From the NCBI RefSeq assembly GCF_029814825.1, contig NZ_CP122379.1:3202501-3266500 (forward strand): a stretch of DNA of 64,000 nt. The letters run 5' to 3'. Positions within the stretch are counted from its first letter, which is position 1. Every line of letters begins with the position of its first letter. This document shows positions 1-64,000 of the stretch, one piece after another. The DNA is from Aequorivita marisscotiae (GTDB taxonomy: Bacteria > Bacteroidota > Bacteroidia > Flavobacteriales > Flavobacteriaceae). Below the pieces are notes generated by a model, which was given only the letters and a program-made list of their open reading frames with translations, was not told the DNA's origin and searched no databases. The position numbers and the translations under genes are program-made.

Positions 1-2
1 AC

Positions 3-833
3 TATTACGACGCCGCCGATGCCAGTGGCTTAAGTGAGGCAATGACCGAAGTAGCATCAGAAACTGTAGATAAGCCAAAGGGAAATCACGGAGTTTATGC
101 TACAATGAACGGTAAAGCCATAGATGCCTTGGTTACTGCATATAAAGCAGGCACCAAAAATAAAGCCGGAGGCACGCGCACCTATCGCGACACTTCCTTT
201 GTGTATTTACCGCAAGAAACCTACGACCTTGAAATACGTCCCTTAGAAAATTCAAGAGTAGAACCCATTATTTTAAAAGGAATTAGAACCTCCAACGATA
301 ACAAAACCTATAGTATTATAAGTTTTGATGGTGGCAAGTTTGCCGTAACCTCTACCAATAATGGGGAAGGCTGGGATAGTACCGTAAAGATTCTGGATGC
401 CGATGGAAAAACAGTTGGCGGTGGTCGTACTTACGGCAGAACTAAGGAATTTGAATTAAACGCAGGCACATACAGCGTTGTATTGCAAGCTATTAAACTA
501 AATGGAATACATACCAAAGCCAAGGTAGAAAATCAAGTTGTAACCGCCGGGCAAACCACTGCTGTAGATTATAATTTTGAGTCGGGCACCCTAGAAGTTG
601 TGCCAATGGGCGGAGGTAAAAATATAGATGCCACAGTTAATATTATTGAGGTAAACTCCCGTACTAGCGTAGGCGGCGGAAGATCATACGATCGAGGTGT
701 AAAAATGAATATAAACCCAGGAACTTATGAAATAAAAGTCCGAGCACTGAAAAAAACAGGTTTTAGCGGCGATAAATCGGCGACGGTAACTGTTAAAAAA
801 GGGGAAGCTATAAAGCAAACGTTCAACTATTAA
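3..833 (+). CDS. VWA-domain protein, C-terminal part with three beta-sandwich repeats (5' partial)
   Basis: The reading frame is open to the window edge, so the ATG at 42 is not the real start. The first residues (YYDAADASGLSEAMTEVA) look like the last helix of a von Willebrand A domain. Behind it come three related modules of about 80-90 residues, two of which carry the signature GGGR(T/S)Y followed by a (L)NAGTY or INPGTY turn; the first has GGTRTYRD and LPQETYDLEI. Such PEGA/carboxypeptidase-like repeats sit extracellularly or in the periplasm. It ends 9 bp before the next gene. Function beyond a surface or periplasmic binding role is unknown. The VWA part is inferred from a short stretch only. 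Confidence 0.6.
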   Translation, partial: YYDAADASGLSEAMTEVASETVDKPKGNHGVYATMNGKAIDALVTAYKAGTKNKAGGTRTYRDTSFVYLPQETYDLEIRPLENSRVEPIILKGIRTSNDNKTYSIISFDGGKFAVTSTNNGEGWDSTVKILDADGKTVGGGRTYGRTKEFELNAGTYSVVLQAIKLNGIHTKAKVENQVVTAGQTTAVDYNFESGTLEVVPMGGGKNIDATVNIIEVNSRTSVGGGRSYDRGVKMNINPGTYEIKVRALKKTGFSGDKSATVTVKKGEAIKQTFNY

Positions 834-842
834 TTGTGAAAC

Positions 843-1472
843 ATGAATTATAATATATGTACTTTTTTTATAGTATTCTTTGGTTCACTACTTACTGTGG
901 GAGCCCAAAGTGAATTGGGTGAAGGTTTTTTTTCACCAAATACAACAGAAGCCGAAACACTCTATTTATACGACATTCCAAACAGCAGAGCGGGCAGTCA
1001 GGAACGCCCTATAGACAGCATTACATTTATAAAGCGATATGCCAATCATGTGGATGGCATTGGTTACGCTCCTGAAGGTTTTGCTCCATTTAACGAAAAG
1101 TTGGATTATGGTGTTTTTTTAATTAGAGTAAAGCGATTGGGCCGGGATTATCACGAAATTATCATCAATGAAGAAACTGGCAAAACGGCTTATGTATCTG
1201 CTTGGCAAGGGAATTTCATAACCTGGGGCGAGTTTTTATTAAATTGCCATTCGGTGGAATTTATAGACAAAAATCAAAAAGTATTCGATAATCCAATGAT
1301 AAAATCTGCCGGAAGAGTGGTGAGTCCCACAAATTTTAGGGCTCGCTACATTATGGGCGATTGGATGGAAGTAGAAATATTGGCAGACGATTACAACACT
1401 GTAAAGGGAAAAGGCTGGATACGTTGGAAAAAGGACGACAAACTGCTGATTAATTCAAATTTATTTTCCTGA
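843..1472 (+). CDS. Secreted hypothetical protein, paralogue of the next gene
   Basis: 209 aa with a Sec signal peptide (hydrophobic stretch at residues 5-20, likely cut after VGAQ). The C-terminal ~120 residues align by eye with the C-terminus of the protein at 1605-2603: both have (Y/F)G(V/I)F..(R/K)VK.LGR, a .GE.LL segment, and end with GKGWIRWK..D(Q/K)L. I do not recognise the family. It is probably exported to the periplasm or outer membrane and probably co-transcribed with the VWA protein upstream (9 bp gap). Confidence 0.6.
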   Translation: MNYNICTFFIVFFGSLLTVGAQSELGEGFFSPNTTEAETLYLYDIPNSRAGSQERPIDSITFIKRYANHVDGIGYAPEGFAPFNEKLDYGVFLIRVKRLGRDYHEIIINEETGKTAYVSAWQGNFITWGEFLLNCHSVEFIDKNQKVFDNPMIKSAGRVVSPTNFRARYIMGDWMEVEILADDYNTVKGKGWIRWKKDDKLLINSNLFS

Positions 1473-1561
1473 TTTCAACTCAGACCTACGAGGAAGTTTT
1501 GCAGAAAAGCAACACAATGCCTTGCAGGTAAATACATTCAAAAAAAATATCACGTCTCACA

Positions 1562-1600
1562 TCTAATGTCTAATGTCTAATGTCTAATGTCTAATGTCTA
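1562..1600 (+). repeat. Heptanucleotide tandem repeat TCTAATG, 5.6 copies
   Basis: Five exact copies of TCTAATG plus a partial TCTA lie directly before the ATG at 1605. A 7-bp unit is not a multiple of three, and it lies in the leader rather than in the reading frame, so copy-number slippage would change spacing to the start codon or promoter rather than the protein. Confidence 0.9.
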
Positions 1601-1604
1601 AAAA

Positions 1605-2603
1605 ATGAAAAACTTCTTTAAACCCGCCAAAATCGCCTTTTATATTTTAATGCTTATTACCTTTTTTATTGCTGGGCTGTATTTTGCCGGACTTATAGGA
1701 GCAGGGAAAGGACAAGGTTTGGCAGGCGGTGCCATTGTTTTGGGTTATGGGGTTCTCTTTGGGGGTATCGCTTTTATTGCTTCATTTTTTATTGCCTACT
1801 TTGTTTCCCATAAATTTATTGTAAACGCCAATATTGTATTGCTGGTAATAATTATAATTTCCTACGGTATAACCCATTACCGGTACAAACAGCGCCAAAA
1901 AGAAAAGGATAAAACCGAACAATTTCAATCTATTCCCACTACGCCAACCAAGCAGACGGAGCCCATTGGTATGGTAACATATTATAAAAATGATGCATCT
2001 AATTACACATCGATAAAAAATTCATTAAATGTAAATAACGATTTGGGCATCGGGTTTTTTAAGCCAAACTTTTTTCAATTCCCTACCCTATTCTTTTATG
2101 GAAATGTGACACAAGAAAAATCGGTATTCCAGCATACCCCCACAGATAGCCTGGCGTTGGGGAGAGATCAGTTTGGAGATTTCGCACTTATATCTGCTCC
2201 CCCCTGGCTTTGGCCGGAGGCTATGAATACATCTTTTGGCATTTTTTATTTTAAGGTGAAAACTCTTGGGCGCGAATTTATTGAAGTAGAAGTGAATTCC
2301 AAAACTGGGCAAACATCCTACCTCAATAAACACAATGGGGAGTTATTATTTTGGGCCGAATTTTTATTAACGGCTTCCTCACTTAATTTTATTGAAGGAA
2401 AAACACAAATTCCCAAAGAAAAACCTCTGGATTATGCAGGAGATATTAATACCCCTTTTGTGCATTTAACACCGTTGCAAGTAAAGGAAGATTGGATTCA
2501 GGTAATTTTAAAAGATAAAAATTATCGCGAATTGGGAAAAGGTTGGATCCGCTGGAAAATGAACGACCAATTAGTAGTAAAATACCAATTGCCCAACATT
2601 TAA
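1605..2603 (+). CDS. Membrane-anchored hypothetical protein, paralogue of the previous gene
   Basis: 332 aa. Three hydrophobic segments at about residues 9-31, 41-66 and 73-91 are followed by a charged linker (KQRQKEKDK) and a soluble domain. The C-terminal ~120 residues match the preceding secreted protein, ending GKGWIRWKMNDQL. It appears that the same soluble domain is delivered once by a signal peptide and once by membrane helices. No known family is recognised. The start follows a heptanucleotide repeat; no other ATG fits the helices better. Confidence 0.6.
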   Translation: MKNFFKPAKIAFYILMLITFFIAGLYFAGLIGAGKGQGLAGGAIVLGYGVLFGGIAFIASFFIAYFVSHKFIVNANIVLLVIIIISYGITHYRYKQRQKEKDKTEQFQSIPTTPTKQTEPIGMVTYYKNDASNYTSIKNSLNVNNDLGIGFFKPNFFQFPTLFFYGNVTQEKSVFQHTPTDSLALGRDQFGDFALISAPPWLWPEAMNTSFGIFYFKVKTLGREFIEVEVNSKTGQTSYLNKHNGELLFWAEFLLTASSLNFIEGKTQIPKEKPLDYAGDINTPFVHLTPLQVKEDWIQVILKDKNYRELGKGWIRWKMNDQLVVKYQLPNI

Positions 2604-2615
2604 ACACATGAAAAG

Positions 2616-2641
2616 TAGCGTTTTAACGCCGCTATTTTTTT
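2616..2641 (+). terminator. Rho-independent terminator after the paralogue pair
   Basis: TAGCG (2616-2620) and CGCTA (2630-2634) form a short stem followed by a run of seven T. It sits 13 bp after the stop codon of the upstream gene and before the ftsK promoter. The stem is only 5 bp, so efficiency is uncertain. Confidence 0.5.
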
Positions 2642-2658
2642 ATAAAATTTTATTTAGC

Positions 2659-2685
2659 TTGTGCCGTTGTATATTTGTATTTTTG
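2659..2685 (+). promoter_or_regulatory. Bacteroidetes-type promoter of ftsK
   Basis: TATTTTTG at 2678-2685 fits the -7 consensus TAnnTTTG, followed by CA; a second overlapping match, TATATTTG, is at 2670-2677. A TTG at 2659-2661 could serve as the -33 element. The position supports the ATG at 2709 as the ftsK start, since the earlier in-frame GTG at 2661 would lie inside the promoter. Confidence 0.55.
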
Positions 2686-2708
2686 CAGCAAATACAACCG
2701 CTCCATTA

Positions 2709-5060
2709 ATGGCCAAAAAAAAGAAGAAAACAACTAAAGCTCCGCGTAAAAAAATAGGTTTTTCGCTATCCAAACAACAAAAGATACTTTTGGGTAGCTT
2801 TTTGTTTTTATTGGGGCTTGCATTGGTGTTCTCTTTTATTTCTTACTTTTTTACGTGGCAGGCAGACCAAAGTGAATTAGGAAATTTTGCCGAGCGCAAT
2901 CTTCCCACCCAAAACTGGCTCAACAAATTTGGCGCAAATGTGGCGCACTTTTTTATCTACGACGGCTTTGGTATTTCGGCTTTTATTTTTGCCTTTTTAG
3001 TAGCACTCACTGGTGTTTATTATTTTTTCGATTACCTTAAAAAGCAACTAATAAAATTTTGGTTTTGGGGATTGTTATTAATGCTTTGGGCCTCTGTTTT
3101 TTTCGGATTTTTCGGGGGTGAAGCTACCATTTTTAGTGGAATCGTAGGATTTGAAACAAACGATATTTTACAAGATTATTTAGGCTTAATCGGCGCTATG
3201 TTGGTCATGGTTTTTGTCCTTATTTTTTATTTGGTCGTAAGGCTTAAATTAACTCCAGAGATGGCAATTAGCCTATTTAGCAATACGAAAGAACAAATAG
3301 CTTCAGAATTTATTTCAGGTGAAACTGAGAAAACTACTGCCAAAAAAGTTTCAGAAGAAGAAGAAACATCCGAAACGAAAAAACCTGCACCCATCATTGA
3401 GGAAAAGGCAACACCAAAACCACCCGTAGTAGAAAAATTAATTTTAAAATCTGATGTTGAAGGCGATGTAGAAATGGAGGTAGAACAAACCGCTGACGAG
3501 GAAGAAATTGAAAATTTAAGCAATAAATTAGTCAAGGATTTTGGTGAATTCGATCCCAAACTGGAGCTCAGTAATTATAAATTCCCCAATTTAGAACTAC
3601 TTCGCGATTATACTATTGGCGCTGGCATAACAATAGACCAAGAAGAACTTGAAGAAAATAAAAACCGCATAGTTGAAACGCTCAACAATTATAAAATAGG
3701 TATTGCAAATATAAAAGCTACCGTTGGCCCAACGGTTACCTTATATGAAATTGTGCCTGATGCGGGGATTCGAATTTCAAAAATTAAAAACCTCGAGGAC
3801 GATATTGCGCTTTCGCTTTCCGCTTTGGGAATCAGAATTATTGCGCCTATTCCGGGTCGCGGCACTATTGGTATTGAAGTACCCAATAAAAACGCCAAAA
3901 TTGTTTCGATGCGTTCGGTGATTGCATCGGCAAAATTTCAAAATGCCGAAATGGAACTTCCCATCGCCTTTGGAAAAACCATTAGCAACGAAACTTTTGT
4001 AGTAGATCTTGCCAAAATGCCGCATATGTTAATGGCAGGCGCAACGGGTCAAGGAAAATCGGTTGGGTTAAACGCTGTATTAACTTCACTTTTATATAAA
4101 AAACATCCCGCAGAAGTAAAATTTATTTTGGTAGATCCAAAAAAGGTAGAACTTACGCTTTTCAACAAAATTGAGCGCCATTATTTAGCAAAATTGCCGG
4201 ATACCGAAGAGGCAATTATTACCGATACAAACAAGGTTATACACACATTAAATTCACTGTGTATTGAAATGGATGCGCGCTACGATTTATTGAAAGACGC
4301 AATGGTGCGTAATATTAAGGAATACAACACCAAGTTTAAAAACAGGAAGTTAAACCCAAATGAAGGCCATCGATTTTTACCGTACATTGTCCTGATAATA
4401 GACGAATTTGCCGATTTAATAATGACCGCCGGAAAGGAGGTTGAAACGCCAATAGCCCGCTTGGCACAGCTGGCACGTGCTATCGGAATTCATTTAATAA
4501 TTGCTACCCAGCGACCTTCGGTTAACGTAATTACGGGAATTATAAAAGCCAACTTCCCGGCGCGAATTGCGTTTAGAGTAACTAGCAAAATTGATTCACG
4601 TACCATTTTAGACAATTCGGGAGCCGATCAACTTATTGGGCGTGGCGATATGCTTTATACCCAAGGTAACGAGTTAACCCGTATTCAATGTGCCTTTGTA
4701 GATACGCCCGAAGTTGCCGATATCACAGATTTTATCGGGTCGCAAAAAGCGTATCCCGATGCTTATCTATTACCTGAATATGTAGGTGAAGAGGGTGGCA
4801 CAACTATTGATAATGACATATCGGAACGCGACAAACTATTTCGCGAAGCCGCAGAAGTATTGGTAATTGCACAACAAGGTTCGGCTTCATTATTGCAGCG
4901 AAAGCTAAAATTGGGGTATAACCGGGCGGGCAGAATAATAGACCAAATGGAAGCGGCCGGAATTGTTGGTCCCTTTGAGGGCAGTAAGGCACGCCAGGTT
5001 TTGGTTCCCACAATTGACGCATTAAATCAACTATTAGATAACGAAACTAATGATAATTAA
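2709..5060 (+). CDS. ftsK: DNA translocase FtsK/SpoIIIE
   Basis: About 783 aa from the ATG at 2709. A basic N-terminus is followed by four membrane helices within the first ~190 residues, an acidic linker with many Glu/Lys residues, and the motor: Walker A GATGQGKS near residue 445, Walker B LIIDEFADLI near 560, and a C-terminal winged-helix gamma domain (GYNRAGRIIDQMEAAGIVGP). FtsK pumps chromosome DNA through the division septum and activates XerCD at dif. An in-frame GTG at 2661 would add 16 residues but overlaps the promoter. It is followed at once by lolA. Confidence 0.95.
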   Translation: MAKKKKKTTKAPRKKIGFSLSKQQKILLGSFLFLLGLALVFSFISYFFTWQADQSELGNFAERNLPTQNWLNKFGANVAHFFIYDGFGISAFIFAFLVALTGVYYFFDYLKKQLIKFWFWGLLLMLWASVFFGFFGGEATIFSGIVGFETNDILQDYLGLIGAMLVMVFVLIFYLVVRLKLTPEMAISLFSNTKEQIASEFISGETEKTTAKKVSEEEETSETKKPAPIIEEKATPKPPVVEKLILKSDVEGDVEMEVEQTADEEEIENLSNKLVKDFGEFDPKLELSNYKFPNLELLRDYTIGAGITIDQEELEENKNRIVETLNNYKIGIANIKATVGPTVTLYEIVPDAGIRISKIKNLEDDIALSLSALGIRIIAPIPGRGTIGIEVPNKNAKIVSMRSVIASAKFQNAEMELPIAFGKTISNETFVVDLAKMPHMLMAGATGQGKSVGLNAVLTSLLYKKHPAEVKFILVDPKKVELTLFNKIERHYLAKLPDTEEAIITDTNKVIHTLNSLCIEMDARYDLLKDAMVRNIKEYNTKFKNRKLNPNEGHRFLPYIVLIIDEFADLIMTAGKEVETPIARLAQLARAIGIHLIIATQRPSVNVITGIIKANFPARIAFRVTSKIDSRTILDNSGADQLIGRGDMLYTQGNELTRIQCAFVDTPEVADITDFIGSQKAYPDAYLLPEYVGEEGGTTIDNDISERDKLFREAAEVLVIAQQGSASLLQRKLKLGYNRAGRIIDQMEAAGIVGPFEGSKARQVLVPTIDALNQLLDNETNDN

Positions 5061-5061
5061 A

Positions 5062-5700
5062 ATGAAGAAAATCAGTCTGCTATTAATCGCACTTACACTT
5101 ACAACTATCGCACAGGCGCAAGATGCCAAGTCGTTGCTAAAAGAAGTTTCTGAAAAAGTTAAAAGCTACGATAATATTGCAATCGACTTTAAATACAACT
5201 TGAATAACAGCAAAGAAAACGTAAACCAAGAAACTCGTGGCGATGTAACGCTACAGGGAGATAAGTACGTTTTAAATATGCTCGGAACTACTCGTATTTT
5301 TGACGGAAAAAATATTTATACTATTGTTCCCGAAGATGAAGAAGTAACCATTTCGGCTTATAATCCAAAGGACGATAAAGATATTACGCCTTCAAAAATG
5401 TTGACTTTTTACGAAAAGGGATACAACTATAAAATGGATATTGAGCAAAATGTAAAGGGTAGAAAAATTCAGTATATTAAACTTATCCCAATCGATTCAA
5501 AAGCTGAAATTAAAGATATTCTTTTAGGTGTAGATGTTCAAACAAAGCATATTTACAAGCTTATACAAACAGATTCCAAAGGAACAAAATACACCCTTAC
5601 CGTTAATTCCTTTAAAACAAATCAACCTGTTTCCAAAACCTTGTTTACTTTTGATGAGGCCAAATATAAAAAGGACGGCTACTACATAAATAAGCTATAA
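5062..5700 (+). CDS. lolA: Outer-membrane lipoprotein carrier protein LolA
   Basis: About 212 aa with a signal peptide (KKISLLLIALTLTTIAQAQ). The mature part has the LolA pattern of an open beta-barrel that carries lipoproteins across the periplasm: SEKVKSYDNIAIDFKY, then (G)DVTLQGDKYVLNM and a late SFKTNQPVSKTLFTFD. An ATG at 5050 overlaps the ftsK stop, but the ATG at 5062 gives the cleaner signal peptide. It is coupled to ftsK and lies 8 bp before the LptF/G permease, an envelope-assembly partner. Confidence 0.88.
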   Translation: MKKISLLLIALTLTTIAQAQDAKSLLKEVSEKVKSYDNIAIDFKYNLNNSKENVNQETRGDVTLQGDKYVLNMLGTTRIFDGKNIYTIVPEDEEVTISAYNPKDDKDITPSKMLTFYEKGYNYKMDIEQNVKGRKIQYIKLIPIDSKAEIKDILLGVDVQTKHIYKLIQTDSKGTKYTLTVNSFKTNQPVSKTLFTFDEAKYKKDGYYINKL

Positions 5701-5708
5701 ACGCATAA

Positions 5709-7715
5709 GTGAAAATACTAGACAGGTACATATTGGTTACATATTTGAAGACGTTTTTAAGCGTCTTCATTATTTTAATGTTCATATTTGTCCTGCAGAC
5801 CATTTGGTTATATATTTCTGAACTTGCCGGCAAGGATTTAGATGTTTGGATTATATTAAAATTTCTTTGGTATGTTTCACCCAGATTAATTCCGTTGGTA
5901 TTGCCGCTTACCATTTTGGTAACTTCCTTAATGGTTTTTGGGAGCTTCGCCGAAAAATACGAGTTTGCCGCCATGAAATCTACCGGCATTTCCTTACAAC
6001 GTGCCATGGGTGGGGTTATTGGCTTTATTGTAGTACTTTCAATTACTGCGTTTTTTTTCGCCAACAGCGTTATCCCCTATTCTGAATACAAGTGGCAGAA
6101 TTTACGGCGAAATATCTCGCAATTTCAACCTTCGATGGTTATTTCCGAAGGACAATTTAGCCAGATTGGAGAGTTGTTCAATATAAAAGTGGAAGAGAAA
6201 AGTGGCGATAGAGGCCAATTTTTAAAAGATGTAGTAATCCATAAAAAGAATGAAGCGAAACCCAATGGCAATTTTACCGTAATTATTGCAAACAACGGCG
6301 AGCTTGCTAGCCAAGAAGGCAGCAATACCCTTTCGCTTATTTTGAACGAAGGAAATTATTACGAAGAAATTCAAAGCAACAAACCCGGCCAACAAAAAGG
6401 GGAGCCTTTCGCAAAAAGCTATTTTGAAGAATACGCCATCAATATTGACCTTACAGAACTGAACAATCAGGACATTGATAAGGAAAATAATTTGAACAAT
6501 CAGAATATGTATAATATTAGCGAATTACACGTAGAAATTGATTCGCTTTCAAAAAGTTACAGTACCGACATTCAAAGCTACACTAAAAATATGTACTACC
6601 GTAGTGGTGTGGAAAAGTTTAAGGAAAACAATATAAGCGATACCGCAAAATTACCTGCTATAAACTCCATTCTCGAAATTTACAAACCTGCGCAACAGCT
6701 GCAAATAATTAAACTGGCATTAAACAACGCTAAAGGAACATTACAAACCGTTGATGCCAAAAAAGTAGAATTTAAAAACAAAACCAAAAGATTAAACAAG
6801 ACCGAAATTGCACTGCATGAAAAATATGCCTTGGGTGTTGCGTGTATTATTTTATTTTTTGTGGGGGCGCCGCTCGGAGCCATTATCAGAAAAGGCGGAA
6901 TGGGGTTACCGATGGTGGTGGCAATTTTACTCTTTTTAACCTATCATTTTATCGGAATATTTGCGAAAAACAGTGCCGAAGATGGCACCATGCATCCGTT
7001 TATTGCTACTTGGTTGAGCACGGCAATAATGTTTCCGCTAAGTATTTGGCTAACCTATCGCGCCACAACGGACCAAGGTATTTTTGATTTTGATAGCTTT
7101 ATGCAGCGAATTGGGCGTTTGTTTGGCAAAAAGCCATCGGAAGAAATAGCTGAAAAAGAGGAAATTTCCATCTTACTTACACAGCAGGAAAAAGCCTTGA
7201 TTTTATCGAGAACCGAAACCCAGCTTAAAGATATTGTAAAAAATTATCGTCAGTATGGTTATTCCGAAGAAGTACGAAACGCCGCTTTACAACAACTTAG
7301 CTTAAAGGGATATTCTGAAATGGAACTCAAAATGAGTGGCGATTTTGAGAATAGGGAATATTCTTCCGCCTTGCAAAGTTTTAAAGAATCTTCTAGTTTT
7401 TCAAAAAAAGCATTGGTTGCCTATTTCGCTTCCATTATTAGTGTTTTAGGAATGATTTTATTTAACAATATAGATTTAACCATGTCCGAAACCTTAAAAC
7501 TAATTTCTCAAATTGGGCAGATTATTTCGCTTGTTGCCTTATATGTTTTTGCAATTAAATCTCTTTTAAGCAGCTCAAAATTTTATAAAGTTTTAGGGAA
7601 AGATCAAGACACCGGTGCCTGGATAATATTTATGTTGCTAGGCCCCGTTATTTATGTGTTTCTTCACTTTAACCACATAAAGAAAATGAAGGAGGAATTA
7701 CAGATGATAAATTAA
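5709..7715 (+). CDS. LptF/LptG-family lipopolysaccharide export permease
   Basis: 668 aa with a GTG start. The N-terminus ILDRYILVTYLKTFL and the helix with PRLIPLVLPLTILVTSLMVFG are typical of LptF/LptG, the inner-membrane subunits of the LPS extraction ABC transporter. A periplasmic beta domain (~residues 110-370) and three further helices (~375-460) complete the family core. An extra ~190-residue C-terminal part with more hydrophobic segments is common in Bacteroidetes versions and absent from the ~360-aa proteobacterial proteins. Sequence alone does not separate LptF from LptG. Confidence 0.88.
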   Translation: MKILDRYILVTYLKTFLSVFIILMFIFVLQTIWLYISELAGKDLDVWIILKFLWYVSPRLIPLVLPLTILVTSLMVFGSFAEKYEFAAMKSTGISLQRAMGGVIGFIVVLSITAFFFANSVIPYSEYKWQNLRRNISQFQPSMVISEGQFSQIGELFNIKVEEKSGDRGQFLKDVVIHKKNEAKPNGNFTVIIANNGELASQEGSNTLSLILNEGNYYEEIQSNKPGQQKGEPFAKSYFEEYAINIDLTELNNQDIDKENNLNNQNMYNISELHVEIDSLSKSYSTDIQSYTKNMYYRSGVEKFKENNISDTAKLPAINSILEIYKPAQQLQIIKLALNNAKGTLQTVDAKKVEFKNKTKRLNKTEIALHEKYALGVACIILFFVGAPLGAIIRKGGMGLPMVVAILLFLTYHFIGIFAKNSAEDGTMHPFIATWLSTAIMFPLSIWLTYRATTDQGIFDFDSFMQRIGRLFGKKPSEEIAEKEEISILLTQQEKALILSRTETQLKDIVKNYRQYGYSEEVRNAALQQLSLKGYSEMELKMSGDFENREYSSALQSFKESSSFSKKALVAYFASIISVLGMILFNNIDLTMSETLKLISQIGQIISLVALYVFAIKSLLSSSKFYKVLGKDQDTGAWIIFMLLGPVIYVFLHFNHIKKMKEELQMIN

Positions 7716-7927
7716 TTTTTCTAAAAATTATAGGGTTTCGGCAGTACTTCCGACACCTCATAAATTTATAGTTTTATTGAATTTTAATTTTTAACCTTCA
7801 GTACTTCAGCAACACGATAACCAACCTATTTAATTATGTACTCCCGTATTGTTTTGGCCGGATATCGGTTACTTTTAAAATAACCAAAGTAAACTAATTT
7901 GGCATGGCTAATTATAGACGTTTCTAT

Positions 7928-7935
7928 TATCTTTG
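7928..7935 (+). promoter_or_regulatory. -7 promoter element of ribB
   Basis: TATCTTTG followed by CA matches the TAnnTTTG -7 consensus 19 bp before the chosen ATG at 7954. An in-frame TTG at 7933 falls inside this element, which argues against it as a start. I see no FMN riboswitch (RFN) signature in 7716-7953. Confidence 0.5.
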
Positions 7936-7953
7936 CACAACATATTTAAAGCT

Positions 7954-9102
7954 ATGATTTCCACAGAAAAAGAAAAATCAATTCAACTCAACACTATAGA
8001 AGAAGCCATTGAAGATATTCGCAATGGAAAGGTAATTATTGTTGTTGACGACGAAAACCGTGAAAACGAAGGAGATTTTATTGCCGCCGCCGAAATGGTA
8101 ACGCCAGAGATGATTAATTTTATGGCTACCCACGGACGCGGACTTATTTGCGCACCACTTACCGAAGAACGCTGCAAGGAGCTCGATTTAAATATGATGG
8201 TAGAAAACAACACCGTGCTTCACCATACGCAATTTACAGTTTCAATAGATTTAATTGGTCACGGTTGTACAACGGGAATATCTGTTCACGACCGATCTAA
8301 AACCATTAAATCGTTGGTTGAGGAAACCACCAAAGCTAGCGATTTGGGAAGGCCTGGGCATATTTTTCCGCTTCGTGCCAAACAAGGCGGTGTTTTAAGA
8401 AGAACGGGGCACACGGAAGCTGCAATAGATTTAGCGCGTCTTGCCGGCTTAAAGCCCGCTGGAATTTTAGTTGAAATTTTAAACGAAGACGGTACTATGG
8501 CACGTCTTCCCGAGTTAATAAAGGTTGCCAAAAAGTTTGATCTTAAACTTATTTCAATTGAAGATTTAGTGAAATACCGCATGGAGCACGATTCTTTAAT
8601 AGAAAAAAAGGAAGATTTTAAAATAAATACAAAATTTGGCGATTTTAGACTTCGCGCATATAAACAAACTACCAACGACCAAATTCATATTGCCCTTACA
8701 AAAGGCAATTGGAAGGAAAATGAACCCGTTTTAGTTCGTGTTAATGCCACCTTAGTAAATAGCGATATTTTAGGAACGCTTACCAACAACGCCGAACAAA
8801 AATTAGACGATATGTTTAATGTTCTGAATAAGGAAGGTAAAGGCGCTATTGTATTTATAAACCAGCAGAGCCAGTCTTTGAATTTACTGAGCAGATTAAA
8901 AGAGCTTAGAGAAAACCAAAAGCCAAATGAAATTGCCAAAGCACCCCGTATTGAAATGGATGCCAAAGATTTTGGAATTGGCGCTCAAATACTCCACGAC
9001 TTGGGAATACACAAAATTAAACTTCTCTCCAATAGCGAACAGACCAAACGTGTAGGGATGATTGGTTACGGTTTAGAAATAATGGAATACATTAAGTATT
9101 AA
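7954..9102 (+). CDS. ribB: 3,4-dihydroxy-2-butanone-4-phosphate synthase with degenerate GTP cyclohydrolase II domain
   Basis: 382 aa in RibBA layout. The N-terminal RibB half is complete: [29 protein letters not shown] and [24 protein letters not shown] are the acidic metal site and substrate loops that convert ribulose 5-phosphate to the riboflavin precursor. The C-terminal ~170 residues follow the RibA fold, but the three zinc cysteines of GTP cyclohydrolase II (GSQRCDCG region) are missing; no cysteine occurs after about residue 100. The RibA half is therefore probably inactive in that reaction, and a separate ribA would be expected elsewhere. Confidence 0.88.
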
Positions 9103-9204
9103 TTAGAAATCGCTACCTATTTAACTACGAACACAAATCTATTTTGTTCTCAGACGCGAATATAGAGGAAGTTCCAAATTATACACTTTACTTATCTGCA
9201 GGAA

Positions 9205-9996
9205 TTATCTGCAGGGCAGCGCTTTTAGTTCTCCCTCAATTTCATCTGCTCGCGTTAACATAAAGTCTGGAGAATGAAAATAATTTATATAGTCTATGAA
9301 CGTAATATAAGATGATAACTTCGTTTTTTCCCAATCGCTGTCGGTGCTCTCATGAACTTTCTTCATAAAATCATCTAAATCAGAATAATCGAAATTATTC
9401 AAATCTGATGGATTTGAACCATTTTGGAGCGCATGGCAACCATTTTTTATAAAATGGGGTATAAATGATGCTTCACCATAAGGATTACCCACCTTTTCAG
9501 ATAAATATTCTAAGTCTTGGAAAAAGGCGATAACTCTCTCATTCTCCGTATTAAAGCAATGTTCCTTTACTAATTCATATAAAATTAGAATCGCATACTC
9601 TATTTTATCACTATTGAATTCATCGGGACAGTAGATTTGTGTTCCAGCCGAAAGAACGGCCAACGAGTGCAGTTCTAAGGCATCCTTTTTTCTCAAACAA
9701 TTGCTACCTGCTTTATCGATTAAAGCAGTACTTTCCAATAATTTTTTATGATAGACATGCATTAATTCAAGACAGCGTTGTTCTAGCGGCAAATTGGTTA
9801 CAGTATTTACGGTTTTTGCCATATCGCCTATAAAATCTTCCATGGCTTTGGTATTGGCGGCATCTTTACCACTATCAGTGGCATCGCCGCGTTCTTTTTT
9901 AACGTCTTCAATAAGATCGTTAACGCTAATCTGGGTGTACGATATTGTGGGTAGGGCAAAACACATTAAACATACTATTGCGTATAGAGATTTCAA
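9205..9996 (-). CDS. Secreted hypothetical protein
   Basis: 263 aa with an N-terminal signal peptide (residues 1-21, MKSLYAIVCLMCFALPTISY). The mature protein is mostly helical with scattered cysteines (ERCLELMH, SNCLRKKD, YCPDE, EHCFN, NGCHAL), suggesting disulfides in the periplasm. I recognise no family. It lies 22 bp downstream of the DUF4412 gene on the same strand and converges with ribB. Confidence 0.5.
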   Translation of the reverse strand: MKSLYAIVCLMCFALPTISYTQISVNDLIEDVKKERGDATDSGKDAANTKAMEDFIGDMAKTVNTVTNLPLEQRCLELMHVYHKKLLESTALIDKAGSNCLRKKDALELHSLAVLSAGTQIYCPDEFNSDKIEYAILILYELVKEHCFNTENERVIAFFQDLEYLSEKVGNPYGEASFIPHFIKNGCHALQNGSNPSDLNNFDYSDLDDFMKKVHESTDSDWEKTKLSSYITFIDYINYFHSPDFMLTRADEIEGELKALPCR

Positions 9997-10018
9997 ATAA
10001 TAAATATTTTAAAAAGTT

Positions 10019-10921
10019 TTACATGCCGCTGTAATCTGCTTTGCGTATGGTAAATGGTTGTTCTTTAATTGAAGTACAAATCATATGCATATTGTCTCTC
10101 TTCCGCTTGTTGGAAGTATATTCCACTTCCATCATCATAGAATTTTTATCAAAAGGAATAGTGGGTGCATTATTATCTTTTTGCATTTTTTCCATACTTG
10201 CAAACATGCCTACAAAGCTAACGGGTGCTTCATTAGTAATGTAAATTTTACTAGTGCCTTCCTCCTGTTTTACCAAATAACCTTTGCACTTGTAGCCTAA
10301 AATTGTTTTTCCGGCAATTGGGGTAATGTTTATATTATCTACATTATTTTCTTCACCGCTCTGCCCCTTTTCAATCATTTCCTGCATTTTTTCGCCTAAA
10401 GGCATACGCATTTTCATCGCGGTTTTTTGTCCGTCATTATCCATAAACATTACCATGGCTTGATTTTCTAAATCATACACTATAACGTTTTTATTTTTTT
10501 CTTCTGGCATAGCATTTCCAAAATAGCCCGCATTTGGTTGTACATAATATTTTAAAGTTGACTGATCCTTATTAGAAGTAATCTTCATATCAATCATATA
10601 TTGAAACGTATAAGCATCTGGGATCCCCTCCATGCCACCGCCAAAAATGTTCATTGCTCGTTGTTCTACCTTTGCTTTTTCCTCTTCGGTAAGTTCGTCG
10701 GAGTTAGCCTCTTCATCGTTCGATTTTTTTTCATCTCCGCCCTGTATTACACCGTCGATGGTTTTATCTGTAGATTTTGATACTTCGCGGTCTGTTTTGT
10801 TTAAAACAGTTCTCTCCACCGCATTTTCTGCTGTTTTCTTAAGTTTTTTTAGAAATTGAGCCTGTGCAGTTGTACCTAAAAAAAAGATAGCCAATAAAAT
10901 AAGTAAATGTTTAGTCTTCAT
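10019..10921 (-). CDS. DUF4412 domain secreted protein
   Basis: 300 aa. Signal peptide (residues 1-21, ending TAQA), a charged low-complexity stretch (DEEANSDELTEEEKAKVEQ), then a beta-rich domain with NVIVYDLENQAMVMFM and GYKCKGYLVKQEEGTSKIYI, the pattern I associate with DUF4412. The role is unknown; related proteins are periplasmic and LolA-like in outline. First gene of a likely two-gene unit with 9205-9996. Confidence 0.65.
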   Translation of the reverse strand: MKTKHLLILLAIFFLGTTAQAQFLKKLKKTAENAVERTVLNKTDREVSKSTDKTIDGVIQGGDEKKSNDEEANSDELTEEEKAKVEQRAMNIFGGGMEGIPDAYTFQYMIDMKITSNKDQSTLKYYVQPNAGYFGNAMPEEKNKNVIVYDLENQAMVMFMDNDGQKTAMKMRMPLGEKMQEMIEKGQSGEENNVDNINITPIAGKTILGYKCKGYLVKQEEGTSKIYITNEAPVSFVGMFASMEKMQKDNNAPTIPFDKNSMMMEVEYTSNKRKRDNMHMICTSIKEQPFTIRKADYSGM

Positions 10922-11182
10922 AATTTTTTAATGATTTATGTTTTTATAAAAGTTTTTACGTTAATCAATTTTTTTCGACTTTAAATCAAAAGGTATTTTA
11001 TAACCATCGTTAAAATACTAAATAAAATTAAATATAGAAAAATCTCTTTAATTCTACCTCCCTTAATAGTTTAATTAATAAGTATATAGTAAGGGTTTGA
11101 TAGCAAGTTTTTATGAATTATAAATTTATTGTCGGAGATCCTACAATTTATTTCGAAGCTATTTTGAAGAATAAAAGTATAA
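10922..11182. other. A+T-rich intergenic stretch, nothing recognised
   Basis: Upstream of the DUF4412 gene and downstream of the aminotransferase gene, both on the minus strand. No open frame, RNA gene or clear -7 box was seen. Confidence 0.5.
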
Positions 11183-11214
11183 AAAAACCCAGCCGAAAAA
11201 TGTACTGAGTTTTT
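11183..11214 (-). terminator. Terminator of the aminotransferase gene
   Basis: Read on the minus strand, AAAAACTCAG and CTGGGTTTTT form an imperfect 10-bp stem around a ~12-nt loop, ending in a T run. It lies 57 bp after the stop of the gene at 11271-12464. Confidence 0.55.
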
Positions 11215-11270
11215 GAATTAAATTGGTTAAAAATCTAGTTCAACCTATGAAAACATAATTTATAAAAGCA

Positions 11271-12464
11271 TTACAATACCGATGCAATTGCTTTTTTTAA
11301 CGCCTCTGCCCGCTCGTGAACCTGCTTTTCTTTCCATCCTATTTTTATTAATGAAGAAATAGTTCTACTCATTATAGCATCACTTTTAGAAAAATCTGTG
11401 TTGTTTAAATCTTGCATCTGGTTTTTTACTTCGGCAGGAAGATTGCCGAGTGATTTTAAATTGCGAAGGTGTTCCCAACCATTTATGTAATGCCAGTTGT
11501 TTGTGTACCAATAAAAACAAGCATCTACTCCAGCATCAATTAATGCTTTGTGCGCTTTTTGGGTAAGTTCTTCTGTAGGGAGATAAAAACTTAAAAACGA
11601 ATAATTTTCTTCACCACCTTCGGGAACTTTTCTAAAGGTTACTCCCTGTACTGTTTCCAAAGCATTACGAAGAATGGTATAATTATCTTTCTGAATTTTT
11701 AAAATACCGTCTAATTTATCTAGCTGTGCCAAACCAACGGCAGCATTTAATTCTGAAATTCTAAAATTATACCCTAAAAAAGGATGTGATTCGGCACCGC
11801 GATCGTTACCTATGTGGTCGTGACCGTGATCCTGATAGTGATCTGCATGGAGGGCATATTTTTTATTATTGGTTAAAACAGCTCCCCCTTCGCCACAGGT
11901 AATAGTTTTTACATAATCGAATGAAAAACACCCTAAATCGCCATAACTTCCTAAAGCTTTGCCTTCGTAGGTGCCACCAATAGCTTGGCATGCGTCTTCT
12001 AACAGAATAAGATTGTGTTCTTTGCAGATGGCTTTTAACGCTCTTAAATCTGCCATAGAGCCGCACATATGTACGGGCATTACACATTTGGTTTTGGGTG
12101 TAATTGCAGCTTCCACTGCTTTTGGATCTACTGTTAAAGTATCATCAATATCAACCAAAATAGGTACGGCTCCCAAGGCCAAAATAGACTCAAAACTAGC
12201 AACAAACGTAAAAGTTGGCATAATTACCTCATCGCCTGCACCAATGCCAGCAGAAGCTAAAGCTACGGTTAGCGCTGCAGTGCCGCTAGAAACCAATTGG
12301 CAATATTTTGCGTCCATTCGTTTTGCAAAAGCTGTTTCAAATTCCAGTGCTTTCCAATGATTGTTGCGCATTCCATCAAAACCATAGCGCATTAAAACTC
12401 CTGATTCTAAAACGTCGTTTACTTGTTTGCGCTCTTCGGCGCCGAAAATTTCAAATCCGGGCAT
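11271..12464 (-). CDS. kdnA: DegT/DnrJ/EryC1-family aminotransferase, KdnA-like (8-amino-Kdo synthesis)
   Basis: 397 aa, full length for the PLP-dependent sugar aminotransferase fold. The PLP lysine lies in SFDYVKTITCGEGGAV, and DEVIMPTFTFVAS and LLEDACQAIGG are family motifs. Specific stretches (MPGFEIFG at the start, HMCGSMADL, DHGHDHIG.DRGAESHP, CFYWYTNNWHY, KSDAIMSRTISSLIK) agree with what I remember of KdnA, which aminates C8 of 3-deoxy-octulosonate. The usual partner dehydrogenase KdnB is not in the window. The general family is certain; KdnA is an inference from remembered motifs. Confidence 0.72.
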   Translation of the reverse strand: MPGFEIFGAEERKQVNDVLESGVLMRYGFDGMRNNHWKALEFETAFAKRMDAKYCQLVSSGTAALTVALASAGIGAGDEVIMPTFTFVASFESILALGAVPILVDIDDTLTVDPKAVEAAITPKTKCVMPVHMCGSMADLRALKAICKEHNLILLEDACQAIGGTYEGKALGSYGDLGCFSFDYVKTITCGEGGAVLTNNKKYALHADHYQDHGHDHIGNDRGAESHPFLGYNFRISELNAAVGLAQLDKLDGILKIQKDNYTILRNALETVQGVTFRKVPEGGEENYSFLSFYLPTEELTQKAHKALIDAGVDACFYWYTNNWHYINGWEHLRNLKSLGNLPAEVKNQMQDLNNTDFSKSDAIMSRTISSLIKIGWKEKQVHERAEALKKAIASVL

Positions 12465-12558
12465 TTTTTAAATATTAAGGTTAATGTAATTTTTAATTTA
12501 TAGGTATCCTTCAAAGATAAGGGTGTAGATTAAAAAACTGATAAATTTTTATAATAAA

Positions 12559-13197
12559 TTAATCTATCACAATTGTAAGTTCATCTACCCCGCGACGTAC
12601 TTTTTTAAGGTTAATAAAGAAATCTGATTCGTCTCGATAGCCAACCGGAAGTACAATTACAGACTCCAAACCTTTTTTATCTAGACCGAGGAGTGCGTCG
12701 TATTTTTCAGATTGAAAACCTTCCATCGGGCAGGCATCAATTTTTTCTACGGCGCAAACCGTTAATAAAGCACCCAAGGTTAGGTAGAGTTGGTTTATCA
12801 TCCAATCTTTTATCTCGGCACTATTTTTTTCGGTGAAAGACTCGATAAGATCCTTTTCAAAGGGTTCTAAAATGGTACGTGGCGTTTTTCGCAACCCTTC
12901 CACCCGCTTAAAATGATCTACAATAAAGTTTTCATCAATGCTTTTTTCAATACAAAGTATTAAAACGTGGGAAGCGTCCCGAACTTGCGATTGGTGATAG
13001 GAAAGAGGCATTAATTGCTCCTTTAATTTAGGGTTGGAAACCACGATTAGTTTTAACGGCTGCAACCCAAAAGACGTGGCTGTTAAATTGAAGGTTTGCT
13101 TTAGGATTTTCAACTTTTCATCCGAAAGCATTTTTGATGGATCGAATTTTTTTGTTGCGTATCGCCAATGTAAATTATCAATTATATTTGAAGACAT
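12559..13197 (-). CDS. Nitroreductase-family NAD(P)H-dependent oxidoreductase
   Basis: 212 aa. The N-terminus LHWRYATKKFDPSKML and TATSFGLQPLKLIVV are the FMN-binding start of NfsB-like nitroreductases; LGALLTVCAVEKIDACPMEGF and VIVLPVGYRDESD complete the pattern. It acts as a cytoplasmic FMN dimer reducing quinones or nitro compounds with NAD(P)H. Its natural substrate cannot be told from sequence. Single gene, 94 bp upstream (minus strand) of kdnA. Confidence 0.85.
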   Translation of the reverse strand: MSSNIIDNLHWRYATKKFDPSKMLSDEKLKILKQTFNLTATSFGLQPLKLIVVSNPKLKEQLMPLSYHQSQVRDASHVLILCIEKSIDENFIVDHFKRVEGLRKTPRTILEPFEKDLIESFTEKNSAEIKDWMINQLYLTLGALLTVCAVEKIDACPMEGFQSEKYDALLGLDKKGLESVIVLPVGYRDESDFFINLKKVRRGVDELTIVID

Positions 13198-13338
13198 TTA
13201 TTTGAATAAATTAGAGAAATACAAAAATACTGATAAAAGTATTACTGCATATTTTTTAGTAATGTTCCTCATTTTAATTACTTATAATTTTATAAAAATA
13301 TAATTGCAAAAAGAGTTAGAATATTTAAAAAAGCTTTT

Positions 13339-13346
13339 TATATTTG
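13339..13346 (+). promoter_or_regulatory. -7 promoter element of tRNA-Ser
   Basis: TATATTTG followed by CA fits TAnnTTTG and stands 38 bp before the mature tRNA. No clear -33 element was found. Confidence 0.55.
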
Positions 13347-13384
13347 CACCCGCATTAAGGCAAATAGCTTTATGAGGCACTCAA

Positions 13385-13469
13385 GGAGAAATGGCAGAGT
13401 GGTCGAATGCGGCAGTCTTGAAAACTGTTGAGGGTCACACCTCCGGGGGTTCGAATCCCTCTTTCTCCG
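13385..13469 (+). tRNA. tRNA-Ser(TGA)
   Basis: 85-nt class II tRNA. Acceptor arms GGAGAAA (13385-13391) and TTTCTCC (13462-13468) pair perfectly with discriminator G at 13469; anticodon stem GCAGT/ACTGT holds loop CTTGAAA, anticodon TGA at 13419-13421; a long variable arm and GGTTCGAATCC T-arm follow. CCA is not encoded. It borders a truncated integrase, so it is the likely attachment site of the island to its right. Confidence 0.97.
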
Positions 13470-13491
13470 CTTAGAGATTATCAAATCTCCC

Positions 13492-13526
13492 AAAAACCCG
13501 ATAAACACTATGTTTATCGGGTTTTT
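13492..13526 (+). terminator. Strong terminator after tRNA-Ser
   Basis: A perfect 15-bp inverted repeat (arms 13492-13506 and 13512-13526, loop ACTAT) with flanking A and T runs. Confidence 0.9.
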
Positions 13527-13579
13527 ACATTTTCTTCAATATCAAACAAAATCATATAATATTAAATAAAGAGTGCGGG

Positions 13580-13709
13580 ATTCGGTGCGGAAATTTTTAG
13601 TCGAATATACGCACCGAATTATTTGTTAAATGTTGCTATATAGGCTTTTATATCGATTTTAAATAATTATTTTTTGTATCTTTAAGGATAACAAAAAGTA
13701 CGCACCGAT
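13580..13709 (+). repeat. Repeats ATTCGGTGCG/CGCACCGAAT, likely integrase arm or operator sites
   Basis: ATTCGGTGCG at 13580-13589 is the exact inverse of CGCACCGAAT at 13610-13619. TACGCACCGA recurs as a direct repeat at 13608-13617 and 13699-13708, the last copy running into the integrase start codon. GTGCGG also occurs at 13574-13579. Repeats like this between a tRNA attachment site and an integrase gene are usual for arm-type binding or autoregulation; the role is inferred. Confidence 0.55.
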
Positions 13710-13865
13710 GCAAACTACATTTTCCATCCTATTTTACCCAAGAGGAAATGATATTGATAGAAATGGAAACGCCCCTATTTACGCACGAATTACTGTTAAT
13801 GGTAAGAGAAGTGAGTTTAGTATAAAACGTAAAGTGCAAAAAACGGGCATAGTATACCACCCACA
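13708..13865 (+). pseudogene. Tyrosine recombinase (integrase), N-terminal fragment
   Basis: The first ~45 codons (MQTTFSILFYPRGNDIDRNG, then APIYARITVNGKRSEFSIKR) are the arm-binding N-terminus of Bacteroidetes tyrosine integrases, normally ~400 aa. The likeness stops near codon 46 (VQKTG); after that the frame runs into the IS21 end and stops at 13935. The SAM-like and catalytic domains (R-H-R-Y) are absent here and I do not see them on the far side of the IS at 16362-16411, so the gene lost its 3' part rather than being only interrupted. Confidence 0.75.
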
Positions 13866-13985
13866 GCGGATTAATGTGAGCATAGCGCGGCGGGTGAAAG
13901 TGAACCACCTGGAGCGGGTGAAAGTGAACCACTAAAAATCGATTCTATTTGTAACGCTTTAAATATCTTTTTAAAAAAAGATATT

Positions 13986-15530
13986 ATGGCCAACAAGCAA
14001 ATAGATATGCGAAAAATAAAACAGGTTTTCAAACTTTACAGTGAGGGCGTCAGTAAGCGTAAAATAAGCCTTCAGCTAGGATTATCACGCAATACCATCA
14101 CTAAATATATCGATTTCTTTAATCGGTACCATCTGACAAGCTATGAAGTGTCCGCGATGACACTCGAGGAACTGAACAGGCTCCTTAAGACCGACCAAAA
14201 GGGCAAGAGCCAACAGCTCTTGACCCTAGAGAAGTACTTTCCCTCCTTTGACAAGGAACTGCGCAAAACGGGCGTGACCAAGGAACTGCTCTGGCAAGAG
14301 TACTTTGCCAAGCACCCAGATGGCTACAGGCTTTCCCAGTTCAGGTATTGGTACAGGGAATGGGTAAAGGAAGTATCCCCGGTCATGCACTTCACACATA
14401 AGGCCGGCGATAAACTTTTCATTGATTTTACGGGCAAGAAGCTTTCCATTGTAGATCGCTATACGGGGGAGATACAGGAACTGGAGGTCTTTGTCTGCGT
14501 ACTGGGCAGTAGCCAATACACGTATGTTGAGGCCTGTGAGAGCCAAAAGAAAGAGGACTTCATAGGCTGTGTGGAAAACGCTCTCTGGTTCTATGGCGGC
14601 GTACCACAGGCCCTGGTGCCCGATAACCTAAGGGCCGCAGTCACCAAGAGCAGCCGTTATGAGCCTAAGGTAAACGAGACCTTTGTAGATTTTGCCGAGC
14701 ACTATGAAACGGCGGTACTTCCCACCAGGGCCTACAGGCCCAGGGACAAGGCCATCGTTGAGAACGCAGTGCGCATAATATACACCCGTGTCTTTGCGCC
14801 ATTGCGTAACCAGACCTTCCATACCAAGGCCGCCCTGAACAAGGCCATACTGGAGCTTCTAAAAATCCATAACAGTACATCTTTTAGGGGACGTGAATAT
14901 TCCCGCCATTCGTTATTCGAAGAGATTGAAAAGCACCAGCTCAGGCCCTTGCCCGCCCAGCGCTATGAGATCAAACGCTACGCCAATGCGACGGTCCATA
15001 AAAACAGCCATATTTATTTTAGCAAGGACAAGCACTATTATAGCCTGCCCTATCAGCATATAGGCAAGCGCGTAAAAGTGGTCTACTCAGATAGCGAAAT
15101 AGAGATCTACTGCCAGCACGAACTGCTTACGGTCCATCCAAGGGCGAGACAGAAATATGGATATAGCACAATAAAGGAACACATGCCTTCCCATCATCGC
15201 TTTATCAGCGAGTGGAGCAGTGAAAAGTTCATTGCCTGGGCGTCGCAGATAGGTGTCCACTGCAAGTCGCTGATCATCCATATACTGGAAAAGAAACAAC
15301 ATCCCGAGCAATCCTATAAATCGTGCCTGGGCATATTGCACCTCACCAAAAAGGTAGGCAATACCCGGCTGGACAATGCCTGTAAGCGCGCCCTGGATTA
15401 TGGCGCGTACAATTATAACATCATAGAGCGTATCCTTAAAAATGGATGGGACACCCTAGATGAGGGCACCGAGGAACAGACCAATATCCCGCACCATTAT
15501 AACATCAGGGGGAGCCATTATTATAAATAA
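13986..15530 (+). CDS. istA: IS21-family transposase IstA
   Basis: 514 aa. N-terminal helix-turn-helix (KRKISLQLGLSRNTITKYI, residues ~19-38), then an integrase-type DDE core: Asp in KLFIDFTGKKL, Asp in QALVPDNLRAAV, Glu in DKAIVENAVRIIYTRV. It cuts and joins the element ends. The ATG at 13986 follows an A-rich stretch and gives the full family length. It lies 17 bp before istB, as usual for the family. Looks intact. Confidence 0.95.
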   Translation: MANKQIDMRKIKQVFKLYSEGVSKRKISLQLGLSRNTITKYIDFFNRYHLTSYEVSAMTLEELNRLLKTDQKGKSQQLLTLEKYFPSFDKELRKTGVTKELLWQEYFAKHPDGYRLSQFRYWYREWVKEVSPVMHFTHKAGDKLFIDFTGKKLSIVDRYTGEIQELEVFVCVLGSSQYTYVEACESQKKEDFIGCVENALWFYGGVPQALVPDNLRAAVTKSSRYEPKVNETFVDFAEHYETAVLPTRAYRPRDKAIVENAVRIIYTRVFAPLRNQTFHTKAALNKAILELLKIHNSTSFRGREYSRHSLFEEIEKHQLRPLPAQRYEIKRYANATVHKNSHIYFSKDKHYYSLPYQHIGKRVKVVYSDSEIEIYCQHELLTVHPRARQKYGYSTIKEHMPSHHRFISEWSSEKFIAWASQIGVHCKSLIIHILEKKQHPEQSYKSCLGILHLTKKVGNTRLDNACKRALDYGAYNYNIIERILKNGWDTLDEGTEEQTNIPHHYNIRGSHYYK

Positions 15531-15547
15531 ATTAAAACCAAAAAACT

Positions 15548-16279
15548 ATGAACACACAGACATTGGAACACATGAAACAGTTAAGGCTATACGGTATGCA
15601 CAGGGCCTTTGACAGCAGTCTTTCGCCACAGAGTATAACCTATACCCGAGATGAACTCGTAGCATATCTCATCCAAAGTGAATGGGATGACCGCCAAAAC
15701 CGAAAAATAGAGCGGATGACAAAGGCCGCACGCTTTAGGTACAGTGCGGTAATGGAGGCCATAGATTTTGATGCCTCGAGAGCACTGGACAAAAACCAGA
15801 TACAGCGCTTTGCGAGCTGTGATTTTATACGGCAAAAACAGAACATACTTATTACGGGAAGTACCGGTGCCGGAAAAAGTTATATGGCATCGGCCATTGG
15901 GCACCAGGCCTGTTCATTGGGATTTAAGGTTATGTACTACAATACCAACAAACTCTTTACCATGCTCAAGACATCAAAAGCAGATGGGTCTTATTTAAAG
16001 CAGATCAATAAACTGGAAAAACAGGATCTCCTCATTTTGGATGACTTTGGCCTTAATGCCCTGGATGCCCTGAACAGACATTCCTTTATGGAAATCATTG
16101 AGGACCGACATGGTGAGCACAGTATAATTATAGCCTCCCAATTACCAGTGGAAGCCTGGCATGAAATCATAGGGGAACAGACCATTGCAGATGCCATTTT
16201 GGACCGTCTTGTACATAATGCGCACAGAATAGATATCAAAGGGGAATCGATGCGCAAAAAAATGAAAAATAAATATTAA
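15548..16279 (+). CDS. istB: IS21-family helper ATPase IstB
   Basis: 243 aa AAA+ ATPase, normal length. Walker A GSTGAGKS near residue 104, Walker B LLILDDFGL near 158, and the C-terminal DRLVHNAHRIDIKGESMR. IstB assembles on target DNA and stimulates IstA. Looks intact, so the element may still be active. Confidence 0.95.
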   Translation: MNTQTLEHMKQLRLYGMHRAFDSSLSPQSITYTRDELVAYLIQSEWDDRQNRKIERMTKAARFRYSAVMEAIDFDASRALDKNQIQRFASCDFIRQKQNILITGSTGAGKSYMASAIGHQACSLGFKVMYYNTNKLFTMLKTSKADGSYLKQINKLEKQDLLILDDFGLNALDALNRHSFMEIIEDRHGEHSIIIASQLPVEAWHEIIGEQTIADAILDRLVHNAHRIDIKGESMRKKMKNKY

Positions 16280-16411
16280 ATTTAACCACAAATGAATCGA
16301 TTTTGAGCACTTACTTTGCTATGCTCACTTTCATCCGCCGCAAGTGGCTCACTTTGTCCGCCCTATCCAATAAAGCAACAAATACGGTATTCATAATTCA
16401 TAATGAGAATT

Positions 16412-18168
16412 TTATTTTGTGACTACACTTATCATTTTCTCCAATAATTCTGTTGGTTTTGGCCTTCTATATTTGTCGTCAATTTTGTTATCGAGGTAAT
16501 GGGCGAAAGAGGCATAGCTCTCACTGATAATATCGTCAACTTGTTGTTGGTTTTTGAAGCGGTGGTTTTTCAAATTTATATTCAAATACTTGGAATGGTA
16601 TTCCAACAGACAATCTTCAAAAGAAAGTTTACGGGTTTCAAAAAAGTGACTGTTATAAATTAGAGTGTCCATATCTATAATGATAAGACTTCTTACATTT
16701 TCTACATTCAAACCCTCTTCATTAAAATTGTGAGTGCATTTTTAAACCATCCATCAATTAGCTTATTCATTCCTGGCGTATTGAACATTCTGTAATGGAC
16801 AATTAATATTGGATATATATGTGCTTTTTCAGAGGGTGCGTTTTTATCAAATGAAAGTGATTGGGTCAATATCTCTCTTATGGTGTCTTTAAGTTGTAAC
16901 ACTGCTTTTGACTTGCCTTTTTCATTTTCTACAAAGGTAATTTTAAGCTTTTCCAATACTTCATTATAATTGGTAGATTGCTTTATTTCCTTTCCTAAAA
17001 GAACATCTTTTGATTCAAACACAAATATTCTTTTGCCATTGCGCACATAATAATCCGGTGCTCCTTCAAATTCTGCATCCAATTCCTTACCGGACTTTTG
17101 TATAAATCTATTACCAAATATCTTCTTCAGTGTTTGATTCAATAAATATTGTTCAGAAAATTCCAAATTTTTAATGCCATAAAGGTTTTTTAACTGTTGG
17201 TTTTCCGGAAGCGTGGCATTGATGTCCTTAAAACGAAAATACAAGCCTTTGTAAATCATTTCTACAACAAATAATGGATAGATAATTCTATATTTTCCTT
17301 CATCTATTTTATAGAGCGGATAACTTCGAGTTTTGGTAAAATCAAAATCGGTTAACCTTTCATCATCCAGTTTTATATGTTTCTCAATAAACAATGAGAG
17401 TTCTTCCTGCTTGTCAGCCTCCAGATGTATTTCAGTTTGAGCCTCTCTTTTTGCGGTTAGCACGGGAAAAACAATACACAATAATTTATGAAGATACTTC
17501 TTGAAATTTGGGACATCATAATAATTATAAAATGCCTTGATTAGATGCTCGCTACCTTGAAATGATTCTAAAAACTCAAAGAAACTGTAGGCTTTCAAAA
17601 ATTGACAGTAAAACACCTTATTTATTTGGTAGTCTGTAATATCGAAACTGTGCAGATTATTTCCTATGAAAAAATTCGTGAGATTGCCATTAATATCATA
17701 TTCCTTAAAATTTTGTGCTAAATCCTTACCTCGTTCCGTAATTGTTTTTTGATTGAAAACAGTGTAGGCCTTGAAAAAATTGATTTCAATATCTAAAAAT
17801 TCCTCTCTGCTATATTCCTTATTATCAAATTCGGCTGGATTATCGTAAACGTACTCAAAATAGGTAAGACTACTCATTGGATATAGGACTTCAAAACTTT
17901 CTATATCGAAATCATTTTCCCTTGCAAAAATTACCATCCGTTTATAAACACTATCTGCAAATTGAAAATTGGCTTCTGAAAAATATTCTGGCAAAAAGCC
18001 TGTAAGACCAGAAAATTTAGAACCGCTATTTTTAATTCCCAATAGAAAAGAACCCATTAACAATCGCATATCCTTGCCTAAATCCTTCAAATAATGGTCT
18101 ATGGATTTTTGTTCTTCTTCAGGAAAGCAGACCTCGAAAGTTAATGGCATTTTAATTGTTACACCCAT
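16412..18168 (-). pseudogene. PD-(D/E)XK nuclease-like protein of ~585 aa, split by a frameshift
   Basis: A 486-codon frame (16708-18168) and a 99-codon frame (16412-16711) overlap. The second opens only with a TTG, and its frame reads on upstream as NEEGLNVENVRSLIIIDMD, which joins naturally to FKNALTIL of the first. One missing A or T in the run ATTTTAATG near 16725 explains the break. The large part holds a nuclease-like signature, Asp in GAPDYYVRNGK followed by FVFESKD (E-x-K). The small part (LIIIDMDTLIYNSHF) looks like the C-terminal domain of the same protein. Unknown role; its neighbours suggest defence. If the break is a sequencing error, the gene is intact. Confidence 0.55.
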
Positions 18169-18240
18169 ATTCTATAAAACATACCTTCATTTCTAACTTT
18201 TAATTTAACAATAGATTTTCTACCCACCTTTTCTACCCAC

Positions 18241-19620
18241 TTAAGGAAGTATGTAATTAATTTTCCAATGGCCACCTTTTGCTCCACCCATTCTTTCAAT
18301 AAGACCAATATCTTTTAGAGCATCAATATTATTATCAATGGCAGTAGGACTTAAGCCTATTATATCTTCAAGTTCTCTTTTAGAAACTTTATTATCTTTA
18401 TGAATAGCTCTAATAATTCCAACTCTATTATCAGTAAGATTATCTACCCACTTATCTACCCACTTATCAAAATCAAAAGGTCTTCTAAATGTAACAGTAA
18501 ATATACCTTCAGTATTAAATTCAGGTGGCGTTAAATCTTCTTCTACCATTAAATCCCTCATTCTACTGATACCAGAACCTACTTGTTCTACCATTCTAAT
18601 TCTTTCAAATAGACCAAATATCAAAGGATTTCTACTTAAACTTCTTTTTCCAAATTCATTTTTAGGAATGCCACTAACAAGTCCGCCAGGATTTGAAACT
18701 TCAACTCTATCAGTAAAAACTTCAATGGAAATACGCGCACCTTTATCATAATAATCTCTATGTGCCAGCGCATTGATGATTGCTTCCTTAAACACTGTTT
18801 CGGGAATTTCCCAGAGTTCCTTACGTGGCTGTGAACCTACACCCTCAATATCATATCGAACATTAAGCTTTGTTTTAAGCCAAGCCATCGCTTGAAGGAA
18901 TTGTTGATATAGCGTTCCTGCCATTGTCTTATCATCAACAATGTATCTTTTGTCAATACCATCCAAGGCAATACAACGAATTACTGCTTTTTCAAAAAAC
19001 GTTTCGGGGTTTTTTGCGAAAAACAAAGCGGCACCATTTTTAAGATAACCTTCTTTTGTAATCAGTTTAAGATTTTGAAAAACCTGCTCATTGGAAATCG
19101 TGGAATTTAAACCTGCCAAATCCCTAAACTGAATAATATTGGCATCAGGAATATCTTGTACTATATCAATGGTTTTACAGGGTGCTTCATCGAAATATAT
19201 TTTATCGGCCTGTTGAAAAAAATCCCTCATTTCCTCAACCGTTGTTAGTTTTTGGGAATTAGGGCCTTGGCGTACATAAATAGCACCCGAAAGTACATAA
19301 GGTTTGCTTTCGCCCGAAGGCACTTCAATTAGCACCAACTCTTTACCATCAACCTCTAACGGATAGATTTCACAATGTAATGCAGGTGTTATTTCGTTTA
19401 TTGAATTTTGAAGTGCAGAGTGCTTTGCATTATTGAAAGTAATTCCTTGAATAACATTATTGTCATCCACACCTAATAAAATAGTGCCTCCTGCTGCATT
19501 GGCAAAGGCACAGATTTCTTCTGTGACCTCTTTGACCTTGTTTGGAATATTTCTCTTGAATTCCACATTATAGCCCTCTCCAGATGCAATCAAGGATTTT
19601 ATTTCAGCGGTGCTTAACAT
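18241..19620 (-). CDS. AlbA_2 (Schlafen-type) / RecG-like ATP-binding transcriptional regulator
   Basis: 459 aa. N-terminal AlbA_2 domain (GEGYNVEFKRNIPNKVKEV, FANAAGGTILLGVDD), middle HATPase_c_4-like part (ETVFKEAIINALAHRDYY, VEVSNPGGLV, R.RNPLI, MVEQVGSGISRM) and a C-terminal winged helix (VSKRELEDIIGLSPTAIDNN). Such proteins are often labelled ATP-dependent DNA helicase, but no helicase motor is present. Between ATPase and winged helix is a DKWVDKWVDN repeat. Probably a DNA-binding regulator or defence-linked protein. Stands 72 bp upstream of the split nuclease on the same strand. Confidence 0.8.
   Translation of the reverse strand: MLSTAEIKSLIASGEGYNVEFKRNIPNKVKEVTEEICAFANAAGGTILLGVDDNNVIQGITFNNAKHSALQNSINEITPALHCEIYPLEVDGKELVLIEVPSGESKPYVLSGAIYVRQGPNSQKLTTVEEMRDFFQQADKIYFDEAPCKTIDIVQDIPDANIIQFRDLAGLNSTISNEQVFQNLKLITKEGYLKNGAALFFAKNPETFFEKAVIRCIALDGIDKRYIVDDKTMAGTLYQQFLQAMAWLKTKLNVRYDIEGVGSQPRKELWEIPETVFKEAIINALAHRDYYDKGARISIEVFTDRVEVSNPGGLVSGIPKNEFGKRSLSRNPLIFGLFERIRMVEQVGSGISRMRDLMVEEDLTPPEFNTEGIFTVTFRRPFDFDKWVDKWVDNLTDNRVGIIRAIHKDNKVSKRELEDIIGLSPTAIDNNIDALKDIGLIERMGGAKGGHWKINYILP
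18443..18466 (-). repeat. 12-bp in-frame tandem repeat (DKWV), echoed just past the stop codon
   Basis: TCTACCCACTTA occurs twice in tandem (18443-18454, 18455-18466), coding for DKWV twice on the minus strand. Two more near-copies lie at 18219-18230 and 18232-18243, the last containing the stop codon of the same gene; read one frame over, they give KWVEKV. Fits repeat expansion or slippage in this family. Confidence 0.7.
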
Positions 19621-19744
19621 AACTATTGTGATAACTATGGATGATTCACAAAGCTATTGAAATTGTTTTGGTTATTTATTTTTAATTTTCTTTAGTACAG
19701 TATTTCAAGGTTAATTTAAATTACCAGATACTCTAATTAAAAAA

Positions 19745-20639
19745 TCAATAGTGTGGCAGCTCGCCGTTATCTTTTATATTAGTAACGTAATTAAATAGGT
19801 TTAAATCGATGGTAATCCAATACTCTTTTTCAGCTTCAACTTTTTGTTTAAGACCCTTGATTATTTTTAAGGATAAATTTCTAAAATCTTCTACTACTTG
19901 AGCTAAATCGTGTTCATAGAGTTCGTAATAGTCATCTTTAAAAACCTGTTTGCTTTTTAATTTCAACTCTCTTAAAGACAGAATTGGATGCTCAATTAAT
20001 AAATAATCAGCAATAAAAAAGTAATTTCGATACATCGCTTCAAAAAAGATTAAATCCACAGATTCTATGGGCAAATGATAATCCCTGTAACTATGTTCAT
20101 CTTGGAAATTGTGATAACGTTCCAAGGTTGATAAGAATGTTTTCATTTCATTTTCAAAGAGATTTCTTGAATCTTGAAAAGCATATCTCAATCTAAAAAG
20201 TGATGGTCCCGATTTTTTGTCAAAAAAGTCCATATCTTTTGATATGGAATAATTGAAGGTTTTTTGCTTTGCAAAAGTTAAAAAATTCTTTTTTATGAAA
20301 TTTTTCACTGAAACGAAATACATTTCCTTTTTTTGGTTGTCCGTCACACATAGAAATACTGGTACTGGAAAGCGATACCAATAATTACTCGTTGATATTT
20401 TTATATTGGATATGGTTAGTGTATTATCTAAATTCCAATCTATAGTATCTTTAGATTTGAGTTGTATGGATGCTAAATCCCCTGTCAGTCGATTTTTTTC
20501 ATTTACCAATTCCACATAACAATCAATCCCATAATCTCTTTCTGTGACGGACAATCCAATTATCTGGAATGTGATTTGCAAATATTTTAAATGACGCAGA
20601 TTCAGAAATGTGCTGCGGTACTCGTTGTGGTAGTTGCAT
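19745..20639 (-). pseudogene. DUF4365 (PD-(D/E)XK-like) protein, frameshifted near its N-terminus
   Basis: The main frame (19745-20581, 278 codons) opens abruptly just before VTERDYGIDCYVELV and GDLASIQLKSKD, the Asp and Q-x-K nuclease-like core of DUF4365. The expected N-terminus is in another frame: from the ATG at 20639, MQLPQRVPQHISESASFK, then IFANHIPDNWIVR, meeting the main frame near 20550. A one-base insertion or two-base loss at the TTGTCCGTC stretch accounts for it. DUF4365 proteins occur in defence islands; the function is unclear. Pseudogene or sequencing error cannot be told apart here. Confidence 0.65.
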
Positions 20640-20744
20640 ATTTTCCTATTTATTCTTATTCCGTGAAAACTTCGGTTTCCATATTGAAGTGCAAAATCGT
20701 AATTATTTTGGAAGCAGTGTACAAAAATAAATCTAAATGCTTAT

Positions 20745-20876
20745 TTATTTAGAATATGTCTTTTTAATATTATTTCTAAATCTTTCTCCGAAAACCAAAT
20801 CTATGTTTTTATCCTGTGAGAAACCATTAACAAAGAACAGACATCCGCAAATAGCGGACACGATGAATTTATTCAT
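20745..20876 (-). CDS. Small secreted peptide or gene remnant (43 aa)
   Basis: MNKFIVSAICGCLFFVNGFS is a credible signal peptide, followed by only ~23 residues (QDKNIDLVFGERFRNNIKKT...). It may be the surviving start of a longer exported protein rather than a working peptide. No family recognised. Confidence 0.3.
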   Translation of the reverse strand: MNKFIVSAICGCLFFVNGFSQDKNIDLVFGERFRNNIKKTYSK

Positions 20877-21001
20877 TGTTTAAAATTTTAGGTTTAATCT
20901 TAATGTATAGTAGAATCCCTATCATAAAGACAGGTGCGCTTAAACGATTAACCTAAAGATGGTGGGCCTCGGGAGTCGAGGGATGAGAGGTAAGAATTGA
21001 A

Positions 21002-21094
21002 TTAATTGTTGGGTGGACGATAAATTGGCGGTTTGCTGTTTTGCTTATCATCAATTACATAAAAGCCTTGAAAATCAGTAGTAGGTTTACGATG
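21002..21094 (-). pseudogene. C-terminal remnant of an unknown protein
   Basis: An open stretch without a start codon codes HRKPTTDFQGFYVIDDKQ followed by NSKPPIYRPPNN and a stop. Upstream in the same frame there is a stop at once. The proline-rich tail looks protein-like, but the family is unknown. The rest of 20877-21161 holds nothing I can support. Confidence 0.25.
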
Positions 21095-21161
21095 TTATAA
21101 GAGTGTAACTAGGTTGTTTCTTATTACGACATATAACATTGGTTGAAAGACCTACCATATT

Positions 21162-21935
21162 TCAACTAATTGGCTTTTGATTGAAGCATTTAACCAACAT
21201 TTTATATAGGTCAGGATGCTTCTTTTTAAGCAAGTCCGGACGTTCAAAGAAATACTCTGATGCAACGGCAAAGAATTCAGCTTGATTGGTACCTCCATGT
21301 TTTCTGATATCGGAATGATTATCATTTATCGATTCCATTTCTCTATGGATTAAGTTAAGCCAAGGTATAGCATATTTATGTTCTAATAATCGCTCTGGCA
21401 CGCCGTCTGTCTGGTCATCTATTTTATCAATAAGATGAACAAATTCGTGTATGCCAGTATTACTTTTATCGGTTGTGTTTTGAAAACCGTGGTACAATGC
21501 TTTTTTAGATAAAATCATTTGCTTCTCAAAACGTCCATTCCCAACTATTCCACCAATATTTCTTGAGTTATCTTTACTACTAAATTGCATATCCTCATTA
21601 AAATTATCTGGATACAAAAGGATACCGCTTAAATTGGTGTAATGCCATTCTTTAAAACCAAAAACAGGGATTACTGCGCTTGCCGCAATTAAAATCTTGT
21701 CCAATTCTTCCAATTCAAACTGCACACCATCTATATAAACCTCACTTAAAAATTGCATCATTTTTTGTTGAAAAATAAGCTGCTTATTTTTAGAGAGATT
21801 TCTATAAAACAGAACATTATCCATCAATAATCTGTGCCAATCCTCTGGAAATGACTTTACACTATGGCGTTTCGCTTTTCTGTAAAAATGAACAGCAAAG
21901 AGAATAACCACAACTGAAATTAAAATATAAGCCAT
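21162..21935 (-). CDS. MtfA-like zinc metallopeptidase (M90 family)
   Basis: 257 aa. One N-terminal membrane helix (residues 2-19), then the M90 domain with the zinc motif HEFVH near residue 164 and a downstream Glu in NQAEFFAVASEYFFERP. FPEDWHRLLMDNVLFYRNL is the usual start of the family. Enterobacterial MtfA binds the glucose repressor Mlc and is a peptidase; the target here is unknown. It lies 15 bp downstream of a copper chaperone gene, so it probably belongs to the copA unit. Confidence 0.8.
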   Translation of the reverse strand: MAYILISVVVILFAVHFYRKAKRHSVKSFPEDWHRLLMDNVLFYRNLSKNKQLIFQQKMMQFLSEVYIDGVQFELEELDKILIAASAVIPVFGFKEWHYTNLSGILLYPDNFNEDMQFSSKDNSRNIGGIVGNGRFEKQMILSKKALYHGFQNTTDKSNTGIHEFVHLIDKIDDQTDGVPERLLEHKYAIPWLNLIHREMESINDNHSDIRKHGGTNQAEFFAVASEYFFERPDLLKKKHPDLYKMLVKCFNQKPIS

Positions 21936-21950
21936 ATTAAAAGGAAAGTA

Positions 21951-22163
21951 TTAATCTACAGATTCAGCTTTAAAGCCAACTTTTTGCAAGGTAGCCTTTA
22001 CATCTTCTTCGGTTACACCATCACTTTCAATGGTTAGGATTTTATCAGGATTAGCGGTATCCACTTCCCAACTTTCTACACCTTCTTGTTTGTTTAAAAA
22101 AGGCGTTACTTTTGATACGCAACCACCACAATTGATATTTGTTTTAAATTTTAAAGTTTTCAT
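21951..22163 (-). CDS. Heavy-metal-associated (HMA) copper chaperone
   Basis: 70 aa, one HMA fold. The metal motif is NCGGC (C12, C15) rather than the usual MxCxxC. Likely a cytoplasmic copper carrier for the CopA ATPase encoded 23 bp upstream on the same strand. Confidence 0.85.
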   Translation of the reverse strand: MKTLKFKTNINCGGCVSKVTPFLNKQEGVESWEVDTANPDKILTIESDGVTEEDVKATLQKVGFKAESVD

Positions 22164-22186
22164 TGTATTTGAATTTATAATTAATA

Positions 22187-24448
22187 TTAAAGTTTTACTC
22201 GTTTGAGCCTTAAGCTATTTAGAACTACAGATACGCTACTGAAAGCCATTGCCATTCCTGCAATCATTGGGTCCAATAAAAATCCATTTACTGGATACAA
22301 AACGCCTGCTGCAATAGGAATACCAATGAGATTATAAATGAATGCCCAAAATAAATTCTGACGTATGCCCAACACCGTTCTTTTCGATAGTTCCAAAGCT
22401 TTGGGAATAGATTGCAAATCTGACGTTATCAATGTCATTTTTGCAACGTCCATTGCAATGTCCGAGCCTTTACCCATTGCGATACTTACATTGGCCTGCG
22501 CCAAAGCGTGGGAATCGTTTATGCCATCACCAACCATCGCTACTATCTTTCCTTCTGCTTGTAATTTTTCAACAAAAGCAGCTTTGTCCGAAGGCATCAC
22601 TTCTCCTTGGTAATTTGTTGTTATTCCTACTTGTTTTGCGACAGCAGATGCGGTTTTATTGTTATCTCCAGTAAGCATATAGACCTCAATGCCTCGTTCT
22701 TGAAGTGTTGCTATGGCCATTTTTGAAGTTTCCTTAATCTTGTCTGCAATGGCGAGTATCGCCAGCACTTGTTTTTCATTGCCAAAGAAAATGACGGTTT
22801 TCGCTTGCTCTTCGAGACTTTCTGCTGTTTGCATCAAGGAAGCATCGATTTGAATATTTTTCTCAAGCATTAGTTTATGGTTTCCAACATAGTATGGTGA
22901 ACCATTTTCTGTTTGAGCTTTCACACCTTTTCCTGTAATACTTTCAAAAGAAGCAATTTCAGCTTTTTCAATATTTTCATCTTTTAAGTGATTGACTACA
23001 GCTTCCGCCAAAGGGTGTTCTGATTGTGCTTCAATAGCTAGAAGAACTTTTTTGTATTCGTTGATATCTTCGAGTTTATCCTTCCAAAATATATCAGTTA
23101 CTAAAGGTTTTCCTTCTGTAATTGTACCTGTTTTATCAAGAATGACAGCATTCACTTTATGACCGAGTTCTAAACTTTCGGCATCCTTTATAAGGATATT
23201 ATTTTCTGCGCCTTTACCAATTCCCACCATAATGGCGGTAGGTGTTGCCAATCCCAAAGCACAAGGACAGGCGATTACCAATACTGCTACAGAGGTCAAT
23301 AAGGCTTGTGAAAAGGCATTATCGCCTCCTAAAGACATCCAGACAATGAAGGTTACAATGGAAATACCCAATACCACAGGAACGAAAATACCGGCAATCT
23401 TATCGACCAGTTTTTGAACGGGTGCCTTACTCCCTTGCGCTTGCTGAACCATTTTAATGATTTGGGAAAGCAGGGTTTCTCCACCTACTTTTTCAGCGGT
23501 AAATTGAAAACTTCCTTTTTGATTAACGGTACCAGCGAATACCTTTTCCCCTTGGGATTTCTGAACTGGAACGGGTTCTCCAGTAATCATACTTTCATCT
23601 ACATATGAGCTTCCCTTGGAAACTTCGCCATCCACGGGAATCTTTTCTCCGGGACGCACCAAAATGGTCTGACCTACTTGAACAGACGAAATAGGAATTT
23701 CCTTTTCTTCACCATTCTCAATAATTTTCAACGTTTTAGGCTGTAGTCCCATTAATTTTTTAATGGCTGAAGATGTATTTGATTTTGCCTTTTCTTCCAA
23801 TAGTTTCCCCAAGGAAATAAAGGTGATAATCACGGTAGCCGCTTCGTAATATACGTGAGGCTCGATGCCACGACTTAACCAAAATTCAGGAAAAAAGGTA
23901 TTGAATACACTAAAGAGGAAGGCGATTCCGGTACTCAACGCCACCAAGGTATCCATATTTGCTTTACCGTGTTTGGCCTGCTTGAAGGCATTGATGAAAA
24001 AACTGCGCCCAAACCAAAAAAGAATTGGAAAGGCCAATACCAATGAAATCCATTTGCCTGGTTCCCATTGCATATAGAACATTCCCAACACAAAAATGGG
24101 TAGCGTAAGTATCGCCGACCAGATGGTTCGGTTTTTTATGTCCTGATAATGCTTTTGCTGAAGTTCTTGCTGTACTTCCGAAGGGTCTTCGGCATCAATT
24201 ATAATATCGTAACCGACCTCACGAAGCGCGTTTTGAAGTTGATTTGGACTCAACTCCTTGTCATATTCCACAAGAACGGAACTATTGGCAAAATTAACAC
24301 TTGCATCAAACACACCTTCTGTGTGTTTTAATACAGATTCAACACTCGCTGCACAAGAGGCACAGGTCATTCCCGTAACTGGAAATGATTCTTTCACACC
24401 CTGTTTATGATTCTTCTTTTTGGTTTCAAATATGTTGATTGTCTCCAT
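22187..24448 (-). CDS. copA: Cu(I)-exporting P1B-type ATPase CopA
   Basis: 753 aa. One N-terminal HMA domain with MTCASC (C29, C32), then eight predicted membrane helices, TGEP actuator loop, the metal-site helix [21 protein letters not shown], phosphorylation motif DKTGTIT, HPLAEAV and [14 protein letters not shown] plus a C-terminal NxxxxP..SS pattern ([15 protein letters not shown]) marks P1B-1 Cu(+)/Ag(+) pumps. It exports copper from cytoplasm to periplasm. First gene of a unit with the chaperone and peptidase; a GAAATTTG near-match to the -7 box precedes it. Confidence 0.95.
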
Positions 24449-24612
24449 AAATCCGTTCTTATTTGTATGTTACAAATTTCAGGATTAAAAGACTGTAATG
24501 TGTTACGTTATATGCTGAATGATTTGTAGAATTTACTTTTCACGAATTATTACTACCAATTGGATAAGTCGTTTTTAATTTATCTTTTATCACCGCAATG
24601 GATACGTGTCTA

Positions 24613-25224
24613 TCAGTCTCTACTATTTGTAATCAAATACCCTTTTGATTGAATGACCTTTTTTATCTCATCGACATTCGTTTTAGTGGTATCAAATTCT
24701 ATAATTGAAGTCCCTTCTTCAAAAGACGTAGATACATTTGTAACCCCGTCAATTTTGTTTACCGAATGGTTGATGTTTTCTTCACAACCCGAGCATACCA
24801 TCCCTTCAATATTCAACTTTACAGTTTGAATATCGGTATTGTTTGTTGCAACAATTCCTACTTTCTCCGTTGAATGAAATATTTGTGGATAATAAGAAAC
24901 CAATGTCATTACAACAACAAACACTGTAACCAACCACAAATAGAATTTCGACTTAAAAAATGATGGCTTAGCCATATCACAGTTACCACAATCGTCCACC
25001 TTCTTTTTTTTATAAACCTGATAAAAGGCCAGTCCCAATGACAAAAATGCTATAACCAACAGATAAGGTTTCAAGGCAATAAGCCAAGAAAAATAGACAG
25101 AACTTCCACTAATACCAGCTACACTTGTAAGTAGCAAAGGACCCCAGCAGCATAGTTTAAGGGAAACTGCTGAAAATACAGCAGTCCCCATAGATGTTTT
25201 TTTGTTCCATTTAGTAATTGCCAT
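24613..25224 (-). CDS. MerTP: mercuric transport protein fused to a MerP-like HMA domain
   Basis: About 203 aa from the ATG at 25224. MerT part: helices with the Cys pair in SLKLCCWGPLLLTSVAGI and a cytoplasmic-loop pair in DDCGNCDMAKP. A C-terminal HMA domain carries GMVCSGC. Fused MerTP is the usual Bacteroidetes form; it takes up Hg(II) and passes it to MerA. A longer frame to 25290 would overlap the thioredoxin-like gene, and the ATG at 25224 gives the expected MerT start. Confidence 0.85.
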   Translation of the reverse strand: MAITKWNKKTSMGTAVFSAVSLKLCCWGPLLLTSVAGISGSSVYFSWLIALKPYLLVIAFLSLGLAFYQVYKKKKVDDCGNCDMAKPSFFKSKFYLWLVTVFVVVMTLVSYYPQIFHSTEKVGIVATNNTDIQTVKLNIEGMVCSGCEENINHSVNKIDGVTNVSTSFEEGTSIIEFDTTKTNVDEIKKVIQSKGYLITNSRD

Positions 25225-25226
25225 AC

Positions 25227-25496
25227 CTAACAACTTCCTATTCCCGCGTTTACCAAATCCTCTTTTGTGATTTCGATGTTGGTGCAGCAATTCAGTAGTT
25301 TTCCGTCCACAGCAATGGCGGGAACTCTTGTAACCCCATATTCCTTCATTTTTGAAACACAGATTTTACTTTCGCATTGCTCGGACAGATTATGAAGTGT
25401 GATTTCGCAGTCCTTTCCTGCTGTCTCCTTTACTAATTGTACCACAGGCTCGCATACCGGGCAACCTGCTGTAAAAATCTCAATTTGTCGTTTCAT
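25227..25496 (-). CDS. Small thioredoxin-like protein
   Basis: 89 aa with CPVC (C12, C15) after beta-1, and the conserved cis-proline in GVTRVPAIAVDGKLL. The thioredoxin/glutaredoxin-like fold is clear. Extra cysteines (CESKIC, NCCTN, C-terminal SC) hint at thiol exchange with metals. Ends 2 bp before merTP, so the two are translationally linked; a helper for mercury transfer is likely. Confidence 0.75.
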   Translation of the reverse strand: MKRQIEIFTAGCPVCEPVVQLVKETAGKDCEITLHNLSEQCESKICVSKMKEYGVTRVPAIAVDGKLLNCCTNIEITKEDLVNAGIGSC

Positions 25497-25565
25497 CTTA
25501 TGTTATGTTTAAATTAATAATGGAACAAAGATGAGAACGTTAGGTAGGGGGTCACCAAACTTTTT

Positions 25566-25952
25566 TTAACCTTTTTTTTCGTTGTAGTTTTTTAATCGAG
25601 TTTCAATGGCTTGAATTTCTTTTAACTTGTTAGTTAAATCGGATAATTCTAAGTTTGGGAATTCACTTTTTAAATATTCAATTTTATCTTCATTGCCACA
25701 ATTGCCTGGGCAAGAGTCCACGGCCTTTACAATTCCAATAGCAAGTGCTTTTCGATAGACTTCATCCAGCAGTAAGTAATGTGCTTTTTGAATCCCCTTA
25801 TCAATGGATTTGAACTGTATGTTTATTTGTTCGGGGTCCTTTCCTTCATCAAGCATTTTAACAATGCCGTTTAATTGACCACTCAAAGTTTTTAATCTGG
25901 ATTTAATATCCAAGATTAAATCAGTAGGTAATTTGTACTGTTCTCCTTTCAT
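25566..25952 (-). CDS. CsoR/FrmR-like metal-sensing repressor
   Basis: 128 aa, mostly helical. IKSRLKTLSGQLNGIVKMLD and FKSIDKGIQKAHYLLLDEV follow the DUF156 (CsoR/RcnR/FrmR) pattern. The usual first Cys ligand before the IxxQ helix is replaced (PEQINIQF), and the only cysteines are in a CPGNCG loop, so its metal site differs from copper CsoR. Sits between merA (9 bp) and the thioredoxin-like gene, so it likely controls the mercury genes. Confidence 0.6.
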   Translation of the reverse strand: MKGEQYKLPTDLILDIKSRLKTLSGQLNGIVKMLDEGKDPEQINIQFKSIDKGIQKAHYLLLDEVYRKALAIGIVKAVDSCPGNCGNEDKIEYLKSEFPNLELSDLTNKLKEIQAIETRLKNYNEKKG

Positions 25953-25961
25953 AACTCAAAC

Positions 25962-27668
25962 TTAACTCGCGCAGCAACTTAATTTGGAAACATCTTTCCC
26001 AAAGGTAATCGCTGCCAGTTTAACAGATTCTCCTAAAGTTAAATATGGATAAAAGCTTTCTGCTAAATCTTTTACAGTGATTCCAAATTTAATAGCCATA
26101 CTCAATTGTTGTATCAGTTCACCACCTTCAGGTGCAACTACTCTTGCGCCTATTAATTTATCGGTTTCAGTGTTGCGTATCAGTTTTATGAACCCTCTGG
26201 TATCTTGAGCTGCCAAGGCTCTTGGAACGTGAATTAAATCAAGTTTACTGACTTCAAAAGGAATTTCCTTTTTTTCTGCTTCAATTTCATCTATACCTGC
26301 TCCTGCGATTTGAGGGTCTGTAAATACTACCCAAGGCAATGATGAATAATCAATACTTGTTTTTGTTGATGAAAACGCATTGTTCACTGCTGTACTACCT
26401 TCGGTTGCTGCTGTATAAACAAATGCCGGTGTAATGGTGACATCTCCTGCTGCATAAATATTGGAAATATTGGTTTCCATTTTTTCATTTACAATAATAT
26501 GGCCGCTTTCTGTTAACTTTAGGCCGATATTCTCAAGCCCTAATTTAGAGGTGTTAGGCTTCGTCCCTGTAGCCACCACAATATGTCCTTTTTCAACAAT
26601 TTGAGTTGTGGAACCATCAGGACAATTACAATGTATAATTGTATTGTCTCCATCCTTTTCAAATTTAAAGGCTCTAAAGTTTGGTAAAACCTCAATACCT
26701 TCACTCTTCATTTGAGTTTCCAACACGTCTGTGATGTCTTTGGTTTGACTGCGTAAAGGTCTGTCGGTAAATTCAATGATACGTACTTTTACACCCAATC
26801 TGTTGTAAGCCATCGCTATTTCCAAACCAATATAACCTGCGCCCATAATGGTCAGGCTTTCAGGTTTTTCTTCTAAATCGAACAAGGTCACATTGGTTAA
26901 ATAACCAACCTCATTCAGTCCTTCAATATTTGGGATATTGGTAGTTGCTCCTGTTGCTATAATGATGTTAGCTGCTGTGTATGTATCTTTTCCATTTACA
27001 AGAATGGTTTTATTATCTACAAATTCTGCCCAACCTTTAAGCATTGTTAAGTTTTTGAAATCACTTACCACATCCATATATTTATGTTGTTGTAGTGTGG
27101 AAACTAATGCTTTCTTGTCTTTTATAATTTGAGTAAAATCAATGTCTGCTCCTTTAGGTTTTATACCCTTAAAATTGGAATGCGTAGCGAGACGTACCGT
27201 TTCGGCAGCCCGAATAAGGTTTTTAGACGGTACACAACCCACATTTACGCAAGTGCCACCAAAATCTAATCCTGCATTTACCATAAGTGTTGTGAGCCCT
27301 AAACCTTCAGCTTTAATGGCTGCTGAAAATGCAGCTGAACCACCACCAATAATTATTAAATCGAATTGATTTTGGCCTTTGGAATTTACAGCGGAAACCT
27401 CTTCCTCGTCGACATTATTTACAACCGAATAATCACCAACGCTGTTTATAGCATCTATTACATTTGCCTTACTCATCTTATCAGCATCAAAATTAAATTC
27501 GCCTTTTCCGGTTTCGTGGTTAACTGTGGAACTTAAAACTCCTTCAGTTGCGTTCATATCCTTTTCGATATGTGTTGCACAACCTTTACAGGTCATACCC
27601 TCGATTTCCAATGTAATGGTTTCTCTATTTTGAGGCATTTTGATTTTCATTTTAGCTGTATTTTTCAT
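25962..27668 (-). CDS. merA: Mercuric reductase MerA
   Basis: 568 aa. N-terminal HMA domain with GMTCKGC (C27, C30), then a FAD/NAD(P)H disulfide oxidoreductase: GGGSAAFSAAI, redox pair GGTCVNVGCVPSKN near residue 150, GAGYIGLEIA, AAGDVT. It ends with the MerA-specific vicinal pair KLSCCAS. It reduces Hg(II) to volatile Hg(0) with NADPH in the cytoplasm. All key cysteines are present. Confidence 0.96.
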   Translation of the reverse strand: MKNTAKMKIKMPQNRETITLEIEGMTCKGCATHIEKDMNATEGVLSSTVNHETGKGEFNFDADKMSKANVIDAINSVGDYSVVNNVDEEEVSAVNSKGQNQFDLIIIGGGSAAFSAAIKAEGLGLTTLMVNAGLDFGGTCVNVGCVPSKNLIRAAETVRLATHSNFKGIKPKGADIDFTQIIKDKKALVSTLQQHKYMDVVSDFKNLTMLKGWAEFVDNKTILVNGKDTYTAANIIIATGATTNIPNIEGLNEVGYLTNVTLFDLEEKPESLTIMGAGYIGLEIAMAYNRLGVKVRIIEFTDRPLRSQTKDITDVLETQMKSEGIEVLPNFRAFKFEKDGDNTIIHCNCPDGSTTQIVEKGHIVVATGTKPNTSKLGLENIGLKLTESGHIIVNEKMETNISNIYAAGDVTITPAFVYTAATEGSTAVNNAFSSTKTSIDYSSLPWVVFTDPQIAGAGIDEIEAEKKEIPFEVSKLDLIHVPRALAAQDTRGFIKLIRNTETDKLIGARVVAPEGGELIQQLSMAIKFGITVKDLAESFYPYLTLGESVKLAAITFGKDVSKLSCCAS

Positions 27669-27697
27669 TGAAATCGGTACTGTTTACTTATTAAAAA

Positions 27698-28039
27698 TTA
27701 GACCTTCCCTTTAATTACTTCGGCCTTAAACCCTTTCTTTTCTATGATAAGCTTTAAGGCTTTGATACTTGTTTTTGAACCATCAAACTCAATAACAGCA
27801 ATATCTCCTGGATATTCAACTGAATGTTCCAAAACACCATCTACTTCTTTTAATGCATTGTAAATCGAATTGGAACAACCAGCACAAGTAATGCCTGTAA
27901 TTTTAAATTTCACGGTGGTTGCATTTTGTTTCATTGAAGCTACTTCCACAACTTGATTTATAACCTCCTTGCTTTGCGATTTGGCCTGAACAGAAAACAG
28001 CATTAAAGCTAAAATAGGTACTATCGATAGTTTTGTCAT
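27698..28039 (-). CDS. Exported HMA-domain protein (MerP-like)
   Basis: 113 aa. Signal peptide (LSIVPILALMLFSVQAKS), a short linker, then an HMA domain with GITCAGC and a GFKAEVIKG end. Probably a periplasmic metal-binding protein delivering Hg(II) or Cu to a transporter. Lies 29 bp upstream of merA on the same strand. Confidence 0.75.
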   Translation of the reverse strand: MTKLSIVPILALMLFSVQAKSQSKEVINQVVEVASMKQNATTVKFKITGITCAGCSNSIYNALKEVDGVLEHSVEYPGDIAVIEFDGSKTSIKALKLIIEKKGFKAEVIKGKV

Positions 28040-28056
28040 AATGGGTAATTTTGCGT

Positions 28057-28649
28057 TTATTTATCTTTTATAACCTTGTATCCTGTTGAATTAATTGCCT
28101 TTTCAATAGCTACTTTAGAGATTTTAGACTTATCAAACTCTACGACGGTACTTCCCTTTTCATACGAAGGGTTACATTTATAATCCCGTCCAATTCATTT
28201 ACAGCGTGTTTTATGCTTTCTTCACAGCCAGCACAAGTCATTCCTTGAACAGTAAAGTTTACAGTTTGAATATTTGATTGGTTTACAATGACCACTTCTT
28301 TTTTATTATCCGGATAAAAAATGGATGAATAATATGGAAATGCCAGCATTATAATTGCAAATACAGTTACAATTCCTAAAAACTTTTTTGATTGTATAAA
28401 TTTTGGTTTTTCGTCTGTTTCACATTCGCAGTCAATTTCTTTTTGAGGTTTTAGTTTTTGATACCAAGCAAAGCCGAGCACTAAAATTGTTAGCCCGATT
28501 AGATAAGGTCTAAAAGGCTCAAGCCAAGAAAATGTTGAGGCAATTCCACTTGTTCCCGCGATTAAAGCCAAAACGGGTGTAATACAACATAATGAAGCTG
28601 TAATAGCAGCAAGTAAACCTGCACCAATTAATTTGTTCTCACGTTTCAT
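28057..28649 (-). pseudogene. Second MerTP gene, frameshifted in its HMA domain
   Basis: The intact frame (28140-28649, 169 codons) has MerT helices (ITASLCCITPVLALIAGTSG), a CECETDE loop and the HMA motif GMTCAGC, then derails after GIINV. One base over, the frame continues NPSYEKGSTVVEFD, then KSKISKVAIEKAINSTGYKV to a stop at 28057, exactly the missing HMA half. One A absent from GTAACCC (expected GTAAACCC, near 28172) explains it. Starts inside the ArsR stop (4-bp overlap). The transport helices are intact, so partial function is possible. Confidence 0.75.
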
Positions 28650-29020
28650 ATCGTTTCTAAAACTTTGTTTTTATCGAGTATTTCAAAAAACGGATTTAAT
28701 AATGTTGAATATTCAGGGGTTAGTGAGTAAAAAATCGTTTGAGCATCTCTTTCGGTTTCCAATAAATTTCTGTCCTTCATTTTTCTCAAATGTTGAGAGA
28801 TAGCAGAAATATTCATTTCGAGAATATCACTTAAGTCGCAAACGCAAAGTCGTTTCTCCTCAAAGAGTAGGTAAAGAATTTTTAGCCGAACATTATTTCC
28901 GACTAAAGAAAGTCCATTTGCCAAATAGTCAAACGATTCATTTAATTCTGAAACTGTCTTTTTACAACGGTTTATCTGTTCAATATCTGCCTGTTGTCTA
29001 ATGCAAGAATTATTTTTCAT
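28646..29020 (-). CDS. ArsR/SmtB-family metal-responsive repressor
   Basis: 124 aa winged helix. LCVCDLSDILEMNISAISQHLRKMKDR holds the ArsR recognition helix and the CxC (C59, C61) metal site; more cysteines are at C6 and C19. Such sensors leave DNA when As, Hg, Cd or Pb binds. It overlaps the second merTP by 4 bp and has a palindromic operator just upstream, so autoregulation is likely. Confidence 0.88.
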   Translation of the reverse strand: MKNNSCIRQQADIEQINRCKKTVSELNESFDYLANGLSLVGNNVRLKILYLLFEEKRLCVCDLSDILEMNISAISQHLRKMKDRNLLETERDAQTIFYSLTPEYSTLLNPFFEILDKNKVLETI

Positions 29021-29024
29021 AAGG

Positions 29025-29065
29025 CAAAGTTACAATTATTTCTTATTTAAGCAATTACTTAAATA
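29025..29065 (-). promoter_or_regulatory. Promoter and operator of the arsR-merTP unit
   Basis: On the minus strand TAACTTTG (29032-29025) is a perfect TAnnTTTG -7 box, only 4 bp before the ATG, so the transcript has almost no leader. Upstream, TATTTAAG (29044-29051) and CTTAAATA (29058-29065) form an 8-bp perfect inverted repeat with 6-bp spacer covering the -33 region, the size and place expected of an ArsR operator. Confidence 0.75.
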
Positions 29066-29203
29066 CAAAAAAGAATGATATGTAAATTTTGATCATTATG
29101 TTCCTTTTGTTTTGATTTGTGTTTTTGTAAAAACTTAAAGTGCCAAAATGTGCATCTGTTTTTTTTTGCTTGCAGGTAAAGGTATTAGTGGCTTAACAGT
29201 TAA

Positions 29204-29812
29204 TTATCTTTTAAAACTACAAAACAGAAAATTCTGTGTGGTATTAGATGGTGTTAAGTGGTCCTCTGTTATACATTGAATTTTGTCAAATCCTTTTTTT
29301 AATTCCGATGTTAATTCCTCTTCATTGTATTGTTTTATTTCAAGTCCGCTACATTTTTTTGGTCCGTTTTGTGAAAAGGTTCCTATTATTAAATAACCTC
29401 TTACAAATATTGTCGCTATGTTAGTATATTTTTTAATCTGGTCATCTGTTGTAAGAAAATGAAAAGTTGCTCTGTCGTGCCAAACATCGAAAGATGTATC
29501 TGGTTCAAATTCGGTAATGTCGCTTACAATCCAATTTACTTTACTTGCCTTTTCTCCCAGTCTTTTTTTAGCTTTCGCAATTGCTTTTTCTGAAATATCA
29601 AGTACAGTAATATTATTATACCCTTCTTCAAGTAAATAGTCAACAAGCTTACTGTCGCCACCACCAATGTCTATAATTTTTGCATCCTTATTTAGTTTGA
29701 ACGAATGTATAATCTTCAGCGAAATTTTTGGTATCTCTTGTGTCCAACTTACTTGGTCTGGATTTTTAGTTTCGTAAACTGTTTCCCAATGTTTCTTTCT
29801 GTCCAATTTCAT
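29204..29812 (-). CDS. Class I SAM-dependent methyltransferase
   Basis: 202 aa. Motif I IIDIGGGDSKLVDYLL, motif II TVLDISEKAIAKAKKRL, then WIVSDITEF and DVWHDRATFHFL. The starting HWETVYETKNPDQVSW is common in a family found beside metal and metalloid resistance genes and distantly like TehB or thiopurine methyltransferases. The substrate is unknown; metal(loid) or thiol methylation is possible by context only. Confidence 0.75.
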   Translation of the reverse strand: MKLDRKKHWETVYETKNPDQVSWTQEIPKISLKIIHSFKLNKDAKIIDIGGGDSKLVDYLLEEGYNNITVLDISEKAIAKAKKRLGEKASKVNWIVSDITEFEPDTSFDVWHDRATFHFLTTDDQIKKYTNIATIFVRGYLIIGTFSQNGPKKCSGLEIKQYNEEELTSELKKGFDKIQCITEDHLTPSNTTQNFLFCSFKR

Positions 29813-29839
29813 TTTGATATCTAAATTCGGTTCATTGGT

Positions 29840-29864
29840 AAATCAATATATCATCTATTGATTT
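29840..29864 (-). repeat. 9-bp perfect inverted repeat before the methyltransferase gene
   Basis: AAATCAATA and TATTGATTT with a 7-bp spacer lie 28 bp upstream of the methyltransferase start. Operator-like in size; a candidate site for the AraC or ArsR regulators encoded nearby. Confidence 0.5.
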
Positions 29865-29894
29865 AAATATCCCTTTAATAGTGGTAAACACACC

Positions 29895-30461
29895 TTAAAT
29901 CTCATCCAAGGATTTTCGGTTTTTGTCCACGGACTTCTTAAACTGCGTAGGTGTCATTCCGGTTGCTTTTTTGAATTGATTGCTTAAATATGCAACGCTA
30001 CTATAATGTAGTTGAAAAGCTATTTCACTTAAGGTTAGTTCATCGTAAACTATGAGTTCTTTTATACGTTCAATTTTTTGGTTGATGATATATTGCTCAA
30101 ACGTGATGCTTTCTACTGACGAGAATAGGGAACTTAAATATTTGTAATCCAAATTAAGTTCACCACTTATAATATCTGCCCATTTTAAATCGGTTTCGTC
30201 GTTGGAATGATGTATTTTCTCAACAACCAAAGTTTTCATTTGCTCAATAAGTTGACTTTTACGGTCGTCAATCAAACTGAAACCTGAATTTTGAAGGGCT
30301 TCGGAAAGCTCTTTTTTGGTGTTTGCATTTAATGTTGACACTAATTTAACTTCTCCCAATTTAATAGAAGCATAGGATATTTCAAGTTGTTTTAAAATAT
30401 TGGATACTGCCGAGATACATCTTGGGCAGACCATATTTTTAATATAGATAATCTCTCTCAT
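29895..30461 (-). CDS. AraC-family regulator with N-terminal metal-binding HMA-like domain
   Basis: 188 aa. The first ~65 residues look like an HMA fold with NMVCPRC (C12, C15) and an LGEVKL strand; the C-terminal ~100 residues are an AraC/XylS double HTH (DYKYLSSLFSSVESITFEQY, LTLSEIAFQLHYSSVAYLSN, TGMTPTQFKK). Sensor and DNA-binding domains in one chain suggest a metal-responsive activator. A second copy is at 45454-46035. It is followed by the methyltransferase and preceded by a 58-aa membrane protein. Confidence 0.8.
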   Translation of the reverse strand: MREIIYIKNMVCPRCISAVSNILKQLEISYASIKLGEVKLVSTLNANTKKELSEALQNSGFSLIDDRKSQLIEQMKTLVVEKIHHSNDETDLKWADIISGELNLDYKYLSSLFSSVESITFEQYIINQKIERIKELIVYDELTLSEIAFQLHYSSVAYLSNQFKKATGMTPTQFKKSVDKNRKSLDEI

Positions 30462-30474
30462 ATAATACTTGTCT

Positions 30475-30651
30475 TTAAAACAAGGTTAACCCAGATTTGT
30501 GTAGAGAATAGTAAACAGCAGCTATCGCAGCAATTACAAAAATCAATACTATCACAACAAAAGCTATAATTTTATCTTTTTTTGTGATATTACTTTTAGG
30601 TTGATGCTTCTTCCTTTCATTTTTTCGTCTATTTCTTCTGCTTTCACTCAT
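30475..30651 (-). CDS. Small basic single-span membrane protein (58 aa)
   Basis: MSESRRNRRKNERKKHQ is strongly basic and is followed by one hydrophobic helix (IIAFVVIVLIFVIAAIAAVY) and a short tail. It lies between the cusB-like and AraC genes on the same strand. No family recognised; coding is supported by the charge/helix pattern only. Confidence 0.5.
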   Translation of the reverse strand: MSESRRNRRKNERKKHQPKSNITKKDKIIAFVVIVLIFVIAAIAAVYYSLHKSGLTLF

Positions 30652-30724
30652 TATCGTTCGCCATTATAAAACCAAGATTATTTTTTGGCCTTATGTAGAT
30701 TACTTGATTAATCCGTAATTCGTT

Positions 30725-32527
30725 TTATTTTAAAGTTGCTTTTACCTCTCCACAGGTTAACATAGCCTCTCCATAATATGGATTTCGCACTTCTTCTTCC
30801 AAACTTATCCAATAGGCACCTTTATTGTTATTGGCCATTGGGCAAAACTGGATATATACATTTTGGTTGACCCCAAAAAGCTGTACACCACTTATCATAT
30901 GTGCCGAAAGATGCTTGAAATGCCCTCTTTGTGCTGCTATGTCTGAACTGTTCTCAATAGCATTTGCAGATGATTTTAGTTCCTTTTGAATGGTCATCCA
31001 ATGGTTATGCGCCTTTTTATCAGATAATAACTTCATATCCACTTTTTTCAAGGACTGGTTGATTTGTTCTCCTGCTTGTTGAGCACCCTTGGTATCATCG
31101 TTTACCAATGCATCCTTTAAAAGAATATAATCATCAAAAACCTGTTCTAACTGATTCTGAAATTTGTTTGAAACCCTAATTCTTTCCTTCATTTGAGAAT
31201 GATTGGTTACATCCATATTTTCTCCAGAACCATCTTCTTGCATTCCCAAATGTCCTTCGTGTCCTGTCATAGTTTTACCTCCTTCTTGATTCATCATTGA
31301 TTTTTTACCTTGAAGCTGTGCCGCGGCATCTACTGTAAACGTGCCGTTAGTTACCACTTCATCTCCATTTTTTAAACCTTCAAGAACGGTATAACTATCG
31401 CCAGTGGCATTGCCCAATAAAACTTCTTTCATCTCAAAAACAGCTTTATTAGGGTCTGTTTTGACATAGACCACAGAACGTTCGCCCGTCCACATAACAG
31501 CCGTTGACGGTACAGAAACGGTGTTCTCTGTGCTCGTTCGAGCACCCTCGATTTTTCCTTCCACAAACATTCCCGGCTTAAAGAGGTCTTTTTTATTTTG
31601 TAAAACAGCTCTCACAACCACCGTTCTTGTAGCAGAGTTTAATAAGGGGGCAATAAACGAGACCTTGGCGTCAAACACTTCATTTCTATAGGCATTGGTG
31701 GTTACTTTAATGGTTTGTCCTTCTTTTAAGGACGCAATTTGGTTTTCGTAAGCATCAAATTCTGCCCATACTGTATTGAGATTGGCAATTTTGTATAAGG
31801 GTTGTCCTTGTTTTACATAGTCACCTTCTTCTACCATTTTCTGTGTTACCGTTCCTGATACGGTTGCGTACACAGGAAAGTTTTCTTGTACTTTCCCAGA
31901 GTTTTCTATGGCGTTGATTTGCTTTTCTGAAAGTTTCCAAAGTTTGAGCTTGTTTCTAACAGCTTTATATAATTCTGGTTGCGATTCTTTCAAGGATGAA
32001 GCGGTAAGCAGTTCTTGTTGTGCCGCAACTAATTCTGGCGAATAAATAGTTGCCAAGCGTTGTCCTGCGCCAACACGTTCTCCTGTTGAATTAACGTATA
32101 GTTTTTCAATTCTTCCTCCAAAATATGTGACCTGTACGGCATTTGACTCTTCATTTGCTTTTATCTTTCCAGATAATTTTAGGGAATTATTTCCTATTTG
32201 TCCTTGTCCCACAAGTGACGTTTGAATATTGGCTAGAGCCATTGCGTTATCGGTCATTTTGATTTCATTGGCATTGAGGCCATCGGCACCCGATTCAGCT
32301 GGAATTAAATCCATTCCACATATTGGGCAGTCGCCAGGTTCTGGTTGCATAATCTGTGGGTGCATAGAACAGGTCCACATTTGATTAGTAGCAATTTCTT
32401 CTGAATGTTCGTGATTGTCTTTAGCACTATTTGTTGCCTTATCAGTAGAATCTCCACCGAACAGTAGAAAGCCACCTAGAAGGCCAACAATCAAGGCAAT
32501 ACCTATATAAATGATGTTTTTTTTCAT
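30725..32527 (-). CDS. cusB: CusB-like RND periplasmic adaptor with N-terminal heavy-metal-binding and C-terminal DUF3347 domains
   Basis: 600 aa. Membrane/signal helix (residues 4-24), then a heavy-metal-binding motif WTCSMHPQIMQPEPGDCPIC with GMDLIP, the adaptor core (GGRIEKLYV, ATIYSPELVAAQQEL, VEEGDYVKQGQPLYKI, PSTAVMWTGERSVVYV) and a C-terminal DUF3347 domain (YIQFCPMANNNKGAYW, NPYYGEAMLTCG). It links CusA to CusC for Cu(+)/Ag(+) efflux. The cusA and cusC genes are 6-10 kb upstream, not adjacent, which is unusual. Confidence 0.9.
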   Translation of the reverse strand: MKKNIIYIGIALIVGLLGGFLLFGGDSTDKATNSAKDNHEHSEEIATNQMWTCSMHPQIMQPEPGDCPICGMDLIPAESGADGLNANEIKMTDNAMALANIQTSLVGQGQIGNNSLKLSGKIKANEESNAVQVTYFGGRIEKLYVNSTGERVGAGQRLATIYSPELVAAQQELLTASSLKESQPELYKAVRNKLKLWKLSEKQINAIENSGKVQENFPVYATVSGTVTQKMVEEGDYVKQGQPLYKIANLNTVWAEFDAYENQIASLKEGQTIKVTTNAYRNEVFDAKVSFIAPLLNSATRTVVVRAVLQNKKDLFKPGMFVEGKIEGARTSTENTVSVPSTAVMWTGERSVVYVKTDPNKAVFEMKEVLLGNATGDSYTVLEGLKNGDEVVTNGTFTVDAAAQLQGKKSMMNQEGGKTMTGHEGHLGMQEDGSGENMDVTNHSQMKERIRVSNKFQNQLEQVFDDYILLKDALVNDDTKGAQQAGEQINQSLKKVDMKLLSDKKAHNHWMTIQKELKSSANAIENSSDIAAQRGHFKHLSAHMISGVQLFGVNQNVYIQFCPMANNNKGAYWISLEEEVRNPYYGEAMLTCGEVKATLK

Positions 32528-32538
32528 TGTCTTTGTTT

Positions 32539-33021
32539 TTATTTGTTATTTTCTAATCGTTTAATCATTGCTTTCATTTCTGCAATTTCCTTTTCTTGTG
32601 CTTTAATTATATCATCTGCTAATTTCTTCACTTCCGGGTCTTGTATATCCGCTCGCTTACTGGTTAAAATGGCGATAGAGTGATGCGGAATCATAGCTTT
32701 CATATAGAGCACATCGCCAATAATTGGGGCCTGTGCCCTCACAAGGCCTAACGCGCCACCAAATAGAACAATACTTCCAAGAACAATTGCTATATTTTTC
32801 TTTTTGTTTTGGTACATATTACGCATTGTTACAAACATAATAATGGCCATAGCGGCAATACCCAAACAGCTCATATAAAATCGGGTAAGACTAAAATAGA
32901 CGTGGTCAATTTCATAAGAGTTTAAGTACATTGTAACGTACATTGCTATGAAGGATGCCACGAGCATACCTACAAATTTTGTGTAGTTGTTTTTCTTTGA
33001 ATTTTGATTTGAATTTTCCAT
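32539..33021 (-). CDS. DUF305 domain membrane protein
   Basis: 160 aa. Three hydrophobic segments (~residues 17-32, 47-65, 75-93) and a C-terminal DUF305-type motif with YMKAMIPHHSIAI and charged helix KKLADDIIKAQEKEIAEMKAM. The Met/His cluster fits copper binding. 11 bp upstream of the cusB-like gene, same strand. Confidence 0.8.
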   Translation of the reverse strand: MENSNQNSKKNNYTKFVGMLVASFIAMYVTMYLNSYEIDHVYFSLTRFYMSCLGIAAMAIIMFVTMRNMYQNKKKNIAIVLGSIVLFGGALGLVRAQAPIIGDVLYMKAMIPHHSIAILTSKRADIQDPEVKKLADDIIKAQEKEIAEMKAMIKRLENNK

Positions 33022-33043
33022 TTTATGTTGGTTTTAGTGTTAC

Positions 33044-33754
33044 TTATTTTCGTTTCTTTTTAACCAATTTTCTAATTGTGGGCGACGATATGTACCAAAG
33101 TAAGAACCCACTTAATACTGTAATTAACCCTAACAATGAAAACGCCCGCAGGATTATGGTATTAAAGTTGTCCCTGCCTTGATAGTCCATAGTGTGGTTC
33201 ATCCACAAAAAATCGAACCAGCGCCAGTTTCTATGACGAACGGTCTGAAATGCACCATTTTCTATGGCGACATAAGCCTTCAAGTTTTGTGGGGTTTTAT
33301 ATGAAATCTCATAGGCTGGTAATGGACGACCACGGTATTCGTGATGTGCATCTACTTTCTCAATTCGTTTTATACCCCTTATTTCCAAATCGGGCAGCAT
33401 ATATCTATTGGCTACCTGTTTTGCTTCAGCTTTAGTAATACCATTTTTTTCATTTCCCGTTTTAGCACTAAATAAATTAGCTTCGTTAATCCAATAGTAC
33501 GGCTCATTGGCTATTTCCAATAATTTTAGTGTTTGGATTGGTTCTTCACTCGCTAATTGCTCAGTCCCCAATAGGTTGGAAAAAGCAGTTTGCCGTGGCT
33601 TTTCTTTTTTGAACTGGTCGCCGTGTATTTCATCAATGTCCGTCCAGCTAAAATACATTCCGCTGATAGTCCACATCAAGAACTGAATGCCGAGGAATAT
33701 ACCCAAGTATCGGTGCGCTTTTCGAATCCATTTTGCTGTCTTTCTGTTGACCAT
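33044..33754 (-). CDS. PepSY domain membrane protein
   Basis: 236 aa. Starts KWIRKAHRYLGIFLGIQFLM followed by WTISGMYFSW, the PepSY-associated helix; a periplasmic part with KAEAKQVANRYMLPDLEI and a final helix (LRAFSLLGLITVLSGFLLWY). Such proteins occur with copper and iron-uptake or reduction genes; the role is not established. Confidence 0.75.
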   Translation of the reverse strand: MVNRKTAKWIRKAHRYLGIFLGIQFLMWTISGMYFSWTDIDEIHGDQFKKEKPRQTAFSNLLGTEQLASEEPIQTLKLLEIANEPYYWINEANLFSAKTGNEKNGITKAEAKQVANRYMLPDLEIRGIKRIEKVDAHHEYRGRPLPAYEISYKTPQNLKAYVAIENGAFQTVRHRNWRWFDFLWMNHTMDYQGRDNFNTIILRAFSLLGLITVLSGFLLWYISSPTIRKLVKKKRK

Positions 33755-33766
33755 ACTTTCTATAAT

Positions 33767-33972
33767 TTAATTCACAAAATATTTGACAATTATTCCACCT
33801 ACCAACCAGACGTAACAGATATAGGCAACATACTTTAAAATCTTTTCAAGCAATGGGCTTTTAGGTGCCATCCCGCTCATCGTACTTTCAACACCCTTAT
33901 TTTTAAAGAACCCTAAATAGTTGTTTGTAAAACCCTGTGTTTTCAGATTTTTTTCTTGTTGTCATTAACCAT
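33767..33972 (-). pseudogene. Small membrane protein (~68 aa) broken in a poly-A run
   Basis: From the ATG at 33972 the frame reads MVNDNKKKI and stops, but one base over it continues LKTQGFTNNYLGFFKNKG, then VESTMSGMAPKSPLLEKILK and a helix YVAYICYVWLVGGIIVKYF to the stop at 33767. The break lies in a run of seven A near 33950; an eighth A would restore one 68-aa protein. Alternatively only the end from the ATG at 33880 (37 aa) is made. Placed 13 bp before the PepSY gene. Confidence 0.45.
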
Positions 33973-33986
33973 TTTAATTTAAGCTC

Positions 33987-34121
33987 TTAACTAAATAATT
34001 GAAGTGCCAATGCACCACCAACTATTAATATTAGGATTGTATATACTATATAATTGAGCCATTTTTTAACCACAGATTTACCTATTATTTGTTGGCAACC
34101 GTTCTTGCAACATTCTTTCAT
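33987..34121 (-). CDS. Small Cys-rich single-span membrane protein (44 aa)
   Basis: MKECCKNGCQQ carries three cysteines near the N-terminus, then a basic KSVVKKW turn and one helix (YIVYTILILIVGGALALQLF). A CC..GC head on a membrane anchor fits metal or thiol handling. 14 bp ahead of the next small gene on the same strand. Confidence 0.5.
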   Translation of the reverse strand: MKECCKNGCQQIIGKSVVKKWLNYIVYTILILIVGGALALQLFS

Positions 34122-34268
34122 TGTTATAAATTCTTTTCTTTATTGTTATTTGCAAAACCATATAAATAATACTTGAAGATGAGAGGTAAACTTTAATGAA
34201 CCAACCAAATTTTTACCCCTCAAAATCAAGCATCTTCACTAAACTTCTTTTCTGCGAAATTTTAATTT

Positions 34269-34431
34269 GCCCGACCTAGGAAGAGAGACGCTATATTTAG
34301 GGATTTAATCTCTCTCCCAGTTCAGGCTGCTATTAACCAAATCAACTTCTCTTTTTCAAAAGTTCATTGTGCCTGACTTGGGAAGGAACTAACACTAATC
34401 ATCAACATTGTTTTCCTTCCCACGACAGGAC
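34269..34431. repeat. Two related long imperfect inverted repeats
   Basis: Repeat 1: arms 34269-34288 (GCCCGACCTAGGAAGAGAGA) and 34309-34327. Repeat 2: arms 34370-34389 (TGCCTGACTTGGGAAGGAAC) and 34412-34431 (TTTCCTTCCCACGACAGGAC). The left arms resemble each other (GCC.GAC.T.GGAAG). They fill most of the 400-bp gap 34122-34523 between the small membrane genes and the DUF3347 gene. Possible MITE-like, attachment-like or RNA hairpins; no function assigned. Confidence 0.5.
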
Positions 34432-34523
34432 TTTACAACTATTCAGGTAACCCTGTCATCTCCTAAGCTACTGTTAACTAATAAACCAGTATATTTAAAA
34501 GAGTATTAAAGGCAGGGGATTAT

Positions 34524-35084
34524 TTATTGAATAGTTTTTTGCACTTTTCCACATTTAAGCATTCTGCTACCGTAATATGGGTTTTTTACTTCTTTGCTGG
34601 TACTCAACCACGCACTACCTTTATCGTACATTGGGCAAAATTGTTGGTAAAGCGTGTTTTTTGTTCCCGTAATAGCTACCAAATCTGTTATGTCCTTACT
34701 TAAGGTCTTAAAATGTTCGCGCTGGTGGTCTATGGCACTTTCAGAAATATGCTCGGCGTGCTCTACGGCATCATCTATAATATCTTCTAATTCTTCTTGA
34801 TTTTCTTTTGAATAACTGTCCGTATCAAAAGCTTTAAGAGAAACTACCAATTTAGACCCAGCTTGGGCTGCTTTTTTGGTGTCATCTGCAACCAAAGCAT
34901 TTTTTAAATTAAAGTAATCACTTAAAATTGTTTCTGTTTTTGCATCATTTTTCATAGTTGTCATTTTACTATGATCCATTTTCATATCTTCGTGATCGTG
35001 GTTCATTTTTTTCTTTTCCTGTGCGTTGGTAAAAGAAACTGCTAACAATAGCACTGCTGCTATACTCATTCTTAAATTTTTCAT
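34524..35084 (-). CDS. Exported DUF3347 protein with His/Met-rich leader
   Basis: 186 aa. Signal peptide (residues 1-21), then [15 protein letters not shown], a likely copper-binding stretch, and a DUF3347 domain ([61 protein letters not shown]). Close paralogue of the lipoprotein at 35559-36191 and of the CusB C-terminus. Periplasmic copper binding is inferred. Confidence 0.82.
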
Positions 35085-35106
35085 TTTTATTATATTTAAT
35101 TATAGT

Positions 35107-35559
35107 TTATAAATTGTCTTTTAATTGTGTCATAAAATTAATTACCTCTTTCGCTTCCTCTTCTGAAAAGGCTGCCTCTTTATGTATCAAAGTGTAAGAA
35201 TCCAAAGGCATTTCGCCAGCTTCAATCTGTTTGACAATAGACCTTAATTTACTGGCTTTTCGTCGGTTAGACAAGGAATCCCATTTACTGAAGTTAAGCT
35301 CGGCCTTTCCTTCTTTGATATGGTCTTCCAAAAACCAAGCAACGGGTTGAATTTTATTGTACCAAGGGTATTGCGTATTATTACTGTGGCAATCATAGCA
35401 GGAAACCTGTAACTTATTTTGAATGTTCTCCGGAACATTGTTAACCAACATAAAATCAGTTTCGGGTACCGTATCACTTTGATTTCGTGTTGTGGGAATA
35501 AATTGAATTCCCACAAACGCCACCAATAGTATTATTGCTATGATTTTTACAATCCTCAT
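35107..35559 (-). CDS. Haem-binding domain (c-type cytochrome-like) protein
   Basis: 150 aa. An N-terminal helix (residues 4-21) exports or anchors it; a single CxxCH haem motif CYDCH (C54, C57, H58) follows, then NTQYPWYNKIQPVAWFLEDH typical of the Haem_bd family. Located in the periplasm. Overlaps the DUF3347 lipoprotein gene by 1 bp (TAATG), so translational coupling is likely. Confidence 0.82.
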   Translation of the reverse strand: MRIVKIIAIILLVAFVGIQFIPTTRNQSDTVPETDFMLVNNVPENIQNKLQVSCYDCHSNNTQYPWYNKIQPVAWFLEDHIKEGKAELNFSKWDSLSNRRKASKLRSIVKQIEAGEMPLDSYTLIHKEAAFSEEEAKEVINFMTQLKDNL

Positions 35560-36191
35560 TAGTTAATCTCTTTTTGTACCTTCCCGCAATTCAACATTTG
35601 ACTTCCGTAATAGGGATTCTTAATGTCTTTGCTCAAACTCAGCCAAGCACTACCGCCATCGTACATTGGGCAAAACTGTTGGTAAAGGGTGTTTTCAGTT
35701 CCTGTAATTGCAACCATATCAGATACATCCTTGCTCAATATTTTAAAATGCTCTCGCTGATGATCTATATCACTTTCCGAGATATGTTCTGCGTGCTCTA
35801 CGGCATCTTCTATAATATCTTTTAATTCGGCTTTTTGAGTGTCGGAAAAATTTGATGAAACATCAAAATTCCCTAAAGTTGTTGCCAGAGTTGCACCAAG
35901 TGTTTTTGCTTTAGCATTATCATCTGCAACCAACGCATTTTTAAGATTAAAGTAGTCCTTTAATACAGCTTGTGAATTACCATCGCCACTCATTGCCATT
36001 TCCTTCTTATCTCCATCGTGGTGTTCATCACTATTATCGTGATTCATTTTTGAATGGTCTTCATCAGCACTCATTTCAGAATGGTTCCCATCTGCATTAT
36101 TTTGTTCATTTTTGTTGTCTTTGCAAGACATTGCTGTTAAGGTTATAAATGCTATTGCAACTATACCTAATGTTGATTTTAATTTGCTCAT
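35559..36191 (-). CDS. DUF3347 lipoprotein with His/Met/Asp-rich linker
   Basis: 210 aa. Lipoprotein signal peptide (lipobox TAMSC, Cys near residue 23), an acidic His/Met-rich linker ([19 protein letters not shown]), and a DUF3347 domain nearly parallel to that of 34524-35084. Probably an outer-membrane-anchored periplasmic copper binder working with the Cus efflux parts. Confidence 0.82.
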
Positions 36192-36242
36192 TTTGTTTTA
36201 ATTTATGTTTGTGTTTATTTGTATTACTTTTTGAAATGTATT

Positions 36243-36629
36243 TTATAGTTTTTCAATTACGTTTTCTAGCATTGCAGTTATTTCATTGGCAACCTCATTC
36301 AACTTCTCATTCTCCACTGCCTGCATCGATGCCATTGGGTTTACTGCTGCTACTTCAATGGTGCCTGCTTCAATTTCCTGAACTATGACATTGCAAGGCA
36401 ACATCGTTCCAATTTTATCTTCTGCTTGCAAAGCTTTGTGAGCATAGGGAGGATTGCAAGCCCCTAGAATCCTATACTTTTTAAAGTCTATATCCAGTTT
36501 TTTCTTTAGTGTTTCTGTTACATCAATTTCTGTGAGTATGCCAAAACCTTCTTCCTTTAATCCTTGTGTCACTTTCTCTATGACCTCTTCGAAGGTTCCA
36601 TTGATTGTTTTATTAAAATAATAGTTCAT
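36243..36629 (-). CDS. DUF302 domain protein
   Basis: 128 aa without a signal peptide. TFEEVIEKVTQGLKEEGFGI, YRILGACNPPYAHKALQAED, GTMLPCNVIVQE and VNPMASM are the DUF302 pattern. Often found in copper and stress clusters; biochemical function unknown. Lies between the multicopper oxidase and DUF3347 genes, same strand. Confidence 0.85.
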   Translation of the reverse strand: MNYYFNKTINGTFEEVIEKVTQGLKEEGFGILTEIDVTETLKKKLDIDFKKYRILGACNPPYAHKALQAEDKIGTMLPCNVIVQEIEAGTIEVAAVNPMASMQAVENEKLNEVANEITAMLENVIEKL

Positions 36630-36650
36630 CTTTTTTTAATTTTTAGTTGT

Positions 36651-39023
36651 TTAAAATCTTGCTAATAGTCCACCACCCAATCCATATCGGTTATTGTAGT
36701 TAGCTTGGATTGAAAAATTGCGCGAAAGAATGTATGCAACCCCTACCAACCATTGTGTTTCGCTTTCAAATGATTTATTATTCTCTAAATCATTGACCCA
36801 TCCAAAATCTGCTCTGTATTCGTATTCGCCTTCCAAAAAAATTCTTGGAAAAATCAATAATTCTCTGTCCAAACGTATTCTTGGGCGTAGCTGATGGTCC
36901 ATACTCACATCTACATTAAATCTATAAGGCGTAAAATACTTTACACCAACCAATCCTACGGTATTAAATGTATCGTAAGAATCTGGTGTTGACGTTTCGG
37001 TATTTACTCCTGCATAAACACGTACCCAATCGTTCAGATACCTATTATAACTTATTTCGGCTTCAAGATTTTGGTCGTAATCGAACTCTGTTCTCAAACC
37101 AAATTCATTTCGGATATTGCTCGACGTTAAAAAGAGTTCATTAAAATTTGAACCTGCACGAGCCAATCCCCACGAATAATAATGGTCTGTCTCATCAATA
37201 AGTTTCTGAACTGGATAATCTTTCATTCTATCATCCCTTGGGGTATCGTAACTAAACACTCTTGCCATACCACCCATCATATGATACAATATGTGGCAAT
37301 GAAAAAACCAGTCGCCATATTCTTCGTTATAAAACTCAATAACAACTTTTTGCATCGGTGGCACGTTTACGGTATGTTTTAGCGGTGAACGTTCTCCATA
37401 TTCGTTAATTACCCTAAAGTAATGCCCGTGTAAATGCATTGGATGGTGCATCATAGTCAAATTGTTTAAGGTAATTCTTGTAACCTCACCACCATTAATC
37501 TTGATTTTATCGGTTTCTGATAATGGAACCCCATTCATACTCCATACATAGCGATTCATATTACCTGTTAGGTTAAGCAACACTTCATTTACTGGTAAAT
37601 CTGCCTTAAATTCAGTTTTTTCTTTTGCCTCTAAAAAATCATAGTTGAAGTATGTCTTTCGCTCCTCATAATCAAAAGAAGTAGAATCCTTCTGCATCAT
37701 TGGCATATTGTGCATATGACCTTCCATTTTATTTGATGCTCCATTATGGCTCATTGACATCGAGTCTTTTTTCATTCCCATTGTATCATCCATCTTCATA
37801 TCCATTTGGTCATTCATTTTGCCATCTTTCATCGACATCTTATCGTTCCCCATTTTCATCTCGCCGTCCTTCATATTCATCTTCATTCCGTACTTCTGCA
37901 TTAAAACTTCGGGTGTATTCTTCTTCTTGTTTCCAACCATTGCAGGTGCTCCCATTTTCATATCCATTTTAGCCATTTGCTTCATCATCGCTACCTTATC
38001 AGGTCTATCAATTCTTTTGGCTGGGTAAAGAGTGCCATTACCTAACTGTATAGAGGTATGACCTGAACCATCTTGAGCGGTTGCGGTAATTTCAATAGTT
38101 CCTTCTGGAATAGTTACAATTACATCATACGTTTCGGCTATGCCAAAGAGAAATCTGCTTTTGGAAACGGGTTGCACGTCAACACCATCACTGGAAACCA
38201 ACATTGGGTTACCTCCGCCAAAGTCCATCCAATAATAGGTAGAAGCCGATGCGTTAATGAAGCGAAGCCTTACTTTTTCGCCAGCCGTAAATTCTGGATA
38301 CTCTGCCAGTTTTTTACCGTTGGACAAAAATGCGGGATAATAAATGTCTGCAATATCAGCCCCTTCCATACGGTCTCTCCAAAATTTAAGTTGAGCACCA
38401 AAGGCACCTTCTGAAATGACCCTACTTAATGGCACTGCTGTGCCTTTTTTAACTTGATACCACTCGTTACCTCTTTTAAGGTTTCGTAATACATTCATTG
38501 GTTTTTCATTGGTCCAATCTGATAATACCACGACTAAATCTTTATCATATTCCAAGGTTTTCTCTTTTGGATGAATGATAATAGACCCATAAACACCTTT
38601 TTGTTCTTGTAGCATTGTGTGGGAATGGTACCAATATGTTCCCGATTGGTTGATTGGAATCCTGTATTGGAAAGTTGTTCCTTGCTCAATGGGCGGAGTA
38701 GTTAAATAGGGAACACCATCGTAAAAATTAGGCAATATCAATCCGTGCCAATGCACCGAGGTTTCTTCATCCATTTTATTGGTCACATTAATAATGGCAA
38801 GGTCTCCTATATTAAATTCCAAAACGGGTCCTGGAATATCACCATTGATAGTCATTGCATTAGCAGTAACACCACCAAGCGTCATTTTATTTTCTTCAAT
38901 GGTAAGGTTATACTCTTTAATAGGTCGTCCTTCTTCTTTTCTATCTTGTCCGTTGGTTCCTACTTGTGCAACACTTTCAAATGAAACGAGAAGTACAAAT
39001 AGTATTGTTATCTTTCTAATCAT
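36651..39023 (-). CDS. Multicopper oxidase (CopA/PcoA type) fused to a CopB-like outer-membrane barrel
   Basis: 790 aa. Signal peptide, then three cupredoxin-like domains with all copper motifs: SVHWHGL, GTYWYHSH, HPMHLHGHYFRV (near residue 525) and FFHCHILYHMMGGM (near 575). A long Met/Lys/Asp linker (residues ~350-440) is of the CopA type. From about residue 612 the chain continues into a beta-barrel-like part (HYYSWGLARAGSNFNELFLT, RIRLDRELLIFPRIFLEGEY, final LLARF) resembling copper-resistance protein B. It likely oxidises Cu(I) or binds copper in the periplasm at the outer membrane. Confidence 0.85.
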   Translation of the reverse strand: MIRKITILFVLLVSFESVAQVGTNGQDRKEEGRPIKEYNLTIEENKMTLGGVTANAMTINGDIPGPVLEFNIGDLAIINVTNKMDEETSVHWHGLILPNFYDGVPYLTTPPIEQGTTFQYRIPINQSGTYWYHSHTMLQEQKGVYGSIIIHPKEKTLEYDKDLVVVLSDWTNEKPMNVLRNLKRGNEWYQVKKGTAVPLSRVISEGAFGAQLKFWRDRMEGADIADIYYPAFLSNGKKLAEYPEFTAGEKVRLRFINASASTYYWMDFGGGNPMLVSSDGVDVQPVSKSRFLFGIAETYDVIVTIPEGTIEITATAQDGSGHTSIQLGNGTLYPAKRIDRPDKVAMMKQMAKMDMKMGAPAMVGNKKKNTPEVLMQKYGMKMNMKDGEMKMGNDKMSMKDGKMNDQMDMKMDDTMGMKKDSMSMSHNGASNKMEGHMHNMPMMQKDSTSFDYEERKTYFNYDFLEAKEKTEFKADLPVNEVLLNLTGNMNRYVWSMNGVPLSETDKIKINGGEVTRITLNNLTMMHHPMHLHGHYFRVINEYGERSPLKHTVNVPPMQKVVIEFYNEEYGDWFFHCHILYHMMGGMARVFSYDTPRDDRMKDYPVQKLIDETDHYYSWGLARAGSNFNELFLTSSNIRNEFGLRTEFDYDQNLEAEISYNRYLNDWVRVYAGVNTETSTPDSYDTFNTVGLVGVKYFTPYRFNVDVSMDHQLRPRIRLDRELLIFPRIFLEGEYEYRADFGWVNDLENNKSFESETQWLVGVAYILSRNFSIQANYNNRYGLGGGLLARF

Positions 39024-39071
39024 AATTCTTTATTTTAGTGTTCAAAAGCCAATTTGGCCTAGTTCAATTTT

Positions 39072-40283
39072 TTATCTTGTTAAATAATTTATTAAAGCAT
39101 ATTCTGTAAAATACTCTTTAATGGAATCGATTAAATTGATTTGAAACTTTAACTGCAATTCCTGTACATCTAACACATCATTAAAATCTATAGTTCCAGT
39201 TTCGTAGTTTTTAATAAGAATTTCCTCGGCATCAATGGCCTGTTTCAAATTATCGGTTTGTACATTGAACTTAATTCTTGTCGCATTTCTATTATAAAGC
39301 CCTTGCGCCAAAAGTGTTTCTAACTTATTCAACCTATCCTCTTTTTGAAATTTTATTTCTAGTTGTTTCAACTCATTTTGTCTTGTCACAGACTTATATT
39401 TATTATTAAAAATGGGAATAGAAATAGAAAGCATAGGCATAACCATATCTTTAAAAGAGCTAGTTATCATTGGACTATTTTCTTGGTTAATATACTGCAC
39501 TCCAAACCCTACCATAGGACCACTTTCCTTTTGGTTTAACAGCTCTGACTGCTCAACAGATTCATATAACTTATCATATTTAATAAGTTCCGGGTTTATT
39601 TGAAGGTTCTCATTTAAAACCAGAGGGTCAACGTCCGGAATCATCATTTCTTCCACAACATCCACCGACATATTTTCTTCACGATTCAAAAGGTTATTGA
39701 ACAGCGTCTGTTCTGCCTGAAAACCCTGTTCTAGCACTTCCTTTTGTTGAACTAATTCGTTTTGCCTTATTTGAAGGCGAAGTACATCAACAGCTGATGC
39801 TTTACCAACTTCCAATGAAGTTAATGCTAGGCGTTCATAGGTTTGTAAAAGTTCAATGTTCTCATCCAGAATAAGCTGTTTTGCACGTATGGCATAAAGT
39901 TTATAATATGACTGGGATACTGACAATGAAAGTTTTCTTTTCGCAATTGCTATATCAACATATTGCGCTTCTGCTATAGATGATGCATAATTTTCCCTTG
40001 CTGAAATGGTCCCGAACCACGGTAACATTTGCATTACAGAGGCACTAAATTGCTCCATAGGCATATCCATTTCAGGAGCTATAGCCATAACGCCAAAATT
40101 AAATTCAGTATTTGGTAAGCTGTTAACTTCATTTACTTTTTCTTCGGCGATATTGTACCGCAATTCAAAAGCTTGGATTTCTGGATTGTTCTTTTCAGCT
40201 TCCTGAATATAGGATGCTAAATCTTGTGCATTTACTTCCGCGAAAGCGAAAAAAACAAGTGCTATTAAAATTATATATCTCAT
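39072..40283 (-). CDS. cusC: TolC-family outer-membrane efflux channel (CusC-like)
   Basis: 403 aa. Signal peptide (residues 1-19, ending EVNA) and the long alpha-hairpins of the TolC family: SYYKLYAIRAKQLILDENI, LEVGKASAVDVLRLQIRQNE and the second repeat YETGTIDFNDVLDVQELQL. It provides the exit duct for the RND pump. Its start overlaps the cusA stop by 4 bp (ATGA). Confidence 0.88.
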   Translation of the reverse strand: MRYIILIALVFFAFAEVNAQDLASYIQEAEKNNPEIQAFELRYNIAEEKVNEVNSLPNTEFNFGVMAIAPEMDMPMEQFSASVMQMLPWFGTISARENYASSIAEAQYVDIAIAKRKLSLSVSQSYYKLYAIRAKQLILDENIELLQTYERLALTSLEVGKASAVDVLRLQIRQNELVQQKEVLEQGFQAEQTLFNNLLNREENMSVDVVEEMMIPDVDPLVLNENLQINPELIKYDKLYESVEQSELLNQKESGPMVGFGVQYINQENSPMITSSFKDMVMPMLSISIPIFNNKYKSVTRQNELKQLEIKFQKEDRLNKLETLLAQGLYNRNATRIKFNVQTDNLKQAIDAEEILIKNYETGTIDFNDVLDVQELQLKFQINLIDSIKEYFTEYALINYLTR

Positions 40284-43200
40284 TTTGTAGCTCGTTTTAA
40301 TTGAAATTCTTCTTTCCAGCTAAATAAAACTGGCACAACAAATAGGGTTACAAGTGCAATTAACATCCCACCAAAAGAAGGAATAGCCATTGGAATCATT
40401 ATATCACTCCCTCGACCTGTTGATGTTAATACAGGCAACAAAGCAAGAATAGTTGTCGCCGTTGTCATTAAACACGGACGGATACGTTTTTCTCCTGCCT
40501 CAACTACGGATGCCCTAATGCTTTTTCTATCTTTAGGTTTGTTTTTGTCAAAGGTTTGCGTAAGGTAGGTAGCCATTACTACGCCATCATCGGTAGCAAT
40601 ACCGAATAGAGCAATAAAACCAACCCATACAGCGACACTTAAATTAATGGTGTGCATTTGAAAGAGGTCTCGTAAATTTTCTCCGAAAAAGCTGAAGTTT
40701 AAGAACCAATCTTGGCCGTAGAACCATATCATTAAAAAACCTCCCGCAAAGGCGACAGCAATTCCAGTAAAGACCATTAATGACGTTCCAACAGAACGGA
40801 ACTGGAAATATAGGATTAGAAAAATAATAGCCAAAGCCAGAGGTACTACCACGCTCAATGTTTTTTCTGCTCGTAACTGATTTTCATACGTTCCCGTAAA
40901 TTGATAATTGATACCCTTTGGAACGGTCAATTCGCCATTGTCAATTTTTTCTTGAATAAGGGCTTGGGCATTTTCCACCACATCTACTTCGGCGAAACCA
41001 TCTAATTTATCAAAAAGTACATAGCCAACTAAAAAAGTATCCTCACTTTTAATGACCTGCGGCCCTTGTTCGTATCTTATAGTAGCCAACTCACTTAACG
41101 GAACCGGACTCCCTTTTTCTACTGGAACATAAATGTCTTTTAAGTCATTTGGATTTGCACGTAATTCTCTGGGATAGCGCACACGAATGCCGTAGCGTTC
41201 TCTTCCTTCTACCGTTTGCGAGAGCACCATACCACCTACAGAGACCTGGATAACTTGCTGTACCTGTTCTATGGTTATACCATAGCGCGCAAGTCGTTCT
41301 CTGTCAATATCAATAAGTAGGTAGGGTTTCCCCACAATACGGTCGGCAAAGACCGCTTCTTCTTTTACGCCTTCGGCCTGTTTTAAGATATCTTCCAATT
41401 GTACCCCAAACGCCTCAATTTCTTTTAAATCCTGTCCTTTCACCTTAATTCCCATAGGTGCTCGCATACCAGTCTGTAGCATCACCAAGCGTGTTTCTAT
41501 GGGTTGTAGCTTTGGTGCTGAAGTAACACCTGGAAGCTTTGTAACCCTTACGATTTCTTTCCAAATATCGTCTGGCGATTCAATTTCAGGTCGCCAATTT
41601 CTAAAGTACTCTCCATCGTCATCTGGAATGAGCTGTGAACTTGTCACAGAGAATGGGTCTGTAATTTTTGAGGCTTTATAGTCATCATCTTCTACTTCAA
41701 TTTTGCTATTAGGGTTGGTTACTAAACTGCCATCCTTTAAAACAAATAAGCCGTCTTCGTTTACCTTAAAGCGTTGTCTTTTGCGATTTTCATTTAAAAT
41801 ATATTCAGATTTATATTGAATAACATTCTCATACATCGATAACGGTGCAGGGTCTAATGCTGATTCTGTACGCCCAGATTTACCGACTACGGTTTCAATT
41901 TCTGGAATGCTCGCAACGGCCATATCGAGTTGCTGTAGGACGCGTTTATTTTCCTCCACACCTGCGTGTGGCATTGAAGTGGGCATTAACAGGAATGAAC
42001 CCTCATTGAGTGAAGGCATAAACTCTTTACCAGTATTACGCATAATCATCACTCCAAAAATTACAATGGCAGTTGGTATCGAAAGAAATAACAGCTTATT
42101 GCGCAATGCCCAATTTAAAATTCGAACATAATAATTTCTAAAAAGTGTAAATACACCCAAAAGACCAAAACAGATAAGACCAACGAAGATTAAGTTTATA
42201 AGGATACTTCTATCTACTCCCAGTGGTCTCCAATATTCCGCCAATAGGAATATGATAGCAAAAGCCGAAACAAATATATTGATGATGTTGGCGCGTTTTG
42301 ACGTAATCTTTTCCTTTAGTGAAAGGAAGCCAACAACGCCAAATGCAACTAATATTAATCCAAGCGGATAGCCTAAAATTAAAGATAAAACGCCAAAAAC
42401 AATCAATGCTCCATTTAGCATATAACTAAAAGAAGTTTTTAAATTTCTCTTTTTAAATAAATAGGCCGCAAATGGTGGAATTAAAAATAGGGCAACAATA
42501 AGAGATGCGGTGAGTGCTGCCGTTTTTGTAAATGCCAATGGCCTAAACAATTTCCCTTCTGCACCAATCATAGTAAATACAGGAATGAAACTAATAATAG
42601 TGGTCATTACTGCCGTTAAGATGGCGCCAGAAACTTCGGCAGTCGCATTATAAACTACCGTATTCATAGGTAGCTTTTCTTCATTTTCATCAATATGCCG
42701 CAAGACATTTTCCGAAAGGATAACGCCCACATCGACCATAGTTCCAATAGCAATTGCAATACCAGATAAGGCGACAATATTTGCATCTACATTGAACAGT
42801 TTCATAGAAATAAAGACCATCAAAACCGCAACAGGCAATAATCCGGAAATCAATACGGAAGCCCTTAAATTGAAGACCATTATGATAATCACAAAAATGG
42901 TTATCAATATCTCTAAAGTTAGCGCTTCATCAAGTGTGCCCAAGGTTTCTTGGATTAGTTCTGTTCTGTCATAAAAGGGTACGATGGTTAATTGCGAAGT
43001 CCTCCCATCGCTTAATGTTTTTGATGGAAGCCCAGAACTTAACTCGTTTATTTTTTCTTTAACATTGTTGATGACTTCCATAGGATTGGCCCCATAACGA
43101 GCCACTACAACACCACCAACAACCTCGGCTCCTTCCTTGTCCAATAAGCCTCTTCTTGTAGCAGGACCGTGTGTTACTTTCGCAATATCCTTTATACGGA

Positions 43201-44020
43201 TGGATGTAAAATCTTTTGAAGTAACTACCGCGTTTTCTAAATCAGATAGTTTCTTAATATAACCCAATCCTCTTATAAGGTATTCAGCTTGGTTGATTTC
43301 AAGCGTTTGTGCACCAACATCTTTGTTGCTTTGTTTTACTGCTTTTACAACCTCACTCAAGCCTATGTTGTATTGCCGCATTAATTCGGGATTAACATCC
43401 ACTTGATATTCCAAAACATATCCGCCGATGGAAGCCACTTCGGAAACACCACTCGCCGAAGACAGTGCGTATTTTACGTAGAAATCCTGAATGCTTCGTA
43501 ATTCCTGTAAATCCCATCCACCTGTAACATTACCATCTTTATCACGTCCCTCAAGGGTGTACCAATATATTTGCCCTAATCCTGTGGCATCGGGACCTAG
43601 AGCTGGATTAACGCCTTCTGGTAGAAGTCCGGCTGGTAATGAGTTTAATTTTTCAAGTATTCGGCTTCTGCTCCAATAAAATTCAATATCTTCTTCGAAA
43701 ATGATATAAATGCTCGAAAACCCGAACATAGATGAACTACGTATTGTTTTAACCCCTGGAATACCAAGAAGCGATGTGGTTAGAGGATAAGTAATTTGAT
43801 CCTCAATATCTTGAGGGGAACGACCATCCCATTTAGTAAATACAATTTGTTGGTTTTCGCCAATATCTGGTATGGCATCTACGGCAACAGGGTCTCGAGG
43901 AAGTGAGCCTGTATTCCATTCAAACGGGGCGTTTACGACTCCCCAAGCAATAAAAAGTGCAAGTAGTAGAACGGCTACTAGCTTGTTCTCGATTAAAAAT
44001 TTGATGCTTTTATTCAGCAT
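40280..44020 (-). CDS. cusA: CusA/CzcA-family heavy-metal RND efflux pump
   Basis: About 1246 aa from the ATG at 44020; an in-frame upstream ATG at 44083 would add 21 odd residues before LNKSIKFLIENKLVAVLLLA. Typical of HME-RND: WDGRSPQDIEDQITYPLTTS, ATGLGQIYWYTLEG, the charged helix GIAIAIGTMVDVGVILSENV in the membrane, and FIALFGIATDDGVVMATYL. Twelve membrane helices with an extra C-terminal loop. Drives Cu/Ag (or Zn/Co/Cd) out using the proton gradient. Substrate is inferred from the Cus-type neighbours. Confidence 0.92.
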   Translation of the reverse strand: MLNKSIKFLIENKLVAVLLLALFIAWGVVNAPFEWNTGSLPRDPVAVDAIPDIGENQQIVFTKWDGRSPQDIEDQITYPLTTSLLGIPGVKTIRSSSMFGFSSIYIIFEEDIEFYWSRSRILEKLNSLPAGLLPEGVNPALGPDATGLGQIYWYTLEGRDKDGNVTGGWDLQELRSIQDFYVKYALSSASGVSEVASIGGYVLEYQVDVNPELMRQYNIGLSEVVKAVKQSNKDVGAQTLEINQAEYLIRGLGYIKKLSDLENAVVTSKDFTSIRIKDIAKVTHGPATRRGLLDKEGAEVVGGVVVARYGANPMEVINNVKEKINELSSGLPSKTLSDGRTSQLTIVPFYDRTELIQETLGTLDEALTLEILITIFVIIIMVFNLRASVLISGLLPVAVLMVFISMKLFNVDANIVALSGIAIAIGTMVDVGVILSENVLRHIDENEEKLPMNTVVYNATAEVSGAILTAVMTTIISFIPVFTMIGAEGKLFRPLAFTKTAALTASLIVALFLIPPFAAYLFKKRNLKTSFSYMLNGALIVFGVLSLILGYPLGLILVAFGVVGFLSLKEKITSKRANIINIFVSAFAIIFLLAEYWRPLGVDRSILINLIFVGLICFGLLGVFTLFRNYYVRILNWALRNKLLFLSIPTAIVIFGVMIMRNTGKEFMPSLNEGSFLLMPTSMPHAGVEENKRVLQQLDMAVASIPEIETVVGKSGRTESALDPAPLSMYENVIQYKSEYILNENRKRQRFKVNEDGLFVLKDGSLVTNPNSKIEVEDDDYKASKITDPFSVTSSQLIPDDDGEYFRNWRPEIESPDDIWKEIVRVTKLPGVTSAPKLQPIETRLVMLQTGMRAPMGIKVKGQDLKEIEAFGVQLEDILKQAEGVKEEAVFADRIVGKPYLLIDIDRERLARYGITIEQVQQVIQVSVGGMVLSQTVEGRERYGIRVRYPRELRANPNDLKDIYVPVEKGSPVPLSELATIRYEQGPQVIKSEDTFLVGYVLFDKLDGFAEVDVVENAQALIQEKIDNGELTVPKGINYQFTGTYENQLRAEKTLSVVVPLALAIIFLILYFQFRSVGTSLMVFTGIAVAFAGGFLMIWFYGQDWFLNFSFFGENLRDLFQMHTINLSVAVWVGFIALFGIATDDGVVMATYLTQTFDKNKPKDRKSIRASVVEAGEKRIRPCLMTTATTILALLPVLTSTGRGSDIMIPMAIPSFGGMLIALVTLFVVPVLFSWKEEFQLKRATK

Positions 44021-44154
44021 TACAATGATTATTAAACAGTTATACATCGAATAATATCTTGATAAAATCAAAACATTAAACACAAGAAATTGAGCCCAAA
44101 ATAGTATTGACCATAGGGCTAATTATTCCGATAATTATCGGAAACTGTTTAAAA

Positions 44155-44571
44155 TCAAATTAAATAAGTTTCGTGTAGTTTTTGTATATCCCGTATGAGA
44201 AAGGGAACCGCATAATCTCTAAATGGTACAATGTGTGAATCAAGAGTCTCAAAGAGATTGATATAAGAATGTACAAAAGAGACAACAAAGACTTGTTGCT
44301 CAAAATTTAAGGTGTTAAAAGACATCTTCAGGTCGTCCTGACCTTCAACAACTAATTGCTTATCTGAACAGCAGGAATCATCCTGAACTTCACTTTGACA
44401 ATCATTTTTGGATAGTTGTTTATCCATTCCGCAAGTTTCAACGTGCCCAAATAAAGAAGAATCCACTAAAGTATCGCCACAGTAATGACTATCAATAGTA
44501 AAAGAAACTGTTGACAATAGCACGATAAGTGCCAAACAAACGGACGATATTTTATGAAAAACTTTTTTCAT
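44155..44571 (-). CDS. HYC_CC_PP family protein
   Basis: 138 aa. Membrane/signal helix (residues 8-27), then the name-giving motifs HYCGD and DSCCSDK, a few more cysteines (ETCGMD, DCQSE) and a late RDYAVPFLI segment. These proteins of Bacteroidetes copper loci are of unknown function; the Cys pattern suggests metal binding. Divergent from a paralogue at 44862. Confidence 0.78.
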   Translation of the reverse strand: MKKVFHKISSVCLALIVLLSTVSFTIDSHYCGDTLVDSSLFGHVETCGMDKQLSKNDCQSEVQDDSCCSDKQLVVEGQDDLKMSFNTLNFEQQVFVVSFVHSYINLFETLDSHIVPFRDYAVPFLIRDIQKLHETYLI

Positions 44572-44579
44572 TAACGTTG

Positions 44580-44587
44580 CAAATTTA
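44580..44587 (-). promoter_or_regulatory. -7 promoter element of the minus-strand HYC_CC_PP gene
   Basis: On the minus strand TAAATTTG followed by CA fits TAnnTTTG, 8 bp before the ATG at 44571, implying almost no leader. Confidence 0.5.
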
Positions 44588-44740
44588 TAAAAAATTTATC
44601 TCAATTTGTTTATTTAACAATTTTTTTTGATTTATCAATGTTTATTTTGCACGAAACCGCTTAAATATTATTTGCAAATAAAATTCTTTTGCAGCTTCCT
44701 TTATATGATATAAATCATAGTTCTGTTGAACTTTTAGAAT

Positions 44741-44748
44741 TATATTTG
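44741..44748 (+). promoter_or_regulatory. -7 promoter element of the plus-strand HYC_CC_PP gene
   Basis: TATATTTG fits TAnnTTTG; a TTG lies at 44726-44728. It would leave a leader of about 105 nt before the GTG at 44862. The rest of the 290-bp divergent gap (44572-44861) is A+T-rich without other clear signals. Confidence 0.45.
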
Positions 44749-44861
44749 TACTGATTAATTTTGTTGTTTTTTTGTAAAAAACTGATAATAAAATAATTGA
44801 ACAGTTGAATTTTATTTTCCAAAATCCTTTAATGTTAATCAAAATTTATTAATCTTATAGT

Positions 44862-45284
44862 GTGAAATCTTTTTTTACTAAAATACTGTCCTTCTTTTTA
44901 GCAGTTTTTATACTGTTTTCCACCACATCCTTTACGGTAAATATGCACTTTTGCTGTAATAAAATGGTGGATTTGGCTTTTTTTAGTAAAGCAGAATCTT
45001 GTATGGAGACTGCACAGAAAAAAGATAATAATTCCAAGCAATGTACTACAATACAAGAGAAAGACTGTTGCGATAATAAGACCATCTTGAAAGAAGGAGA
45101 TGACACCTTCAAGAAGGCCAATACAATTTCAGAGATTGAAACTTTAGTTTTCTTAAACAACTTCGTCTATTCTTATATCAACCTTTTTGAAGGTTTAGAG
45201 AAAAACACAGTTTCTTTTAAGGCTTATAGGCCACCTTTGCTATCCACAGACCTTGTAATCCTCAACGAGTCCTTTTTAATTTGA
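44862..45284 (+). CDS. HYC_CC_PP family protein, second copy
   Basis: 140 aa from a GTG start (MKSFFTKILSFFLAVFILFS is a clear signal helix). HFCCNK replaces the usual HYC, KDCCDNK gives the CC, and FKAYRPPLLSTD the PP motif. Paralogue of 44155-44571 transcribed away from it. Probably an exported metal-binding protein. Confidence 0.75.
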   Translation: MKSFFTKILSFFLAVFILFSTTSFTVNMHFCCNKMVDLAFFSKAESCMETAQKKDNNSKQCTTIQEKDCCDNKTILKEGDDTFKKANTISEIETLVFLNNFVYSYINLFEGLEKNTVSFKAYRPPLLSTDLVILNESFLI

Positions 45285-45398
45285 TTTTCTACTTCGCAGG
45301 TTAAAATTAATCTGCATTGCCTCTATAGCCAATATTTCACTTCTGGCTAACATTTGTTGTACCCTATTCTCAACAACGCTACACAATATTAATCCTGT

Positions 45399-45436
45399 TA
45401 GGCTAAACCTATCAGACCATTGAGCTAAACTCAATG
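45399..45436 (+). repeat. Two adjacent hairpins sharing a CTAAA loop
   Basis: TAGG-CTAAA-CCTA (45399-45411) and CATTGAG-CTAAA-CTCAATG (45418-45436) stand back to back, 18 bp before the AraC-type gene start. Both arms pair perfectly. Could be operator repeats or a leader RNA structure. Confidence 0.45.
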
Positions 45437-45453
45437 ACAATACATTATATACT

Positions 45454-46035
45454 ATGAACAAACCAAAAGAATTTTGGATTAAGAATATGGTCTGTAACCG
45501 CTGCTTAAAAGTAATTAAACAAGAATTACAAGAACTTGAAGTTACAGTGCTTTCCTTGGAATTAGGAAGGTTGCTGGTAGAAGCACAAAAAAAAACGAAC
45601 AATGAAATTATCGATACCGTTACAAGTGTACTTCACGCCAATAATTTTGAAATTGTTCAGAATGAAGAAGAAATGCTCACAGAAAGAATCAAGATTATTC
45701 TAATAGAACAATTGCAAGAGCTACCGTTACATATTAAGGTAAAAACATCTGAACTATTGGCTTCAAGACTTCATAAAGATTACAAGACATTGAGCAGATT
45801 GTTTTCAGCAAATCAACAGACAACCATTGAAAAGTACTTTATCAAATTAAAAATAGAAAAAGTCAAAGAGCTCATTCAGCTTAAACAACATTCCTTTTCA
45901 GATATAGGATATTTATTGGACTACAGTAGTGTCAACCACCTGTCTAGACAGTTTAAGGAAGTGGTGGGAATGAGTATGACCGATTACAAAAACACAGGAA
46001 ATTGGAAACGGAATTTCTATGATGAAATTATATAG
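45454..46035 (+). CDS. AraC-family regulator with N-terminal metal-binding HMA-like domain, second copy
   Basis: 193 aa, same plan as the protein at 29895-30461: NMVCNRC (C14, C17), an LELGRLLVE strand, then the AraC double HTH (KDYKTLSRLFSANQQTTIEK, FSDIGYLLDYSSVNHLSRQF, VGMSMTDYKN). Stands between the HYC_CC_PP gene and the start of the long plus-strand gene run, so it is a good candidate regulator of either cluster. Confidence 0.8.
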   Translation: MNKPKEFWIKNMVCNRCLKVIKQELQELEVTVLSLELGRLLVEAQKKTNNEIIDTVTSVLHANNFEIVQNEEEMLTERIKIILIEQLQELPLHIKVKTSELLASRLHKDYKTLSRLFSANQQTTIEKYFIKLKIEKVKELIQLKQHSFSDIGYLLDYSSVNHLSRQFKEVVGMSMTDYKNTGNWKRNFYDEII

Positions 46036-46104
46036 ATATCAACGAAAGTTATGCAGACAAAAGCTTAAGGCAATGGTTAATTTCATCAAATTAAATTAAA
46101 CAAA

Positions 46105-46704
46105 ATGAAAAAACTACTTATCACATTAGTATTAATTCCCTTTATAGGAATTGCACAAACCTTTGAAAATTTAGACTACATCTCGCCTTTTAGCAATGGC
46201 GTCGCTGCCATTAAAAAAGGGAACGAATGGGGTTTTATTGACCCAGAAGGAAATTTAATCGTTGATTTTCGAAATGATTTGGTGGCAACCAAAACAGACA
46301 ATGCAAGCTACCCTATATTCAGTAACGGAAAATGCCTGATTGCAAACCAAAAAGATGGCGTGCTCTATTATGGCTATATCGATAAAACTGGAAAAACTGT
46401 CATCACTCCACAATTCCTCAATGCCAACAACTTTCAATATGGCAAAGCCTTGGTGTTAAAAGTTGAAAAAGAAACCATTGGCTATAATGACATTTTCAAA
46501 AAAGACGTGGTAAACTACCATTATTTTGAGCTTGTTATAGATGAGAATGGTAATACCATTGACCATTTAACGCAATTGGCCATTCACGTCTCGCCAAAAG
46601 ATAAGAATGATAAAAATCCACCTGCCATCACATCAAAATTGATTTCGGAAAATTTGGTGGCAGTTAAAGGTAATAATAAGAAGTGGCGTATAAAAAAAAT
46701 CTAA
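46105..46704 (+). CDS. Exported WG-repeat protein
   Basis: 199 aa. Signal peptide (residues 1-17), then WG/KWG-type beta repeats: GNEWGFIDPEGNLIVDF and YYGYIDKTGKTVITPQF. The repeat number is small for the family. Role unknown. Same strand as the AraC-type gene, 69 bp downstream. Confidence 0.75.
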   Translation: MKKLLITLVLIPFIGIAQTFENLDYISPFSNGVAAIKKGNEWGFIDPEGNLIVDFRNDLVATKTDNASYPIFSNGKCLIANQKDGVLYYGYIDKTGKTVITPQFLNANNFQYGKALVLKVEKETIGYNDIFKKDVVNYHYFELVIDENGNTIDHLTQLAIHVSPKDKNDKNPPAITSKLISENLVAVKGNNKKWRIKKI

Positions 46705-46786
46705 TAATATTGAAAATACACATAACATATAAGAAATTCAAAAAGATTATAACCTTTTTAAAATCTGCGAATTAATAGTTGATAAT

Positions 46787-46826
46787 CCATTCCCTCAACT
46801 ATAAACATTTAGATTGTTGGGAATGG
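46787..46826 (+). promoter_or_regulatory. Stem-loop upstream of the long gene run
   Basis: CCATTCCCTCAAC (46787-46799) pairs with GTTGGGAATGG (46816-46826) with one bulge and a 16-nt loop. No T run follows, so a terminator is unlikely; it stands 43 bp before the first gene of the run. I found no TAnnTTTG box in 46705-46869. Confidence 0.45.
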
Positions 46827-46869
46827 GTTTATAAAAATTAAAATAAATGTTTAACTCAAAAAATAAATT

Positions 46870-47349
46870 ATGAAAACACTACTAATTGTTTTATCGGCAG
46901 TTGGGCTTTTAAGCTTAAACAGTTGCAAACAAGAAACAAACACTCAGGCACTAATGGAAAACCCTGAAACTCGCACAGAAGTTTTTAATGCCATTTCCAA
47001 AAATCACGACTATATGACCGAATTTATGGAAAGTATGCACGACAACCAACACGCAATGCAAATGATGCAGGGCAACAAAAAAATGATGAGCTCAATGATG
47101 CAAGGAGAAGGAATGCAAATGATGATGAAAGACAGTACAATGATGCACTCAATGATGGACGGAATGATGAATGACGGCAAAATGATGGGCACTATGATGA
47201 AAATGATGCACGAAAAAGGGATGATGAGCGAAGACTGTATGGAATCCTGCTCAAAGATGATGGGCGAAAAAGAAATGGATATGCAGGGTATGGACAAGAT
47301 GGACGATATGGATAGTCCAACCAAAGGTGAGCATACCGAGCATCATTAA
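46870..47349 (+). CDS. Methionine-rich lipoprotein, likely copper-binding
   Basis: 159 aa. Lipoprotein signal (LLSLNSC) and a mature part with more than 30 methionines, many in MM pairs (MQMMQGNKKMMSSMMQGEG, MMDGMMNDGKMMGTMMKMM), plus His-rich end (EHTEHH). Met clusters bind Cu(I) or Ag(I) in oxidising compartments. First gene of a run of about 22 closely packed plus-strand genes. Confidence 0.78.
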   Translation: MKTLLIVLSAVGLLSLNSCKQETNTQALMENPETRTEVFNAISKNHDYMTEFMESMHDNQHAMQMMQGNKKMMSSMMQGEGMQMMMKDSTMMHSMMDGMMNDGKMMGTMMKMMHEKGMMSEDCMESCSKMMGEKEMDMQGMDKMDDMDSPTKGEHTEHH

Positions 47350-47373
47350 TTTTAACTTTTAAAATAAACAACA

Positions 47374-47643
47374 ATGAAAAATAATCACTGGATATGGATG
47401 GTCATCGGTTGTGGATTACCATTACTGTTTATAATTTTTGCACCATCATTAGGTATAGGAAGCAGTTCGTCTCTATTCATCTTCATCCTCTTTATGTTTG
47501 CTTGTCACTTATTTATGCCTCACGGTTCACATCGCCACGGTGGGCACAATCATTCACAGAATAGACAAAGAGAAAACGAACACGGTAAAGATGTTTCAAA
47601 AACAGAACCAAAAGATGAACACAAAGGGCATCATCACCATTAA
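47374..47643 (+). CDS. Small membrane protein with His-rich tail
   Basis: 89 aa. Two hydrophobic segments (WIWMVIGCGLPLLFIIFAP and LFIFILFMFACHLFMP) followed by a His-rich tail (SHRHGGHNHSQNRQ ... KGHHHH). Resembles DUF2933-type small proteins of copper loci. A metal-binding role is inferred from the histidines. Confidence 0.6.
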   Translation: MKNNHWIWMVIGCGLPLLFIIFAPSLGIGSSSSLFIFILFMFACHLFMPHGSHRHGGHNHSQNRQRENEHGKDVSKTEPKDEHKGHHHH

Positions 47644-47650
47644 ATACTAA

Positions 47651-47869
47651 ATGATGAAACAAAAATTTCAAATAAGCGGAATCAGCTGCGGTGGATGTGT
47701 ATCAAGAGTAAAAAAGACTTTAGAAGAACATCCCAATATAGAAAAAGCAGAGATCTTTTTGGCACCAAAAGGTGCTGCACTTATCACGATGAATGAAGCA
47801 CTTTCTGTTGCCGAATTACAAAAGCAACTTGATGGGCTCAATGGTTATACAATTACAGAATTAAATTAA
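47651..47869 (+). CDS. HMA-domain metallochaperone
   Basis: 72 aa, a single HMA fold with ISCGGC (C13, C16) and a YTITELN end. Cytoplasmic copper carrier by family. Related to the chaperone at 21951-22163, which also has the CGGC form. 8 bp after the previous gene. Confidence 0.85.
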   Translation: MMKQKFQISGISCGGCVSRVKKTLEEHPNIEKAEIFLAPKGAALITMNEALSVAELQKQLDGLNGYTITELN

Positions 47870-47891
47870 CAACAACTTAAAACCAAAAATT

Positions 47892-48110
47892 ATGCATTTT
47901 TACGAAGGACATTTTGGAGGTATGCACCTAATATGGTGGATTATATGGATTATTTTATTGGCTTGGATATTCTTTATCCCAGCAGATATCCCTTATCAAA
48001 AAACAAAGAAGGACAGCCCACTGGATATTCTTAAAAACCGCTTTGCAAAAGGCGAAATATCCAAGGAAGAATTTGAGGAATCAAAAAAGATATTAAAATC
48101 AGACAACTAA
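47892..48110 (+). CDS. Small membrane protein with SHOCT domain
   Basis: 72 aa. One membrane helix (LIWWIIWIILLAWIFFIP) and a C-terminal SHOCT motif (LDILKNRFAKGEISKEEFEE). Such proteins are common in metal and stress clusters; the SHOCT is thought to mediate oligomerisation. Confidence 0.82.
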   Translation: MHFYEGHFGGMHLIWWIIWIILLAWIFFIPADIPYQKTKKDSPLDILKNRFAKGEISKEEFEESKKILKSDN

Positions 48111-48127
48111 CTCAAAACTTTAAAATT

Positions 48128-48406
48128 ATGTATCGATTAAACGTAAAAAAACTCGGATTTGCTTTCGGTCTTACGGGGGCACTAATTTACTTAGGCTGTA
48201 TGATAGTTATGTCAACAGCAGGTCGAGAAGCCACTATCGATTTTTTCAACAGCCTATTGCACGGTTTAGATACCACAAGCATTATCAGGATGGATGTGCC
48301 ACTATGGGAAGCTGGTTTGGGAATAGTACAGATATTCATTTTAGGATGGCTAATAGGTGCCTGTATTGCGGCTTTTTATAATGCGCAAATAAAAGTCAAA
48401 AAATAA
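48128..48406 (+). CDS. DUF5676-like small membrane protein
   Basis: 92 aa with two hydrophobic segments (FAFGLTGALIYLGCMIVMS and GIVQIFILGWLIGACIAAFY) after a short LNVKKLG start, the pattern I associate with DUF5676. Function unknown. 18 bp from the previous gene. Confidence 0.6.
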   Translation: MYRLNVKKLGFAFGLTGALIYLGCMIVMSTAGREATIDFFNSLLHGLDTTSIIRMDVPLWEAGLGIVQIFILGWLIGACIAAFYNAQIKVKK

Positions 48407-48424
48407 GAGAGTAATATAAAATTT

Positions 48425-49135
48425 ATGCAATATGTCTGGTTCATATGGTCTCTTATAATTCTTGCGCTTTGGGCAATAATCTATTTGTCAAAAAAGGGGT
48501 ATAGAAAAGAAATGCTCAAAATGAGCCTTATCACTATGCCCTTTGGCCTAACAGAACCCTTGTTTGTTCCAGAATATTGGTTTCCACCTTCCCTCTTCCA
48601 TTTAGCGGAAAGAACAGGCTTTGATATTGAAAGCCTTATCTTCTCTTTTGCCATTGGCGGAATAGGGACGGTATTGTATAATCTGATATTCAAAAAAGGC
48701 TATATAGATATGCCTCATACCGAACGGAGCCACCAAAGACATAAGCTACATATTTATATACTTTTTGTTCCAGCCATTGTATTTGTCATATTTAGTCTTT
48801 TCACCACGCTTAACCACATCTATTGTGGCATCATTGCAATGTTTTTAGGTGGTTTGGCAACATTGTACTGTCGCCCAGATTTAAAAGGAAAGATATGGGT
48901 TGGAGGAATCTTGTTTACCATACTGTACTTCATTTATTTCGGAAGCATCCTTCCGTTCTATCCCCAATATGTGGAGTTGTACTGGAATCTGGACAACCTG
49001 ACCCATATTCTTGTTTTGGGAATCCCAATTGAAGAGTTACTGTTCGCTTTCACCTTTGGTATGTATTGGTCTGGATTATATGAACACTTGTATTGGAGAA
49101 AACTTATAAAATCGAAAGAAATGTCAACCAACTAA
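48425..49135 (+). CDS. Polytopic membrane protein with lycopene-cyclase-like domain
   Basis: 236 aa with about seven hydrophobic segments. LGIPIEELLFAFTFGMYWSG carries the P-x-E-E-x-x-F motif of CrtYc/CrtYd lycopene cyclase domains. No other carotenoid genes are nearby, so a different role in the membrane is possible. Embedded in the run with 18-bp and 12-bp gaps. Confidence 0.55.
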   Translation: MQYVWFIWSLIILALWAIIYLSKKGYRKEMLKMSLITMPFGLTEPLFVPEYWFPPSLFHLAERTGFDIESLIFSFAIGGIGTVLYNLIFKKGYIDMPHTERSHQRHKLHIYILFVPAIVFVIFSLFTTLNHIYCGIIAMFLGGLATLYCRPDLKGKIWVGGILFTILYFIYFGSILPFYPQYVELYWNLDNLTHILVLGIPIEELLFAFTFGMYWSGLYEHLYWRKLIKSKEMSTN

Positions 49136-49147
49136 AACATTCAAATT

Positions 49148-49609
49148 ATGAAAATATTATTGGCAGTAGACGGTTCAGGCTTTAGCAAAGCTGCCGTAGA
49201 AGAGCTCCATAAAATGACATTAACATCACATACTGAAATCTGCATCATAAATGTTTATGAATATCCAGCGACGCTTGGCCCTGAACTAATGGCTACAGGT
49301 GGAAACTTGAACAATTACTTTGAAGAATTCATAAGCGGTGCCAAAAAATTGGGCGACAAAATTGTTTCGGAAGCCAGCGATGTCCTAAAGAGTAAAAACG
49401 AAGCTCTTACTATAACTACTACCGTTGTGAGTGGATTACCCAAAAGTGCCATCCTGGAAAAAGCAGAGGATTGGAAGGCAGATTTAATCGTAGTTGGCTC
49501 TCAAGGTCAAGGTGCGCTTTCGCGCCTCCTTTTAGGTTCTGTTTCCCAATACTTAGCCACGCACGCCAAGTGCTCGGTATTGATTGCAAGAGATAAGAAT
49601 GAAGGGTAA
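49148..49609 (+). CDS. Universal stress protein (single domain)
   Basis: 153 aa UspA fold. Starts MKILLAVDGSGFSKAAVEEL and ends with the ATP-binding loop GSQGQGALSRLLLGSVSQYL (G-2x-G-9x-G-S/T). Usp proteins of this kind bind ATP and support survival in starvation or low oxygen. 12 bp after the previous gene. Confidence 0.92.
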   Translation: MKILLAVDGSGFSKAAVEELHKMTLTSHTEICIINVYEYPATLGPELMATGGNLNNYFEEFISGAKKLGDKIVSEASDVLKSKNEALTITTTVVSGLPKSAILEKAEDWKADLIVVGSQGQGALSRLLLGSVSQYLATHAKCSVLIARDKNEG

Positions 49610-49629
49610 ATTAAATTATAAACTAACAA

Positions 49630-50985
49630 ATGAAGGATAGCCACGCACATAACAACACAATGGATTCTACTTGTATGGTAGCAGATGAAATCTGTCTTCC
49701 GGATTCCAAATTCCCACGTATTGTTATCATTGGTGGAGGGTTTGCAGGTTTGGCATTGGTAGAAAAATTGAAACACAAAGAAGTACAAGTTGTATTGTTC
49801 GATAAAAACAACTTTCATCAATTTCAACCTTTGCTGTACCAAGTGGCTACAAGTGCGTTGGAACCTGATAGCATAGTATTTCCATTTAGGAAACAATTCA
49901 ATGGTTACAAAAATGTAGTATTTCGTTTGGTCGAAGTAGAAGAAATTCAGCCCTCATTAAACACATTAATAACCTCTAAAGGAAAAGTTCACTATGACTA
50001 TCTGGTAATTGCTACAGGTACAACCACCAATTTTTTTGGGATGGATAAAGTAGCAGAAAACAGCTTGGGAATGAAGGATATCCGAGATTCCCTGAACATT
50101 CGCCATATGATGTTGCAAAATTTAGAACAGGCTGCCATTACCTGTGATGATGATGAACGGGATGCCCCAACAAATTTTGTAATTGTAGGTGGTGGTCCTG
50201 CCGGTGTAGAGATGGCAGGAGCATTGGCTGAATTCTGTAAATACATTCTACCCAAAGATTATCCAGAGTATCCTGCTTCCATTATGAACATTTATTTAAT
50301 AGAAGCCATTGATGAGTTGTTAAGCACAATGTCTGATAAGGCATCATCGAAAACCCTCAAATATTTAGAGGATTTAAATGTAAAGGTATTATTAAATGAA
50401 GCTGTAAGCAATTATGATGGAAAGGAAGTCACTACCATAAGTGGTAAGACCATTTTGGCTAAAAACCTTATCTGGACGGCTGGCGTAAAAGGACAATTCC
50501 CAAATGGTATTGATGAAAAACACATAGTCAGGGGCAACCGGATTAAAACCGATGCTAATTTAAAAGTAGAAGGCTACGAAAACATTTTTGCCATAGGCGA
50601 TATAGCGGCTATAATTACTAAAGATACACCAAAAGGGCATCCACAGGTGGCGCAGGCAGCAATTCAACAAGGAAAATATCTGGGTAATTCTATATTAAAC
50701 CTCATAAATAATAAACCCACACAACCTTTCGAATATAAAGACAAAGGCTCCTTGGCCACTGTAGGAAAACGCAAGGCAGTTGCCGATTTGGGCAAATTTA
50801 AATTTGCAGGCTATTTCGCCTGGTTGCTGTGGTCCGTTGTTCACTTGATGTCCATAAGTGGATTTAGAAATAGATTGATGGTTGGTTTTAATTGGGCGGT
50901 TAGCTATTTCACTTATGAAAAGAGCAACCGCTTGATTATTAGAAATTTTAAGCCAAAATCATTAATCGATAATACAGAAGAATAA
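49630..50985 (+). CDS. ndh: Type II NADH dehydrogenase (NDH-2)
   Basis: 451 aa. FAD site IIGGGFAGLALVEKL near residue 35, NADH site FVIVGGGPAGVEMAGALAEF near 180, then IWTAGVKG and FAIGDIAAI, and a C-terminal membrane-binding part (WLLWSVVHLMSISG). Oxidises NADH with quinone without pumping protons and without iron-sulfur centres. Part of the long run. Confidence 0.9.
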   Translation: MKDSHAHNNTMDSTCMVADEICLPDSKFPRIVIIGGGFAGLALVEKLKHKEVQVVLFDKNNFHQFQPLLYQVATSALEPDSIVFPFRKQFNGYKNVVFRLVEVEEIQPSLNTLITSKGKVHYDYLVIATGTTTNFFGMDKVAENSLGMKDIRDSLNIRHMMLQNLEQAAITCDDDERDAPTNFVIVGGGPAGVEMAGALAEFCKYILPKDYPEYPASIMNIYLIEAIDELLSTMSDKASSKTLKYLEDLNVKVLLNEAVSNYDGKEVTTISGKTILAKNLIWTAGVKGQFPNGIDEKHIVRGNRIKTDANLKVEGYENIFAIGDIAAIITKDTPKGHPQVAQAAIQQGKYLGNSILNLINNKPTQPFEYKDKGSLATVGKRKAVADLGKFKFAGYFAWLLWSVVHLMSISGFRNRLMVGFNWAVSYFTYEKSNRLIIRNFKPKSLIDNTEE

Positions 50986-51005
50986 CTAATTAAAACAAAA
51001 TTTAT

Positions 51006-52019
51006 ATGAAAGAAATAGGAGTTATAGGATACGGAGTCATAGGAAAAAGAGTGGCAGATGCCATCAAATTACAAGATGATATGAAGCTTTCGGGCGTTTG
51101 CGATATAATCAGCGATTGGCGCATTCAAAATGCCGTAAGAAAGGAGTATGATATTTATGCAGCTACCGAAGAAGCAGCCAATGATATGGACTCAAAAGGA
51201 ATTTCAGTAAAAGGAAGCTTACAGGAACTTTTAAAGAAATCAGATCTTGTTGTGGACTGTACACCCAAAAAAATTGCCGCTCAGAATGTCGTTATCTACA
51301 AGGAGCAAAACATCAAATTTATTCTACACGGTGGCGAAAAACACGAAACCACAGGGCATTCCTTTAGTGCAGAAAATAATTACAAATCGGCTCTAAACTT
51401 GAATGCGACAAGAGTAGTTTCTTGTAATACTACGTCTATTTTAAGAACCTTGACCGCTTTAAAAAGAGCCGATTTATTGGATTATGCCAGAGGTACACTT
51501 TTAAGAAGAGCTACAGACCCTTGGGAAAGTCATTTAGGTGGTATTATGAATACAATGGTTCCCGAAAAAGATATCCCAAGCCATCAAGGTCCAGATGCTA
51601 AAAGTGTTGACCCAGAACTGGATGTCATCACCGCAGCGGTAAAAGTACCCGAAACATTGAGCCATATGCACTACTGGAATGTGAAATTGAAAAAGCAGGC
51701 GACAAAGGAAGAAGTGCTAAATGCTTTCAAAACTTCAAGTCGTATTAAATTAATTCAATATGACCAAGGCTTGGTTTCTAACAACACCATTAAAGAAATG
51801 TTTCTGGATATGGGAAGACCTTGGGGCGATATGTATGAAGTAGCCCTATGGGAAGATATGCTGAAAGTAGATGGCGACGAACTTTTCTATGCTTATATAG
51901 TCGATAATCAAGCTATTGTAATCCCGGAAACAATTGATGCTATTAGGGCATTAACTGGAATTGAAACAGATGGTACAAAATCCATAGCCAAAACAAATGA
52001 AAGTTTAGGAATCCATTAA
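51006..52019 (+). CDS. Type II (archaeal-type) glyceraldehyde-3-phosphate dehydrogenase
   Basis: 337 aa. N-terminal Rossmann motif [17 protein letters not shown], catalytic C140 in [13 protein letters not shown], then [16 protein letters not shown] and [14 protein letters not shown]. These are marks of the archaeal class II phosphorylating GAPDH, not of bacterial GapA (SCTTN). It converts glyceraldehyde 3-phosphate to 1,3-bisphosphoglycerate with NAD(P). A bacterial chromosome normally has GapA elsewhere, so this is likely an acquired second enzyme. Confidence 0.9.
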
Positions 52020-52030
52020 ATACTATCAAG

Positions 52031-53092
52031 ATGAAAACAGACAAGAATATAGTAGAACTTTTAGGAGAAAAAGCAGACTTCTATTTAGAACACGTTTGTG
52101 AAAAAATAACAAAAGATGAGTTACAAACACCAAGCACAAATAGTATAGACAAGGTGTTTGGCAATAGCAACAGAAATTCACAGGTACTTCGTAGCCTTTC
52201 CCAATTATACAATCACGGAAATCTGGCAGGAACTGGTTATTTAAGTATCCTTCCTGTTGACCAAGGTATTGAGCATAGCGCGGCCTTTTCATTCTATAAA
52301 AACCCAGATTATTTTGACCCAGAGAACATCATAAAACTTGCTATGGAAGCTGGTTGCAATGGTGTGGCATCCACGTTTGGTGTATTGGGATTGAACGCCC
52401 GAAAATATGCCCATAAAATCCCTTTTATCGTCAAGATTAACCATAACGAGCTACTTACCTATCCAAATAAATATGACCAAACATTATTTGGTAAGGTAAA
52501 AAATGCCTGGGATATGGGAGCAATTGCCGTAGGAGCTACGATTTATTTTGGTTCAGCAGAAAGCAACAGACAGCTAAAAGAAATAGCTGAAGCTTTTGAA
52601 GAAGCACACAATCTGGGAATGGCCACCATCTTATGGTGCTATACACGGAACGAGGCATTTAAAACCAACAGGGAAGATTATCACGCAGCTGCCGATGTAA
52701 CTGGGCAGGCAAACCATTTGGGTGTTACTATTCAAGCAGACATCATCAAACAAAAATTACCTACCAATAATTTTGGTTTCAAAGAGATAGGATTTGGAAA
52801 ATATGATGATGAAATGTATAAAACCCTTACCACAGACCACCCTATTGACCTTTGCAGGTTGCAAGTAGCCAATTGCTATATGGGTAAAATAGGGCTGATT
52901 AATTCAGGTGGTGGTTCCAAAGGCAAATCAGATTTGTCCGAAGCTGTAACAACTGCCGTTATCAATAAAAGGGCTGGTGGTTCTGGGCTGATAATGGGAA
53001 GAAAAGCATTTCAAAAACCCTTTAGCGAAGGCGTGAGAGTATTACAATCCGTTCAGGAAGTGTATCTGGATAATAAAATTAATATAGCATAA
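52031..53092 (+). CDS. fbaB: Class I fructose-bisphosphate aldolase, DhnA/archaeal type
   Basis: 353 aa. [48 protein letters not shown] follow the DhnA/FbaB Schiff-base TIM barrel, which needs no metal ion. It cleaves fructose 1,6-bisphosphate to triose phosphates. 11 bp after the GAPDH gene, giving consecutive glycolytic steps in one transcript. The zinc-dependent class II enzyme is the usual housekeeping form in Flavobacteria. Confidence 0.9.
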
Positions 53093-53100
53093 TCAACAGA

Positions 53101-54441
53101 ATGTTTGACACAGAGATAAAATCATTAAAATCACTTAACCACTACCTCCTTAAACTGGTAGAAAGCCGTCTATGGCTTAAAGTAATCATTGCCTTGTTTT
53201 TAGGTGTTGGATTTGGTCTGCTATTGAGCCCACAAAATGGATGGATTTCTAAAGAAACAGCAGATATCGCGGGGAATTGGCTGGCATTGCCTGGTGTCCT
53301 GTTTCTGAAATTGGTTCAAATGATTATGATTCCGTTGATTGTGGCTTCCATCATTACTGGAATAGCAAGTAATGATAAGGACAGTCTAAAAAAATTAGGT
53401 GGTGGGGTTTTGTTATATTTTCTAGGTACTACGATAGTTTCGGTAAGTTTGGGTGTCATACTATCTCAACTTTTTAGACCTGGTCGCTTTTTACATCAAC
53501 AGGCTCTAGCTGAACATAATGAAATTACAGATGTTCCAACGGAAAATCCAGAGCTTTCCTTCGGAATTGAAACGATTCCTGATGCCATCTCAAACTTACT
53601 TCCCGAAAACCCGTTGGCATCTATGGTAAGTGGTGAAATGTTAAGCATTGTAATTTTCACAATCATTATTGGTGTAGCTGTGCTATCACTTGAAAATGCC
53701 TTACTGCGCCCAGTGAAGCTGCTTCTAAGTGCCATTCAGGAAGTCTGTATGACAGTAGTAAAATGGTCAATGCTTCTAGTGCCTATTGCTGTTTTCGGAC
53801 TTATGGCGCAGCTTACCTCTAGTGTTGGTTTAAGTTCTCTTTCCGGTCTCACCTATTATGTTGGCGTCGTCCTGCTCGGTCTATTACTTTTGGTAATTTT
53901 CTATTTAGGGCTAATTGTGCTTCTTGGTAAAGCAAACCCTATGCATTTCCTAAAAAAAATAAGGGACGTTCAATTATTGGCCTTTTCAACCACAAGCTCT
54001 GCGGCCGTGATGCCACTTTCCCTTCAAACAGCCGAAGAAGAATTGAAGGTGGACAAGACCATTAGCAATTTTATTATTCCCATAGGTGCAACCGTCAATA
54101 TGGATGGCACTGCACTCTATCAAACCATAACTACGCTATTCATAGCCCAAGCCTATGGCTTGGAAATGAGTTTGCTCAATATTATTGTGGTCATCGTAAC
54201 CATCGTTGCTGCTTCAATCGGCACACCTGCCATTCCCGGAGGTGGTGTGGTGATACTCGCTTCTGTTTTGGGAAGTGTCGGTATTCCAGCCGAAGGCATC
54301 ATCATTATCATTGGTGTAGAAAGATTGTTGGGAATGTTCAGGACTGCTGTAAACGTAACGGGTGACCTTACAGCTTGTATGGTTTTTAATAGGTTGTATG
54401 GTATAAAAAATACTGAAATTCTTAAAAAAGAAGCTTTATAA
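53101..54441 (+). CDS. Dicarboxylate/amino acid:cation symporter (DAACS)
   Basis: 446 aa with about eight helices and the family's re-entrant loops: LLAFSTTSSAAVMPLSLQTA (serine-rich HP1), FIIPIGATVNMDGTALYQ, and IGTPAIPGGGVVILASVL (HP2). GltP/DctA homologue that takes up glutamate, aspartate or C4-dicarboxylates with H+ or Na+. Fits an anaplerotic supply for the metabolic genes around it. Gaps of 8 and 2 bp. Confidence 0.9.
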   Translation: MFDTEIKSLKSLNHYLLKLVESRLWLKVIIALFLGVGFGLLLSPQNGWISKETADIAGNWLALPGVLFLKLVQMIMIPLIVASIITGIASNDKDSLKKLGGGVLLYFLGTTIVSVSLGVILSQLFRPGRFLHQQALAEHNEITDVPTENPELSFGIETIPDAISNLLPENPLASMVSGEMLSIVIFTIIIGVAVLSLENALLRPVKLLLSAIQEVCMTVVKWSMLLVPIAVFGLMAQLTSSVGLSSLSGLTYYVGVVLLGLLLLVIFYLGLIVLLGKANPMHFLKKIRDVQLLAFSTTSSAAVMPLSLQTAEEELKVDKTISNFIIPIGATVNMDGTALYQTITTLFIAQAYGLEMSLLNIIVVIVTIVAASIGTPAIPGGGVVILASVLGSVGIPAEGIIIIIGVERLLGMFRTAVNVTGDLTACMVFNRLYGIKNTEILKKEAL

Positions 54442-54443
54442 CT

Positions 54444-55415
54444 ATGGATAGTACTATAAAACATATAGGTGTATTTACCTCTGGAGGTGATAGTCCAGGG
54501 ATGAATGCAGCCTTGTACGCCATTACAAAAACGGCTGAAGTAAATGGTATAAACGTAAGCGGCTTTCGAAAAGGATATGAAGGATTGATAGACGGTGACT
54601 TGGTTCAATTAAAATCACACGAATTACAAAAACTGACCCAAAAGGGTGGCACTATCCTTAAGACAGCCCGAAGCAAACGTTTTCTCGAACTGGAAGGTCG
54701 AAAAAAAGCCCTGCAAACCCTAAATGCAAACAAAATAGACGCTTTAATTGCCATAGGTGGTGATGGTACTTTTAAAGGTCTATTGGCTTTTTCAGAGATA
54801 TGCGATATCCCATTCGTAGGGATTCCCGGGACTATTGACAACGATATTTCGGGTACGGATTACACCCTTGGTTTCGATTCCGCTGTTAACACAGCCATTG
54901 AAAACATTGATAAAATAAGGGATACTGCCGAATCTCACAATCGGGTATTTATCGTGGAAGTAATGGGTAGAGATTCTGGCTATATCGGCATTCATTCAGG
55001 ATTGATGGTTGGCGCTGATGCCATACTCATCCCAGAGAGCGATACCGACTTTATTAACCTTTTAGATAAAGTGAAAAATTACGATAGCGAGGATGCTTTT
55101 CTAATCGTAGTTTCTGAAGGTGACGAAATTGGTGCCGAATTTGTTTCATCAAAAATAAAGGAAGTCAATCCCAATGTCGATTTACGCATAACAAAGCTTG
55201 GCCACATACAGCGAGGTGGAAATCCTTCTGCTTTAGATAGAATGTTGGGTATTAGGCTTGGGGTGGAAGCCGTAAAATCACTTTTACAAAGTAAAAAGAA
55301 TGTAATGGTCGGGGTTTTAAACAATCAATTGCACTTAACCCCTTTTAATGAAGTGGTCAAACAACATCAGGTCAATAAAGAATTGCACGAACTCTTAGAA
55401 CTATTTGGAACATAA
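54444..55415 (+). CDS. pfkA: ATP-dependent 6-phosphofructokinase
   Basis: 323 aa. TSGGDSPGMNAAL, IGGDGTFKGL (ATP site, near residue 105), PGTIDNDISGTDYTLGFDSA with the catalytic Asp near 130, VEVMGRDSGYI, and GHIQRGGNPSALDR. The GGDG form fits ATP rather than pyrophosphate as donor. Catalyses the committing step of glycolysis and feeds the aldolase encoded in the same run. 2 bp after the symporter. Confidence 0.92.
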   Translation: MDSTIKHIGVFTSGGDSPGMNAALYAITKTAEVNGINVSGFRKGYEGLIDGDLVQLKSHELQKLTQKGGTILKTARSKRFLELEGRKKALQTLNANKIDALIAIGGDGTFKGLLAFSEICDIPFVGIPGTIDNDISGTDYTLGFDSAVNTAIENIDKIRDTAESHNRVFIVEVMGRDSGYIGIHSGLMVGADAILIPESDTDFINLLDKVKNYDSEDAFLIVVSEGDEIGAEFVSSKIKEVNPNVDLRITKLGHIQRGGNPSALDRMLGIRLGVEAVKSLLQSKKNVMVGVLNNQLHLTPFNEVVKQHQVNKELHELLELFGT

Positions 55416-55418
55416 ATT

Positions 55419-56414
55419 ATGAAAACAACAATATACAGCACACATAAATTCGATAAGCCTTCCATTGAAAACGCTAATAAAGGAAAACATCAATTGAATT
55501 TTCTGGAATTTCGACTAACAAAGGAAACCGCCTTATTGGCAGAAGGTTCAAAGGCCATAGCACTTTTCTCAAGTGACGATGCCTCTTCAGAAGTTTTGGA
55601 TATTTTACACAAACTGGGCATAAAATTTATCGCATTACGTTCGGCAGGTTTCAATCACGTCGATTTAAAAAAAGCATCAGAACTTGGAATTAAAGTGGCT
55701 CGTGTCCCAGCCTATTCCCCTTATGCCATTGCAGAACATACTATGGCGCTGATACTTGCATTAAACCGAAGACTGATTAAAGCCCACAATAGAGTGCGCG
55801 AACAAAACTTTTCATTAAACGGTCTCACCGGTTTTGACCTTAATGGGAAAACCGTTGGCGTGATTGGAACAGGAAAAATCGGGTCTGTACTCGTAAAAAT
55901 ACTTCACGGATTCGGCTGCAATATTCTTGCCCAGGATATAGAAGAAAGTAAAGACCTAATTGATAAATATGGCGTAATCTATACAGATTGTGCGACGCTC
56001 TGTAAGCACGCAGATATAATAAGCCTGCACGTGCCATTAAAAGCTTCAACAAAACATTTAATAAATAAAGAGCATATAGCACTAATGAAATCTGGAGTGA
56101 TGCTCATCAATACAAGTCGTGGTGGGTTGGTGGACACCAAAGCGGTTATACAAGGTCTTAAGACGAGAAAAATAGGGTATTTAGGACTGGATGTGTATGA
56201 GGAAGAGGAAGGATTGTTTTTTGAAGACCATTCCGAAGATATTTTACAAGACGATGTCATTGCACGTTTAATGACTTTTAATAATGTTTTAATTACCAGT
56301 CATCAAGCTTTTTTAACCAAAACCGCATTGACCAATATTGCAGAAACAACCATATATAATCTGGATTGTTTTGAAAAACAAAAACCTTCTGGAAATGAAA
56401 TTAGCATTAATTAA
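55419..56414 (+). CDS. ldhA: D-2-hydroxyacid dehydrogenase, D-lactate dehydrogenase type
   Basis: 331 aa. GKTVGVIGTGKIGSVLVKIL near residue 145, RSAGFNHVDL substrate loop, HVPLKASTKHLINKEHI, INTSRGGLVDTKAV and the catalytic His in LITSHQAFLT. The SRG and ITSHQAF forms are of the fermentative LdhA branch. Would reduce pyruvate to D-lactate and regenerate NAD+ for the GAPDH in the run. 3 bp after pfkA. Confidence 0.88.
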   Translation: MKTTIYSTHKFDKPSIENANKGKHQLNFLEFRLTKETALLAEGSKAIALFSSDDASSEVLDILHKLGIKFIALRSAGFNHVDLKKASELGIKVARVPAYSPYAIAEHTMALILALNRRLIKAHNRVREQNFSLNGLTGFDLNGKTVGVIGTGKIGSVLVKILHGFGCNILAQDIEESKDLIDKYGVIYTDCATLCKHADIISLHVPLKASTKHLINKEHIALMKSGVMLINTSRGGLVDTKAVIQGLKTRKIGYLGLDVYEEEEGLFFEDHSEDILQDDVIARLMTFNNVLITSHQAFLTKTALTNIAETTIYNLDCFEKQKPSGNEISIN

Positions 56415-56432
56415 TAGTTAAAAACAAATATT

Positions 56433-57263
56433 ATGAAAAACATACTCGTACCAACAGACTTTTCAAAAAATTGCAATAAAGCAGAAGAACTCGGAATTGA
56501 AATGGCAAAGCTTTACAATTCCGAAATCCATTTTTTCCATTTGATGAAAACCCCCGTAGAATGGGTAAAGTTGGATAAACAAAAAGAAAAACAGTACCCA
56601 GAAACAGTAAAGCAAATAGGCATCGCAAAAGCCTACCTGAGAGAACTGGAGAAAAAAGCAGAACGACAAGGCCTTGAGTGCAGGACTTTTCTTGAATTTG
56701 ATGGTGGTCAGGCAAATATCCTTAAACATTCGGGTCATTTTCATCACGATTTTATAGTTACGGGAAGTAGTGGCACCCGAGGCGGTATACGTGAGTTAAT
56801 GGGAAGCAACGTAGAAAAAATTGTTAGGAAAGCTGATGTACCAGTTGTTGTAGTCAAGGATGAAGAAGTATCCTTTCCTTTTAAGGATATCGTTTTTGTT
56901 TCAGATTTTCTTCAAGATGTAAGCGATGCATTTAAGCAGGTTATTTCGATTGCTGAAAAATGCGGCGCACATATCCATTTATTGAGGGTCAATACTCAGA
57001 CCGATTTTAACAGTATAGAGCAAGGGTTGGATCCCATCAAGGAGTTCCTGAAAAAATTCCCCGATTTGGATAACTTCTCAATGAATGTATATAACGAACC
57101 AGACGTAGAAACAGGGATAAACAATTTTTTACGATATAAAAATGCCGATTTAATCGCAATGTGTACTCACGGACGTACAGGCTTTTTAAGCTTATTCTCT
57201 AAAAGCATCGCAGAGGGTGTAACCAATCACTCCGAATTACCAGTAATGACTATTAAAATGTAA
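56433..57263 (+). CDS. Tandem-domain universal stress protein
   Basis: 276 aa, two UspA-like halves. First: KNILVPTDFSKNCNKAEELG ... VTGSSGTRGGIRELMGSNVE; second: FVSDFLQDVSDAFKQVISIA ... MCTHGRTGFLSLFSKSIAEG. Both keep a G-2x-G-like loop. A stress and low-energy survival role is usual for the family. 18 bp after ldhA and 2 bp before the next gene. Confidence 0.88.
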   Translation: MKNILVPTDFSKNCNKAEELGIEMAKLYNSEIHFFHLMKTPVEWVKLDKQKEKQYPETVKQIGIAKAYLRELEKKAERQGLECRTFLEFDGGQANILKHSGHFHHDFIVTGSSGTRGGIRELMGSNVEKIVRKADVPVVVVKDEEVSFPFKDIVFVSDFLQDVSDAFKQVISIAEKCGAHIHLLRVNTQTDFNSIEQGLDPIKEFLKKFPDLDNFSMNVYNEPDVETGINNFLRYKNADLIAMCTHGRTGFLSLFSKSIAEGVTNHSELPVMTIKM

Positions 57264-57265
57264 CA

Positions 57266-58108
57266 ATGAATAAATCAGTCTTAATAAAAAAATACTCTGG
57301 TGAGTACGAAGCCTTTGATGTAAACAAACTCATCAACTCCCTGCGGCGTTCACGGGCAGATGAGGATATTATTCAAGATATAGCCCGGAAAGTACAAGAG
57401 CAGATTGAAGAAGGAATGACAACCAAAAAAATCTATCAATTGGCATTCAAGATGCTAAAGGCCAAATCCAGGGTAAGTGCCTCAAAGTACAAGCTCAAAA
57501 AAGCTTTAATGGAACTAGGTCCAACCGGTTTTCCATTTGAAAAATTAGTAGGTAAACTATTGGCACACGAAGGTTTTGATACAGAAGTTGATGTTATTGT
57601 CCAAGGTAATTGTGTTCAACACGAAATAGATGTGATAGCGCAAAAAGACAATAATCATTATATGATTGAATGCAAATACCATAGCGATCAAGGACGAGTT
57701 TGCAACGTGAAGATTCCATTATACATCAATTCAAGATTTTTAGATGTAGAAAAAAATTGGGAACGCCAAAAAGGTCACGATACTAAACTTCACAAAGGAG
57801 GCGTCTATACAAATACACGATTTACAAGTGATGCGGTACAATATGGTAAATGCGTTGGGCTATTATTGACAAGTTGGGATTACCCAATGGATAACGGGTT
57901 AAAAGACAGAATAGATAAAGCTGGTCTGCACCCATTGACCGCATTGACAACGCTGACCAAAGCTGAGAAATCAAAGCTATTGGACAAGGGAATTGTGCTC
58001 TGTAAAGAGCTTCACGAAAATCCTGCGTTATTAGAGCAGATAGGGGTTGACAAAAAAAGGCACAAAAATATTTTGGCAGATTCAAAAGAGCTGTGCCAAA
58101 GCACTTAA
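57266..58108 (+). CDS. ATP-cone protein fused to Mrr-type restriction endonuclease fold
   Basis: 280 aa. Residues ~5-90 are an ATP-cone (VLIKKYSGEYEAFDVNKLIN, VSASKYKLKKALMELGP), the adenine-nucleotide sensor of ribonucleotide reductases. Residues ~95-200 are a PD-(D/E)XK nuclease: FEKLVGKLLAHEGF, HEIDVIAQKDN and YMIECKYH (Asp, E-x-K). The pairing suggests a nuclease switched by ATP or dATP level. No methylase is nearby, so ordinary restriction is unlikely. Confidence 0.85.
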   Translation: MNKSVLIKKYSGEYEAFDVNKLINSLRRSRADEDIIQDIARKVQEQIEEGMTTKKIYQLAFKMLKAKSRVSASKYKLKKALMELGPTGFPFEKLVGKLLAHEGFDTEVDVIVQGNCVQHEIDVIAQKDNNHYMIECKYHSDQGRVCNVKIPLYINSRFLDVEKNWERQKGHDTKLHKGGVYTNTRFTSDAVQYGKCVGLLLTSWDYPMDNGLKDRIDKAGLHPLTALTTLTKAEKSKLLDKGIVLCKELHENPALLEQIGVDKKRHKNILADSKELCQST

Positions 58109-58149
58109 GAGTAAATGATATAATAGTTCAATAATCTTAAAATAACCAG

Positions 58150-58404
58150 ATGAAAACAGATGAAACCCAAAAACAGAACACAATAGATTTGGAGCCATTT
58201 TACCAAGCATTGGAAGATGATCCAAAACTACTTGAAGAAGCCCTTGAAATAGTATTGGGGATGGTAAACTTTGAACCTGAATCCGTTAAGAAATTGGCGC
58301 TTTTTATCAAAGAAGATTCTCGTAATCTATATAAAGAAATAGTGGAATTGAGCAAATCAAAACAAGATAAAGGAAATACACCTTCTTGCTGTGGAGGACA
58401 CTAA
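58150..58404 (+). CDS. Small acidic protein with CCGGH tail
   Basis: 84 aa, mostly helical and acidic, ending TPSCCGGH, a likely metal-binding tail. I do not recognise the family. It stands between the ATP-cone nuclease (41-bp gap, the largest in the run) and the beta-CASP RNase. Confidence 0.6.
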   Translation: MKTDETQKQNTIDLEPFYQALEDDPKLLEEALEIVLGMVNFEPESVKKLALFIKEDSRNLYKEIVELSKSKQDKGNTPSCCGGH

Positions 58405-58419
58405 ATAAATGCTATAAAG

Positions 58420-59796
58420 ATGACAAACAACAAAATAAACATCCATTTTTTAGGAGCGACAGGCACAGTAACCGGTTCAAAATATCTGGTAGATACAGGA
58501 GATAGAAAGATACTCATAGACTGCGGTCTTTTTCAGGGATTGAAGGAATTACGCCTTAAAAACTGGGAGTATCCACCCGTTAATGTTGCAGATATTGACG
58601 CTGTTTTGCTTACCCACGGCCATATGGACCATACAGGATATTTGCCGAGATTGGTAAAGCAAGGTTTCAAAGGGCCCATTTACGGCACCAATCCCACCTT
58701 GGACATCGCAAAAATCATATTGAATGATAGTGCCAAAATACAAGAACAGGAAGCCGAACGTGCCAATAAAGAGGGCTATTCCAAACACAGTCCTGCTGAA
58801 CCACTTTACGATTTAAATGATGTAGAAAAAACAATCCCTTACTTCAAAGGAGTACCACCCTCGCAATGGTTACCCATTCTCAAAGATGTGAAAGCAAGGT
58901 TTCAATACAACGGACACATCCTTGGTGCCACATACATTGAGTTAGATTTACGCGGAAAACGTTTCGTGTTTTCTGGCGATATAGGCAGAACAAACGATTT
59001 ATTACTGTTTCCTCCATTAAAGCCAAAAAAGGCAGATGTATTATTTATTGAATCCACCTACGGAGGAAGATTTCATCGTGATGAAGTAGAAGCACTTCCA
59101 CAAATTGAAAAATTGGTCAATGAAACCATTAATAGAGGTGGCAGCTTATTTGTCCCAAGTTTTTCGGTAGAACGCGCCCAATTGATGATGCTTATTTTTT
59201 GGAGGTTACTCAAGGAGAACAAAATCCCCAAAGTACAAATGATTATGGATAGTCCAATGGGTGCCAACGTATTGGAACTGTTTCATAGAACTCGGGATTG
59301 GCACAGATTGGAAGACAACGAATGTGACGAAATGTGCTCACACTTTACAGTTGTTAGCAGTTATCGTGAAACAATGGAATTAAGAACAGATTACAAACCA
59401 AAAATCGTGATTGCAGGAAGCGGAATGCTCACAGGGGGAAGAATGCTAAACTATCTTGAAACCCAAGCACAAAACCCCAACAACACCTTGCTTTTTGTGG
59501 GTTATCAAGCTGAAGGTACGCGAGGCAGAAAATTATTGGAAGGCGATAAGGAACTTAAAGTGTATGGAAAATGGGTGCCCTTTGATATGGAAGTTGTAGA
59601 AATTGAAGGGCTCTCAGCACACGCTGACCATAGAGAACTTATAGATTGGATGGGCAAAATAAAAAATACGCCAGAGCGGATTTTCATTGTACACGGTGAA
59701 AAAGAAAGTGCAGAAGCATTGCAAAAAGGCATCAAGGAAACTTATGGGTGGGATGCAGAAATTCCGCAATTATACACCATCGAAGAAATAGAATAA
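58420..59796 (+). CDS. Beta-CASP metallo-beta-lactamase RNase (CPSF/mRNA 3'-end processing type)
   Basis: 458 aa. Metallo-beta-lactamase motifs LTHGHMDHTGYLPRLV near residue 65, GHILGATYIEL, FSGDIGR, and beta-CASP motifs: Asp/Glu in FIESTYGGR, AGSGMLTGGRML, and GLSAHADHRELIDWM near residue 397. Dizinc RNA endo- or exonuclease by family. Together with the neighbouring phosphorylase it would supply or recycle nucleoside monophosphates from RNA. Confidence 0.9.
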   Translation: MTNNKINIHFLGATGTVTGSKYLVDTGDRKILIDCGLFQGLKELRLKNWEYPPVNVADIDAVLLTHGHMDHTGYLPRLVKQGFKGPIYGTNPTLDIAKIILNDSAKIQEQEAERANKEGYSKHSPAEPLYDLNDVEKTIPYFKGVPPSQWLPILKDVKARFQYNGHILGATYIELDLRGKRFVFSGDIGRTNDLLLFPPLKPKKADVLFIESTYGGRFHRDEVEALPQIEKLVNETINRGGSLFVPSFSVERAQLMMLIFWRLLKENKIPKVQMIMDSPMGANVLELFHRTRDWHRLEDNECDEMCSHFTVVSSYRETMELRTDYKPKIVIAGSGMLTGGRMLNYLETQAQNPNNTLLFVGYQAEGTRGRKLLEGDKELKVYGKWVPFDMEVVEIEGLSAHADHRELIDWMGKIKNTPERIFIVHGEKESAEALQKGIKETYGWDAEIPQLYTIEEIE

Positions 59797-59817
59797 ATCA
59801 CAACAATCAAAAAAAAT

Positions 59818-61320
59818 ATGGACACACACTCAAACATATTAAAATACAAACACCTCGGCATCTATACCCAAAACGAGAATGTAGTGTATATGCGCGAAGA
59901 TTGCCACGTTTGTATTTCAGAAGGGTTTGAGGCACTTACCCGAATAAGAATATCCAACGCAAGTACATCAATCGTGGCAAGTCTTAATGTCCTGAATTCT
60001 GATATTCTGTTGCCTAATGAAATCGGACTATCAGATGCTGCCGCGAAAAAACTCAATGTGTCCCAAAACGATACATTATATGTTTCCCATTTAGAGCCTA
60101 TTGAATCCTTAAGCCACGTCAGGGCAAAAATCTATAACAAAAAACTGGATTATAAGGCCTATAACAACATCATAACCGATATCGTGGAAGGCGATTATTC
60201 CAACATCCACCTTTCGGCATTTATTACTGCCTGTGCTGGCGACCGAATGGATATTGATGAAATATCCGACCTAACGAAAGCAATGATTGCTTCCGGAAAG
60301 CAACTGAACTGGAACAAGGATATCGTGGTCGACAAACATTGTATTGGCGGATTGCCTGGCAATAGGACAACACCATTGGTAGTTGCCATTGTTGCCGCGT
60401 ATGGGCTTACTATGCCAAAAACATCCTCACGGGCAATCACTTCGCCAGCAGGCACAGCAGATACAATGGAAGTACTGACCAATGTTACGCTCTCTTCCGA
60501 GGAAATAAAGACCGTAGTAGAAAAAGAAGGCGGATGTTTTGTTTGGGGCGGTACAGCGCAGTTAAGTCCTGCCGATGATGTGCTCATTAAAATTGAAAAA
60601 GCCTTGGATATTGATAGCGAAGGTCAGCTCATCGCTTCAGTACTCTCTAAAAAGGCAGCAGCTGGTTCTACTCACGTGGTCATTGATATTCCCGTGGGAG
60701 AAACCGCCAAGGTTCGCAGTACCGAAATGGCAGAAAAACTAAAAAATCATATGGAAACCGTTGGAACTGCTGTTGGGTTGAATGTAAAAGTTGTAGTTAC
60801 GGATGGCACGCAGCCTGTTGGAAGGGGTATCGGTCCAACTTTAGAAGCCATAGATATATTAAAAGTTTTGAAAAATGAGGAAGATGCACCTAAAGACTTA
60901 ACAGAAAGAGCATTGCTTTTAGCTACTGAACTATTAGAACTTTCTGGAAAAGTAGAAAAAGGAAAGGGACAGGAAACCGCACGTGAAATTCTCAAATCTG
61001 GAAAAGCATATGAAAAATTCGTAGCCATTTGTAAGGCGCAAGGTCAATTTTCAAAACCAGTTTTAGCACCTTATAAAATTGAAATTAAAGCTGAAAAGTC
61101 AGGCGTTTTGCAACGAATTGATAACCGTAAAATTGCAAAACTGGCCAAGCTTTCTGGAGCACCACAATCTAAATCGGCAGGGATTCTTTTGAATGTCCAT
61201 TTAAATGAAAAAATCGAAATAGACCAATTGTTATATACCATATATGCTGAATCCAAAGGTGAACTTAATTATGCCTTGGAATATGAAAACAACCATAACG
61301 ACATCATAACTATAAATTAA
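59818..61320 (+). CDS. AMP phosphorylase / thymidine phosphorylase family enzyme, archaeal type
   Basis: 500 aa, longer than E. coli DeoA (~440) because of an N-terminal ~85-residue beta domain as in archaeal AMP phosphorylase. Core: VDKHCIGGLPGNRTTPLVVA, KTSSRAITSPAGTADTMEVL, GGCFVWGGTAQLSPADDVLI. AMP phosphorylases turn AMP + phosphate into adenine + ribose 1,5-bisphosphate; bacterial relatives are often only called putative thymidine phosphorylase. Substrate is therefore open; the adjacent PRPP synthetase gene favours nucleotide-ribose salvage. Confidence 0.82.
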   Translation: MDTHSNILKYKHLGIYTQNENVVYMREDCHVCISEGFEALTRIRISNASTSIVASLNVLNSDILLPNEIGLSDAAAKKLNVSQNDTLYVSHLEPIESLSHVRAKIYNKKLDYKAYNNIITDIVEGDYSNIHLSAFITACAGDRMDIDEISDLTKAMIASGKQLNWNKDIVVDKHCIGGLPGNRTTPLVVAIVAAYGLTMPKTSSRAITSPAGTADTMEVLTNVTLSSEEIKTVVEKEGGCFVWGGTAQLSPADDVLIKIEKALDIDSEGQLIASVLSKKAAAGSTHVVIDIPVGETAKVRSTEMAEKLKNHMETVGTAVGLNVKVVVTDGTQPVGRGIGPTLEAIDILKVLKNEEDAPKDLTERALLLATELLELSGKVEKGKGQETAREILKSGKAYEKFVAICKAQGQFSKPVLAPYKIEIKAEKSGVLQRIDNRKIAKLAKLSGAPQSKSAGILLNVHLNEKIEIDQLLYTIYAESKGELNYALEYENNHNDIITIN

Positions 61321-61330
61321 AGAACATACT

Positions 61331-62224
61331 ATGAAAACAATATTATTCAGTCTTCCCGGAAATGAAGAACTCACAGAACTAATGGCTACAAAAATGGATG
61401 CTGAAGTGGGTCAAGCCACATTAAGGAAATTCCCTGACGGGGAATCATACACGCGCATATTGTCTGATGTTAAAGATAAATGTGTGGTACTGGTATGCAC
61501 CTTGCACGAACCGGACGAAAAACTGTTGTCACTATATTTTTTAAGCCACACAGCCAAATCATTAGGAGCTATGTGTACCTGTTTGGTAGCACCCTATTTG
61601 GCGTATATGCGGCAGGACAAAGTATTTAATGAAGGAGAAGGAGTGACTTCCGGTTTCTTCGGAAAATTGATTTCTGGTTTCGCCGATAGCATTACCACGG
61701 TTGACCCTCACTTGCACAGAATTAGTTCGTTGGGAGAAGTATATCAAATTCCAAATAAAGTGATTCACGCTGCCGATGCCATTTCAGAATGGATAAAAGA
61801 AAACATTGAAAACCCGGTACTTATTGGGCCTGATTCGGAAAGTGAACAATGGGTTTCTGAAGTCGCCAAAAATGCTGGAGCACCATTTATAGTATTACAA
61901 AAGGTACGTCACGGTGACCGTGATGTAGAAGTCTCTGTTCCCGATGTGGATAAGTACAAGAATGCCACACCTATTTTAGTAGATGACATTATTTCCACAG
62001 CCCGAACAATGATTGAAACCGTACAACATCTTAAAAAAGCAGGAATGAAACCACCTATTTGTGTAGGCATTCACGCCGTTTTTTCAGGAAACGCCTATCA
62101 AGATTTATTGGATTCCGGAGTAGAAAAAATAGTGACTTGTAATACCATCCCACACTCTTCAAATGGAATAGATTTAAGTGATATTATGGCAAAAGAGGTA
62201 AAAAAATTAATGCACCATATATGA
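61331..62224 (+). CDS. prs: Ribose-phosphate pyrophosphokinase (PRPP synthetase) homologue
   Basis: 297 aa. YLAYMRQDKVFNEGEGVTSG, TTVDPHLHR, PDSESEQWV and the PRPP loop ILVDDIISTARTM follow the Prs fold. Shorter and more divergent than housekeeping Prs (~315 aa), with VDPHLHRI in place of the usual DLHxxQIQGFF, and closer to short archaeal-like forms. Makes PRPP and AMP from ribose 5-phosphate and ATP; reverse use is possible. Ten bp after the phosphorylase and overlapping the next gene by 4 bp. Confidence 0.85.
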   Translation: MKTILFSLPGNEELTELMATKMDAEVGQATLRKFPDGESYTRILSDVKDKCVVLVCTLHEPDEKLLSLYFLSHTAKSLGAMCTCLVAPYLAYMRQDKVFNEGEGVTSGFFGKLISGFADSITTVDPHLHRISSLGEVYQIPNKVIHAADAISEWIKENIENPVLIGPDSESEQWVSEVAKNAGAPFIVLQKVRHGDRDVEVSVPDVDKYKNATPILVDDIISTARTMIETVQHLKKAGMKPPICVGIHAVFSGNAYQDLLDSGVEKIVTCNTIPHSSNGIDLSDIMAKEVKKLMHHI

Positions 62225-62865
62225 GAAAACAAGGCTTTATAGTACTAATCACTTTATTCAGCATCACAATGACTGGACAAACTGAAATGCTCATTGGGCA
62301 GATTTCAGGCAGAGTTGTTATTCGGGAAAACTTTGATGAAAATGGTTCTTTTTTAAATAAACAAACTTTCAAAGCCAGTGAAACAATAAAGAAAAATGGA
62401 TACTATGAAATTGAGGTAGTTACGGAATTGTTTGATAAAGACAAAAAATTGACCGATAAATACACCACAACCTATCGTTGCAAGCCTGATGAAGCAAGTG
62501 TAGTGGTAATGGCTTTCCCGTTTTCCAATCCAAAATCAAAGAAAACAGAAATCAACACCACTTCAAAGAAATTTAAAGAACTATACAATTTGGATAATCT
62601 GAAAAATATTGAATTGGAAATGAGTTTTGACTCGGGCTTGTTGAATTTTTTCGGTTCAAAAAGCATCATAAAAATTTACGATCGAAAATTAGAAGCTGGC
62701 AAAAACACTATTAAATCAAAAATAAATATTAAGGCCTATGCCTGGGGTATTCGCATTAAGCAACTCAACTATACCGTCAACGAAAAATTAAACGGGAATG
62801 GTTTATTGACCTTTCAGAAATTTACAGAAGAAGATAATAGTTATTTTACAATGACTTATAAATAG
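62221..62865 (+). CDS. Exported hypothetical protein
   Basis: 214 aa. Signal peptide (RKQGFIVLITLFSITMTGQ), then a beta-rich mature part (YYEIEVVTELFDKDKKLTD). No family recognised. Translationally coupled to prs (ATGA), which is odd for an exported protein. Confidence 0.6.
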   Translation: MRKQGFIVLITLFSITMTGQTEMLIGQISGRVVIRENFDENGSFLNKQTFKASETIKKNGYYEIEVVTELFDKDKKLTDKYTTTYRCKPDEASVVVMAFPFSNPKSKKTEINTTSKKFKELYNLDNLKNIELEMSFDSGLLNFFGSKSIIKIYDRKLEAGKNTIKSKINIKAYAWGIRIKQLNYTVNEKLNGNGLLTFQKFTEEDNSYFTMTYK

Positions 62866-62872
62866 AACGAAA

Positions 62873-63166
62873 ATGAACAACTACGACACACTTTCAGAAG
62901 CAATAAACGATTTACAGGGAAAAGGCTATACATATGATTTTAACCTAAAACCAGAATGTTTGGAGTGTGCCTCACTAAAAATTGAAATACACCCAGAAGA
63001 TTTTAATGTTGACGAGATGCATCGTTTTGAGGGTATGAGCAGTACCGACGATAATAGTGTGCTTTATGCTATTTCATCAAAAAATGGGATTAAAGGACTT
63101 TTGGTAGATGCCTATGGCGTCTATGCCGAAAACATTTCGGAAGCTATGAGAAAAAAATTACGATAA
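62873..63166 (+). CDS. Small cytoplasmic protein, often labelled phosphoribosylpyrophosphate synthetase
   Basis: 97 aa. TLSEAINDLQGKGYTYDFNL, KPECLECASLKIEIHPEDF, HRFEGMSSTDDNSVLYAISS and GIKGLLVDAYGVYAE form a compact fold known to me from many Bacteroidetes. As I recall, databases name it PRPP synthetase, but it is far too short and has no Prs motif. Lying two genes after a real prs homologue may give a clue to its role. Confidence 0.6.
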   Translation: MNNYDTLSEAINDLQGKGYTYDFNLKPECLECASLKIEIHPEDFNVDEMHRFEGMSSTDDNSVLYAISSKNGIKGLLVDAYGVYAENISEAMRKKLR

Positions 63167-63184
63167 CACTTAAACAAGACAATA

Positions 63185-64000
63185 ATGGAAAATCACGAAC
63201 ACCACAATCACGATGAAATGGACCATTCTAAAATGGACCATTCGAAGATGAAACACAAAAAAGAAGACCATTCTAAAATGAACCACAAAGGTGGGGACCA
63301 TTCGGGTCACAATCCGGGTCACGGTCAAATGGGCCACGACCATCATAAAATGATGATTGCCGATTTCAGGAAACGGTTTTGGGTAACCTTAATCTTGACC
63401 ATTCCCATCCTCATCATCTCCCCGATGATCCAAGGGTTTATTGGGTATGAGTTCCTGCTTCCCGGAAACCAATATATATTATTTGGCCTTTCTTCTGTAG
63501 TGTATTTCTATGGCGGCTGGCCATTTATTACCGGATTTTGGTCCGAAGTTAAAAAAGGTGCACCAGGGATGATGACCCTTATTTCTATGGCCATTACCGT
63601 GGCTTACGTTTATAGTTCGGCAACCGTGTTCGGCTTAGAAGGAGTTGATTTTTTCTGGGAACTGGCTACCCTTATCGCTATTATGTTGGTAGGACATTGG
63701 ATAGAGATGAAAAGCGTCTTGGGAGCATCAAAGGCCTTACAGCTTTTGGTAAGTATGATGCCCGCAGAAGCCCATAGGGTAAAGGGTGATACCATAGAAG
63801 ATATTCCGTTGGAAGATTTGTTAAAAGATGATGTCATATTAGTAAAACCAGGTGAAAAGGTGCCTGCTGATGGTATTATAACAGAAGGCACCAGCTACCT
63901 GAATGAATCTATGCTTACTGGGGAGTCCAAACCAGTTAAGAAAGAAATAGATGATAAGGTTATTGGAGGTTCGGTAAACGGTAATGGCAGCATAAAGGTA
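63185..64000 (+). CDS. copB: Copper P-type ATPase, CopB-like with His/Met-rich N-terminus (3' partial)
   Basis: 272 codons to the window edge. The first ~55 residues are rich in His/Met/Asp (EHHNHDEMDHSKMDHSKMKH) in place of HMA domains. Then helices (RFWVTLILTIPILIISPMIQ), GMMTLISMAITVAYVYS, LVGHWIEMKSVLGAS, and the start of the actuator domain with SMLTGESKPVKKE. This N-terminus is typical of the CopB (P1B-3, CPH-type) copper pumps; the CPH motif itself lies beyond the window. Closes the visible gene run. Confidence 0.88.
   Translation, partial: MENHEHHNHDEMDHSKMDHSKMKHKKEDHSKMNHKGGDHSGHNPGHGQMGHDHHKMMIADFRKRFWVTLILTIPILIISPMIQGFIGYEFLLPGNQYILFGLSSVVYFYGGWPFITGFWSEVKKGAPGMMTLISMAITVAYVYSSATVFGLEGVDFFWELATLIAIMLVGHWIEMKSVLGASKALQLLVSMMPAEAHRVKGDTIEDIPLEDLLKDDVILVKPGEKVPADGIITEGTSYLNESMLTGESKPVKKEIDDKVIGGSVNGNGSIKV

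Follow-up and report, generated by a model that had tools for sequence, protein, structure and literature searches.

We describe here a run of genes in Aequorivita marisscotiae that combines copper-handling proteins with a second set of glycolytic and related enzymes, and the reading that we consider best, though with confidence no better than evenly divided, is that of a mobile copper operon carrying replacements for the targets of copper. The window (the whole stretch of DNA analysed, 64,000 nucleotides) had been given a sequence-only reading in which NDH-2, type II GAPDH, class I aldolase, a DAACS transporter, ATP-PFK, a D-LDH-type dehydrogenase and two universal stress proteins (Usp) form a mobile set that maintains glycolysis and NADH oxidation under copper or mercury stress. 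All of these genes are present in the order proposed and on the forward strand, as judged by open reading frame calls and profile matches (Table 1), and the run does adjoin proteins of copper-binding type upstream (before 49148) and a copper ATPase downstream (63185-65287). The extent assigned to it, ending at 56414, was too narrow, since the second Usp (56433-57263) lies past that coordinate and the run continues through a DeoA/AMP-phosphorylase-like enzyme and a PRPP synthase (Prs) to the CopB-type ATPase, which starts 18 bp 3' of the last small gene and ends past the window. The shared strand, the small spacing and the lack of any terminator excess are signs of co-transcription, and we regard the run as a predicted operon.

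Table 1. Features of the gene run and its island, in coordinates of the window; loci are counted among 80 from Bacteroidota.
Feature	Position	Strand	Basis and occurrence
Mercuric reductase MerA, same island	25962..27668	-	TIGR02053, 507 bits
CusA-type RND copper efflux pump, upstream of run	40280..44083	-	TIGR00914, 779 bits
AraC-type regulator, N-terminal copper-chaperone-like (HMA) fold, ahead of run	45454..46035	+	MVCNRC motif
WG-repeat protein, between regulator and main run	46105..46704	+	Pfam WG_beta_rep; 35/80 loci
Met-rich putative copper-binding lipoprotein, first gene of run	46870..47349	+	sequence; no Pfam match; 45/80 loci
Membrane protein, His-rich tail	47374..47643	+	sequence; 65/80 loci
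HMA-domain copper-chaperone-like protein	47651..47869	+	PF00403; 66/80 loci
SHOCT-domain protein	47892..48110	+	PF09851; 71/80 loci
DUF5676 membrane protein	48128..48406	+	PF18926; 71/80 loci
Lycopene-cyclase-domain membrane protein	48425..49135	+	PF18916; 63/80 loci
Usp	49148..49609	+	PF00582
NDH-2 (type II NADH dehydrogenase)	49630..50985	+	Pyr_redox_2 and NDH2_C, NDH2_C above cut-off
Type II (archaeal-type) GAPDH	51006..52019	+	NF003251, 449 bits (cut-off 185); catalytic C140, Ser at +4
Class I (Schiff-base) fructose-bisphosphate aldolase	52031..53092	+	NF006707, 641 bits (cut-off 327); K240 aligned with 1ojx lysine
DAACS dicarboxylate/amino-acid symporter	53101..54441	+	PF00375
Second ATP-PFK	54444..55415	+	NF002872, 370 bits; other copy G000:C1:2505680
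D-2-hydroxyacid dehydrogenase, VanH/D-LDH-like	55419..56414	+	best NF000492, 240 bits, below cut-off (540)
Double Usp	56433..57263	+	PF00582, two stretches
ATP-cone / Mrr-like protein	57266..58108	+	PF03477, PF04471
Small conserved protein	58150..58404	+	52/80 loci
MBL beta-CASP RNase-like protein	58420..59796	+	NCBIfam aCPSF1/Cas14 relatives, below cut-off
Thymidine/AMP phosphorylase-like enzyme (DeoA family)	59818..61320	+	NF003338, 691 bits; AMP_phos 492 bits, below cut-off 535
Second PRPP synthase (Prs, PRK07199 subfamily)	61331..62224	+	NF005537, 397 bits; other copy G000:C1:1260519
Conserved protein, function not assigned	62221..62865	+	no Pfam match; 21/80 loci
Small conserved protein directly before ATPase	62873..63166	+	20/80 loci
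CopB-type copper ATPase, His-rich N-terminus	63185..64000, continuing to 65287	+	TIGR01511, 612 bits; CPH motif

The identities of most of these proteins, including NDH-2, the DAACS transporter, PFK and Usp, follow from domain and profile matches. The GAPDH has the features of a type II phosphorylating enzyme, with C140 in the motif SCNTT invariant in all 26 aligned rows and 2czc and 1cf2 as the nearest PDB structures, and the class I aldolase carries the conserved lysine that, from its alignment with 1ojx, we take to be the Schiff-base lysine. NDH-2 has no Fe-S domain among its Pfam matches. The ATPase combines a copper ATPase profile match with a His-rich N-terminus and a CPH motif, which we take as the mark of the CopB-type (P1B-3) class, and its metal specificity is accordingly putative. 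The D-LDH assignment stood only in part: none of the NCBIfam LDH or VanH models shown matches above its cut-off, and the protein is therefore filed only as a D-2-hydroxyacid dehydrogenase resembling VanH and LdhA. Similarly, the DeoA-like enzyme falls below the cut-off of the AMP phosphorylase equivalog TIGR03327 (491.7 bits against 535) and belongs to the broader thymidine phosphorylase subfamily NF003338. The regulator joins an HMA-like fold bearing MxCxxC to an AraC helix-turn-helix and is a putative metal binder, although its N-terminal domain is not matched by the Pfam HMA profile; in one locus (L056) the first Cys is replaced by Arg.

The association of these genes is widely conserved. 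Among the named Bacteroidota loci kept for gene-content counts, the class I aldolase is present in 79 of 80, NDH-2 in 73, Usp in 70 and the HMA protein in 66, and median intergenic gaps from the His-rich protein through the ATPase are 40 bp or less, so that the grouping is more than chance. In 23 of the 24 Bacteroidota genomes that have type II GAPDH, a match to the copper-ATPase profile is found no more than 25 kb from this gene, as against one of 47 type I GAPDH places; only rows over the cut-off were counted, and where a match was split, as in four cases, its second piece was left out. The ATPase is co-directional with and downstream of the type II GAPDH in all 13 same-family genomes. For CusA, 62 of 66 rows were used, three being below the cut-off and one a split match (G054, other contig). 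Judged by these gene neighbourhoods, the tie of the run to copper-pump genes in Bacteroidota is far beyond chance, and as far as sequence tests it the type II GAPDH cluster is not widespread without metal genes in that phylum. The mercury half of the proposal fared less well. MerA is held by 10 of the 24 genomes and lies within 50 kb of the type II GAPDH in just seven, which rules out mercury as a common theme.

At separate places the same genome also encodes a type I GAPDH, a class II aldolase, another PFK and another Prs, so the run genes are not its sole glycolytic copies and one condition set to refute the original proposal does not hold; that they are spare copies was part of that proposal. 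So was mobility, and comparison with a Saprospiria genome, in which the DNA is 98.4% identical over 5.1 kb, indicates recent transfer; on this evidence the gene run is mobile and evidently horizontally transferred. A tRNA-Ser lies at 13385 and an integrase-like N-terminal fragment, labelled by eye, at 13708; a search up to 102.5 kb for an exact 18-bp copy of the end of the tRNA found none. Beyond Bacteroidota the survey covered plasmids, and related gene sets are present on those of other phyla, often near metal genes; deep joins in the tree are marked unsure by the program. On plasmids of Paracoccus and Ciceribacter selenitireducens a CPH-type ATPase is followed directly by Prs. On seven plasmids the only ATPases are of a kind with a CPD motif, and because these, too, either pass the copper profile or resemble it, a profile match alone is no proof of copper. 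No copper pump was seen near the related set of Methylophaga.

We propose that cytosolic Cu(I) would bind the MVCxRC motif of the regulator and switch on the gene run, and that the pump and binding proteins would then bring copper down. Meanwhile the housekeeping GapA, zinc aldolase, Prs and Fe-S respiration would be poisoned; the type II GAPDH, which is without the Cys pair of SCTTNC, the metal-free class I aldolase and PFK would sustain glycolytic ATP, the second Prs would sustain PRPP synthesis, and NDH-2 with the D-2-hydroxyacid dehydrogenase would recycle NADH. GapA is inhibited by copper in S. aureus (PMC6350627) and in S. pyogenes, where another GAPDH, GapN, is spared (PMC7733945), and Prs is inhibited by copper both in vivo and in vitro (PMC10249872). 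These published targets, GapA and Prs, are two steps that the module doubles, which we count in favor of target replacement. Against it we count the distribution of the regulator, which lies within 12 kb of the type II GAPDH in 11 of the 24 genomes, all from the family to which the window belongs, and in none of the 11 from other families. Overall, the metal-stress replacement idea is partly supported by the sequence comparisons.

The caveat that type II GAPDH still uses a thiol holds and can be sharpened, in that the catalytic Cys is kept and the second Cys four residues on is absent. The best type I GAPDH carries SCTTNC in all 24 genomes, whereas Cys occupies the +4 position in none of 113 cellular type II rows (123 minus nine viral and one partial, with the window and genomes present twice included). 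The nine viral rows, all that the viral-contig scan yielded, are distant type II GAPDHs (41-42%) whose motif differs, and they were set aside. On plasmids a six-frame look, used since the ORF caller missed some GC-rich copies, recovered the motif in 18 of 20 loci with Ser, Ala or Gly at +4; the pattern did not catch C. selenitireducens or a 34% Bradyrhizobium outlier. The same genome has two other type I GAPDHs in which the second Cys is also absent, and since these and all cellular type II enzymes seen are without it, its absence is no special adaptation. Nor are the replacement enzymes thiol-poor in general, the class I aldolase having five Cys against two in the class II enzyme and the module Prs six against four in the housekeeping Prs.

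The principal rival, which we consider less probable but a serious contender, is a low-oxygen or energy-starvation module that makes ATP without respiration via glycolysis and D-lactate, its copper company reflecting joint use in metal-rich sediments or the greater harm of Cu(I) without oxygen; copper is more toxic when oxygen is absent (PMC9040851). The sequence-only reading had already named fermentation as a rival, and alphaproteobacterial relatives give it real support: an arginine deiminase set adjoins the type II GAPDH on Roseovarius and Sulfitobacter plasmids, and a Phenylobacterium relative has PFOR and Crp/Fnr. Phosphoketolase accompanies the set in Rhodococcus, Corynebacterium and Pseudarthrobacter, and with acetate kinase (AckA) in Criblamydia; glycogen phosphorylase is a further addition among relatives, and nirK and F0F1 genes lie near some plasmid relatives. 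AckA-Pta is also encoded in the window's own island, and the Usp proteins resemble the hypoxia-induced lxa locus in this respect (PMC9733578). However, the cbb3 oxidase gene ccoN is present in 21 of the 24 genomes and in none of them within 25 kb of the type II GAPDH, NDH-2 is a feeder of the respiratory chain, and the regulator is copper-type by its fold and the ATPase by its motif. For the copper operon reading we also count the regulator's relatives that are more than 12 kb from a type II GAPDH: 29 of these 43 have a P1B ATPase or CusA no farther than 10 kb away, as against one of 47 type I GAPDHs. One partial match (G265:C4) and the second pieces of split ATPase matches were left out of this comparison.

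The exact FNR motif (TTGATNNNNATCAA) is absent from the whole window, which also speaks against the low-oxygen module, and no FNR, CRP, CueR-like or CsoR-like pattern was found in the gene run. Promoter and terminator scans gave counts at chance level, and a search for an operator common to the run and cusA found none. An inverted repeat, CATTCCC..GGGAATG (46788-46825), precedes the Met-rich gene, whole or as its six-base core, in 21 of 46 sequences. We do not accept it as proof; in appearance it is closer to a terminator or attenuator than to an operator.

It is improbable that the glycolytic and stress genes are passengers, collected in a hot spot beside copper pumps that are under selection and without any function in common. 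The cargo does vary, with APC and NhaA type transporters, hydrolases, glycosyltransferases and SDR enzymes (labels by eye), but order is fixed and gaps are small across many genera, and the ATP-cone, MBL, DeoA and Prs partners recur in Criblamydia, a member of another phylum. Least probable of all is that the enzymes merely fuel the pumps and MerA with ATP and NADH, which would fit the ATP-driven ATPase within the run and the MerA of the island, but leaves the use of different kinds of GAPDH and aldolase unexplained and meets MerA within 50 kb in so few (7/24) genomes.

Copper and silver resistance islands (cus, cop, mco) are mobile and encode CusA, multicopper oxidase, CopA/CopB ATPases and HMA proteins, features that they have in common with the present system; we know of no such island in which a second glycolysis, Prs and DeoA lie inside one run. 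In the arsJ-gapdh arsenate resistance pair a type I GAPDH makes an arseno-ester that ArsJ exports; it likewise places a GAPDH gene within a metal(loid) resistance island, but here the GAPDH is type II and is accompanied by copper genes and further glycolytic enzymes. Target-replacement antibiotic resistance, by an extra DHFR or isoleucyl-tRNA synthetase, also substitutes a mobile second enzyme for a poisoned one, although in the present case a metal does the poisoning and the replacement would cover several steps of a pathway together. The lxa locus of B. cenocepacia is similarly a large, Usp-rich and low-oxygen-induced stress locus, but the available parts of PMC9733578 and PMC3759415 name no type II GAPDH or copper genes for it, and copper, glyceraldehyde and phosphoketolase are not mentioned in the available part of PMC6127331. 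The S. pyogenes pair GapA and GapN resembles our proposal in that copper inhibits one kind of GAPDH and spares another, whereas GapN is non-phosphorylating and is not described, in the sections available of PMC7733945, as a member of a mobile copper run. In the open-access literature we found no paper describing the combination of type II GAPDH and a copper run, and a P. aeruginosa accessory-genome table row, the part available of PMC7448275, does not describe it.

More tentatively still, and at somewhat less than even confidence, we suggest that several phyla may share a mobile tolerance in which copper efflux is coupled to isozyme swaps at GAPDH, Prs, aldolase and NADH oxidation, with a copper-sensing regulator in the Flavobacteriaceae, such that ATP and PRPP synthesis would survive in a poisoned cell. 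To our knowledge such mobile isozyme-swap metal tolerance has no described counterpart. Textbook copper tolerance comprises efflux, oxidation and chelation, and if our reading is true, metal resistance would also work by target replacement, beyond pumps. The cytosolic targets of copper are thereby made testable, as GapA and Prs, known from biochemistry, are both doubled here, and the gene list of the island would, if the reading is true, be a readable list of the real points at which copper poisons the cell.

The sequence-only reading had described a run with NDH-2 (type II NADH dehydrogenase), GAPDH-II (type II GAPDH), FBA-I (class I aldolase), PFK and Usp genes between copper genes; all members are found and in the order claimed, but the run reaches further than was proposed. 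The added downstream part encodes a double Usp, an ATP-cone/Mrr protein, a small protein, an MBL RNase-like protein, a DeoA/AMP-phosphorylase-like enzyme, and PRPP synthase (Prs), after which come two small genes and, across an 18 bp gap, a CopB-type copper ATPase. An MFS-like gene (named by eye) follows, with AckA and Pta beyond it and, farther downstream, an apparent second Cus set, also judged by eye. An inverted repeat, at least the core of which is common to 21 of 46 sequences, lies 5' of the Met-rich gene and is a candidate terminator, attenuator, or operator.

Features of the run and its surroundings, in window coordinates
Feature	Position	Remark
tRNA-Ser, then integrase-like N-terminus	13385-16279	integrase interrupted by IS21-like pair (named by eye)
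AraC regulator	45454-46035	HMA-like N-domain
Inverted repeat	46788-46825	
Met-rich gene	46870-47349	first gene of run, + strand
His-rich gene	47374-47643	
SHOCT, DUF5676, lycopene-cyclase-domain membrane proteins	47892-49135	repeated neighbours of GAPDH-II in Bacteroidota and Pseudomonadota
GAPDH-II	51006-52019	
CopB-type copper ATPase	63185-65287	CPH motif, His-rich N-terminus

The glycolytic and Prs genes of the module are extra copies. The host genome (3.45 Mb, a single contig that looks complete) encodes three type I GAPDHs, one class II aldolase match, another PFK adjoining a type I GAPDH, and a second Prs outside the run, such that the chromosomal GAPDH and class II aldolase that had been proposed as a check are present, and the module does not hold the only glycolytic copies. 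Type I GAPDH is also held by all 24 examined genomes with GAPDH-II.

The linkage of GAPDH-II to copper genes in Bacteroidota is firm. Evenly drawn samples contain GAPDH-II in 11 of 120 family and 14 of 296 phylum genomes, the host genome being in both, which combine to 24 different genomes. In 23 of the 24, a copper-ATPase match that passes the curated cut-off is found no more than 25 kb from GAPDH-II, compared with one of 47 type I GAPDH places, and at 20 kb the figures are 20/24 and 1/47 (Fisher p ~1e-12, although the genomes are not independent). The sole genome lacking a match at 25 kb (G185) carries its ATPases on separate contigs, and its CusA is 14 kb from GAPDH-II. The ATPase is 3' of GAPDH-II on the same strand in 13/13 same-family genomes, and its motif is CPH in all 11 Bacteroidota loci, among the best 80, that reach it; in the 11 genomes of other families it is assigned by profile match, and the profile also matches CPD-type ATPases. 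The co-occurrence with cusA and merA suggested earlier holds in part: CusA is within 50 kb in 17/24 genomes, a figure that is too low because the window's own CusA is absent from the rows counted, and MerA, held by 10/24, is within 50 kb in seven. An alternative, which we consider possible but less likely, is an energy or low-oxygen module; the low-oxygen marker ccoN is within 25 kb of GAPDH-II in none of the 24 genomes, though 21 of them hold it.

By GAPDH-II the nearest named relatives are Flavobacteriaceae. Across 80 loci from named Bacteroidota, the top-ranked of 184 relatives (10-kb flanks, some contigs shorter), the partners are FBA-I (79), NDH-2 (73), SHOCT and DUF5676 (71 each), Usp (70), an HMA protein (66), the AraC regulator (61), PFK (53), and MBL (49), with DeoA (24), Prs (11), and the ATPase (11) undercounted because of the short flanks and contigs. 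Over these loci the median gaps between genes from the His-rich gene to the ATPase are at most 40 bp, and that 5' of the Met-rich gene is 164 bp.

The module appears to move. Identical GAPDH-II proteins occur across different genera, and in the tree a Cyclobacterium row (a metagenome assembly) adjoins a Mesonia row. Membranihabitans maritimus (class Saprospiria) has 98.4% DNA identity to window 44001-49153 and 78-89% outside it, and this mosaic points to recent transfer. The tRNA-Ser region is likely the left edge of the island.

In other phyla the module/copper linkage on plasmids is suggestive. GAPDH-II was found by tblastn on 37 plasmid records, of which 20 were examined (flanks 12-20 kb where the record was long enough); a Bradyrhizobium outlier (34%) has no copper gene nearby and is left out. 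A P1B ATPase or annotated copper protein lies within ~20 kb in 17/19, a figure with no within-plasmid baseline, the exceptions being Pontibacter (an RND pump only, metal unassigned) and Methylophaga (an HMA protein only). Copper genes are clearly present in nine of the 17 (CPC or CPH ATPase, CueR, multicopper oxidase, CopB or CopC); another seven carry nothing but ATPases of the unusual CPD motif, and in Phenylobacterium the ATPase is cut by the stretch end. CPD replaces CPC/CPH in the metal-binding membrane motif of P1B ATPases beside the module on eight plasmids (L107, L128, L131, L163, L164, L165, L167, L168), possibly an undescribed subclass. Among the plasmid partners of GAPDH-II are Prs, DeoA, MBL, phosphoketolase, AckA, and GlgP, and PGK and enolase turn up in single cases; on the Roseobacter plasmids L164 and L165, the arginine deiminase pathway and petA are joined to it. 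A Prs-based search gave 103 records, three of which were examined among the 60 matches listed. The plasmid of the chlamydial Criblamydia sequanensis (L170) carries phosphoketolase, GlgP, ATP-cone, MBL, DeoA, Prs (72% identity to the window Prs), and AckA head to tail, preceded by a CusA-family pump and an ATPase whose best matches, below cut-off, are calcium pumps; the annotation of the examined stretch contains no GAPDH-II. On Sinorhizobium pSinB a multicopper oxidase lies close to DeoA-Prs, and on a Sphingobium amiense plasmid (L171) MBL-DeoA-Prs lies beside plasmid-borne F0F1 ATP synthase genes, with no annotated copper gene within 8 kb.

Two of the enzymes that the module duplicates are reported copper targets. 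GapA of S. aureus is described as bound and inhibited by Cu(I) (PMC6350627), the account of S. pyogenes under copper has GapA inhibited and GapN spared (PMC7733945), and copper is reported to inhibit Prs in vivo and in vitro (PMC10249872). In 24/24 genomes the motif SCTTNC is present in the top-scoring type I GAPDH, whose cysteine pair may chelate copper; at the second-cysteine position cellular GAPDH-II has Ser in 112/113 and Gly in 1/113, never Cys, and plasmid copies have Ser, Ala or Gly in 18 loci. We rejected a wider rule of thiol avoidance, which is opposed both by the extra cysteines of aldolase I and module Prs, each having more than its housekeeping counterpart, and by two additional type I GAPDHs encoded by the host genome that likewise lack the second cysteine.

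Replacement of copper-poisoned housekeeping enzymes by the module isozymes is the best reading, and one to which we give about an even chance. We note that anoxia is reported to worsen copper toxicity (PMC9040851), and because of this, copper target replacement and the energy or low-oxygen module may be one and the same thing.
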